Below, one piece after another: positions 1-38,642 of a stretch of 38,642 bases of DNA; within the stretch, counting starts at the first letter, position 1, and every line of letters begins with the position of its first letter. Under the pieces are notes generated by a model. It was not told where the DNA came from. It saw only the letters and a list, made by a program, of their open reading frames with translations, and searched no databases. The position numbers and the translations under genes are program-made. This DNA is from Verrucomicrobium sp. BvORR106 (lineage in GTDB: Bacteria; Verrucomicrobiota; Verrucomicrobiia; Verrucomicrobiales; Verrucomicrobiaceae): NCBI RefSeq assembly GCF_000739655.1, contig NZ_BATR01000147.1, forward strand, positions 1 to 38,642. The letters run 5' to 3'.

Positions 1-573
1 CTCGGTGGCGTGCTCATGATGCAACTCGGGCCATGGCGCCGGCCCGTATGGATGCAGCCGCCCTGGATCGCCCTACTCTGCGTGCTGGGCGGCGCCATCG
101 CCTACCCTCTGGGAAACCGGCTGCTGCTCCTGCACCTGGAACGCACGGGAGAGAACCTCAACGCCACGCAGCGCGTCTTTGGCCTGACGCTGGCCAGCCA
201 GCCCCTGTGGTGCCTTGTCGCGCTCTATGCCTGGTCCCAGGCGGGCATCCCCTCCGCTGGGCAGGTCGGGCTCGCCGCCGGAGTCGCCTTAAGCGCCGGC
301 GTCATCGCCACCATCCTGTTCTTCCAAGCCACCGGCATGGTGCGCAGTCAACCCGTGGCCCTGGGGGCGGCCGAGGCCATGCAGGCGGCGGAGCTCCTCT
401 TTGCCATGGTGCTGGGCGTCCTCTTCCTGCACGAGTCCTGGCCACAAGGCCTGGCCCTGGGCGGAGCCGCCCTGGTGACGCTCGGCATTGTCGCCTTCGC
501 CATCCTCGTCGCCCGCCCCTCAGGGGAAGAACGACGCAAGCTCAAGGCGCTGCGCAGTGATCGCGGTGCGTGA
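1..573 (+). CDS. EamA/DMT-type multidrug transporter, C-terminal part (5' end outside window)
   Basis: The reading frame is open to the left edge, so this is the C-terminal part of a longer gene; the GTG at 10 is only the first possible start inside the window. The visible protein is mostly hydrophobic, with about five membrane segments. Examples are WIALLCVLGGAIAYPLG, an Ala/Gly-rich helix near residues 88-107, and a final helix before a basic tail (GEERRKLKALRSDRGA). The motif LGAAEAMQAAELLFAMVLGVLFLHE, split here only by description, resembles the last conserved region of drug/metabolite transporters, most like the EmrE-type multidrug efflux group. The substrate cannot be told from sequence. 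It ends convergently with the cupin gene, 50 bp away, with no obvious terminator between them. Confidence 0.75.
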   Translation, partial: LGGVLMMQLGPWRRPVWMQPPWIALLCVLGGAIAYPLGNRLLLLHLERTGENLNATQRVFGLTLASQPLWCLVALYAWSQAGIPSAGQVGLAAGVALSAGVIATILFFQATGMVRSQPVALGAAEAMQAAELLFAMVLGVLFLHESWPQGLALGGAALVTLGIVAFAILVARPSGEERRKLKALRSDRGA

Positions 574-623
574 GGCTCGCTTAGCCTCCCACGTGGGCGG
601 CATTTCATTGCCATGGCGCGGCC

Positions 624-968
624 TCACAACCGTATGACATAGTCCTTGCGCGTGGTTTCGATCACCTCCCAAGTTCCCTTGAACCCCGCCTGCAGAATGA
701 ACGCATCCCCCGCACGGAGCGTGTGAGGCTCGCCGCCGTCTTCAGTCACCACCGAGACGCCGCCGAGGATGCGGCAGTACTCCCAGTGAGCATTCTCAAA
801 ATGCCACTTGCCCGGCGTGGCCTCCCAGATGCCAGATGACAGGCCACCATCAGCCTCATCGAGGGTCCAGGATTTGAACCGGGGCTTGCCCGATATCACA
901 CTGCCCGAGTCAGGCGCTTCCACCTCCGGCTCTACGGCACCAATGCGCATGGCGATAAAGTTCGGCAT
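624..968 (-). CDS. Cupin-domain protein (ureidoglycine aminohydrolase-type cupin fold)
   Basis: This 114-aa protein is a single small cupin barrel. The segment ATPGKWHFENAHWEYCRILG followed by DGGEPHTLRAGDAFILQAGF and GTWEV matches the Cupin_3 pattern seen in many stand-alone stress-related cupins. The start is supported by a GGGAGG ribosome site 8 nt upstream. The gene lies 27 bp after the tetR gene on the same strand, so the two are probably co-transcribed. The enzyme activity and ligand are unknown. Small cupins of this type often sit beside regulators of small-molecule metabolism, so a role linked to the divergent Old Yellow Enzyme operon is an inference from position only. Confidence 0.8.
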   Translation of the reverse strand: MPNFIAMRIGAVEPEVEAPDSGSVISGKPRFKSWTLDEADGGLSSGIWEATPGKWHFENAHWEYCRILGGVSVVTEDGGEPHTLRAGDAFILQAGFKGTWEVIETTRKDYVIRL

Positions 969-995
969 AGAATGTCCTCCCGCTTCTGTTGTTCA

Positions 996-1691
996 CTATG
1001 ACCGCTTTTTCCGCGTCTTGACACCCGCTGATTTGTCACGCTGGGGCACGTCCCCTTCCGAATCCTTCGCCGGAAGCAATGTCATCGCAGTGGCGGCGAT
1101 GCGCTTCAGCTCCACCGAAGACATACCGTCGCGGGCCTGCAACGACATGCCCTCCAGAATGGTGTTCAGCGTTGAGGCGAGCGATGCCACATCGGTGTTC
1201 GCAGGCAACTGCTCCTCGACAACGGCCCGCTTCAGCCGGGTGAGGAAACAATCTCGCCCCTCCTGCCGGAGTGCTCTAAGCGCATCATTCACCTCCTTTG
1301 CCTCCTGGGAGACATTGGTGGCAGCCAGAATCACCATGCATCCGCAGGGCACCTCTTGGGAGGTGAGTATCCCGGCGGCCTCACTGAAGAAGGTGGCCAT
1401 CGCTTCACGGATATCCCGCGTGTCCTCCATCCGCTGCCAGGTGGCGTTCCAGTACACGTCCTCGTAGTGCTGGACGGCCTCCATGAACAACTGGGCCTTG
1501 TTCCCAAAGGCCGCATAGAGACTGGGAGGGTTGATTTCCATGGCGGCGCAGAGTTCTGACATGGCAGCCGGCTCGTACCCGCTCCGCCAGAACACTCCCA
1601 GCGCCCGATGGAGCGCCACCTCACGATCAAAAGTGCGCGGACGCCCCTTGCTCTTGTGTGGTGCGAGCTGGGTCTGTTTTTTCGATTTCAT
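996..1691 (-). CDS. TetR/AcrR-family transcriptional regulator
   Basis: A 231-aa regulator. The N-terminal helix-turn-helix is clear: GRPRTFDREVALHRALGVFW, then the recognition region SELCAAMEINPPSLYAAFGNK, matching the TetR pattern in which a conserved Ser-Leu-Tyr-Ala-Ala-Phe-Gly precedes Lys. The C-terminal ligand domain contains a PCGCMVI segment, common in TetR members of the YxaF/LmrA-like type; its two cysteines could in principle sense electrophiles (inference). The ATG at 1691 is chosen over an upstream one at 1745 because AGAGGAGA lies just before it and the longer form would cross the promoter region. A basic tail (KTRKKRS) follows the ligand domain. It is divergent from the flavin oxidoreductase gene, and a perfect inverted repeat lies between them, so autoregulation and control of the neighbour are likely. 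Confidence 0.9.
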   Translation of the reverse strand: MKSKKQTQLAPHKSKGRPRTFDREVALHRALGVFWRSGYEPAAMSELCAAMEINPPSLYAAFGNKAQLFMEAVQHYEDVYWNATWQRMEDTRDIREAMATFFSEAAGILTSQEVPCGCMVILAATNVSQEAKEVNDALRALRQEGRDCFLTRLKRAVVEEQLPANTDVASLASTLNTILEGMSLQARDGMSSVELKRIAATAMTLLPAKDSEGDVPQRDKSAGVKTRKKRS

Positions 1692-1725
1692 GTTCTCCTC
1701 TTCAATTCGGGTGGCAAAAAAGTTC

Positions 1726-1756
1726 TTGACGCCTGTAACGGTCATTACATAATGAC
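1726..1756 (+). promoter_or_regulatory. Promoter of the OYE operon with an overlapping TetR-type operator
   Basis: TTGACG at 1726-1731 and CATAAT at 1748-1753, separated by 16 bp, form a good sigma70-like promoter pointing toward the OYE gene. The perfect inverted repeat GTCATTA-CA-TAATGAC (1741-1756) overlaps the -10 box. A second palindrome, TTACGTAA, follows at 1761-1768, and GTAACG occurs on both sides of the region (1735 and 1765). Size and placement fit a TetR operator where the bound repressor would block RNA polymerase. Binding by the adjacent regulator is inferred. Confidence 0.7.
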
Positions 1757-1831
1757 ACCATTACGTAACGCCCACTACATTAATACCGCATTAAAGACTG
1801 ACGCGCAAGGGCAAGTCGATCGAGAACCACC

Positions 1832-2989
1832 ATGAGCATCCTCTTCTCTCCCCTCACGCTCCGAGGCGTGACCCTTCGTAACCGCCTGGCCCTGTCTCCC
1901 ATGTGCCAGTATGAGGCAGTCGATGGATTCGTGACCCCGTATCACGCCGTGCACTATGGCAAATTTGCCTTGGGCGGCTTTGGCCTCGTGCTGGTCGAAG
2001 CCACCGCTGTCTCACCAGAGGGCCGTATCACCCATGGTGATCTGGGCTTGTGGGACGATGCCCATATCGAGGGCCTGACGAACATCGCAGCATTCCTCAA
2101 GCAGCACAACGCTGTTCCCGGCATCCAGCTCGCCCACGCAGGTCCCAAGGCAGCCATGCAACGCCCCTACCATGGTGACGGCCCCCTCACCGCGGATGAC
2201 CATGCCCGTGGTGATCTGCCCTGGCCCATTGTCTCAGCCAGTGCCGTGCCGGTGGATGCAGCCTGGCTCGTCCCCAGTGCCCTGGATACAGAAGGCATTG
2301 CCAAGGTTCGTTCCGAGTTCGCGGCCGCGGCCCGCCGCGCGCTCACCGCCGGCTTCGAGGTGCTGGAGCTGCATGGCGCGCACGGTTATCTCCTGAACTC
2401 CTTCCTGTCTCCACTCACGAATCGCCGGACGGATGCCTATGGCGGCGATCTCCGCAACCGCATGCGGTTTCCGCTTGAAATCGCGGGCGAACTGCGCTCG
2501 ATCTGGCCGGAGGACAAGCCCCTCTTTGTGCGAATCTCTGCCGTGGATGGAAGTCGTGACGGGTTCACCATTGAGGACAGCATTGTTTTCGCAAAAGAAC
2601 TGGCCCGGATTGGCGTGGACGTGATCGACTGCTCGTCAGGGGGAATCGGAGGCTACGAGCACCCCAACGGCTACGGATATCAAGTGCCCTACGCTGAACG
2701 CATCAGGCACGAAACAGGCCTGAAGACCTTGTCCGTCGGACTGATTGTCGACCCTCACCAGGCGGAATCCATCGTGGCCTCAGGTCAGGCCGATTTTGTG
2801 GCCATCGGCCGCGAGGCCCTCCGAGATCCGCATTTCCCACTGCGGGCGGAACAGGTCCTGGGGGCCGCCAATCCCGAGAGCCCCTACGACACCTGGCCCC
2901 CGCAGATCGGTTGGTGGCTCAATGGCAGGGAGCGCAAACTTCGCAAAATCGGTCCGTGGGCCGCAGCCAACCGCACCGCGACCGCTTGA
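1832..2989 (+). CDS. Old Yellow Enzyme family NADH:flavin oxidoreductase (YqjM-like)
   Basis: A 385-aa FMN-dependent ene-reductase that should reduce C=C bonds of enones, quinones or other electrophiles using NAD(P)H. The TIM-barrel landmarks are in order: SPMCQYEA with Cys25, which matches the redox-tuning cysteine of YqjM-type enzymes; QLAHAGPKA near residue 99; the substrate-binding HGAHGYLLNSFLSP with His181, His184 and Tyr186; TNRRTDAYGG; and the phosphate-binding FVAIGREALRDP near the C-terminus. The length is normal for the thermophilic-like OYE class. It is the first gene of a probable three-gene operon with two NTF2-like proteins and is divergent from tetR. The ribosome site is weak (GAGAA). 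Induction by an electrophile through the TetR protein is an inference. Confidence 0.92.
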   Translation: MSILFSPLTLRGVTLRNRLALSPMCQYEAVDGFVTPYHAVHYGKFALGGFGLVLVEATAVSPEGRITHGDLGLWDDAHIEGLTNIAAFLKQHNAVPGIQLAHAGPKAAMQRPYHGDGPLTADDHARGDLPWPIVSASAVPVDAAWLVPSALDTEGIAKVRSEFAAAARRALTAGFEVLELHGAHGYLLNSFLSPLTNRRTDAYGGDLRNRMRFPLEIAGELRSIWPEDKPLFVRISAVDGSRDGFTIEDSIVFAKELARIGVDVIDCSSGGIGGYEHPNGYGYQVPYAERIRHETGLKTLSVGLIVDPHQAESIVASGQADFVAIGREALRDPHFPLRAEQVLGAANPESPYDTWPPQIGWWLNGRERKLRKIGPWAAANRTATA

Positions 2990-3034
2990 GACCTTCCCCG
3001 CCCTTTTCACCCTCCACACCAAACAAACCAAAAC

Positions 3035-3415
3035 ATGAGCAAACCAAACTACGTGCCGGAATACGATGCCATCGTCGAAGTGTTGAGCCAATACAACGAG
3101 GGCGGCGCAAAGGCCAGAAGCGCCATCATGAAACCAGCGTTCCATGAACAGGCCACCATCTTCGGCGTGGATGGCGACGGCAAGCTGGCTGGCGGCCCGA
3201 TTCAAGGTCTGTTTGACACGATCGACAGCGTGTTCCGCCCTTCCCCAGAAGCCAGGGCCGCCATCGTCCGAATCGACATCGTGGGCACCGCAGCCAGTGC
3301 CCGCATCGACACCGACAACATTTCAGGCTTCAGTTTCACCGACTTCTTCAATCTGTTGAAGGTTGAGGGCAAGTGGACGGTCGTCAGCAAGATCTACCAC
3401 ACGCATGCCGCTTGA
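3035..3415 (+). CDS. NTF2-like / lumazine-binding-type small protein (copy 1)
   Basis: A 126-aa protein of the SnoaL/NTF2 superfamily, closest in pattern to the Lumazine_bd_2 group. The supporting segments are an N-terminal helix (EYDAIVEVLSQYNEGG), MKPAFHEQATIFG, GGPIQGLFDTID, and the final strands FFNLLKVEGKWTVVSKIYH. This cone-shaped fold is used by isomerases, hydrolases and binding proteins, so no reaction can be assigned. It starts 45 bp after the OYE gene and is followed by a diverged paralogue, so it was probably duplicated inside the operon. A role in handling the OYE substrate or product is inferred from context only. Confidence 0.82.
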   Translation: MSKPNYVPEYDAIVEVLSQYNEGGAKARSAIMKPAFHEQATIFGVDGDGKLAGGPIQGLFDTIDSVFRPSPEARAAIVRIDIVGTAASARIDTDNISGFSFTDFFNLLKVEGKWTVVSKIYHTHAA

Positions 3416-3495
3416 GCGAATACTGATGATCTGGAGACGATGCCCACTGCCCGCCCCAGCCTAAGTTATTTCATTCACCCAACAAGAAACGCATT

Positions 3496-3879
3496 ATGTC
3501 AGCGAACATCAAATCTGTATCGACCAGCGATTTCAACGCCGTCATCGCCACCGCTCAAAAGTACGTCGACGGCCTGCGCATCGGCAGCGCCGCAGGCGTC
3601 GCTGAGGCCTTCCACAAAGATGCCGTGATGTATGGCTTCACCAACGGTCAACTCTTGGGCGGCCCGATCAGTAACCTTTATGACTTCGTGCAACAGAACG
3701 GCAATGCCCCTGAGATCACCACCCACCTTGATGTGCTGGCGATCACGCCAACTACCGCCGTGGTGCGTGTCGACATGGAAAAGGACGCCATCGGTGCCGA
3801 CTACAACGACTTCCTCACCCTCATCAAGATTGACGGCATCTGGAAGATCGTCGCCAAGGTCTATCACCAGTTCGAATGA
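3496..3879 (+). CDS. NTF2-like / lumazine-binding-type small protein (copy 2)
   Basis: A 127-aa paralogue of the preceding gene. It has the same landmarks at the same spacing: FHKDAVMYGFTNGQLLGGPISNLYDFV (described as one helix-strand unit), then DFLTLIKIDGIWKIVAKVYHQFE, compared with FFNLLKVEGKWTVVSKIYH in copy 1. The conserved parts are the GGPI turn and the C-terminal W-x-(I/V)-V-x-K-(V/I)-Y-H strand. Outside these the two copies differ at many positions, so the duplication is not recent. It closes the OYE operon, followed by a terminator-like hairpin about 95 bp downstream. Function unknown; two similar subunits could form a heterodimer, since NTF2-like proteins commonly dimerise. Confidence 0.82.
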   Translation: MSANIKSVSTSDFNAVIATAQKYVDGLRIGSAAGVAEAFHKDAVMYGFTNGQLLGGPISNLYDFVQQNGNAPEITTHLDVLAITPTTAVVRVDMEKDAIGADYNDFLTLIKIDGIWKIVAKVYHQFE

Positions 3880-3972
3880 CAATTCCCATCCGCCATCACT
3901 GTATAGAGGGGACCATGTCGCCGCAGGTTGGCCTACCGGACAGGCTGGATCATGCGACGCATGGATGGGAAC

Positions 3973-3999
3973 GGGGTCAAAAAGTCCCACCCCTTTTTT
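3973..3999 (+). terminator. Possible intrinsic terminator after the OYE/NTF2-like operon
   Basis: GGGGT (3973-3977) can pair with ACCCC (4-nt-flanked, 3989-3993), directly followed by six T residues (3994-3999). The stem is only 5 bp with an 11-nt loop, so efficiency is uncertain. Confidence 0.45.
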
Positions 4000-4023
4000 C
4001 TGAACGCGCATGGCGAAATCCCC

Positions 4024-4222
4024 ACGCCAACGGCGTGATACAAAATAGTCCCGCAGTCGCGGGATCAGACCGCGAAGCGGTCGCCACCCCGGGTATCGAT
4101 GGGAAAACGATGGAACTCCAAAGGAGTTCAACAAACCGTCCAAAACACCTGGAGACAACGCTCTCGCATCCCGTGGCCATCTCGTAATGTGTTCACGGCT
4201 TGTAGAACTCGCTTCGGAGTTC
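4024..4222. repeat. Cluster of five different short palindromes in the 3880-4319 gap
   Basis: The 440-bp gap before lrp holds no convincing gene. It contains five small hairpins in 200 bp: ACGCC-AAC-GGCGT (4024-4036), TCCCGC-AGTC-GCGGGA (4049-4064), GACCGC-GAA-GCGGTC (4068-4082), GAACTCC-AAA-GGAGTTC (4113-4129) and GAACTC-GCTTCG-GAGTTC (4205-4222). The arms differ, but most have 3-nt loops. Downstream, around 4239-4295, is a CCCAGGG/CCCCGGG-rich stretch like that at 9611-9655. Similar hairpins recur in other gaps of this window, so this looks like a REP-type mosaic rather than gene remnants. Confidence 0.75.
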
Positions 4223-4319
4223 CCATGAACCGATTTGCACCCAGGGTGGCGGCTTGATCCACGCCTTACCCCGGGCTTTTATGTATGATGCCCTTGGCGT
4301 CAGAGCACTTGTACGTGCC

Positions 4320-4790
4320 CTACGCCCCCACCGGCAGCTCGGCCGACGTCTTCACCACCTGCATGGGAATGTCTGTCTTGATGTTCCGCACCCCCTTGAT
4401 GCGCCCGAGGTGCTCGATCTGAAACCGCCGGTATGCCTCCAGATTGGCCACCACCACGCGGAGCAGGAAATCACAATCCCCCGCCATCAGGTGACACTCC
4501 ACCACCTGCGGCATCTGGCGGACCTCCTCCATGAACCCGCTAGTAGTTTCCTCATCCTGACCCGTGAGCCACACCCGGGCAAACACCGTCAGCCCCAGAC
4601 CGATCTTCGCCGGGTCCAGCAGCGCCACGTAGCGCTTGATCACGCCCGCCTCCTCCAGCCGCCGCACCCGCCGCAGGCAGGGTGACGGCGACAGGCCCAC
4701 CTGCTTGGCCAGCTCGACATTCTGCAGCCGACCGTCCCGCTGCAGCGCGGCCAAGATACGCCGATCGATGGAATCCAGAATCATTGGCAC
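4320..4790 (-). CDS. Lrp/AsnC-family transcriptional regulator
   Basis: A 156-aa feast/famine regulator. The N-terminal helix-turn-helix is LDSIDRRILAALQRDGR... VELAKQVGLSPSPCLRRVRRLEEAGVIKRY, a textbook Lrp pattern. The RAM (amino-acid-sensing) domain follows with FARVWLTG, MPQVVECHLMAGDCDFLLRV and HLGRIKGVRNIKT. Usual length for the family. An alternative start two codons later (4784) is equally possible; neither has a strong ribosome site. It is divergent from azlCD with about 108 bp between the starts, an arrangement known from other bacteria where an Lrp-like protein controls branched-chain amino-acid export. Regulation of azlCD by this protein is therefore a sound but untested inference. 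Confidence 0.93.
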   Translation of the reverse strand: MPMILDSIDRRILAALQRDGRLQNVELAKQVGLSPSPCLRRVRRLEEAGVIKRYVALLDPAKIGLGLTVFARVWLTGQDEETTSGFMEEVRQMPQVVECHLMAGDCDFLLRVVVANLEAYRRFQIEHLGRIKGVRNIKTDIPMQVVKTSAELPVGA

Positions 4791-4898
4791 AGCATGCCAT
4801 TCATTCGCCTATCTGCAACACAGCGTGCCACTTCGACCCCTGTATTCAGGCATAAACGCAAGGATCTTTTGTCGCCCTTCGCTTACCGTGCCTACACC

Positions 4899-5654
4899 AT
4901 GCAGACTTGTGATATTGCCGCCCCCCACACCCCGGCCATCGCGACCAAGACGCACACCGCCAGCGAGTTCCAACGCGGCGTCGTCGCCTCCATTCCCGTG
5001 ATGGTGGGCTTCATCCCCTTCGCCCTCGTGCTGGGGACCAATGCCATGCAAAAGGGGTTCGCCACCCCGGAAGTGCCCCTCATGACCGGGCTGAACTTCG
5101 GAGGAGGCTCCGAGTTCGCTGCCGTGGAGCTCTGGGGCTCCCCTCCCGTCATCCTGGCCATCGTCGCCATCACCTTCCTCGTGAACAGCCGCCACCTCAT
5201 CATGGGCGCGGCGTTGGCGCCTCACTTGCGCCACCTGCCAAAGTGGAAGGCGCTACCAGCCCTCTTCCTGATGTGTGATGAGTCTTGGGCCATAGGCCTG
5301 GCGGATACGCAGCACCGGAAGAGCTCTGGGCTCTTCCCCGCCTTCAGCCTGCCCTACTATCTGGGGCTCTCCCTCTGTCTGTATGCCACCTGGGTGATCT
5401 TCACCGCGGCCGGTGCCTTCCTTGGTCCCCGGCTGGGTGACATCCGCTCCTACGGGTTCGACATGGCATTCCCTGCCGTCTTCCTGGTGCTGCTCAGGGG
5501 CATGTGGAAGGGCCTCCGCCCAGCGCTGCCCTGGCTGGTGAGCCTGGCCGTGGCAATCACCACCTACCGGCTGATCCCCGGCGCCTGGTATCTCCCCGCC
5601 GGTGCCGCCGCAGGAGTGGCCTTTGCTTGTTGGAACACCAAGTCCCCATCATGA
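4899..5654 (+). CDS. azlC: AzlC-family branched-chain amino-acid exporter, large subunit
   Basis: A 251-aa membrane protein when started at the ATG at 4899 (MQTCDIAAPH); the frame is open farther upstream, but the family domain begins at about residue 25 (FQRGVVASIPVMVGFIPFAL). The family hallmarks are LNFGGGSEFAAVEL, VNSRHLIMGAAL and CDESWAI, followed by several hydrophobic helices. With the small subunit AzlD it forms an exporter of branched-chain amino acids or analogues in the inner membrane. The stop overlaps the azlD start (ATGA), implying translational coupling. The divergent lrp gene is the likely regulator. Confidence 0.92.
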   Translation: MQTCDIAAPHTPAIATKTHTASEFQRGVVASIPVMVGFIPFALVLGTNAMQKGFATPEVPLMTGLNFGGGSEFAAVELWGSPPVILAIVAITFLVNSRHLIMGAALAPHLRHLPKWKALPALFLMCDESWAIGLADTQHRKSSGLFPAFSLPYYLGLSLCLYATWVIFTAAGAFLGPRLGDIRSYGFDMAFPAVFLVLLRGMWKGLRPALPWLVSLAVAITTYRLIPGAWYLPAGAAAGVAFACWNTKSPS

Positions 5655-5962
5655 ACAGCACTACGCTCATCACCATCGGGGCCATGGCCGCTGTCACTTA
5701 TCTTACCCGCGTCGGCGGCTATCTCTTTCTGCGCAACCGGGAACTGGGTGCCCGGACCAAGGCCGTGTTGGAAGCCGCCCCCGGCTGCGTGTTGATCGCA
5801 GTGATCGCCCCGGAATTCGCATCGGGGAATCCCGCCGACCTCATCGCGCTAGGGGTCACACTCCTTGCCGCCACCCGTCTTTCCCTCCTGCCGACCGTAC
5901 TCATCGCAGTGGCCACCGCAGGCCTGTTACGCCACGCCGCCCACTTCACTGGCGGATCATAG
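5651..5962 (+). CDS. azlD: AzlD-family small subunit of the branched-chain amino-acid exporter
   Basis: A 103-aa protein with about four hydrophobic segments. It shows the AzlD features TYLTRVGGYLF near the N-terminus, then VLEAAPGCVLIAVIAPEF and a C-terminal LLAATRLSLLPTVLIAVATAGLLRH. Its ATG overlaps the azlC stop by the ATGA arrangement, which fixes the start at 5651 even though the frame is open upstream. It is the obligate partner of AzlC. A strong hairpin lies just after the stop. Confidence 0.92.
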   Translation: MNSTTLITIGAMAAVTYLTRVGGYLFLRNRELGARTKAVLEAAPGCVLIAVIAPEFASGNPADLIALGVTLLAATRLSLLPTVLIAVATAGLLRHAAHFTGGS

Positions 5963-5976
5963 CGCAAGACACCGCA

Positions 5977-5996
5977 CCGGCACCACGGGGTGCCGG
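5977..5996. terminator. Hairpin between convergent azlD and the lipoprotein gene
   Basis: CCGGCACC-ACGG-GGTGCCGG is a perfect 8-bp GC-rich stem placed between two convergent genes (stops at 5962 and 6023). It has no T-run on either side, so it may act as a 3'-end stabiliser or a weak two-way terminator. Confidence 0.5.
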
Positions 5997-6022
5997 GGCA
6001 TGCGTCCAGCCTTCTGGTCCAC

Positions 6023-6244
6023 TCAGTAGTACAGCCCGCGTCGGCCGCGAAGCTTGTCATTCACGTTCTCGCGTTTGTCCCAGTAGTCCTCCCGGCGATC
6101 TCCCGGGCCGCTCCAGTGGCGACGGTCATAACGGTCTTCGCGACGATCATAGCGATCTTCCACACGGTCCACATGCCCGGCCACACAGGAGGTGAAGCAA
6201 GTGGCCGCCAACAAGGCCAACAAGGCCATCAGTACAGCTTTCAT
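6023..6244 (-). CDS. Small putative lipoprotein rich in Asp-Arg-Tyr repeats
   Basis: A 73-aa protein. MKAVLMALLALLAATCFTSC is a signal peptide ending in a lipobox-like FTSC, although Phe at -3 is unusual. The mature part is short, highly charged and repetitive: VEDRYDRREDRYDRRHW, then GDRREDYWDKRENVNDK. This gives alternating acidic and basic residues with regularly spaced Tyr/Trp. The ATG at 6244 is preferred over longer forms because the signal peptide begins there. No family is recognised; it may be anchored in the outer membrane. It is convergent with azlD. Confidence 0.6.
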   Translation of the reverse strand: MKAVLMALLALLAATCFTSCVAGHVDRVEDRYDRREDRYDRRHWSGPGDRREDYWDKRENVNDKLRGRRGLYY

Positions 6245-6543
6245 AGTTTTAGCGGGTGAGTTAGGCGGGGTGAAGCGCAGGCATCCTTGCAATGCCTTGC
6301 CTGTCCCTCGTACAGCGGGCGCTTGGTTGAATGAATGAATATAGGTCGTGGTGCCTGCGTCCTTGAGGCGCATCCACGACACGGGGTCATCATATGGGGC
6401 AACCTGCATCGGCTGCACTGGATCGATCATGACGCAAATCCCTCAAAGAGGAAAGCTTCTCCCCTATCCAGAATCCGAAGAAATCACCCTCCACCCGCTG
6501 CACCACTGCTTGCGCTCACGAGTCCTGTCTTCACATTCGCGGT
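6245..6543. other. Gene-free gap upstream of csaA
   Basis: About 300 bp between the divergent lipoprotein and csaA genes. It must carry both promoters, but no clear -35/-10 pair, repeat or conserved small ORF was seen. Confidence 0.5.
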
Positions 6544-6894
6544 ATGGATACGGAAATGGAAACGATCGACTGGTCCGAGTTTACCAAGGTGCAACTGCGC
6601 GTCGGCAGAGTCATCAGCGCACAGCCCTTTCCTCAGGCCCGGAAGCCCGCCTACATCCTGCAGGTGGATTTCGGCCCCGAACTGGGCATCAAGAAATCCA
6701 GCGCCCAGATCACTGACCTCTACACACCGGAGACTCTCGTCGGTCGCCTTGTCGTAGCGGTGGTCAACTTCCCCAAGAAACAGATCGGCCCCATTCAGTC
6801 TGAATGCCTGGTCACCGGCTTTCACAATGCCGAGGGACACGTCGCTCTTTGCGTACCAGATCAAGACGTGCCGCTGGGCACGAGGCTTTTATAA
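6544..6894 (+). CDS. csaA: CsaA-like tRNA-binding / export-related chaperone
   Basis: A 116-aa OB-fold protein of the EMAP-II-type tRNA-binding domain family. The landmarks are VQLRVGRVISAQPFPQARKP, YILQVDFGPELGIKKSSAQI, LVGRLVVAVVNFPKKQIGPI and ECLVTGF, which match CsaA closely in order and spacing. CsaA is a homodimeric cytoplasmic protein proposed to act as a secretion chaperone and able to bind tRNA. Either the ATG at 6544 or the one at 6556 (METIDW) could start it; the second gives the usual family N-terminus. It stands alone between unrelated genes. Confidence 0.92.
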   Translation: MDTEMETIDWSEFTKVQLRVGRVISAQPFPQARKPAYILQVDFGPELGIKKSSAQITDLYTPETLVGRLVVAVVNFPKKQIGPIQSECLVTGFHNAEGHVALCVPDQDVPLGTRLL

Positions 6895-7035
6895 AAGATA
6901 CGAAAGTGACGCCCGCGACCGCACGACGTCACCCATGCCAAGCCCATCAGGACGCCCGCCTCAGCCCATCCCCCCACAATTGGGTGGAAGCCCGCTAACG
7001 ATTTGTGCGCAGTTATCGCGCCCCTATCTTGTGGC

Positions 7036-7230
7036 ATGCGGATCTACACTGTCATACTTACGAACGGGGACCGAAAAATCTACGAGGCGGATCGTCATGT
7101 TACAGGCAGAGATGCATTGGTGCTGCTTCGCCAGAACGGGGAACGGCTGACCTTCCCCATGAGGGATCTCAGAGGCTGGCAGCTCGTGTCCACATCCGCA
7201 TCTGCACCGATCGCTCAACCTGTCGGCTGA
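7036..7230 (+). CDS. Small hypothetical protein (64 aa)
   Basis: MRIYTVILTNGDRKIYEADR starts a compact protein of alternating strand-like segments, with RDALVLLRQNGERLTFPMRDLRGWQL in the middle and a loose C-terminal tail. It resembles a small beta-rich domain, but no family is recognised. The ATG at 7036 is preferred to one at 7003 because the strand-rich part begins there. A good intrinsic terminator begins 14 bp after the stop, which supports it being a real transcribed gene. Confidence 0.55.
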   Translation: MRIYTVILTNGDRKIYEADRHVTGRDALVLLRQNGERLTFPMRDLRGWQLVSTSASAPIAQPVG

Positions 7231-7243
7231 GTTAGCTTCATCT

Positions 7244-7278
7244 GAGACCATCGCACCAGCAGTGCGAGTCTCATTTTT
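7244..7278 (+). terminator. Intrinsic terminator
   Basis: A two-part stem, GAGAC (7244-7248) with GTCTC (7268-7272) and CGCAC (7252-7256) with GTGCG (7262-7266), closed by CAGCA and followed by ATTTTT (7273-7278). It serves the 64-aa gene on the plus strand and overlaps the stop codon of the convergent beta-helix gene. Confidence 0.8.
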
Positions 7279-9190
7279 CCCAACGCACCCGCCCCTTGCC
7301 ACCCTGCGGCGTGCTTTTCGGGTAGTCTGGATTCACCTTCTGATCCTTCGTCTGCACGAGCGTCGCCGTATCCGGCACAGGTCGCTGGTTTACCCGCACC
7401 GCTTCCAGTTTGAAACCCTTCACCGTGACATCGCGATCCGGTGAAAAGATCTCCACCCAGCGTGCAGGATCCGGTCCGTGCCGGTAAGTAGCGGACATGG
7501 GCCCCATCTCCACCAGCTTGTACGCAGGTTCAGGCATGAACTGCAAGTCCACGTCCTCAATGGACAGCCCCTCCACATCCGCAGCGATCTGCACCACCCC
7601 GGGCCGGGTAAATCGGAGTTGTTTCATCAATACTCGCTCCAGCCTGCCCACCTCCACGCTGAAATCCTTGTCTCGTCCCACCTCAAGATTGGGCTGATCG
7701 TACAGCTTGAACTCCCGGATATCCGTGAGGTCGCTCAACACCACATCGCTGATCGGGCACGCCAGGGTATTCCCATTGGAGAAGCGCTTCACCCCAGGCA
7801 GCAGCCGGATCGCGTCCGTCGCCTTGCTACCCGCTGGTGCGCCCGTGACCTTCTCCACCAGCACATCCTGAATGGGGCCAAACGTCGGTGTGTAGTTGCG
7901 CCATTCCCAGGCATTCAGCGCCACCAGATCATCATGGGTCACACCGGAAATGCCCCGGATCACGCCGTACCGGGCGGGCCCGTTCACATGCACCCCGTCC
8001 CGGCCATTTTCCTCGAACCTAATACCCTCCACGTGAAACTGGTTCACGTTGCCCAGATGCACGCCAAAGGACCGGCAGCGACGGATGACCAGGTTCTTCA
8101 CCACCAGCCTCCGCACATTGCTGAACAGCAGTGTCCCGTTGCAGTTCGGCACCGTTTTGGCCGCATCAGAGCGGCCCGCACGATTGCCATTCTGGCTGGG
8201 CACGCCCACCGCCAGCGTGGTCCAGATGCCGCCTTCCACCTCCAGATCATTGTCGGATGCCAGATCGTCCGGCACCGGGCGGTCGGAGAAGTCCCGGATA
8301 TTCCGGTTGCGAACCATGCAGGAGTTCACGCCCGGCTTGAGGCGGATCTCCGCATCAGGCGCCGCCTTGATCGATTGACGGGAGCCCAGCACCAGCGGCG
8401 CATCCAGATAGTACGGTTCCTTGCGCCCCGGAATCTCCAGCTTCCCGTATTTCACAATCGCCGCCTGAAACGCATCCGTCCAGATCTCCGCCGTGACTTC
8501 TCGAACCTCCACCCCGCCCTTGCCATCCGGCCAGTCCTCCTTCCACGTGCCGGTCCGCACCTGCGAACGAAACTCCTCCAAAACGGCCGCAGCCGCGGGC
8601 TTCACTCCTGGACTGCCGCTCTCAAACTCGATCACCGACTTGCCGGGAACCACCACCGGATCCAGTTCCCACACGTTCCGATACCCGTAAATGTAGAGGG
8701 TGATGTAAGTGGGGATGTTGAGACCTGCGCTGGGAAATTTTGGAGGATCAAACTCTGCCGGAAAAAGAGAGCCCGGATCCCCGACGAATGCGGGCTCATC
8801 AGGCAAATTGTTCCGACAGTAGATCAGGATCTTGGTCGAGGTATCAGGAATCAACCGTCTCAGCGTAGCCTCTGCCATCTCCGTGTACGGCAGACTCTTG
8901 CTGCCCTTGATACGCAACCGGTCAAAATGCGCCCGACTCCTTGCATCCAGGATGACCGTCTTCTCCTCTTTTGCCATCCGCACAAAGTCCGCCTCACTGA
9001 CCCGACGCGTCACCCGCAGCGCCTCCGCCTCTTGGGCCGCCTTGAGGAACGCCGTGGAATCACTCGAAGCCCCCGTCGGGACCACTGGCGGCGGCACCTC
9101 CACCTTGGGCTGCTCGCCCATCAGCAAAAGACTGGAAGCGGAGACCAGAAACAGCCCCACCCCTGTAAGAACTCGAGAAACCCGCGTCAT
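7271..9190 (-). CDS. Secreted rhodanese-like / right-handed beta-helix fusion protein
   Basis: About 639 aa from the ATG at 9190 (MTRVSRVL; the ATG at 9202 is also possible). The signal peptide is roughly residues 1-25 (VLTGVGLFLVSASSLLLMG), followed by a Pro-rich linker. Residues about 65-190 form a rhodanese-like domain: VSEADFVRMAKEEKTVILDAR, then IKGSKSLPY and ILIYCRNN, with Cys125 at the active-site position and an insert before YGYRNVWELD. The rest, about residues 215-630, is a pectate-lyase-like right-handed beta-helix: RQSIKAAPDAEIRLKPG, NVRRLVVKNLVIRRCRSFGV, ENGRDGVHVNGP, THDDLVALNAWEW and later short strands. The DD and GRDG motifs resemble polysaccharide lyase/hydrolase sites. The protein should act outside the cytoplasm, probably on a glycan, but the substrate and the reason for a rhodanese domain are unknown. 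It stands alone, with repeats upstream. Confidence 0.82.
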   Translation of the reverse strand: MTRVSRVLTGVGLFLVSASSLLLMGEQPKVEVPPPVVPTGASSDSTAFLKAAQEAEALRVTRRVSEADFVRMAKEEKTVILDARSRAHFDRLRIKGSKSLPYTEMAEATLRRLIPDTSTKILIYCRNNLPDEPAFVGDPGSLFPAEFDPPKFPSAGLNIPTYITLYIYGYRNVWELDPVVVPGKSVIEFESGSPGVKPAAAAVLEEFRSQVRTGTWKEDWPDGKGGVEVREVTAEIWTDAFQAAIVKYGKLEIPGRKEPYYLDAPLVLGSRQSIKAAPDAEIRLKPGVNSCMVRNRNIRDFSDRPVPDDLASDNDLEVEGGIWTTLAVGVPSQNGNRAGRSDAAKTVPNCNGTLLFSNVRRLVVKNLVIRRCRSFGVHLGNVNQFHVEGIRFEENGRDGVHVNGPARYGVIRGISGVTHDDLVALNAWEWRNYTPTFGPIQDVLVEKVTGAPAGSKATDAIRLLPGVKRFSNGNTLACPISDVVLSDLTDIREFKLYDQPNLEVGRDKDFSVEVGRLERVLMKQLRFTRPGVVQIAADVEGLSIEDVDLQFMPEPAYKLVEMGPMSATYRHGPDPARWVEIFSPDRDVTVKGFKLEAVRVNQRPVPDTATLVQTKDQKVNPDYPKSTPQGGKGRVRWEK

Positions 9191-9314
9191 GGACAAAACC
9201 ATGGCGGGAAAAGCGCGCGACGGCAAGACGCAAGAGCTTGGGGCCGGATGGCGAATGGCGAGGGCGGAGATCTCGAAGGCTCTCACGCAGGTCTAAGTAG
9301 CCAGCCGAATCTCT

Positions 9315-9376
9315 TCCTCGAAGAGGATGCGGCTACAAGCCCAACGTTGACGAGCCTCAAGCGAGTCTACGTTGGG
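9315..9376 (+). repeat. Two-hairpin repeat, copy 1
   Basis: Hairpin 1 is TCCTC-GAA-GAGGA (9315-9327). Hairpin 2 (9340-9376) has an outer stem CCCAACGT/ACGTTGGG around GACGAGC-CTCAA-GCGAGTC. The inner core and its G-A mismatches match copies at 9792 and 28536, while the outer stem sequence differs but stays paired. Confidence 0.75.
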
Positions 9377-9461
9377 TAACCGAGATATAGAACTCTACTC
9401 CGAAGGAGTTTCGGCGGTCTGGCGCTTCTTGAAAACGGCCTGTGCCGGAGAAACCAGGGGA

Positions 9462-9515
9462 GCGCACGCATCTTGCGTGCTGTTTCCGGCATCCTGCCGG
9501 GAACGTCAGTCAGCG
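9462..9515 (+). repeat. 54-bp double-hairpin repeat, copy 1
   Basis: GCACGCA-TCT-TGCGTGC followed by CCGGCA-TCC-TGCCGG and a tail GTCAGTCAGCG. An inverted copy lies at 28418-28471 with 49 of 54 positions identical. Confidence 0.8.
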
Positions 9516-9764
9516 CGTGTGACATCAGGGCCAATCGACGTGGAGGTGTTGCTAGCAATGGGCCGATAGCAGATGCTTTCGGCCTTCGCACCTGATCATC
9601 CCCTCCGGAGGTACCCAGGGTCTCCGTCCACTTCGTGGCCTATGCCCCTGGGCTGGGTTCGGTGGGCCTTTCAGGCCCCAATCCCCTTCAAAGATTAACT
9701 GCGGACTGAGCATGAGACGGTTCTTGAGTGGCCACCTTGCGAAGGCCTGCCTCAGACCGAAGTT

Positions 9765-9829
9765 GATCCCAGTATGGGATCTGTAGCACAGCCCAAGGTT
9801 GGACGAGCCCTAAGCGAGTCAACCTTGGG
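9765..9829 (+). repeat. Two-hairpin repeat, copy 2
   Basis: Hairpin 1 is GATCCC-AGTAT-GGGATC (9765-9781). Hairpin 2 (9792-9829) has outer stem CCCAAGGTT/AACCTTGGG around GACGAGC-CCTAA-GCGAGTC. A shrunken remnant of the same outer stem occurs at about 26198-26216. Confidence 0.8.
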
Positions 9830-10100
9830 AAACGTCGCAGGAGATGATCAGGCGGGAAGGCCGACAGCATCCGCTTTCACCCCACCGCCATCAACACCTC
9901 CACGTCAGCCCCTCAGGATCCTTGGCAGGCACTAACTGAAGCGTCTACAGCGTCCGTCTTCTCTCTAACTCATCCAGCTTCGACAGACCCAGTCACTCCT
10001 CCATCTAACGCACAACGCACTCCCACTCCGGCAACCTCCGGCGGTTGTGCAAGCACAAACCGCCGCTCCTTGGGGGCTAAACCTACTCGTGGCTCAGTGA

Positions 10101-10529
10101 TCACCCCGGCCGCACCACGGCCGCCAACATCGGGTAGTACACCCGGCGATAACTCCAGGCCAGATACACCTCCATGGCGGCGAAGAACAAAGCGATCACC
10201 GTACCCTCGGGCGCGGCAAACACATGAAAGGCCACGATGTTCACGATCATCGGAGCGAGAAACGCCAGGGCCAGCGGCACAAAGCGATTGATCAACAGCA
10301 GCACGCCGGACACCAGCTGCGTGGCTGCAATGAGCTTGATCATATAACCGGAGCCCAGCAAGCCGGTGAACATGGCCATGGCCGGTTCCGGCATGGGTTT
10401 GTCAGGCGGCGGGAAGAAGTTCAAGAAGCCATTGAGGCCAAAGACTGTGAAGCCCAGGCCATAGAAAAGACGGACAATGTGAGGAGCAAAGGCTCCGATG
10501 CCGCGTTTGGTTTCGCCATTTGCATTCAT
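10101..10529 (-). CDS. DoxX-like small membrane protein
   Basis: A 142-aa protein with four predicted membrane helices. The first part, HIVRLFYGLGFTVFGLNGFLNFF, and the second pair, LIAATQLVSGVLLLINRFVPLAL then APMIVNIVAFHVF, have the layout of the DoxX/DoxD superfamily. Members are linked to thiosulfate:quinone oxidoreduction or oxidative stress in some species, but many are uncharacterised. No partner gene adjoins it, so its role here is unknown. The ATG at 10529 (MNANGETKRG) gives the expected N-terminus. It is on the same strand as the dcw cluster but 513 bp away from murG, so it is probably a separate transcript. Confidence 0.78.
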   Translation of the reverse strand: MNANGETKRGIGAFAPHIVRLFYGLGFTVFGLNGFLNFFPPPDKPMPEPAMAMFTGLLGSGYMIKLIAATQLVSGVLLLINRFVPLALAFLAPMIVNIVAFHVFAAPEGTVIALFFAAMEVYLAWSYRRVYYPMLAAVVRPG

Positions 10530-11042
10530 AGGACAGATCGTTGAGTGGAGTTGATAAGGTGGGTTGCTCTTGGTGACTACTTCGACGCGGCGGCCCTTGC
10601 GGACGCCACAATTCGATCCCGAAGGTCGTCATTCCATCCCCTTGACGATCGGAGCGGCTTCAAAAGGACAAATCACCGCAGAAAAGTTCGTGTTGCTCGC
10701 CTCCTCCATCTTGGAAAAGCGATAGCGCGCAACACTTGCATGCGACACACCACCCCCAACACCTGGCGGCGTAGCCGCTTTGGGACTGCGGTGAGAATCA
10801 CCGCTTTGGCGATCGCTTGTGACGTACAAGTCGCCGCGAAGTCGTCAACGGAGCCCCGTTACCTCCGGCCTCGCCCCACGGAGACGAGCAAGACACAGGA
10901 CTCCCAAAAGCGGCAATTCTTGCCGCACTCCTAAAATCCGGCAGGCGGGATCAGGTGAAGGCCATCCTCAGCCCCTCACCACCCAATTCCCCAATCTTGT
11001 TAATCCTTAAAAATCTAGTCAATCCTGTCTCTGAAAGCACCC
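10530..11042. other. Gene-free gap between doxX-like gene and murG, with short hairpins
   Basis: No gene seen. It contains three small GC-rich palindromes with 3-nt loops: GCGGC-GTA-GCCGC (10766-10778), GCGGTGA-GAA-TCACCGC (10788-10804) and GCGGCAA-TTC-TTGCCGC (10910-10926). Near 10992-11031 is an AT-richer stretch of loosely repeated AATC(T/C)TGT and CAATCCTGTC units just downstream of murG. No standard terminator for the dcw operon could be identified. Confidence 0.6.
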
Positions 11043-12287
11043 CTATTTCCCCATCGCCATCTCTTCGACGATGTTCGCGATTTCCTCTGCCGCACTGGCG
11101 TGGGAGATCGCCTGGGCCGCAGCCTTCATGTTGGCCGCCCGTTGATCATTGGTCGTGATCTCACGCACCACGCGAATCAGCTTCTCTGGAGACAAATCAA
11201 GCTCCGGCACCATGATGCCAGCCTTGGCCTCGTGGAAGATGCGGGCGTTCAGCGTCTGGTGATCATCTGCCGCATACGGATAAGGCACCAGCAGGCTGGG
11301 CACCCCAAAGTACGCGAGCTCCGCCAGCGTGGAAGCACCACTGCGGGCCAGAGCGATATCCGCGATCTTGTAAGCCAGCTCCATGCGATGGCAGAAGGCG
11401 GCGATGTGAGAGTGCAGCTTGATCTCCTTGCCGGCGTAGGCATCTGAGACCTCTTGGTAATCTCCAGGCCCCGTGATGTGCAGCATCTGCACGCCCAGAG
11501 CGTTCAGCTCATCCAGCGTATGCGTCACCGCATTGTTCAGGCCGCGCGCGCCCTGGCTGCCCCCGATCACCAGCACCGTTTTGCGATTCGGATCGAGGCC
11601 AAAGAAGGCATACGGATCCTCCTGGGTCTCCTCCGCCGCACGACGAAGCGCACTGCGGACGGGCGTCCCCACGATGCGGGTCGCCTTCTCCTTGGGGAAA
11701 TACTTCGCGCACTCCTGAAAGCCCAGCAGCACCGTATCGCAGAACTTTGCGGTGAGCTTGTTCGCCTTGCCCGGGATGGCGTTGGAATCGTGAATGAGCG
11801 TCTTGATCTTGGCGCGACGACCAGCCAGCACCGGGGCGAAGGAGGTGAAGCCCCCCATGCCAAGCACCACCTGCGTGTCGTGCTCCCGGATCATCGCCTT
11901 GCACTGCTTGAGCCCGTTCCACACACCCAGCAGGAACTTGGGCATCTGCAAGGACAGCGGCTTGGGCATCGCCAGGAAAGGCATTTTTTCGAATCGCAGA
12001 GAAGAGTGCCCGCTCGAGGCCAGAGCATCGATCTTCTTCTCACTGATCAAAAGGATCACGTCATGTCCGCGGGCCTGCAACACCTCACCCACCGCGATGC
12101 CCGGGAACAAGTGCCCCCCGGTGCCACCGCAGGCGATGATGATATGACGGCTCTTCCAGGGAGACTGACTGGAAGTAGGCGTTGTGGTGCGGGATTTCGT
12201 TTGCGGCTTCGCGACGGCTGTCCCTTGAACTTCACTCTGAACAGGAGGGTTCTTGGACTTCTGGCGGTTTTTCTTATAGCGAGCCAT
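11043..12287 (-). CDS. murG: MurG, UDP-GlcNAc transferase making lipid II
   Basis: A 414-aa glycosyltransferase that adds GlcNAc to lipid I at the inner face of the membrane. The diagnostic N-terminal loop GGTGGHLFPG is at residues 54-63; VLGMGGFTS, IHDSNAIPGKANK, GGSQGARGLN and the acceptor/donor region ALARSGASTLAELAYFGVPSLLVPYPYAADDHQ follow as in the family. The protein has a basic, Ser/Thr/Gln-rich extension of about 45 residues (MARYKKNRQKSKNPP...) before the fold; no alternative start lies between it and the first strand, so the extension seems real. Its start overlaps the ftsW end by 14 bp. It is the last gene of the cluster: no murC, murB, ftsQ, ftsA or ftsZ follows. Confidence 0.95.
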   Translation of the reverse strand: MARYKKNRQKSKNPPVQSEVQGTAVAKPQTKSRTTTPTSSQSPWKSRHIIIACGGTGGHLFPGIAVGEVLQARGHDVILLISEKKIDALASSGHSSLRFEKMPFLAMPKPLSLQMPKFLLGVWNGLKQCKAMIREHDTQVVLGMGGFTSFAPVLAGRRAKIKTLIHDSNAIPGKANKLTAKFCDTVLLGFQECAKYFPKEKATRIVGTPVRSALRRAAEETQEDPYAFFGLDPNRKTVLVIGGSQGARGLNNAVTHTLDELNALGVQMLHITGPGDYQEVSDAYAGKEIKLHSHIAAFCHRMELAYKIADIALARSGASTLAELAYFGVPSLLVPYPYAADDHQTLNARIFHEAKAGIMVPELDLSPEKLIRVVREITTNDQRAANMKAAAQAISHASAAEEIANIVEEMAMGK

Positions 12288-13443
12288 GGGAGACCGCAGT
12301 CATACGACGACGCCGTATTTCGAGCAAGTCCTTCTTCCGTTCGTAAGGCGTTTGACGGTAGATGTTAATGAGAATTCCGATGCCAATCATGCGGAAAACA
12401 AGGCTGGATCCGCCATAGCTGACGAAGGGCAGAGGCAATCCTTTGTTGGGCAGCAGAGCGGTGGTCACGCCCATGTTCAGCAGGGCTTCCAGAGCGATCG
12501 TGAGCGTGATACCAAAGGCCAGCAAGCGGCTGAAACGATCCGGTGCCCGATGGGCGATGCTCATGCCTGCCGCGATGAGCAATGAAAATGTGATCACCAC
12601 AAAAAGGGTGCCATAGAGACCCAGCTCCTCGCCCACCATGGGGAAAATGAAGTCCGTGTGCGCCTCTGGCAGATAGAGCATCTTCTGCCGGCCATTGCCC
12701 AGGCCCACGCCCTCGACGCCGCCGGAGCCAAAGGCGATCAAGGCCCGCCACTGCTGCATGCCGAGACCCTCTTTATATTTCTCCAGATCCAGGAAGGCGA
12801 AGATACGCTCCACACGGTTGGGCATGAATTTGACCACCCAGGCCAGCCCCCCCAGCCCCGCCCCCAGAATGGGGAGCAGATACATCAGCCGCGTGCCGGC
12901 CACGAACATCATGCCGCCGCCCAGCGCGCCTACGAGGGCCGCGCTGCCCAGGTCCACCTCACCCGCGATCAAGGCCACCGTCACAAACACCATGCAGCCG
13001 GGCATCAGGAAGCCCTGCTTGAACTCCCGGGTCAGCGGCTCGTGCCGGGTAAACCACCCTGCCAGCAGGATGGCGATCGCCAGCTTCGCCAGCTCTGAGG
13101 GCTGCAAATTCGGCCCGCCGATCCCGAGACGCTTCAGGCTGATCCAGCGGGCGGCCCCGTTCACCTCATCGGCAAAGAAAGGCACGTAGCACAGGAGGAG
13201 CGCGACGACCGTGACGCCGAAGATCTTCCACCGCAGGCGATAGAGACGCGGATAGGCGATGAACGCCATGACCCCGGCTGCGAGCACCCCAATGCCCAGA
13301 CGAATGATCTGGCTGCGCAGCGTGAAATACGCCTCCCCACTGGTCTCATCCAAAAAGTAACTCGTGCTGGCCAGCATGACCAGGCCGAGCGCGCTCAGCA
13401 TGCTGACGGCAAAGACGAGAACGTAAACACTGGCACGGCCCAT
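12274..13443 (-). CDS. ftsW: FtsW, septal SEDS-family peptidoglycan polymerase
   Basis: A 389-aa protein with about ten membrane segments. The SEDS hallmarks are NGAARWISL and LQPSELAKLAIAILLA, AGEVDLGSA (where many relatives have EPDFG), GLGNGRQKMLYLPEAHTDFIFPMVGEELG, and LPLPFVSYGGSSLV near the C-terminus. It polymerises lipid II glycan strands at the division septum together with the FtsI transpeptidase encoded upstream. It begins 57 bp after the LysM gene, and a strong hairpin lies in that gap. It overlaps murG at its end. Confidence 0.95.
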   Translation of the reverse strand: MGRASVYVLVFAVSMLSALGLVMLASTSYFLDETSGEAYFTLRSQIIRLGIGVLAAGVMAFIAYPRLYRLRWKIFGVTVVALLLCYVPFFADEVNGAARWISLKRLGIGGPNLQPSELAKLAIAILLAGWFTRHEPLTREFKQGFLMPGCMVFVTVALIAGEVDLGSAALVGALGGGMMFVAGTRLMYLLPILGAGLGGLAWVVKFMPNRVERIFAFLDLEKYKEGLGMQQWRALIAFGSGGVEGVGLGNGRQKMLYLPEAHTDFIFPMVGEELGLYGTLFVVITFSLLIAAGMSIAHRAPDRFSRLLAFGITLTIALEALLNMGVTTALLPNKGLPLPFVSYGGSSLVFRMIGIGILINIYRQTPYERKKDLLEIRRRRMTAVSHGSL

Positions 13444-13470
13444 GGAGAAAGGGAAAGGGAGGGAATGAAA

Positions 13471-13491
13471 GGGGCGCCTTTTGGGCGCCCC
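13471..13491 (-). terminator. Strong hairpin inside the dcw cluster (lysM-ftsW gap)
   Basis: Read on the transcribed strand: GGGGCGCC-CAAAA-GGCGCCCC followed by TTTC. The 8-bp stem is perfect, but the T-run is short, so it is more likely a partial terminator or mRNA processing/stability site that lowers ftsW-murG expression than a full stop. Confidence 0.55.
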
Positions 13492-13500
13492 GCAGATTGG

Positions 13501-14556
13501 TTATTTAGCTGGAATCTTGATCGCCATGCCCTTTTTCAGGCGGCTGGGATTCGTTCCCGGGTTCGCCTTGATCAGCTCGTTGACGCTGATCCCGTTCTTC
13601 CGGGCGATCGAGTAGAAGGTGTCCCCTCCCTTGATCTCGTAGGAGCGGCCACCGCCCGTCGCCGCGGCGGGAGCGGGCTTTTCCTTTGCCGTCTCAGCCA
13701 CCACAGGGGGGGCCTTGGGAGCGGGCTTCTCCTTGGGCGGAGCGTCCTGCAGCTTCACGGGCGAGACTGGGATGGCCTTCTGGGCGGAGCCACCGGAGCC
13801 GGCCTTGCCAGCAGGTGGGGAATCTTCCAGCTTGGTCGCACGGGTCTCAGCAGGAGGAGCGTCCTGCAGGGTCACCGGCTTAGCCTTGATCAGGGTCGGG
13901 GCGGGATGGGACTCACCCGACTTGCTCTTGGTGCCAGCGGAATCCGCCACCACCGCCGCCTTGAAGGACTCCGGCTGGCCTTTGCCCGCCTTGCCACTCA
14001 CTTCCTTGGCTGCGGCCACGGTCGATTCATGGCTGGTCTGGCCAGAGGTCAACGCTACCGCCGCCGCGGGAGCCGGCACTTCATTGGCCACCTCCTTGCG
14101 CAGCGGGAGTTGCAGACGGCGGCTGACGTACAGCTCACCATTCTGATCCAGCTGATTCAGGCGGATGATTTCCTCGGTGGTTGCCCCCGTCGCGTCCGCG
14201 ATGGACTGGACCGTGTCGCCAGAGCGCACCTGGTACTCAGAGAGTTCACTACGCTTCACCACGTTGCTGTTCCCAGCATCCGTCCCGTCACCCGGCAGAG
14301 CAGGCGGAGCCTTGCCCATGCCCGTGGCCACGGGCACCTTCGGCCGGTCCGAGACAATGTTGTAAAGCACGATCGCCCCAATCAGAAACACGTGGAGCAG
14401 CAACAGAAACACAAACACGCGGCCGAGGTTGCCGCTCTGCTCTCGCTCCGTCCAATCCGCCTGATCCCCGTTCTCCACCGCGGACACATAGTGCCTGCGG
14501 AAGCTTTCCGACGCAAAGAGGCGCCGCGTGGGTGAGAGGTTGGATTTGTCATTCAT
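13501..14556 (-). CDS. Membrane-anchored protein with two LysM domains, within the dcw cluster
   Basis: A 351-aa protein. A charged N-terminal tail of about 45 residues precedes one membrane helix (VFVFLLLLHVFLIGAIVLY, residues 47-65). LysM 1 lies at about 107-151 (YQVRSGDTVQSIADATG), LysM 2 at about 303-349 (YEIKGGDTFYSIARKNG). The 150-residue linker is rich in Ala, Lys, Pro, Ser and Glu and contains repeated LQDAPP units. The topology places the LysM domains outside the cytoplasm, where they should bind glycan strands. Its place between murD and ftsW suggests a division or wall-synthesis role; no catalytic domain is visible. It starts 22 bp after murD ends. Confidence 0.85.
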   Translation of the reverse strand: MNDKSNLSPTRRLFASESFRRHYVSAVENGDQADWTEREQSGNLGRVFVFLLLLHVFLIGAIVLYNIVSDRPKVPVATGMGKAPPALPGDGTDAGNSNVVKRSELSEYQVRSGDTVQSIADATGATTEEIIRLNQLDQNGELYVSRRLQLPLRKEVANEVPAPAAAVALTSGQTSHESTVAAAKEVSGKAGKGQPESFKAAVVADSAGTKSKSGESHPAPTLIKAKPVTLQDAPPAETRATKLEDSPPAGKAGSGGSAQKAIPVSPVKLQDAPPKEKPAPKAPPVVAETAKEKPAPAAATGGGRSYEIKGGDTFYSIARKNGISVNELIKANPGTNPSRLKKGMAIKIPAK

Positions 14557-14578
14557 AAGCGTCTCTCCTCGGCGGAGT

Positions 14579-15946
14579 TTAATTCAAAATGGGGGTAGGC
14601 AAACTCAAAACGGCATCCCGGAACACATTGCCGCGCTCTGCGTAGCCGCTGAACATGTCGAAGGAGGAAGTTCCGGGTGAGAATACGATGGACTGTCGCG
14701 GGGCGGCGAGCTGGGTGGCGATTTCTACTGCGGCCACCACACTGGGAGCCTGCCGACAGGGCACCAGGTCCGAGAACAGGGCACTCAGTTTGTCGGCAAT
14801 CTCTCCTATGGTTACCAGAGCAGTCACCTTCTCCGTAATTAAGCTTCGGAAAGGTGAATAATCAAGACCCTTCTCCTTCCCGCCTGCAATTAGTACCACT
14901 GGCGCATCCTGAGATCTCAGGCAGGTCTCCAGGGCGTGCAGGTTCGTCGCCTTGGAATCATTGATGTACGAGCGACCGTTGACCACGCTGACCAGTTCAC
15001 ACCGGTGCCGCGCGGGCTCATACCCGCTCAGGGCCTCCAGCATGTCCTCAAAGGCCAGCCCCATCACCCAGCCTGCCGCCAGGGCCGCCATCTGGTTTTC
15101 GATGTTGTGGCGCTCATGCAGCGGCAGGTCCGAAACTCGGGCGATCTTCTCCCCGCGGAAGAGGATCCGGTCGTGGTAGAGCATGAAGTCCGCCTCCACC
15201 TCCGGTTCCGTGGTGAAGGTCACCACCCGAGGCTGCAGATCCCCCAGTGGCTCCCCCGCCCGGATGATGGCGACATCATTGGGCGTCATGTAGTCAAAGA
15301 TCCGTTTCTTCGCGGCAAAGTAGGCCTCGTTGTCCGGATAGCGATCCAGGTGATCCGGCGCGAAGTTCAGCCACACCGCCACCCGCGGGCGGAAGCTCGT
15401 GATGGTCTCCAGCTGGAAGGAGCTGATCTCCACCGTGAGCAGGTCATAGGTCTCCCCGCTCACTGCCACCTCGCTCAGCGCGTGGCCGTAGTTCCCACAG
15501 GCGATGGTGCGGTGACCACAGCCGTTGAACATCCGCTCCATCAGCTCCGTTGTGGTCGTCTTCCCGTTGGTGCCCGTGATGGCCACCGTGGGGACCTCCT
15601 TGATGGGCCTCCAGGCAAACTCGATCTCCCCCACCAGCGGCACACCCGCATCGGTGAAGGCCTTGGGCAGCGGCCAGCCGGCATCGAGTCCGGGGCTGGT
15701 CACCACCAGACGGAAGGGTCTCTCCGCCACGGCCGTCTTGGCCGCCTCAATGCCGAGCCGGTATTCAATGCCCTCGTCCGCGATGGCTTGAACGGCCTTC
15801 TGGAGTTTCACCGGATCACCTTCATCGAAGATGACGGGCACCGCTCCGAGCTGTCGGGCGAGCCGGGCCGCGCCGAGGCCGCTGCGGCCGGCACCGAGAA
15901 TGGCTACATGCTGATTGGCAAGGTCGTAATCGGAACGTGGGTCCAT
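14579..15946 (-). CDS. murD: MurD, UDP-MurNAc-L-Ala:D-Glu ligase
   Basis: A 455-aa cytoplasmic Mur ligase adding D-glutamate to UDP-MurNAc-L-Ala. The N-terminal Rossmann region HVAILGAGRSGLGAARLA is followed by the ATP loop AITGTNGKTTTTE (residues 122-134), the central ligand residues NFAPDHLDRYP, and the C-terminal NDSKATN and SPGTSSFDMF motifs. The ATG at 15946 is chosen because it gives a normal N-terminus and a 19-bp gap to mraY; the upstream ATG at 15997 would overlap mraY by 32 bp. Neither has a strong ribosome site. Confidence 0.95.
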   Translation of the reverse strand: MDPRSDYDLANQHVAILGAGRSGLGAARLARQLGAVPVIFDEGDPVKLQKAVQAIADEGIEYRLGIEAAKTAVAERPFRLVVTSPGLDAGWPLPKAFTDAGVPLVGEIEFAWRPIKEVPTVAITGTNGKTTTTELMERMFNGCGHRTIACGNYGHALSEVAVSGETYDLLTVEISSFQLETITSFRPRVAVWLNFAPDHLDRYPDNEAYFAAKKRIFDYMTPNDVAIIRAGEPLGDLQPRVVTFTTEPEVEADFMLYHDRILFRGEKIARVSDLPLHERHNIENQMAALAAGWVMGLAFEDMLEALSGYEPARHRCELVSVVNGRSYINDSKATNLHALETCLRSQDAPVVLIAGGKEKGLDYSPFRSLITEKVTALVTIGEIADKLSALFSDLVPCRQAPSVVAAVEIATQLAAPRQSIVFSPGTSSFDMFSGYAERGNVFRDAVLSLPTPILN

Positions 15947-15965
15947 GGGTGGGAGAGGCCGTGAA

Positions 15966-17105
15966 TCAACGCAGTTTGAGGGTCGCCAGGCCCACAAGGG
16001 CCAAAATTAACGACAGCATCCAAAAACGTACCACAACCTGGCTCTCCTGCCATCCCCCGAGTTCAAAATGGTGATGAATGGGAGCCATGCGGAAAATGCG
16101 GACCTTGCGCAGCTTGAAGCTGGCCACCTGGAGCATCACGGAACCCGCCTCCATGACGAAGACGCCGCCCACGATGAGGAGGATCAGTTCCTGCTTGCAA
16201 CCAATCGCCAGCGTGGGGATCGCCCCGCCCAGGGCCAGGGAACCGGTGTCCCCCATGAACATGCGCGCTGGCTGGCAGTTGAACCACAGGAATCCAAAAC
16301 ACGCCCCCACCAGGGCCATGGCCACGATGGTGAGCTCATCCGCCAGGTGAAAGTACGGGATGAGCAAGAACTTGGCGAAGTTCACATTGCTGGCCAGGTA
16401 GCAAAATCCGGCATAGGCCAGCCCCGTGCTGATGGAGCACCCCGTCGCCAGGCCATCCAGACCATCCGTGAGGTTCACCGCATTGGAGAAGCCCACGATC
16501 ATCAGCGAGAAGAAGATCACCGCAAAGAAGCCCATGTCCAGGATGAGCGGCTCCTTGAAGAACGGGATGTAGAGGCTGCGATACGTCACCACCTGGTTGT
16601 CATACGTCACTCCGCCCGGCAGTCCGTAGGCAAAGATCCACGAGACCGTGATGGCCACGGCAAACTGCCAGACCAGCTTGGTCTTCGCGCTCACGCCCTT
16701 GGAGTTTTTCCGCGCGACTTTCTCATAGTCATCCCAGAAGCCCAGCAGACCAAGCGCCAGCGTGGTGCCCAGCACCATCCACACGATCGGATTCCCCCAG
16801 TCCGTCCAGAGCAGGACAGAGAGGGTGAAGGTGGCGAGGATCATGACCCCGCCCATCGTCGGCGTGCCCGCCTTCTTCCCATGCAGGTCAAAGAGCTTCT
16901 GCACCTCTTCCTTGGAGCGAATCGGCTGCCCGACCTTCAGCGAGATGAGCTTGCGGATGACCCGTTCCCCAAACAGGAGGGACAACAGAAACGCCGTGAG
17001 ACAAGCCCCGCCGGCGCGGAAGGTGTGATAGTGCAGGAGGTTGAGCAGGGAGGAGAGCAGAGTGTCTCCAACGGAGTTCCGAAATTCAGCGAGCCAGTGT
17101 ATCAT
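15966..17105 (-). CDS. mraY: MraY, phospho-MurNAc-pentapeptide translocase
   Basis: A 379-aa membrane enzyme that transfers phospho-MurNAc-pentapeptide to undecaprenyl phosphate, giving lipid I. It shows GTPTMGGVMILATF, LGFWDDYEKVARKNSKG with the Mg-binding aspartates, NAVNLTDGLDGLATG, FMGDTGSLALGG and RMAPIHHHFELGGW. About ten membrane helices are visible; length is slightly longer than the E. coli enzyme. Its start overlaps the murF stop by the ATGA arrangement. Confidence 0.96.
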   Translation of the reverse strand: MIHWLAEFRNSVGDTLLSSLLNLLHYHTFRAGGACLTAFLLSLLFGERVIRKLISLKVGQPIRSKEEVQKLFDLHGKKAGTPTMGGVMILATFTLSVLLWTDWGNPIVWMVLGTTLALGLLGFWDDYEKVARKNSKGVSAKTKLVWQFAVAITVSWIFAYGLPGGVTYDNQVVTYRSLYIPFFKEPLILDMGFFAVIFFSLMIVGFSNAVNLTDGLDGLATGCSISTGLAYAGFCYLASNVNFAKFLLIPYFHLADELTIVAMALVGACFGFLWFNCQPARMFMGDTGSLALGGAIPTLAIGCKQELILLIVGGVFVMEAGSVMLQVASFKLRKVRIFRMAPIHHHFELGGWQESQVVVRFWMLSLILALVGLATLKLR

Positions 17106-18484
17106 GATGCCGGGTTGTCGAGATGTGTGAGCACTTGCTCCATGCCAGCAGAACGGCTTCCTTTCAACAAAACCGCATCACCTTCGTGCAACCATTCGGT
17201 GAGGCAGGCAGCGACGGCGGCATGAGATGAGAAATTTCTATAGTCTCCCGATCCACCCGAGGCTCCAGCCTGAGAGGTGATCAGGGCAGCTTCTTCACCG
17301 ACACTAAAGACGGCATCCAAGCCCAGCTCAGCAGCATACCCACCCACCTCCCGGTGACTGGATTCCGCATGCGGTCCCAGCTCCCCCATCCGACCCAGCA
17401 CGGCCACGCGACGCCCGGGAATCTTCAACCCCGCCAGCGTCTTCAGCCCCGCCCGCATGGAGTCCGGGTTCGCATTGTAGGAATCATCCAGCACGGTGAC
17501 CCCGCGCCAGGTTTTCACCTGCACACGCCCTTTGGTCAACTGCACCTCGCCCAGAGCCGCCGCGATATCCTGCGGCACCACGCCAAAGTGCCAACCCACG
17601 GCGGCTGCCAGAGCGGCATTGCCCACCATGTGTTCCCCGGGCACCGGCAGATGAACATCCACCACCACACGCCCGTCAAAGTTCAGGCTAAAGAAAGAGC
17701 CGCGGGCTCCGCTCTCCGTGAGCGTGGCCACCACATCCCCTTCGCCCACCCCAGCCAGGACGACCCGTGCATGACTTCGGGCGGCGATGGAGGAAGAAAA
17801 GTCGTCGTTGGCATTAAGCACCACCACCCCACCGTGCGGCACGGCCTCAGCCAGCGTGCCTTTCTCCTGGGCAATCCCTTCACGAGAGCCCATGTACTCA
17901 ATGTGAGCCACGCCGATGTTCGTGATGATGGCCGCATCCGGACGGGCGATCCCCGCGAGCACGGCAATCTCCCCGTGATGGTTCATGCCCATCTCCAGCA
18001 CCGCACACGTGTCCCCCTCCTCCATGCGGAGGATGGTCAGCGGCAGACCGATGTGGTTGTTAAAATTTCCCAGCGTGGCACACACCTGGTACTTCTTCCG
18101 CAACACCGCAGCGACAAGGTCCTTCGTGGACGTCTTGCCATTGCTGCCCGTGATGCCGATCACCAACGGGTTCAGGAGTTCGCGGTAAGCACGCGCCAGC
18201 TGCTGCAGCGCCAGCAGCGTGTCCGTCACCTGGATGACGGCACAGCCCAGCGCCTCCACATTCTCCGGCAGCCGGCTGACGATGACTGCCGCCGCACCGG
18301 CCTGGGCCACCTGCGGGACAAAGTCATGCGCATCAAACTTCTCCCCCACCAGGGCCACAAAGAGCTCTCCCGGCTGGATCTTCCGGGAGTCCGTATTGAC
18401 GCTGGTGCAGGTCGCAGCGGGATCACCGTGAACGAGGCGACCGCCGCTGTACGAGGCAATGGTTTCAAGAGTCAACGCCTTCAC
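17102..18484 (-). CDS. murF: MurF, UDP-MurNAc-tripeptide:D-Ala-D-Ala ligase
   Basis: A 460-aa Mur ligase that attaches D-Ala-D-Ala to complete the pentapeptide precursor. The ATP loop is VIGITGSNGKTSTKD at residues 108-122, followed by NFNNHIGLPLT, EMGMNHHGEIAVLA, NIGVAHIEYMGS and DSYNANPDSM, all standard for MurF. Overlaps by 4 bp with murE upstream and mraY downstream suggest coupled translation in a single operon. Confidence 0.96.
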   Translation of the reverse strand: MKALTLETIASYSGGRLVHGDPAATCTSVNTDSRKIQPGELFVALVGEKFDAHDFVPQVAQAGAAAVIVSRLPENVEALGCAVIQVTDTLLALQQLARAYRELLNPLVIGITGSNGKTSTKDLVAAVLRKKYQVCATLGNFNNHIGLPLTILRMEEGDTCAVLEMGMNHHGEIAVLAGIARPDAAIITNIGVAHIEYMGSREGIAQEKGTLAEAVPHGGVVVLNANDDFSSSIAARSHARVVLAGVGEGDVVATLTESGARGSFFSLNFDGRVVVDVHLPVPGEHMVGNAALAAAVGWHFGVVPQDIAAALGEVQLTKGRVQVKTWRGVTVLDDSYNANPDSMRAGLKTLAGLKIPGRRVAVLGRMGELGPHAESSHREVGGYAAELGLDAVFSVGEEAALITSQAGASGGSGDYRNFSSHAAVAACLTEWLHEGDAVLLKGSRSAGMEQVLTHLDNPAS

Positions 18485-20004
18485 TGACGTTCATCCCTCC
18501 TTTGGCGTGCCTCCAGCCGCTTTTCACCCTTGATACGGATCTCGATGTCCACCAGCTGGCGGGCCACGCGGCGATCATCGAAGGGATGCTTCACCCCATT
18601 GACGTCCTGATAGGGCTCATGCCCCTTGCCAGCGATGACCACGATGTCCCCTTCCCTCGCCCCCTTGATGGCGGTGTGAATGGCCTCCCTGCGGTCAGCA
18701 ATGAGGGCATGACTGGAGCGGGTGAACCCCTTGCGGGCATCCTCCATGATCACCTGCGGATCTTCCATGCGCGGGTTGTCGCTGGTGAGGATGCTGATGT
18801 CGCTGTTCTCCTCTACCGCACGCGCCATGAGCGGCCGCTTCAGACGGTCGCGATCGCCACCACAGCCAAAGACGGTGATGATCCGCTCCGGGCGCAGGGC
18901 CCGCGCGGTGGACAGCGCATTGACCAGACCATCCGGCGTGTGGGCATAGTCCACAAAGACGTGGAAGGCATGATTATCCGGCGTCACGCGCTCCATCCGC
19001 CCCGGGATCTGCGGTGAGGACTGCATGGCCTTCACCGTATCGCGCAAGTTACAGCCCATGCCGTGGGCCGCGGCCAGAGCTGCCAGTGAATTGTACACAT
19101 TGAACTGGCCGATCTGCGGGATGCGCACCAGCAGAGAGCGTCCCTTGTGCTCCAGCTCGAAGCTGGTGCCCGTGAGATCATAGCGCGGGTTCACCGCGCG
19201 GTAGTCCGCCGCCACACCCAGACCGTAGGTGACCAGGCCGGGATGCTCCTTGTGGGCATCCACCAGACGGCGTCCCCAGATGTCGTCCACGTTGATGACG
19301 AGCTTGCCACCGCGGGAAGCCGCCGTGGAGGAGAAGAGCTTCGACTTCGCCTTGAAGTACTCTTCCATCGTCCCGTGATAGTCCAGGTGGTCCTGGCTCA
19401 GGTTCGTGAAGACCGCTGCCGCAAAGGGCACGCCGTGGGTGCGATGCTGATCAATGGCGTGCGAGGAAACTTCCATCGCCACCGCCACGCAGCCGTGATC
19501 GCGCATTTCGGAAAGCAGACCCTGCAGTTCCAGGGACTCCGGCGTGGTATGAGTGGCCGGTTTCAACTCCCCACCCACGTCATACACCACCGTGCCCAGC
19601 AGGCCGCAGCGACGATGCGCATGGTTCAGCAAATGGTGCAGCAGGAAGGCCGTGGTGGTCTTCCCGTTGGTGCCCGTCACACCGGCCACCGCCATGTTCC
19701 GCGCAGGGTGCCCCTTGGAGGCAGCAGCCATGGCCGCCAGAGCCACGCGGGCGTTCTTCACATGCAGCCAGGTCACACTGGAGTCTTCCGGCGGCGCGGT
19801 CTCGGCCACAATGGCCACCGCCCCATCGGCCAGCGCCTTGGGAATGAAGTCGTGTCCGTCCGACTTCACACCCCGCAGGGCAAAGAACACAAAGCCAGGC
19901 TTCACCAGGCGGGAGTCATAGGCCAGGCCCGCCACTTCCACGTCCAGGCCACCACTGATGACCGGTTTATCCAAACCTTCGATAAGATCGCGCAAAATGG
20001 TCAT
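18481..20004 (-). CDS. murE: MurE, UDP-MurNAc-L-Ala-D-Glu:meso-diaminopimelate ligase
   Basis: A 507-aa Mur ligase. The ATP loop VTGTNGKTTT spans residues 109-118; TTPESLELQ, EVSSHAIDQHR, FTNLSQDHLDYHG and DYAHTPDGL follow. The DNPR motif at residues 409-412 is the signature of enzymes that add meso-diaminopimelate rather than lysine, so the organism should have DAP-type peptidoglycan. It overlaps ftsI and murF by 4 bp each. Confidence 0.96.
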   Translation of the reverse strand: MTILRDLIEGLDKPVISGGLDVEVAGLAYDSRLVKPGFVFFALRGVKSDGHDFIPKALADGAVAIVAETAPPEDSSVTWLHVKNARVALAAMAAASKGHPARNMAVAGVTGTNGKTTTAFLLHHLLNHAHRRCGLLGTVVYDVGGELKPATHTTPESLELQGLLSEMRDHGCVAVAMEVSSHAIDQHRTHGVPFAAAVFTNLSQDHLDYHGTMEEYFKAKSKLFSSTAASRGGKLVINVDDIWGRRLVDAHKEHPGLVTYGLGVAADYRAVNPRYDLTGTSFELEHKGRSLLVRIPQIGQFNVYNSLAALAAAHGMGCNLRDTVKAMQSSPQIPGRMERVTPDNHAFHVFVDYAHTPDGLVNALSTARALRPERIITVFGCGGDRDRLKRPLMARAVEENSDISILTSDNPRMEDPQVIMEDARKGFTRSSHALIADRREAIHTAIKGAREGDIVVIAGKGHEPYQDVNGVKHPFDDRRVARQLVDIEIRIKGEKRLEARQRRDERQ

Positions 20005-21926
20005 TGGGCACCTCCGTTGCTCAGCGGGGAAATCTCCCGCTGGACGGCATGAGCCACCGCCATGGTATGAAGACTTTGTTTCATGAGTTGAGAAAAGATG
20101 GGGGCGGCCAGCTTGCCGCCGTAGAGTTCTTCCGGAGCGCCGTGGGGATCATCCACCACAATGATGGCGCATAGCTCGGGCTTCTCTGCGGGAGCAAACC
20201 CGGCGAAGGACACGCAGTAGTGTCCGTCTTCATAGCCCCGGCCGTCATCACGGCGGCGCTGGGAGGTGCCGGTCTTCCCGGCCACGATGATGTCCTCGAT
20301 GCCCGCCTGCTTGCCGGTGCCTTTCTGCCCCTGCACCACCTCGATCATCGCCTGGCGCATCTGCTCAGCCGTGCGCGGTGAGCACACCTGCCGCACCACT
20401 TCCGGCTTGAGCTGGCGGATGATGTTGCCCTTCTCATCTTTCACTTCCTTGATGAGCTGGGGTTTCATGAGATTACCTCCATTGGCGATCACGCCCACGG
20501 CCATCGTCATCTGCAGCGGCGTCACCGTGACGGCGTGCCCCATCGCCATGCGGGAGAAGGTGAGGCCGTCCCAGGCCTTGCGCGGCCACACGGTCCCCGT
20601 GATCTCGCCCGTCAGCTCAATGCCGGTGCGCTGGCCGAAGCCGAAGTTCTTCACGTACTCGAGGTACTTGTCATCCCCCACCCGGAGGGCCAGTAGGTAG
20701 GCCGCGCGGTTGCTGCTCTGGGCAAAGGCGTTCAGCACGGTCACCGGACCGTTCACGTGATCTTTGATGCGCTGGGAGGCAAAGACCTTGAGGCTGGGAT
20801 CCACGTTGATGGTCTCTCCCAGTCCGGTCACCTTGCGGTCCAGAGCACCCGTGTAAGCCACGACTTTGAACACCGAGCCCGGCTCGTACTGGGCACTCAC
20901 GGCCGGATTGGCAATGATCCCCTTCATCGTCTCCCGGTCGATGTGGGGACGACTGGCCATCGCCAGCACCGCACCCGTTTTGGGATCGATCAACACGGAA
21001 GTGATGCGCTTGGGCTTGTACTGGACGAACGCCTGCTCCAGCACCTGCTCCATCGTATCCTGCAGGTTCATGTCGATGGTGAGCGTCACCTCATGCCCAT
21101 GCCGGGGCTCCTCGCCCTCACCGCGGAAGGAGGTGATCTCACGCCCCTTGCGATCTTTTTCAATCCACTGGAAGCCATCGGAGCCTGAGAGCTCGGTGTT
21201 GAGCACCGCTTCCACGCCTTCACGGCCGATCTGGATGTGCTTCTCGCGCTTGCGCCCTCCTGGAGTCTCCTCCTCCAGCACGGTCTTCTCATTCACATAG
21301 CCCAGCACGTGCGTCAGGCGTTCATCCGCCGGGTAGAAGCGGCGCACGCTGGAGCGCAGGCTGATCGCGAAGATGTTCCCCTCCTTGAGCCGAGCCTTCC
21401 AGATGTCGGCCGTCTCCGTGGGCAGCCCTTTGATCAGAGGAAACTCGATGCGCTTCTCATCAGCCATCTGCAGCGCCAGATCCGCTGGGACCGGCACCCC
21501 AGTCTCATTCAGCACGGCAGTGACCACGGCCGTGGCGTGCTCCCGGTACTGGGAGATCACGTCCTCCGGCTTCATGCCATTCACCACCTCAGAGAGCGGG
21601 CGTTTCTGAATGCGTGCCAGCCGGGTGCGCACGTCATTGAGATCCCGCAGGTGCTGCGTGTTTACCCAGACCTCATGCACCAGCTTGTCATGCGCCAGCA
21701 GCTCGCCGTTGCTGTCACGGATGACCCCGCGCATGGCGGGCAGCACCACGCGCTGCTTCAGCATGCCATCACCCCGGCGGGCCCAAACGTCATGATCCAC
21801 CGCCTGCAGCCCGTAGAGCCGGAACGCCACCCCGCCGAAGGCAGCCAGCAGCAGCGCCAGCATCACCGCGATACGGTGGGGCACCCATCTGTTCAGGTCG
21901 GGAGTTGGGGAGTCAGGAGCGTTCAT
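20001..21926 (-). CDS. ftsI: FtsI-type penicillin-binding protein (septal transpeptidase)
   Basis: A 641-aa class B penicillin-binding protein. One N-terminal membrane anchor (about residues 17-40) precedes the pedestal domain with RGVIRDSNGELLA and GREGVEAVLN. The transpeptidase motifs are complete: SVFK with catalytic Ser351, SSN at 404-406, and KTGT at 551-554. It crosslinks septal peptidoglycan with FtsW. No PASTA domains are present. Position between ftsL and murE is the usual one for ftsI. Confidence 0.95.
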   Translation of the reverse strand: MNAPDSPTPDLNRWVPHRIAVMLALLLAAFGGVAFRLYGLQAVDHDVWARRGDGMLKQRVVLPAMRGVIRDSNGELLAHDKLVHEVWVNTQHLRDLNDVRTRLARIQKRPLSEVVNGMKPEDVISQYREHATAVVTAVLNETGVPVPADLALQMADEKRIEFPLIKGLPTETADIWKARLKEGNIFAISLRSSVRRFYPADERLTHVLGYVNEKTVLEEETPGGRKREKHIQIGREGVEAVLNTELSGSDGFQWIEKDRKGREITSFRGEGEEPRHGHEVTLTIDMNLQDTMEQVLEQAFVQYKPKRITSVLIDPKTGAVLAMASRPHIDRETMKGIIANPAVSAQYEPGSVFKVVAYTGALDRKVTGLGETINVDPSLKVFASQRIKDHVNGPVTVLNAFAQSSNRAAYLLALRVGDDKYLEYVKNFGFGQRTGIELTGEITGTVWPRKAWDGLTFSRMAMGHAVTVTPLQMTMAVGVIANGGNLMKPQLIKEVKDEKGNIIRQLKPEVVRQVCSPRTAEQMRQAMIEVVQGQKGTGKQAGIEDIIVAGKTGTSQRRRDDGRGYEDGHYCVSFAGFAPAEKPELCAIIVVDDPHGAPEELYGGKLAAPIFSQLMKQSLHTMAVAHAVQREISPLSNGGAQ

Positions 21927-22351
21927 CGGCGCGAAGGCTTGCCCGTGGAGGGCGTGGATTCTGAGTCGGCGGTGGCAGGAGAAGGAGTGACGGGTTCAGC
22001 AACAGGGACGGCCGCGGGGACGTGGTCCGGCGCAGGGGGAACCTTGATGATGCTCTCGGGCTGGATGTTTTTCAACCTGGAGCGCTGACTTGTGAGACGA
22101 TCCGTGAGGTTTTTCCGCGAAAGCGCCTCTCCCACCTTCATGTCCAGGGTGCGAATCTCCTGCTCCAGCGCGGAGATTTCCCGCTCCACCAGTTCCTGCT
22201 GACGACCGATCGCGTAGGTGCGGTTCTTCGTAAAAATGTGCAGCAACGCCGCAGCACCCACGGAAATGGCGATCACCACGAGGAGGAAAGCCACCCCGGA
22301 ACGCCGTGGTGTGGCGCGGTTTCGGGGGAGGCTGAGCTCGGGTTCTTTCAT
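21923..22351 (-). CDS. ftsL: FtsL-like bitopic division protein with a Pro-rich tail
   Basis: A 142-aa protein between rsmH and ftsI, overlapping each by 4 bp, exactly where ftsL lies in other dcw clusters. It has a basic cytoplasmic tail, one membrane helix (GVAFLLVVIAISVGAAALL, 19-37) and a coiled coil (RQQELVEREISALEQEIRTL and following, about 50-95). The last 40 residues form an Ala/Pro/Ser/Thr-rich tail not typical of FtsL. Sequence similarity to known FtsL is weak, as usual for this protein, so the call rests on size, topology and position. Confidence 0.78.
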   Translation of the reverse strand: MKEPELSLPRNRATPRRSGVAFLLVVIAISVGAAALLHIFTKNRTYAIGRQQELVEREISALEQEIRTLDMKVGEALSRKNLTDRLTSQRSRLKNIQPESIIKVPPAPDHVPAAVPVAEPVTPSPATADSESTPSTGKPSRR

Positions 22352-23343
22352 TGGAGCAGTTTCTCTGCGGTGCGGAGTTTGGCGCTGCGGGAACGGGGAT
22401 TGCGTTTGACCTCCTCCTCCGTGGCCTCCTGCGGCTTACGGTGCAGCAGCCTCAGGCAATGCTCCGGATTGCGGCGGGGCTCCGGCCACTCCGGGCGGTC
22501 CAGCCACTCCGTGGAGAGCCGGTTGAAGGCCTGCTTCACCATGCGGTCCTCCAGCGAGTGAAAGGAAATAACTGCCAGCCTCCCTCCCGGCTTCAGCCAG
22601 GTGGGTGCGGCGTGCAGGAAGTCCGCCAGGGCGGCCAGTTCGTCATTCACCGCGATGCGCAGCCCCTGAAACGTGAGCGTGGCCGGGTGGGTCTTCCCCC
22701 GGCGGGGAATCACACTGGCAATCGCCTCTGCCAGATCTGAGGTGGTGGTGAAGGGCTTCTGCTCACGGCGCTGCACCAGAGCCCGCACAATGCGGCGCGA
22801 CTGGCGCTCCTCCCCATACTCCCACAGGATGCGCTCCAGCTCCGCCGGCTCATCCTCGTTCACCAGGTCCGCCGCCGTACGACCGCCGCCGGCATTCATC
22901 CTCATGTCCAGCGGCCCCTCATGCATGAAGGAGAAGCCACGGGCGGGCACATTCAGCTGGTACGAGGAAACGCCCAAGTCCACCAGCAGACCGTCCAGAG
23001 CCGTGATGCCCAGCGCCTGAAGCACCGCGGGAAATTCGCGAAAGTTGGACTGCACACTCCGGAACTGGCCCGTGGCAGCGTAAGCCTTGAGCCGCTCCCC
23101 GGCATGGTTCAGCGCGTCCGTGTCCTGATCGAGCCCGATCACCTCCGCCCCGGCCTGGAGCAGCAGCGAGGTATGTCCCCCGCCTCCCAGGGTGCCATCC
23201 AGGATGACCTTGCCAGAAGCTGGGGCGAGAGCCGCCACCACTTCTGCCGGGAGCACCGGCAGATGGTAACCCGTGCCTCCGCCTGCGTCTGCTCCGGTGG
23301 CGGAGATATCGGCGGTGGGAGAAGAGCTGGGCTGGGCGGTCAT
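22348..23343 (-). CDS. rsmH: RsmH, 16S rRNA (cytosine-1402-N4) methyltransferase
   Basis: A 331-aa SAM-dependent methyltransferase (formerly MraW) acting on C1402 of 16S rRNA. The landmarks are YHLPVLPAEVVAAL, the SAM loop LDGTLGGGGHTSLLLQ, DGLLVDLGVSSYQLN, RGFSFMHEGPLDMRMN, and the C-terminal AVISFHSLEDRMVKQAF. It carries about 25 extra Ser/Ala/Gly-rich residues at the N-terminus. It is the first gene of the cluster in this orientation; mraZ, often its upstream neighbour, is absent from the window. Confidence 0.95.
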   Translation of the reverse strand: MTAQPSSSPTADISATGADAGGGTGYHLPVLPAEVVAALAPASGKVILDGTLGGGGHTSLLLQAGAEVIGLDQDTDALNHAGERLKAYAATGQFRSVQSNFREFPAVLQALGITALDGLLVDLGVSSYQLNVPARGFSFMHEGPLDMRMNAGGGRTAADLVNEDEPAELERILWEYGEERQSRRIVRALVQRREQKPFTTTSDLAEAIASVIPRRGKTHPATLTFQGLRIAVNDELAALADFLHAAPTWLKPGGRLAVISFHSLEDRMVKQAFNRLSTEWLDRPEWPEPRRNPEHCLRLLHRKPQEATEEEVKRNPRSRSAKLRTAEKLLQ

Positions 23344-23398
23344 TGAAACGTCAGTTGGGAGCCAAATGGCGAAAAAAGCCCCGTCGCTTAACGTCTCT

Positions 23399-23427
23399 TA
23401 GATATCAGGACTTGGCCGATTTGGCAA
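23399..23427 (-). promoter_or_regulatory. Possible promoter of the dcw operon
   Basis: On the minus strand TTGCCA (23427-23422) and TATCTA (23404-23399) are separated by 17 bp, about 55 bp ahead of rsmH. The -10 box matches the consensus weakly, so this is tentative. Confidence 0.3.
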
Positions 23428-23512
23428 TGACGGATAATGCCCCTTCTTGACCGGATTTCGACCCGGAAATGCAGGAACTTTTTCAATCCACCCCGAAGGC
23501 ACCGATACCGGC

Positions 23513-24040
23513 TCAGAATCCGGGCAGCGGATCCACCTTGGGCCGATCCGGTGACGTCGATGGTGACTCAGCCCTCTGGACGTAGGAGGAGCGATTCTCC
23601 GTCAGCCACTCCCGGCTCATGATCCGAAGCTCGGTCACATTCAGCCCGGGCTTGGAACCAGGGATCTCCGTCAGCACGGCCAGCCGGGTGCGGTCACCAG
23701 AGATCCGGCATTCGCCCAGGCTCAGCTTCAGGCTTCCGCTCCACGGCCCTTCCCCGGCATTGGCGGACACGAGGGATTCCACTTCGTTGGCCAGCATCTT
23801 CACCTTGCGGTAGCTGATCAGCCACGCCTTGCTCTCCCGATACTCGACGATGATGGTCACCCCGGACTTGCTGAAGACCAGCGTCTCGGGATCGCTCGCT
23901 GCCAGCACGGCCGACCGGCGCTCGATCACCGGACCGTAGCGCTCCATGCACTGTTCCACCGTCTCCCCCAGTCTCGCCTCGGCGACCGTGGCGAAGGAGG
24001 TGGTGGCAAGGAGCAGCAGGGCGCTGAGCTTTAGGTTCAT
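23513..24040 (-). CDS. Exported hypothetical protein
   Basis: About 175 aa from the ATG at 24040 (MNLKLSALLLLATTSFATVAEA gives a clean signal peptide; the ATG at 24049 adds three residues). The mature part begins RLGETVEQCMERYGPVIERR, then VFSKSGVTIIVEYRESKAWLI and VKMLANEVESLVSANAGEG. The opening GETVEQC-x-x-RYG is a pattern I have seen in small secreted proteins of this phylum, but I cannot name a family. It lies 169 bp upstream of rsmH on the same strand and is divergent from sufS; operon membership with dcw is unlikely given the gap. Confidence 0.7.
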   Translation of the reverse strand: MNLKLSALLLLATTSFATVAEARLGETVEQCMERYGPVIERRSAVLAASDPETLVFSKSGVTIIVEYRESKAWLISYRKVKMLANEVESLVSANAGEGPWSGSLKLSLGECRISGDRTRLAVLTEIPGSKPGLNVTELRIMSREWLTENRSSYVQRAESPSTSPDRPKVDPLPGF

Positions 24041-24194
24041 CGTGAACATCCGTAAGTGAAACGCCCCCGGTCTGTCAAGGTTGCGCAACCGGGCAATATC
24101 GTTTCCCCACCTGCCCCTGCCCAGCAGAGTACAGATGGTGCTTTTTCCCGCGTTCCGTCTTGTGTCTTGTGTCTTCTGGTCTTTGTGTCTCGCC

Positions 24195-25424
24195 ATGACA
24201 TCAGACAGCGTCAACTGGGCGGCCGTGCGGGCCGATTTCCCCATCCTGCACCAGGAGGTGCGGGGGAATCCGCTCATCTATTTCGACAGTGCCGCCAGCT
24301 CCCAGAAACCGCGGCAGGTCATCGACGCCTTGAGCCGCTATTATGAGCACGACAACGCGAACGTGCATCGCGGGCTCCATGAGCTGAGCTCCCGGGCCAC
24401 CGACGCCTTTGAAGCTGCGCGCAACAAGGTCGCCAAGTTCCTGAATGCCGCCAGCGCAGACGAGATCATCTTTACCCGCGGCACTACGGAGGGCATCAAC
24501 CTCGTGGCCCAGGCCTATGGCACCCGCTACGTGAAGGAGGGTGACGTGGTCCTGCTCACGGAGATGGAGCACCACAGCAACCTCGTGCCCTGGCAACTGC
24601 TGGCCGAGCGCACCGGAGCCACCCTGCGCTTTGTCCCCGTGCTGGAAGACGGCACCCTGGACCTGAGCAAGCTGCCCGAGCTGCTCACCCCCGAGGTGAA
24701 GATCTTCTCCTTCACCCATATCTCAAACTCGCTCGGAACCGTCAATCCCGTGGCAGACCTCTGCCGTGCCGCCCGTGCGGTGGGAGCCATCTCGGTGGTG
24801 GACGCCGCCCAGAGCGCCGGCCACTTGCCCGTGGATGTGCAGGCCCTCGGATGCGACTTCCTCGCCCTCTCCGGACACAAGATGTGCGCCCCCACCGGCA
24901 TTGGTGCCCTGTACGGTCGTGCCGAAGTCTTGGAAAAGACCCCTCCCTACCACGGCGGCGGGGAAATGATCGTCAGCGTGTCCTTGCAGAAGGCCACCTA
25001 CAAAGAAGCCCCCCACCGGTTTGAAGCAGGCACGCCCAACATCGCGGGCGCCGTCGGTCTTGGGGCCGCCGTGGACTATCTGGAAAACATCGGCCGCCAG
25101 AACATCGCGGCGCACGATGGCGAACTCGTCCGCTATGCCCAGCAGCGCATGGAAGCCGATGTGCCCGGCATCCGTATCATCGGACCGCGTGAACGCAGCG
25201 GGCTCGTCGGCTTTGTCATGGAGTCCGCGCATCCTCACGATCTCACGACCTATGCCGACCGCTACGGCCTCGCCCTTCGCGGTGGGCATCACTGCAACCA
25301 GCCCCTCATGAAGAAGTTCAAGCTGCCCGGCACCTCCCGCGCCAGCTTCTACTTCTACAACACCAAGGAGGAGATCGATCGCATGATCACCATCCTCCAG
25401 GAGGCCGCCCGATTCTTCAGTTGA
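24195..25424 (+). CDS. sufS: SufS-type cysteine desulfurase
   Basis: A 409-aa PLP enzyme that takes sulfur from cysteine for Fe-S cluster assembly. The group II features are clear: YFDSAASSQKPRQVIDAL, NANVHRG, TRGTTEGINLVA, EMEHHSNLVPW, the PLP lysine in LSGHKMCAPTGIG (Lys229), and the catalytic cysteine in RGGHHCNQP (Cys367). The ATG at 24195 gives the family N-terminus; the frame is open upstream through a low-complexity TTGTGTC-type repeat (about 24157-24190) that is unlikely to be coding. It pairs with sufU 51 bp downstream. Confidence 0.96.
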   Translation: MTSDSVNWAAVRADFPILHQEVRGNPLIYFDSAASSQKPRQVIDALSRYYEHDNANVHRGLHELSSRATDAFEAARNKVAKFLNAASADEIIFTRGTTEGINLVAQAYGTRYVKEGDVVLLTEMEHHSNLVPWQLLAERTGATLRFVPVLEDGTLDLSKLPELLTPEVKIFSFTHISNSLGTVNPVADLCRAARAVGAISVVDAAQSAGHLPVDVQALGCDFLALSGHKMCAPTGIGALYGRAEVLEKTPPYHGGGEMIVSVSLQKATYKEAPHRFEAGTPNIAGAVGLGAAVDYLENIGRQNIAAHDGELVRYAQQRMEADVPGIRIIGPRERSGLVGFVMESAHPHDLTTYADRYGLALRGGHHCNQPLMKKFKLPGTSRASFYFYNTKEEIDRMITILQEAARFFS

Positions 25425-25475
25425 TCGAAGTCGATCCGCGGATTCCTTCTCTCCCTTAGCCTCCCCTTTCCCGCC

Positions 25476-25973
25476 ATGCTCCCGAACTCCGACCTCGAAG
25501 AACTCTACCAGCAGGTCCTGCTGGACCACTCCCGACGCCCGCGCAACTTCGGTGAGCTGACCGAGGCCGACGCCACCGAGGCTGGCGAGAAGGTGGTCAA
25601 GGTTCAAGGTGACAACCCCTCCTGCGGCGATGAGATCGTGGTCTCCGTGAAACTGGCGGACACCGGGCTGAAACTGGCCGACATCAAGTTCACCGGGCAG
25701 GGATGTGCCATCAGCCAGGCCTCCGCCTCGCTCATGACCATCAAGACCAAAGGCCGCAGCCGCGCTGAGGTGGAGGAACTCATCGCCGCCTTCCACGATC
25801 TGATCACCAAGCAGACCGAAAACCCGCCCGACATTCTGGGTGATCTTCAACTCCTCCAAGGCGTCTGGCGCTTCCCCCAGCGCGTGAAGTGCGCCACCCT
25901 CGCCTGGCGCGCCCTCGAGCAAGCCCTGCGCGAAGGCTCCGCAGGCGTGGTCACGACTGAGGTCGAAGGGTAA
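25476..25973 (+). CDS. sufU: SufU, sulfur-accepting partner of SufS
   Basis: A 165-aa zinc-binding protein of the IscU/NifU-N fold that accepts sulfur from SufS. The key residues are in place: NPSCGDEI (Cys50, Asp52), GQGCAISQAS (Cys77) and RVKCATLAWRAL (Cys139). The region between the second and third cysteines is longer than in IscU, as is typical for SufU. Its pairing with SufS supports a SufSU system; sufBCD were not seen in this window. No clear terminator follows; the next gap is repeat-rich. Confidence 0.95.
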   Translation: MLPNSDLEELYQQVLLDHSRRPRNFGELTEADATEAGEKVVKVQGDNPSCGDEIVVSVKLADTGLKLADIKFTGQGCAISQASASLMTIKTKGRSRAEVEELIAAFHDLITKQTENPPDILGDLQLLQGVWRFPQRVKCATLAWRALEQALREGSAGVVTTEVEG

Positions 25974-26070
25974 GCGGGAGCCTTGTAACACCGCGCATTA
26001 GTGCACTGGGGAGCGCAGGCCGCTGGCCTGCTGCAAGGTCAGCTAGCCCGAAGATCAGTCGCTCTCGAAA

Positions 26071-26184
26071 CCCGATGCCGGAGGCATCAAAGCCATTAGC
26101 CGGATGGTTGAAGGAGCGTAGCGACTGACACCTCCGGAAGGTCAAGGTGAGTATTGCATCCCGGAGTGGATGCCAGCGACGTCC
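26071..26184 (+). repeat. 114-bp repeat, copy A
   Basis: Begins CCCGATGCCGGAGGCAT and contains GCCATTAGCCGGATGG, a core GGAGCGTAGCGAC and ACCTCCGG, then GCATCCCGGAGTGGATGC. Copy B at 27291-27404 has the same length with about 7 mismatches. The CCGGA(T)GGT/ACCTCCGG arms form a stem around the core. Confidence 0.85.
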
Positions 26185-26285
26185 CTTTGCCTGCTAAGGT
26201 TGCAGTTCAACCTTGGGAAAGACGGTGTGGAGGCCGACGCCATCAACTCCCCCCACGACCGTCACCCGCGTCGTCCCGCACACCC

Positions 26286-26304
26286 AAGAGCCGGGACGGC
26301 TCTT
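26286..26304. repeat. AAGAGCCG-GGA-CGGCTCTT hairpin, copy 1
   Basis: A perfect 8-bp stem with a GGA loop, followed by CTACATTCC. Related copies lie at 28669-28687 and 31130-31148, each within a similar Pro/Ser-coding-like C-rich context beginning about 50-60 bp upstream (ATCAACTCC/TTCAACACC). Confidence 0.75.
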
Positions 26305-26402
26305 CTACATTCCCTCCAGCGCAGGCGGATGTTTTCTATAACGCCCTTCCCGCCACAAAGCGCTGACTGACGCCACCACTCCATCCTCCGCCCCACTCCC
26401 CC

Positions 26403-26440
26403 TTCACCAAACCCTCACGAACCCTTCACGTCTAATTCAC
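26403..26440 (+). promoter_or_regulatory. Four-box 11-bp direct-repeat operator upstream of paralogue 1
   Basis: TTCAC at 26403, CTCAC at 26414, TTCAC at 26425 and TTCAC at 26436: four boxes at exact 11-bp steps, 51 nt before the ATG. The same layout is found upstream of both other paralogues. Tandem 11-bp direct repeats are the binding format of PhoB/OmpR-class regulators (Pho boxes). Confidence 0.7.
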
Positions 26441-26491
26441 ACCTCAGGACTTCACACTGCATCGCCACTTCGACATGCTTCCTGCAACATC

Positions 26492-27208
26492 ATGAAGCAA
26501 CCGTCCGAAGCCGATTCCCACCAAACTCCCCACCCCGCCGTATGGCCAATCTTCCTCGGCGCGTTGACAATCTACTTCGCGTCATACTTGCTTGGAGACG
26601 TCATTCTCCTGACTAGCAGCTTTGAGAACTGGTCCGATTTTGCTGTCGTAAAACGGTATGCTGGCGAAACGCTGGCCAAGGGGGCGTTTGCCGGCTTCAT
26701 CTCATTATTCTGCCCCCTGGGGCTTACACTCTTGTTCATCCCCATCGCCTTCCAATCCCACCGCAGACTCATGGTCGCTCTGGTGGCCCCGATGTTGATC
26801 CTCTCAATTCTAATGGTCTACATGGCGTTCACCAGTCCCAGCACATCAAAGGATCGACTGGCTCAACAACTGAAGATACCACTACCAGCAGCTCACGACC
26901 GCTACTTGGCATATCACCCTCAGGGCTCCAACTTGCTGGTTCGCATCGGTTCCGGCATACGCGATTACTACAGTTTCCATCTTGATTCTGAATCCAGGAA
27001 AACATTCCTCGGCAACCTTCATCCCTCGGAAGAACGCAAGCTTCAACTGCAAAGCCCGTTAGGGCGTCATGCGGACATGCCGCCAGAGATTGCCTATGAT
27101 CTGCAATCTCCTGACTTGGTCGTGTACCCCGCCGGATGGGATACCGATATTGTCACGCATCCAGCGTCGTCACGCATACTGATCATTTACTATTCTCCTC
27201 CTCACTAA
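26492..27208 (+). CDS. Membrane protein of unknown function, paralogue 1 of 3
   Basis: A 238-aa protein with three membrane helices in the first 110 residues (about 18-42, 70-95, 100-122) and a soluble C-terminal domain of about 115 residues. The C-domain carries motifs shared by all three paralogues: YLAYHPQGSN, GIRDYYSFHLD, a Glu-rich SEERKLQL stretch, PDLVVYP and a final hydrophobic strand RILIIYY. I do not recognise the family. The start ATG is fixed by exact alignment of the upstream region with paralogue 3. No good ribosome site is visible. It is probably its own transcription unit under the four-box operator. Confidence 0.82.
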   Translation: MKQPSEADSHQTPHPAVWPIFLGALTIYFASYLLGDVILLTSSFENWSDFAVVKRYAGETLAKGAFAGFISLFCPLGLTLLFIPIAFQSHRRLMVALVAPMLILSILMVYMAFTSPSTSKDRLAQQLKIPLPAAHDRYLAYHPQGSNLLVRIGSGIRDYYSFHLDSESRKTFLGNLHPSEERKLQLQSPLGRHADMPPEIAYDLQSPDLVVYPAGWDTDIVTHPASSRILIIYYSPPH

Positions 27209-27290
27209 CTTGGCGATGACTCAGTCCGAGGAAGCATGAGGACCGCACGCCAAGTGTGATTGATGCGCCTGTGGGCACCGGGCCGGGCTA

Positions 27291-27404
27291 CCCGATGCCG
27301 GAGGCATTGCAGCCATTAGCCGGATGGTTGAAGGAGCGTAGCGACTGACACCTCCGGAAGATGAAGATGAGTATTGCATCCCGGAGTGGATGCCAGCGAT
27401 GTCC
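27291..27404 (+). repeat. 114-bp repeat, copy B
   Basis: Same length as copy A at 26071-26184 and about 94% identical. The mismatches cluster in two short stretches, while the stem-forming arms are unchanged. Confidence 0.85.
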
Positions 27405-27457
27405 ATCAGCACGCGGAGTTGCTGTCACCCTCCTGGGTGAACGCAGATTCTTGTTCT

Positions 27458-27508
27458 CCAGGGGTATCGCTACGCTCACCCCCTGGCTAATGGCTGGGAT
27501 GCCTCCGG
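27458..27508 (-). repeat. Inverted, stem-diverged relative of the 114-bp repeat
   Basis: CCAGGGG (27458-27464) pairs with CCCCTGG (27480-27486) around TATCGCTACGCTCAC, followed by CTAATGGCTGGGATGCC. Read on the minus strand this matches the GGCAT...AGCCATTAG...GAGCGTAGCGA order of copies A and B, but with a different, still complementary stem. Confidence 0.7.
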
Positions 27509-27554
27509 AATCCATTGCCCCACGACAGTCACCCGCGCACCGATCCATCCCCCA

Positions 27555-27592
27555 TTCACAAAATACTCACACAACACTCACCTCGAATTCAC
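27555..27592 (+). promoter_or_regulatory. Four-box 11-bp direct-repeat operator upstream of paralogue 2
   Basis: TTCAC at 27555, CTCAC at 27566, CTCAC at 27577 and TTCAC at 27588. The bases between the boxes differ strongly from the other two copies, yet the boxes and the 11-bp phase are intact, and the array again ends 51 nt before the start position. Confidence 0.7.
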
Positions 27593-27643
27593 ACCTCAAG
27601 GCTTCTCAGCCGCACGTCCATTCGCAATGCTCTTGAAAAGCCT

Positions 27644-28378
27644 ATAAAACAACATCTCGCCCCTCATCCCCCTCCCGAATCAAAACCCTCGCCCCGTCAC
27701 AGCATCTCGGGAGGCAAGGTGTTCTTCGGCTCAGCACTGTTGTACTTCCTCGCCTACTATCTTCCGGACATCATCCTCTTTTCCACCAGTTTTGAGGACT
27801 GGAAGGATCTCGGCTTTGCCTTGCAGAATGCCGGCACCTCTTTCATCAGATCGCTCCCCATGGCCTTGCTGTCCCTCGCATGCCCCTTGGTGATCGCGGT
27901 GCCTTTGATTGAGATCGCTCCTCCCACTCGACGGAGCCGACTCATTGCCGCATCCTGCCCCCTTCTATGCCTTGCAGGACTGATGCTCTACTCGCAAGCC
28001 CCTCCTCATACGTCCAAGGCTCGCTATCAGAAATTCACCCGAACCCCTGTACCACCGGATGCGAAGCACTATCGTTCCTTTCATCCCTTTGGAGCAAACA
28101 TTTTCAGCCACCCCTTCACGGGCACTCGGGACTACTACTCGTTCCAGCTCAATCCCAAAGCCCATCGAGACTTTCTCAACACACTTACGTTGTCAGAAGA
28201 CTTTTACAAAGACCGGCTAACCCAAAACGTTCGCATTCTGGGAGAAGTGCCATCTGATTTCAGACCCAACCTGCTCCAGCCGGACCTCCAAGTCTATCGA
28301 ATCAATCACTCGGGTTTCGTTGTAACGCGTCCTGGCACGCAGGATATCCTGGTTATCTGGTGGCAGATCCCACACTGA
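27644..28378 (+). CDS. Membrane protein of unknown function, paralogue 2 of 3 (ATA at the expected start)
   Basis: A 244-aa reading frame if counted from the codon that aligns with the ATG of the other two copies. That codon is ATA (27644-27646), followed by AAACAACA as in paralogue 3 (ATGAAACAACC). The frame continues open upstream, but only through the operator region. Translation could begin at the rare ATA, or at GTG 27719, which has GGGAGG just before it and keeps all three membrane helices (VFFGSALLYFLAYYLPDIILF onwards). The C-domain has the family motifs YRSFHPFGAN, GTRDYYSFQLN, PDLQVYR and DILVIWW, with no internal stop or frameshift, so the gene is either still used or only recently lost. 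Confidence 0.7.
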   Translation: MKQHLAPHPPPESKPSPRHSISGGKVFFGSALLYFLAYYLPDIILFSTSFEDWKDLGFALQNAGTSFIRSLPMALLSLACPLVIAVPLIEIAPPTRRSRLIAASCPLLCLAGLMLYSQAPPHTSKARYQKFTRTPVPPDAKHYRSFHPFGANIFSHPFTGTRDYYSFQLNPKAHRDFLNTLTLSEDFYKDRLTQNVRILGEVPSDFRPNLLQPDLQVYRINHSGFVVTRPGTQDILVIWWQIPH

Positions 28379-28417
28379 GCCGCCATCTGTTCTTCCCCTT
28401 GAATGTCGGCCACAACA

Positions 28418-28471
28418 CGCTGACTGACGCCCCCGGCAAGATGCCTGGAACAGCACGCAAGATGCGTGCGC
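28418..28471 (-). repeat. 54-bp double-hairpin repeat, copy 2 (inverted)
   Basis: Reverse complement of the 9462-9515 repeat with 5 mismatches. The GCACGCA/TGCGTGC stem is unchanged. The second stem is shorter here (GGCA-AGA-TGCC). Confidence 0.8.
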
Positions 28472-28508
28472 CCCCCACGTCCCTGACATAGCTCGCACAA
28501 TAGCAGCC

Positions 28509-28574
28509 TATCCCTGAAGGGGATATCTACCTCAGCCCAGGGTTGGACGAGCCCTAAGCGAGTCACACCCTGGG
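28509..28574 (+). repeat. Two-hairpin repeat, copy 3
   Basis: Hairpin 1 is TATCCC-TGAAG-GGGATA (28509-28525). Hairpin 2 (28536-28574) has outer stem CCCAGGGT/ACCCTGGG around GACGAGC-CCTAA-GCGAGTC. Compared with copy 2 the stems differ on both arms in a matching way. Confidence 0.8.
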
Positions 28575-28668
28575 TATCAGGGGCGGCAGAGCCTCAGGTG
28601 TGGAGGCAGACTTCATCCTCTCCCTCCCCACCGCCATCAACTCCCCCACGTCCGTCACCCGCGCCACC

Positions 28669-28687
28669 AAGTGCCGGGACGGCTCTT
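28669..28687. repeat. AAGTGCCG-GGA-CGGCTCTT hairpin, copy 2
   Basis: As 26286-26304 but with one T-T mismatch in the stem; the following CTACATTCC is the same. Confidence 0.7.
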
Positions 28688-28762
28688 CTACATTCCCTTC
28701 GGCGAATTCTCGTAGTTTCCTTCACCCCCTTCCCGCCTCAACCCGCTGACTGACGCCCCCAC

Positions 28763-28794
28763 CACCACTCCACCACTCCACCACTCCACCACTC
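28763..28794 (+). repeat. Tandem CACCACTC x4
   Basis: Four perfect copies of an 8-bp unit end four bases before the operator array of paralogue 3. Copy number could vary by slippage. Confidence 0.85.
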
Positions 28795-28797
28795 CCC

Positions 28798-28835
28798 TTC
28801 ACCAAACCCTCACAACTCCTTCACGTCGAATTCAC
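28798..28835 (+). promoter_or_regulatory. Four-box 11-bp direct-repeat operator upstream of paralogue 3
   Basis: TTCAC at 28798, CTCAC at 28809, TTCAC at 28820 and TTCAC at 28831, ending 51 nt before the ATG, in the same phase as the other two arrays. Confidence 0.7.
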
Positions 28836-28886
28836 ACCTCCGGTCTTCCCTCTGCATCGCCACTTCGGCATGCTGGCGGGAGCCCG

Positions 28887-29606
28887 ATGAAACAACCTCC
28901 GCCCGTCCTCCTCCCCAAACGCACCTGCCATCCGGCGGGCTGGCCGGTGTTCTTTGGTTGCGTGGGACTTTACCTCTCCGCCTTCTATCTGGCGGACCTC
29001 GTGCTTCTCGCCAGCTCCTCAGGTTCGTGGAACAACATCGGTTTCATCCTCCGACAGGCTCCGGGACCGCTGATTCACGGGATCGTCCCCGCCCTGGGGT
29101 CGCTCATCTGCCCGATTGGGCTGACTTTCCTCTTCCTCCCTCTGGCGCTGGACTGCCGCCGCCGATTCCTGATCGCCGTCGCTGGCCCGCTCCTGGCACT
29201 GACCGTGATCATGATCTGGTCTCAGGTTCGCGAGCCTCACACCTCCCAGCGACGGATCGAGCGTCTCAGCAAAGCGCCTCTGCCACAGGAGCATCGGAAC
29301 TACCTCGCTTATCACCCGCTGGGGAGCACCACGTTTGCCCGTGCCATGGTGGGCATCAGAGAGTACTGTTCCTTCGAGCTCGATCCCGAGTCCCTGCGGC
29401 AGTATGTCGGATCCCGTCAGCCCTCCATCGAGCGCAAAGTACGACTGCAAACGTCGCCCTATCGCGTAGGAGACCTTCCCGCCGAGCTTGGCTGCGATCC
29501 TCTGGCTCCCGATGCCGTGTTCTACGAGCTGAGTGCCGGAGCCGATCTGATCGCCCGCCCTGGTTCGGCACGGGTGTTGATCGTCTGTTTTGGGTATGCA
29601 CGCTAA
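28887..29606 (+). CDS. Membrane protein of unknown function, paralogue 3 of 3
   Basis: A 239-aa protein with the same layout as paralogues 1 and 2: helices at about 18-42 (WPVFFGCVGLYLSAFYLADL), 70-95 (LICPIGLTFLFLPLAL) and 100-122 (FLIAVAGPLLALTVIMIW), then a soluble domain with YLAYHPLGST, GIREYCSFELD, SIERKVRLQ, DAVFYEL and RVLIVCFG. The GC content looks higher than in copies 1 and 2 and the linker sequences differ, so the duplication is old. The ATG has GGGAG 5 nt upstream. Function unknown; nothing catalytic is recognised. Confidence 0.82.
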   Translation: MKQPPPVLLPKRTCHPAGWPVFFGCVGLYLSAFYLADLVLLASSSGSWNNIGFILRQAPGPLIHGIVPALGSLICPIGLTFLFLPLALDCRRRFLIAVAGPLLALTVIMIWSQVREPHTSQRRIERLSKAPLPQEHRNYLAYHPLGSTTFARAMVGIREYCSFELDPESLRQYVGSRQPSIERKVRLQTSPYRVGDLPAELGCDPLAPDAVFYELSAGADLIARPGSARVLIVCFGYAR

Positions 29607-29695
29607 GGTAGCGGGAATGCTCCCAACGGTGCCACTCACACCTCCTCACCACCCAATTGTAACTTCCCCGCCCCACCTGTCGTCTTCTCCCCTGC

Positions 29696-30658
29696 ATGAA
29701 TCTCCTCCACCGCGGCCTGCTGCTGGCCCTGCTCCTGCCCACCCTCCCCACCTTCGGAGCCCCTCCGATTACCAATGAGGTGATCTTGGAACGGATCGGC
29801 AATCACCCCATCGAGGCGCACTTCGACCTTCCCTACGCGGGCAACACCAATCCCCGGCAGATGGTGGACTTGTACGTCCCCAAGAATCGCACCGTCACCA
29901 CGCCCCTGCCGGTGGTCGTGTTCATCCACGGCGGAGCCTGGATCGGTGGCGATCGCAAAAGCGCCGCCGGAGCTCTCGGCGGCCTGTTGCTCAACGCCAA
30001 CTACGCGGGCATCTCCGTAGGCTACCGCATGAGCACCGAAGCCAAGTGGCCGGCGCAGATCTATGACTGCAAGGCCGCCATCCGGTGGATTCGCGGGAAT
30101 GCCGCCAAATACAACCTTGATCCAGACCGCATCGCAGTCTGGGGAGGATCCGCCGGCGGGCATCTTGTCTCCCTGCTGGGCACTTCCGGCGGCGTCAAGG
30201 AACTCGAGGGCGATCTCGGCCCTTTCACGAGCCAAAGCAGCAAAGTCACCTGCGTCGTCAACTTCTGCGGCCCCGAAGACCTCACCCTGCCCCTCATGAA
30301 CAAAGACGGCCAGATGGTCTCCGCACTGGACGATCCCGCCGTCGTGGGCCTCCTGGGCGAGGGCGACCGTACCGTCTCCGGCAAGGCAGCCTCTCCCGTC
30401 ACTTACGTCTCGGCCGACGATCCGCCAGTCCTGACCGCCCACGGCACCAAAGACCTGCGCGTCAGCTTCGAACACGCGACCTTGATCGACAAAGCCCTTA
30501 AACAGGCAGCCGTCACCTCCCTGTTGATTCCTCTTACCAACGGCGGACACAACTTCCACAGCGACGAACTCAACAAGCGCATCTTCCAGTACCTGGAGTG
30601 GCAGCTCCGCGGCGTGAAATCAGAGATCTCCACCGAGCCCATTCTGGTCGGGCCATAA
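29696..30658 (+). CDS. Secreted alpha/beta-hydrolase (BD-FAE/HSL-like esterase)
   Basis: A 320-aa hydrolase. The signal peptide is MNLLHRGLLLALLLPTLPTF, cleaved near GA-PP. The oxyanion-hole motif HGGAW (78-82) and nucleophile GGSAGG (Ser152) are clear; the acid in HGTKDLRV and the histidine in GGHNFH complete the triad. PLPVVVFIHGG and SVGYRMSTEAKWPAQIYDCKAAIRWI match carboxylesterases often found beside carbohydrate-degrading enzymes in Planctomycetes and Verrucomicrobia. A likely role is de-esterifying plant or algal polysaccharide, but no sugar-active gene adjoins it. The start is chosen on the signal peptide. Confidence 0.9.
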   Translation: MNLLHRGLLLALLLPTLPTFGAPPITNEVILERIGNHPIEAHFDLPYAGNTNPRQMVDLYVPKNRTVTTPLPVVVFIHGGAWIGGDRKSAAGALGGLLLNANYAGISVGYRMSTEAKWPAQIYDCKAAIRWIRGNAAKYNLDPDRIAVWGGSAGGHLVSLLGTSGGVKELEGDLGPFTSQSSKVTCVVNFCGPEDLTLPLMNKDGQMVSALDDPAVVGLLGEGDRTVSGKAASPVTYVSADDPPVLTAHGTKDLRVSFEHATLIDKALKQAAVTSLLIPLTNGGHNFHSDELNKRIFQYLEWQLRGVKSEISTEPILVGP

Positions 30659-30812
30659 GGCTCATAGATGCTCGGGAAGCTTATTCCTCATCAGGAAGCA
30701 AAGGTGTTGGCCGGGCCGACAGGGACATTTGATACTGCCACCCCCTCGGCCATAGAGCCCCCCTTGGGCACGCGGACGCATGCCACGATCCAAGCATCGC
30801 ATACCGGGAATT

Positions 30813-30989
30813 TAGTGCCTCCTCACGTCGACAACTACGACCGACCTTGGCGGTCATACGGCAGAAGGCATCCTCAAACACCTTCCGTATCCGCACCCAC
30901 CCCGATGGCTCACGCCTCTTCTCTCACCCACTGGTATTTGGTCACCAACCACCCAGCGCCCCTGTAGTTGTCGACGTGAGGAGGCACTA
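30813..30989. mobile_element. MITE-like element: 177 bp with 26-bp perfect terminal inverted repeats
   Basis: The 26 bases at 30813-30838 (beginning TAGTGCCTCC, ending CAACTAC) are the exact reverse complement of 30964-30989. Both ends terminate in TA, which could be the TA target duplication of IS630/Tc1-mariner-type elements. The interior has no ORF of note but can fold: GACCG/CGGTC and ATACGG/CCGTAT stems lie just inside the left end. No matching transposase is in the window. It could instead be a structured RNA or a chance pair of inverted small repeats. Confidence 0.6.
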
Positions 30990-31129
30990 GCTAAAGCGTC
31001 TGCAATCTACTGCTTCACGCCTGATCACCAAGCTTCGATAAACCCAAGGTCTGGAGGCCTACTTCACCCTCTCCCTCCCCATCGCCTTCAACACCTCCAC
31101 GTCCATCCCCGCCCCCTCACGCCGCAACC

Positions 31130-31148
31130 AAGAGCCGAGACGGCTCTT
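31130..31148. repeat. AAGAGCCG-AGA-CGGCTCTT hairpin, copy 3
   Basis: Perfect 8-bp stem; loop is AGA instead of GGA. It is followed by CTACCTTTCCTTCGGC, similar to copy 2. Confidence 0.7.
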
Positions 31149-31414
31149 CTACCTTTCCTTCGGCACGCGCTCCATCACTCCATCACTCCTCCCCCACTCC
31201 CATTTCCGCCTCCCCAGCCCTGACTTTTTGTGACGGCTCCCTACGCATTTATCCCGTCACCCCCTCAAATTAGCCCGTTTTATCCCCTCTCCGCTGGGCA
31301 TCCTTCCGCACCACGCCAGATCACGCCTGCTGATTCCGTATGTTTGTCCTGATGGACAGACAGATCCCGCAACGGCATATCCCCAGCCCAAGATGCACCC
31401 GCCCACACCCCTCC

Positions 31415-33640
31415 ATGGGAAGATGGGGATTCATCGCGACGGCGCTGTTCTGCTTCACCCTCAACACCCCTGCCGCTGAGGCCACCGAGGCACCTCAAAA
31501 AAACCTGCCTCTCAACTTCGTCAACGACATCGAGCCCATCCTGACAAAAGCAGGATGCAACTCCGGCGGATGTCATGCCAAGGCGGGCACCGGACAGCGA
31601 GGATTCCGCCTCTCCCTGCTCGGCTTCGAGCCCCAGGAAGACTACGAATACATCGTCAAAGAGGGCAAGGGCCGCCGCGTCTTCCCCGCTGCGCCAGAGC
31701 AGAGCCTGCTGGTGCTGAAGGCCGCCAACATTGTCCCTCACGGCGGTGGCAAGAAACTGGACCCCGCTTCGCACGAGTACGCCACGCTCGTCCGCTGGAT
31801 CCGCGAAGGCATGGCCTACGGCCGTCCTGAAGATGCCAAGCTGGCGAGCATCGCCGTGGAGCCTGCCGTCCTGTCCATGAAGGCCAAGACGACGCAGCAG
31901 CTCAAAGTCACCGCCCGATTCACCGATGGCTCGACACGTGACGTCACCTCCCTGTCCCTCTACGAAGCCAATGACAAGAGCATGGCGGAGACGACCGAGG
32001 AAGGACTGGTGACCACACAAGACATCCCTGGCAACGTGGCGGTAATGGTGCGCTACGCCGGGCAGGTCTCCGTCTTCAGCGTGACCATTCCCTTGGGAGC
32101 GCCCGTCGAGGCCCTGCCTCCTGCGAAGAACTTCGTGGATGAGCATGTCTTTGCCAATCTCAAGCGCATCGGCATCCCGCCTTCGCCAGTAGCTGACGAT
32201 GCCACCTTCCTGCGTCGCGTCTCCCTCGACATCGCAGGCCGACTGCCGACGCTGGAAGAGGTCCAGGCGTTCCAAACTTCCCAAGCACCAGACAAGCGGG
32301 ATCAAGCCATCGAGTCGCTCTTGAGCAGTCCGGACTATGCCGACTACTTCGCCAACAAGTGGACGGCCCTCCTCAAGAACAAGCGCGATGACGCGGCCGA
32401 TATTACCGCGAACTTTGCCTTCCACGCCTGGATGCGGGACAGCCTCCTGGCCAACCGTCCCTATGACGACATCGTGCGCCAGATCCTGGCCGCCACCGGC
32501 ACCATCGTCTCCAATCCCCCCGTGGCCTGGTACAAGCGCGTGAAGGAACCCCACCTGCAGCAAGAAGATGTGGCGCAACTCTTCCTGGGCGTGCGCATGC
32601 AGTGTGCGCAGTGCCATCACCATCCCTTTGAGCGATGGAGCCAGCAGGACTACTACAGCCTCTCCGCCTTCTTCAGCCAGGTGGGTCGCAAGCCTACCGC
32701 GATCGCCGGAGAGGACCTCATCTTCCACAAGCGGGGCACGGCCCAGTTGGAGAACAAGAAGAGCCGCACGCCAGTGAAACCTGCCGCGCTGGGTGGACCC
32801 ATCCTGGACATCGCCCCCGATGACGATCCGCGCCTGCAACTTGCCGACTGGATGGGAGCCAAGGACAACCCCTTCTTCGCCACTGCCCTGGTGAACCGCT
32901 ACTGGAAGCACTTCTTCAAGCGTGGGCTCATCGAACCAGAGGATGATATCCGCGATTCCAATCCCGCGACCAATCCGGCGCTGCTCAGCGACCTGGCCAA
33001 GCACTTCGTCGAAAGTGGGTTCGACCTGAAGGAGGTCGTGCGGGTCATCACGCGCAGCCAGACCTACCAGCTCAGTACCATGCCCAATGATCACAATGCG
33101 GTGGACCGGCAGAACTTCTCCCACTTCTATCCCAAGCGGATGCAGGCCGAGGTGTTGCTGGATGCCATCAACCAGGTGACAGGCGCCCAGTCCGACTTCG
33201 CCGACCTTCCGCCCGGCACTCGCGCCATCTCCCTGCCGGACAACAGTTACAACCGCGCCTCCCCCTTCCTGAAAGTCTTCGGCCGTCCTGAAGGGGCCAG
33301 CGTGTGCGAGTGCGAGCGTGTGCAATCCTCCAGCCTGGCCCAGAGCCTGCACCTCATGAACGCCGCGGATGTGAAGGCCAAGCTGGCTGTGGGCAACGGT
33401 CGCGCCGATCGCCTGAGCAAGGCGGAGAAATCTGTGCCCGACCGCATTCGCGAGCTTTATCAGGCCGCCCTCTCCCGCGAGCCCACCGCTGAAGAAATCC
33501 GACTCAGCGAGACCCACCTGCTCAAGCCGCGGCCGGATGCGCAAGACAAGCCGCTCCCTGCCGCCCAAGCCCTCAAACAGGGCTACGAGGACCTCATCTG
33601 GGCGCTCGTGAACACCAAAGAGTTTCTCTACAACCACTAA
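31415..33640 (+). CDS. Secreted DUF1549/DUF1553 (PSCyt2/PSD1) protein with Ig-like domain
   Basis: About 741 aa from the ATG at 31415, which opens a clean signal peptide (MGRWGFIATALFCFTLNTPAAEA); an ATG at 31340 would add 25 polar residues. Domains: an N-terminal cytochrome-like segment FVNDIEPILTKAGCNSGGCH with a CX4CH spacing instead of CXXCH; a bacterial Ig-like domain (LKVTARFTDGSTRDVTSLSL); PSCyt2/DUF1549 (LRRVSLDIAGRLPTLEEV, ending QCAQCHHHPFERW with a true CXXCH); and PSD1/DUF1553 (FFATALVNRYWKHFFKRG, MQAEVLLDAINQVTG, LYQAALSREPTAEEI). The family is abundant in Planctomycetes and Verrucomicrobia; its biochemical role is unproven. First gene of a four-gene operon, 13 bp before the next. 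Confidence 0.92.
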   Translation: MGRWGFIATALFCFTLNTPAAEATEAPQKNLPLNFVNDIEPILTKAGCNSGGCHAKAGTGQRGFRLSLLGFEPQEDYEYIVKEGKGRRVFPAAPEQSLLVLKAANIVPHGGGKKLDPASHEYATLVRWIREGMAYGRPEDAKLASIAVEPAVLSMKAKTTQQLKVTARFTDGSTRDVTSLSLYEANDKSMAETTEEGLVTTQDIPGNVAVMVRYAGQVSVFSVTIPLGAPVEALPPAKNFVDEHVFANLKRIGIPPSPVADDATFLRRVSLDIAGRLPTLEEVQAFQTSQAPDKRDQAIESLLSSPDYADYFANKWTALLKNKRDDAADITANFAFHAWMRDSLLANRPYDDIVRQILAATGTIVSNPPVAWYKRVKEPHLQQEDVAQLFLGVRMQCAQCHHHPFERWSQQDYYSLSAFFSQVGRKPTAIAGEDLIFHKRGTAQLENKKSRTPVKPAALGGPILDIAPDDDPRLQLADWMGAKDNPFFATALVNRYWKHFFKRGLIEPEDDIRDSNPATNPALLSDLAKHFVESGFDLKEVVRVITRSQTYQLSTMPNDHNAVDRQNFSHFYPKRMQAEVLLDAINQVTGAQSDFADLPPGTRAISLPDNSYNRASPFLKVFGRPEGASVCECERVQSSSLAQSLHLMNAADVKAKLAVGNGRADRLSKAEKSVPDRIRELYQAALSREPTAEEIRLSETHLLKPRPDAQDKPLPAAQALKQGYEDLIWALVNTKEFLYNH

Positions 33641-33653
33641 CCGCTCCCCTTTC

Positions 33654-35915
33654 ATGATCAGCAGGCACTTGTCCCTCCCCACTCTGGGCGTCGCGGTTTC
33701 CGTATGGTTCGCAGCGTCTTCACCCTCCCAGGCGCAGCAGGTCACCCTGCCGCTGCCCCGACTGCTCACCCTCATGCCCATGGGTGCCCCCTCCGGCGGG
33801 TCCGTGGAAATCACTCTCACAGGGGAAAACCTGGAGGAAGTCACCGCGCTGCTCTTCTCCACCCCGCAGATCACCGCCCACCCGGTGACGAGCTCAGACG
33901 GCACCTCCGTACCGAGCAAGTTCCTCGTCACCGTGGCCCCGGGTACCCCTGCCGGGGTGCATGATGCTAGAGTCCTCTCCAGACTCGGCATCTCCTCCGT
34001 CCGGGCCTTTGCCGTGAGCAACCTCAAGGAAATAACTCGCACCGCGGCCAACAACACCGTGGAGACGGCCCTGCCGCTGGAACTCGACTCGATCTGCAAC
34101 GCCAGCATGACGAAACGGGCGGTCGATCACTATGCCTTCCAAGCCCGGCAGGGACAAGCCATCGTCGTAGATTGCGCGGCGGCAGGCATCGATTCACGAC
34201 TGACCCCCGTGGTGGTCATCGCCGATGCCCAAGGACGGGATCTGCTGGTGAACCGCACCGGTGGACGCCTGAACTTCACGCCCCCGGCCGACGGCCGCTA
34301 TCTCATCAAGGTGAATGACCTCACTTTCCAGGGCGGTGAACGCTACTTCTACCGGCTCGCCTTGCAGGCAGCCAATGGCAAGACACCCCTGCCCCGCCAA
34401 CCCGAGACACAGAGCGTGAGCGCCATGTCCTGGCCTCCCTCCGGTCTGGCCGCCACACCTGCCAGCCGGGAAACAGAGCCCAACAACCGTGCCCCCGAAA
34501 CCCAGAAGATCACCCTGCCCTGCGATATCGGCGGGAACTTCTACCCCGCCGCAGATGTGGACACCTTTGAGTTTGCGGCCAAGAAAGGCGAAACTTGGTG
34601 GGTGGAGGTGGCCTCCGAGCGCCTCGGCCGCGACACGGATCCCTTCGTCTTGGTGCAGCAGGTGAAGCAGGCGGATGGCAAAGAGACGCTCACCGATGTG
34701 GCGGAGCTCTACGACATCGCCAGCCCGATGAAGCTCTCCTCCAACGGCTACGCCTATGACGGCCCGCCGTACAATGCCGGCTCTCCCGATGTGAACGGGA
34801 AGTTCGAGGTAAAAGAGGACGGCACCTACCGGCTGCAATTGCGGGATCTCTTTGGCGGCACCCGCAGCGATCCGGACAATGAGTACCGGCTTCTGGTCCG
34901 GAAAGCCGCCCCCGACTTCTCCCTGGCCGCCTGGGGTGTGCACATGACTCTGCGCAACGGGGACCGGGCCGCCCTTTCCAAGCCCATGGCCCTGCGCGCG
35001 GGTGAGTCCCGGGTCTTTGAGGTGGTCACCCAGCGTCGCGATGGCTTCGACGGGGAGATCCAGCTCTCCATGGAGGGGCTCCCGGCAGGAGTCACCGCCA
35101 GCGGCCTGAAGATCGGCGCCGGCAAGACCTACGGTCACCTCGTCCTCACCGCCGCCAGCGATGCCACCGATGCCTTCTCCCTGGCCACGATCACGGGCAA
35201 AGCCCTCATCAACGGCCAGGAAACCACCCGCTCCTGCCGCATGGCCACCATGAAATGGCCGGTCAAGGATGCGAAGGGGGAAATCCCCGCGCCTCGTCTC
35301 ATGGCCGATGTGCCTGTCTCAGTGAGCAACTCTGAGCCCGCTCCACTCACCATCGAACCCGCCGACAGCAAGGTGGTGGAGGCCACCGTTGGCACCACGG
35401 TGACGATTCCGCTGAAGATCACCTGGCGCAATGAGTTCACCGGCACCTCTCTCAAGCTCAGGGCCTATGGCGACGGCTTTGCCGGGTTGAAGGAAATAGA
35501 CATCCCCATGAAGGCGGAGACAACCACGCTCACGCTCGACCTCGCCGCGTTGAAGCTCCCGGTGGGAGAGCACGCCCTGGCCCTCTATGGCACCGCCGTG
35601 AGCAAGTACCGCTACAATCCCGCCGCCGTGCCCCTGGCCGAGGCGGAGCAAAAGAAGGCCGAGCTGCTGGCCCAAGCCGCCGCTGAGGAAGCCAAGAAAA
35701 TCGCCGCCACCGATGCCGCCGCTGCCAAAGCTGCCGCGGCCAAGGCCCAACAGGCCGGCACCTTGATGGCTGAGGCCACCAAGAGAATGAAAGCTGTCTC
35801 CACCACTGCGGAACCACGGGACACCGTGGACATCATCGTCTCCGCCCCCATCCGCCTCTCCGTTAAACCCGCCCCCGTGGCAGCCGCTACCGCAGCCGTC
35901 TCCAGCCAGCCTTGA
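33654..35915 (+). CDS. Secreted pre-peptidase-domain-type protein with Ala-rich coiled coil
   Basis: A 753-aa protein with a signal peptide (about residues 1-27, ending SPSQAQ). Early IPT/PPC-like beta-domains show PLPRLLTLMPMGAPSGGSVE and LTGENLEEV. One pre-peptidase C-terminal-like unit is DHYAFQARQGQAIVVDCAA...DGRYLIKVNDL, and another VDTFEFAAKKGETWWVEVASERLG...DGTYRLQLRDLFGG. Later beta-domains follow, then an Ala/Lys/Glu-rich coiled coil (LAEAEQKKAELLAQAAAEEA and on, about 660-720). No protease domain. Proteins of this type accompany DUF1549/DUF1553 proteins in these phyla and may bind or scaffold them at the cell surface (inference). Confidence 0.82.
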   Translation: MISRHLSLPTLGVAVSVWFAASSPSQAQQVTLPLPRLLTLMPMGAPSGGSVEITLTGENLEEVTALLFSTPQITAHPVTSSDGTSVPSKFLVTVAPGTPAGVHDARVLSRLGISSVRAFAVSNLKEITRTAANNTVETALPLELDSICNASMTKRAVDHYAFQARQGQAIVVDCAAAGIDSRLTPVVVIADAQGRDLLVNRTGGRLNFTPPADGRYLIKVNDLTFQGGERYFYRLALQAANGKTPLPRQPETQSVSAMSWPPSGLAATPASRETEPNNRAPETQKITLPCDIGGNFYPAADVDTFEFAAKKGETWWVEVASERLGRDTDPFVLVQQVKQADGKETLTDVAELYDIASPMKLSSNGYAYDGPPYNAGSPDVNGKFEVKEDGTYRLQLRDLFGGTRSDPDNEYRLLVRKAAPDFSLAAWGVHMTLRNGDRAALSKPMALRAGESRVFEVVTQRRDGFDGEIQLSMEGLPAGVTASGLKIGAGKTYGHLVLTAASDATDAFSLATITGKALINGQETTRSCRMATMKWPVKDAKGEIPAPRLMADVPVSVSNSEPAPLTIEPADSKVVEATVGTTVTIPLKITWRNEFTGTSLKLRAYGDGFAGLKEIDIPMKAETTTLTLDLAALKLPVGEHALALYGTAVSKYRYNPAAVPLAEAEQKKAELLAQAAAEEAKKIAATDAAAAKAAAAKAQQAGTLMAEATKRMKAVSTTAEPRDTVDIIVSAPIRLSVKPAPVAAATAAVSSQP

Positions 35916-35941
35916 TCCGGCTGAACTCCGTTGCCGCTTCC

Positions 35942-36973
35942 ATGAAGTCCCCGCAATCCATCATGACGAGACGCCGGCTCCTGCAGGCAGTCACGGCTGG
36001 CTCCATTCTGGGTCCCGTCTGCACGCAGGGCGCCGCCCCTGATGCCGCTGCTCCGTCCGCAACCGGCTCACTGCGCGCCGGATTCGCCATCGATGAGGTC
36101 CGCGTCCGTTTGTACAGCCCCCAGGTGACCCAACCGGTGAAGGTCGTCATGCTGGCCGACACCCATCTGTTTCGCGATGACGAGCGCGGCGCCCCCTTCC
36201 GCGAATACAGCGGCCGCATGGCCAAGGCGTACAACCAGACCCGGCACTTCCGCACCCTCCAGCCCACCCAGCCCGAGGCGTGTTTCGAGGAAACTCTTCA
36301 GACAGCCCAGAAAGAGCATGCCGCCGCCCTGTTCCTGGTGGGAGATATCGTCAGCTTCCCTTCCGAGGCTGCCATTGAGTGGGTCCAGTCCCGGCTCACG
36401 CCTTTGAGCATTCCCTGGCGTTACACCGCGGGCAATCACGACTGGCACTACGAGGGTCTGCCGGGCACCTCGGCAGAGCTCCGCAAGGAATGGAGTGAAA
36501 AGCGCCTGCGCCCCCTGCATCAAGGGCATGATCCGCTCATGTCGGTCCTGGATGTCGGCGGCGTGCGCGTGGTCATGTTGGACAACTCCACCTATGAGAT
36601 CCAGCCGGAGCAATTGGCCTTCTTCAAGGCCCAGGTGGCCACGGGCAAGCCCCTCGTGCTGATGGTGCACATCCCCCTCTACGCACCGGGACGGCCGGTC
36701 GGCTTCGGCTGCGGCCATCCTGCCTGGGGTGCCAAGGTGGACAAGGGCTTCACCATTGAACGTCGCCCTCCCTGGCGGCAGGAGGGGCACACCGCCGTGA
36801 CCCTGGAATTTCACCGCGAAGTCTTCGCCGCCCCCAATCTCTTGGGCGTCTTCGCCGGGCACACGCACAAGGCCACTCTGGACGTCCTCAACGGCATCCC
36901 CCAGGTGGTCGCCGGTGCCAATGCCACGGGGGCCCATCTTGTCATCGAGGTGCTCCCGCCACCGACAGTCTGA
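35942..36973 (+). CDS. Calcineurin-like metallophosphoesterase with Tat-type signal
   Basis: About 343 aa from the ATG at 35942; an ATG at 35963 would begin directly at the signal. MTRRRLLQAVTAGSI is a twin-arginine signal, pointing to export of a folded, metal-loaded enzyme. The metal-binding motifs are all present: LADTHLF (Asp73, His75), VGDIVS (Gly134-Asp135), GNHDWH (164-169), MVHIPLY and GHTHKATLD. The natural substrate is unknown. It starts 26 bp after the preceding gene, so it is in the operon. Codon usage and composition look like its neighbours. Confidence 0.9.
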   Translation: MKSPQSIMTRRRLLQAVTAGSILGPVCTQGAAPDAAAPSATGSLRAGFAIDEVRVRLYSPQVTQPVKVVMLADTHLFRDDERGAPFREYSGRMAKAYNQTRHFRTLQPTQPEACFEETLQTAQKEHAAALFLVGDIVSFPSEAAIEWVQSRLTPLSIPWRYTAGNHDWHYEGLPGTSAELRKEWSEKRLRPLHQGHDPLMSVLDVGGVRVVMLDNSTYEIQPEQLAFFKAQVATGKPLVLMVHIPLYAPGRPVGFGCGHPAWGAKVDKGFTIERRPPWRQEGHTAVTLEFHREVFAAPNLLGVFAGHTHKATLDVLNGIPQVVAGANATGAHLVIEVLPPPTV

Positions 36974-37011
36974 CGTCCCTTTACGTTTTCGTTATTTCCC
37001 TTTTCCATCTC

Positions 37012-38642
37012 GTGAAACTTCCCCTGGCTGCCTTCCCTCTGATTCTGGCCACCGCTGCGCAGGCAGCCGGTGAACCGCTTGAGTTCTACAAGGACGTACA
37101 GCCCTTTCTCAAAGCGAACTGCATCTCCTGCCACAACAAGACCACCACCAAGGCCGGTCTGAACATGGAGACCCCGGACGCCATGAAGGCAGGCGGCGAC
37201 TCCGGTCCCGCCCTGCTTCCCGGAAAGGGGGCAGAGAGCCTGGTGGTCCTGGCCTCACGCCACCAGAATGACATGGAGATGCCCCCGGCCAACAACAAGT
37301 CGGGCGCGGTCAATCTCACCCCTGGCGAAATCGAGCTGCTGAAACTGTGGATCGACCAGGGCGCTCCGATGGCCCAGCAGGAGGTCCGGCAGGTGCAGTG
37401 GCAACCCCTCGCTGCCGGCGTGCACCCCATCTACGCCGTGGCCGTCACCCAAGACGGTCGCTACGCCGCCTGCGGCAGGTCCAACCGGATCTTCATCTAC
37501 GACCTCGCCACGCGGCAGCTGGTGTCCGAGTTGCACGACGCCGCTGCCCCAGAGAAGGCCGCCCACCGCGGCATGGTGCAAACCCTTGCCTTCAGCCCGG
37601 ACGGCACGCGGCTGGCGAGCGGCAGTTTTCGCGAAGCGAAGCTCTGGCAGCTAGCCCCCTCCCCTGCGGCGACTACGACAACGCCGTCCCCCGCCCCCGC
37701 CCCCGCCCCGGTGGACCCCGTGTGGCTGAAGAAGAGCGAGGAAACCATCAAAAGCAAAATCACCTGCAGCATCGCCGCCCCTCAGAGAGCGCTAATCGCC
37801 ACCGCCAGCGCGGACGGTGTGGTCAGGTTATGGGAAACTGGGGCCGCCAAGCCCACCTTGGAGCTGCGCGGCACCTATGCCGATCTCCGGCAAACTGCCA
37901 GCCTGGAGTGGGCCTTGGGGTTGCAAACCCTGGAGCAGGCCTTCCAAAATGCGGAAGTCGCCCGGATCGAAGCCCAGAACAAGGCGCTGGAGGAGTTGCT
38001 GAAGAAGGCCAACGAGACCATCACGGCCATGCAAAAACTCGTCCCCGACAAGCAGAAGGCCGTGAAGCCCACGACCGACGCCAAGGACCTGGCGCAAAAG
38101 GCCGTGGATGAAGCCGCCGCCAAGCTGGCCGCACTTCCCGCTGACAAGCCCGACCCGGCCCTGGTGAAGTCACTCAAGGATGCGCAGGACAAGCTCATCA
38201 CCACCCGCATGACGGAGACCTCCGCACTGGCGGCCGTCTCCGCCGCAGAGAGCAACCTGAAGGACGCGCAGGATGAGGTGAAACGCATCACGGACACCAA
38301 GACCCGGAATGCCGACGCCGTCGCCTCCGCCAAGTCGGCCCTGGCCGCCTCCCAAGCCACCACCGCCAAGGTGACGGGAGAGATGAACGCGCTCAAGAAA
38401 GAAGCCGCCAAACCCTCATCGCCCCCAGTCGCCCTGGCTTTCTCTGCCGACAGCCAGCAGATCGCGGTCGCGCTGGAGGACGGCTCCATTCGTCTCTGGG
38501 CAGTCGCCAGCGGCACCGCACTGGATGCCAGCAGCAAGGAAACAACCACCGCGAGCCTGACGGCCGGTCCCGACGGGACCTTTGTCGTCACCCGTGCCGC
38601 CAATCGTACCACCGGGGCCATTCCAGGCTGGAAATTGACCCA
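37012..38642 (+). CDS. Planctomycete-type cytochrome c / WD40 protein with coiled coil (3' end outside window)
   Basis: The frame starts at GTG 37012 and is open to the right edge (543 codons visible). The signal peptide is VKLPLAAFPLILATAAQAAG. A PSCyt1-type cytochrome domain follows: FYKDVQPFLKANCISCHNKT with CISCH for heme, and MEMPPANN with a possible Met ligand. Then come WD40-type blades (VHPIYAVAVTQDGRYAACGR, VQTLAFSPDGTRLASGSF, ATASADGVVRLWE), a long Ala/Lys/Glu/Asp-rich coiled coil (about 305-465) and another blade (PPVALAFSADSQQIAVALED). The coiled coil splitting the propeller recalls the Ala-rich coil in the 753-aa neighbour. It belongs to the same operon, 38 bp after the phosphoesterase. 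Confidence 0.88.
   Translation, partial: MKLPLAAFPLILATAAQAAGEPLEFYKDVQPFLKANCISCHNKTTTKAGLNMETPDAMKAGGDSGPALLPGKGAESLVVLASRHQNDMEMPPANNKSGAVNLTPGEIELLKLWIDQGAPMAQQEVRQVQWQPLAAGVHPIYAVAVTQDGRYAACGRSNRIFIYDLATRQLVSELHDAAAPEKAAHRGMVQTLAFSPDGTRLASGSFREAKLWQLAPSPAATTTTPSPAPAPAPVDPVWLKKSEETIKSKITCSIAAPQRALIATASADGVVRLWETGAAKPTLELRGTYADLRQTASLEWALGLQTLEQAFQNAEVARIEAQNKALEELLKKANETITAMQKLVPDKQKAVKPTTDAKDLAQKAVDEAAAKLAALPADKPDPALVKSLKDAQDKLITTRMTETSALAAVSAAESNLKDAQDEVKRITDTKTRNADAVASAKSALAASQATTAKVTGEMNALKKEAAKPSSPPVALAFSADSQQIAVALEDGSIRLWAVASGTALDASSKETTTASLTAGPDGTFVVTRAANRTTGAIPGWKLT

Follow-up and report, generated by a model that had tools for sequence, protein, structure and literature searches.

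Four-Box cre/blr-Type Arrays before Three Paralogous Membrane-Protein Genes of Verrucomicrobium sp. BvORR106 as Probable CreB Sites

Introduction

The CreBC two-component system contributes to beta-lactam resistance in Proteobacteria, where it matters because it responds to the loss of penicillin-binding proteins and aids such resistance (PMC2654508). In Pseudomonas aeruginosa, penicillin-binding-protein loss and beta-lactams are described as raising creD via CreBC (PMC2654508), and in Escherichia coli the peptidoglycan-damaging colicin M is reported to raise creD and the cbr genes (PMC3599342). The cre/blr tag, TTCAC-N6-TTCAC, marks promoters under the control of CreB (E. coli) or BlrA (Aeromonas) (PMC4689548, PMC3660660), and a homologue of it is described between creC and creD of Stenotrophomonas maltophilia (PMC4689548). 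The DNA of E. coli MG1655 likewise contains TTCAC-N6-TTCAC between creC and creD. A literature search returned no paper on CreBC in Verrucomicrobia by title, and none joining exosortase with CreD or the VIT domain.

Here, we describe arrays of similar boxes in a 38,642-nt contig of Verrucomicrobium sp. BvORR106 (referred to below as the window), in the remainder of its genome, and in other members of the class Verrucomicrobiae. Like the cre/blr tag of E. coli and Aeromonas, they consist of TTCAC-N6-TTCAC units with an 11-bp period, arranged head to tail, and are found before creD. In contrast to that tag, they usually comprise four boxes rather than two, include some CTCAC and TTCAT variants (CTCAC among them in the window), and occur at other targets in another phylum.

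Box arrays in the window

Three arrays, each preceding one of three paralogous membrane-protein genes, were found in the window:

26403..26440, + strand: array 1, four cre/blr-type boxes (at 26403, 26414, 26425, and 26436), before membrane-protein gene copy 1
26492..27208, + strand: membrane-protein gene copy 1, 238 aa, ATG start
27555..27592, + strand: array 2, four boxes, before membrane-protein gene copy 2
27644..28378, + strand: membrane-protein gene copy 2, about 244 aa, ATA at the start position
28798..28835, + strand: array 3, four boxes, before membrane-protein gene copy 3
28887..29606, + strand: membrane-protein gene copy 3, 239 aa, ATG start

Arrays 1 and 3 both read TTCAC/CTCAC/TTCAC/TTCAC, and array 2 reads TTCAC/CTCAC/CTCAC/TTCAC (two boxes of each kind). 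An exact TTCAC-N6-TTCAC pair is present in array 1 (26425-26440) and array 3 (28820-28835); array 2 is YTCAC throughout, without such an exact pair. The YTCAC-N6 period is exactly 11 bp in all three arrays, and the distance from the last box to the start position is 51 nt in each copy. Direct reading of the DNA thus bore out the four boxes, 11-bp spacing, 51-nt distance, and three copies of the initial annotation; its start positions hold as far as the distance is concerned, except that the middle copy has ATA there and not ATG. A search of the window for three YTCAC-N6 repeats, with one mismatch allowed, hit only the three arrays (7 overlapping matches versus 0.02 expected from 100 shuffles).

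When the three copies were compared pairwise by position, 58 of 60 comparisons were identical for the boxes, 33 of 54 for the filler, and 92 of 153 for the 51-nt leader, in agreement with the proposal that the boxes have been kept while the filler drifted. The same contrast was seen between the window's own genome (G000) and that of Verrucomicrobium sp. BvORR034 (G152), where 12 of the 14 arrays of the former have a counterpart (covering 16 of 17 places in G152): mismatches within the 12 pairs fall on 2 of 240 box positions versus 40 of 216 filler positions. These pairs were matched by eye on sequence, the flanking genes having been compared for three of them (C63, C106, and creBC), and were found via their boxes (with up to three mismatches allowed per array), which favors box identity. 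The boxes are also conserved before the orthologues of both copies present in BvORR034 (arrays 1 and 3).

The three membrane-protein genes

Relative to copy 1, the products of the other two paralogues show 33 and 39% identity, and the upstream DNA of all three genes can be aligned. No Pfam or NCBIfam family was matched over its cut-off by any of the three proteins, and comparison with CreD (PF06123) gave no match at E values up to 1. The family is present in 2 of the 236 genomes of the class, both of them from Verrucomicrobium, and a further scan of genome contigs gave a single locus, in BvORR034. There, the copy 1 orthologue is broken by a stop or frame change and no counterpart aligned to copy 2; copy 3 is intact in both genomes (90% identity). 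Because its start position reads ATA, copy 2, whose start is uncertain, may be a poorly expressed or decaying gene, and the missing ATG of copy 2 together with the broken copy 1 of the relative suggests that the products may matter little. Each Verrucomicrobium genome also encodes one distant fourth paralogue (C42:26144 in the own genome), upstream of which no array was seen (260 nt in the case of C42:26144). The structure predicted for copy 3 from four sequences (mean pLDDT of 70.8) contains approximately four helices in its N-terminal part and a C-terminal domain of mixed type; a Foldseek comparison of this moderately confident model with the PDB gave no match at E of 0.001 or better among the 262 listed. 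The three-gene block lies ~3 kb from rsmH, where a run of cell wall synthesis genes ends.

Arrays in the own genome and the creB-creC pair

A search of the 8.69-Mb own genome for exact three-box repeats found 5 places, including the 3 in the window; when four boxes were required and up to three mismatches permitted, it found 18 overlapping matches, counted as 14 arrays. Neither pattern had a match in the respective reversed control. Exact two-box matches are more numerous (37 versus 7 for the reversed control), many of them probably chance occurrences inside large open frames (30 of the 37 places examined). The whole-genome scan detected an array before creB-creC:

C165:19869-19906: array before creB-creC, two mismatches from four TTCAC boxes

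This pair is the only two-component neighbor of the arrays in the own genome, and it scores above the NCBIfam cut-offs for CreB (312.9 bits for the regulator versus a cut-off of 273) and CreC (536.1 bits for the kinase versus 356), not above that for PhoB. Aligned with E. coli CreB, the regulator shows 49.1% identity, and with PhoB 37.6%; none of the 11 remaining full-length OmpR-class regulators of this genome is more than 38.6% identical to E. coli CreB. For the C-terminal domain alone, the identity to E. coli CreB is 45.0% for the C165 regulator and at most 33.3% for the remaining ones. Three features of the cre/blr tag, namely, the 11-bp TTCAC repeat, CreB and CreC in the same genome, and linkage to creBC or creD, are found. 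No creD adjoins creBC in the own genome; a weak CreD-family match (25.9 bits) was detected elsewhere, on contig C172, in a 3.4-kb locus that contains no three-box match of 11/15 or better.

Arrays and CreC across Verrucomicrobiae

At an E value of 1e-60 or better, 44 of the 236 Verrucomicrobiae genomes encode CreC, and 38 of these score above the family cut-off. Thirty creBC loci were taken, and the region before creB was readable in 24 of them. Three boxes (at least 13/15) with a period of 11 on the strand of creB were found upstream of creB in 9 of these 24 loci; the other 15 had no three-box array at this threshold. The same threshold gave no hit at periods of 8 to 10 and 12 to 14 and none on the opposite strand, and the reversed box gave 1 of 24. 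At a looser threshold, one two-box locus each appeared at periods of 10 and 13, as well as one three-box locus with a period of 9 on the opposite strand. Of the 30 loci, 4 have a three-box array of 13/15 or better on the creC strand within 400 nt downstream of creC, and a period of 9 gave one three-box locus on each strand.

An array lies within 1.5 kb of creC in at least 18 genomes, always on the strand of creC: before creB in four (G000, G152, G147, and G227) and after creC in fourteen. In six of these genomes the next gene after the array is creD, identified by Pfam in G064 and G093 and by tblastn together with the reading frame in G226, G155, G024, and G231; G117 was left out of this group, since its CreD match begins ~400 nt past the array without one continuous long frame connecting them. 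The resulting creC-array-creD order is the one seen in the CreBC-CreD systems of S. maltophilia and P. aeruginosa, from which the window genome differs in having no creD beside creBC. In G042 and G092, the place of creD after the array is taken by genes for a VIT-VWA protein and an exosortase-family protein, and neither CreD nor a VIT-VWA protein was found after the array in G170, G199, G104, G175, and G214.

The four-box array (up to three mismatches) is present in 38 of the 44 CreC-positive genomes versus 40 of the 192 CreC-negative ones (Fisher p = 4e-16, or 3e-15 after leaving out the own genus, for genomes that are related and not independent); six CreC-positive genomes have no four-box match. 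Among the genomes above the CreC cut-off, 32 of 38 carry the array. Compared with the reversed control, four-box matches number 108 versus 7 in the CreC-positive genomes and 56 versus 15 in the CreC-negative ones. The exact three-box pattern is a weaker marker of CreC than the four boxes, being present in 13 of 44 positive and 17 of 192 negative genomes.

Promoter layout and array neighbors

When 32 arrays were aligned on the last box, A was found at 11 nt in 20 of them and T at 15 nt in 23 (probabilities of 2e-7 and 3e-10, respectively, under a flat 20%, with related rows among the 32), the pattern expected of a -10 hexamer that begins 10 nt past the last box. This suggests that, at many such promoters, the last box stands in for the -35 element. 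The window promoters do not follow this layout, as no hexamer resembling a -10 element begins 10 nt past their last box. In copy 1, CACACT is displaced two bases farther downstream; copies 2 and 3 show no clear candidate.

Further arrays of the own genome lie next to the following genes, with counterparts in other genomes. On contig C106, the array neighbors are genes for a VIT-VWA protein and then an exosortase-family protein, an arrangement that is kept in G152. The combination of a VIT-VWA target with a sorting enzyme and a two-component system is shared with the Proteobacterial dedicated sortase system (TIGR03785/TIGR03787/TIGR03788). Here, by contrast, the enzyme belongs to the exosortase family, the regulators score as CreB and CreC, and the match of the own VIT-VWA protein to TIGR03788 reaches 390 bits, below the cut-off of 551.65. 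Class A penicillin-binding proteins with an array before the likely start of each are encoded on C46 and on C48 of G227 (46% identity); the longest open frame on C46 begins upstream of the array, so the ATG ~53 nt past the third good box is an assumed start. Small membrane-type proteins without a Pfam family, encoded next to arrays on C117 and on C2 of G223, are 52% identical over 159 residues. A 441-aa protein, whose gene on C31 appears to form an operon with that of a MoxR-type ATPase, is 56% identical to its relative on C20 of G071, both being array neighbors; in G233, the distance between an array and a MoxR-type gene is 90 nt. All three arrays point away from the neighboring gene, with the same arrangement in each case, so CreB may act differently there.

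Regulator of the arrays

The arrays of the window are very probably tandem CreB sites of a CreBC system that would control an envelope-stress regulon. The initial annotation had proposed that a response regulator of the OmpR/PhoB class binds them, which is likely, and had suggested a phosphate starvation or similar two-component regulon, for which, as regards phosphate and PhoB, the data give no support. The phosphate reading, in which the arrays are PHO boxes and phosphate starvation turns on the three genes, draws on the fact that PhoB-class regulators bind 11-bp direct repeats and that the PHO boxes of Streptomyces resemble GTTCACC, and the regulator class and direct-repeat logic are indeed the same. 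However, no link to pst or PhoB is found here: the 16 kb that surrounds the two pstB genes (L033) contains no array of 15/20 or better, no regulator of the own genome reaches the PhoB cut-off, and the 350 nt upstream of the 11 other OmpR-class genes, including the two best scorers with the PhoB model, contain at most 10/15 box matches on their own strand. On these grounds the phosphate reading was rejected; with the arrays following CreC across the class, it is most unlikely. A different OmpR-class regulator with a CreB-like specificity, CreB being one member of an overlapping network, is conceivable in a genome that encodes 12 full-length regulators of this class and for which we infer the specificity of CreB; yet only the CreB gene has an upstream array, the array tracks the presence of CreC, and the C-terminal domain of the C165 regulator is the closest to that of E. 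coli CreB, which leaves this alternative very unlikely.

It could also be argued that the arrays are alike merely because the promoters were copied along with the genes, with no selection on the boxes, given that the genes are paralogous and their upstream DNA is alignable. The identities among the three window copies speak against this view, which is in essence refuted by the recurrence of the box/filler contrast at the 12 unrelated between-species array pairs, even though these were box-matched; the finding of such arrays next to creBC and creD in other families also counts against it, making it extremely unlikely. Finally, some TTCAC arrays could be clusters of DnaA boxes: the exact three-box matches in G119 and G124, CreC-negative genomes of the same family, contain TTATTCAC and precede possible dnaA genes encoding 426 and 452 aa. 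Such clusters would explain part of the CreC-negative background and not the window, whose arrays have no TTATNCACA nonamers and precede membrane-protein genes, and we give this reading almost no weight.

Proposed CreBC regulon

In the scheme that we infer for signal, phosphorylation, binding, and direction of regulation, the sensor kinase CreC would sense cell wall trouble, as in Proteobacteria, and phosphorylate CreB, which would bind as head-to-tail dimers with one subunit per 11-bp TTCAC-N6 unit, so that four boxes would hold two dimers. CreB would then recruit RNA polymerase, with the last box at the -35 position. Its predicted targets comprise creBC itself, creD where present, the class A penicillin-binding protein, the VIT-VWA protein with its exosortase, and small membrane proteins, including, in Verrucomicrobium, the three window paralogues, which would be stress induced; activation of these three genes by CreB is likely.

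A broader interpretation, offered tentatively and somewhat doubtful, is that CreBC could be an ancient switch for envelope stress that Verrucomicrobiota and Proteobacteria have in common. Its output would be a surface and cell wall repair set made up of the class A penicillin-binding protein, an exosortase dedicated to a single VIT-VWA substrate, the MoxR operon, and interchangeable small membrane proteins, of which CreD would be just one; the window paralogues would then represent a genus-specific, amplified counterpart of CreD with doubled, two-dimer tags. The occurrence of the doubled tag across Verrucomicrobiae, next to creBC, creD, and such cell wall and surface genes, points to an envelope function that would predate the use of CreBC in Proteobacteria. 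The kind of switch and the tag are known, and the doubled form of the tag, the phylum, and the targets appear to be new in the searches made. The array neighbors provide a ready list of candidate CreB targets, namely, creBC, creD, the class A penicillin-binding protein, and the VIT-VWA/exosortase genes; the remaining array neighbors are varied.

Genomic contexts of the arrays

The gene order creBC, array, VIT-VWA gene and exosortase gene was also seen at two loci (L186 and L187) from two other families, where the two-component system adjoins the gene for a sorting enzyme together with that of its single probable substrate. At the MoxR-type operons (L001 and L011 on contig C31 of strain BvORR106, as well as L158 and L155), the arrays point away from the gene, an orientation found in three genera (those of BvORR106, G071, and G233) that could possibly reflect repression or a divergent mode of regulation. 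Exact three-box matches in two genomes without a CreC match, L106 in G124 and L107 in G119, contain TTATTCAC and lie upstream of genes of 452 aa and 426 aa, respectively; these matches are possibly DnaA boxes preceding putative dnaA genes.

A fourth, distant membrane-protein paralogue is encoded on contig C42 (L164, from position 2121 on), with no array within the upstream DNA inspected; Verrucomicrobium sp. BvORR034 has such a paralogue too.

Other features of the window

Copy 2 of the membrane-protein genes carries ATA at position 27644, where its paralogues have ATG; no in-frame ATG was found nearby, and TTG at 27515 is the first among the starts listed for this frame. Further features are as follows:

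11043-23343, - strand, run of cell-wall and division genes (Pfam matches)
26070-26184 and 27290-27404, ~115-bp repeat with short inverted stretches, upstream of copy 1 and copy 2
31280-34108, - strand, 942-aa open frame

The 942-aa frame, accompanied by a 766-aa frame on the other strand, had no Pfam or NCBIfam matches at E values up to 1. The run of cell-wall and division genes, tentatively named from their Pfam matches, comprises those for MurG-type, FtsW, three Mur ligase, MraY-type, FtsI-type penicillin-binding, and RsmH proteins. The ~115-bp repeat yielded 46 BLAST matches, full or partial, in the BvORR106 genome and is also present in BvORR034.
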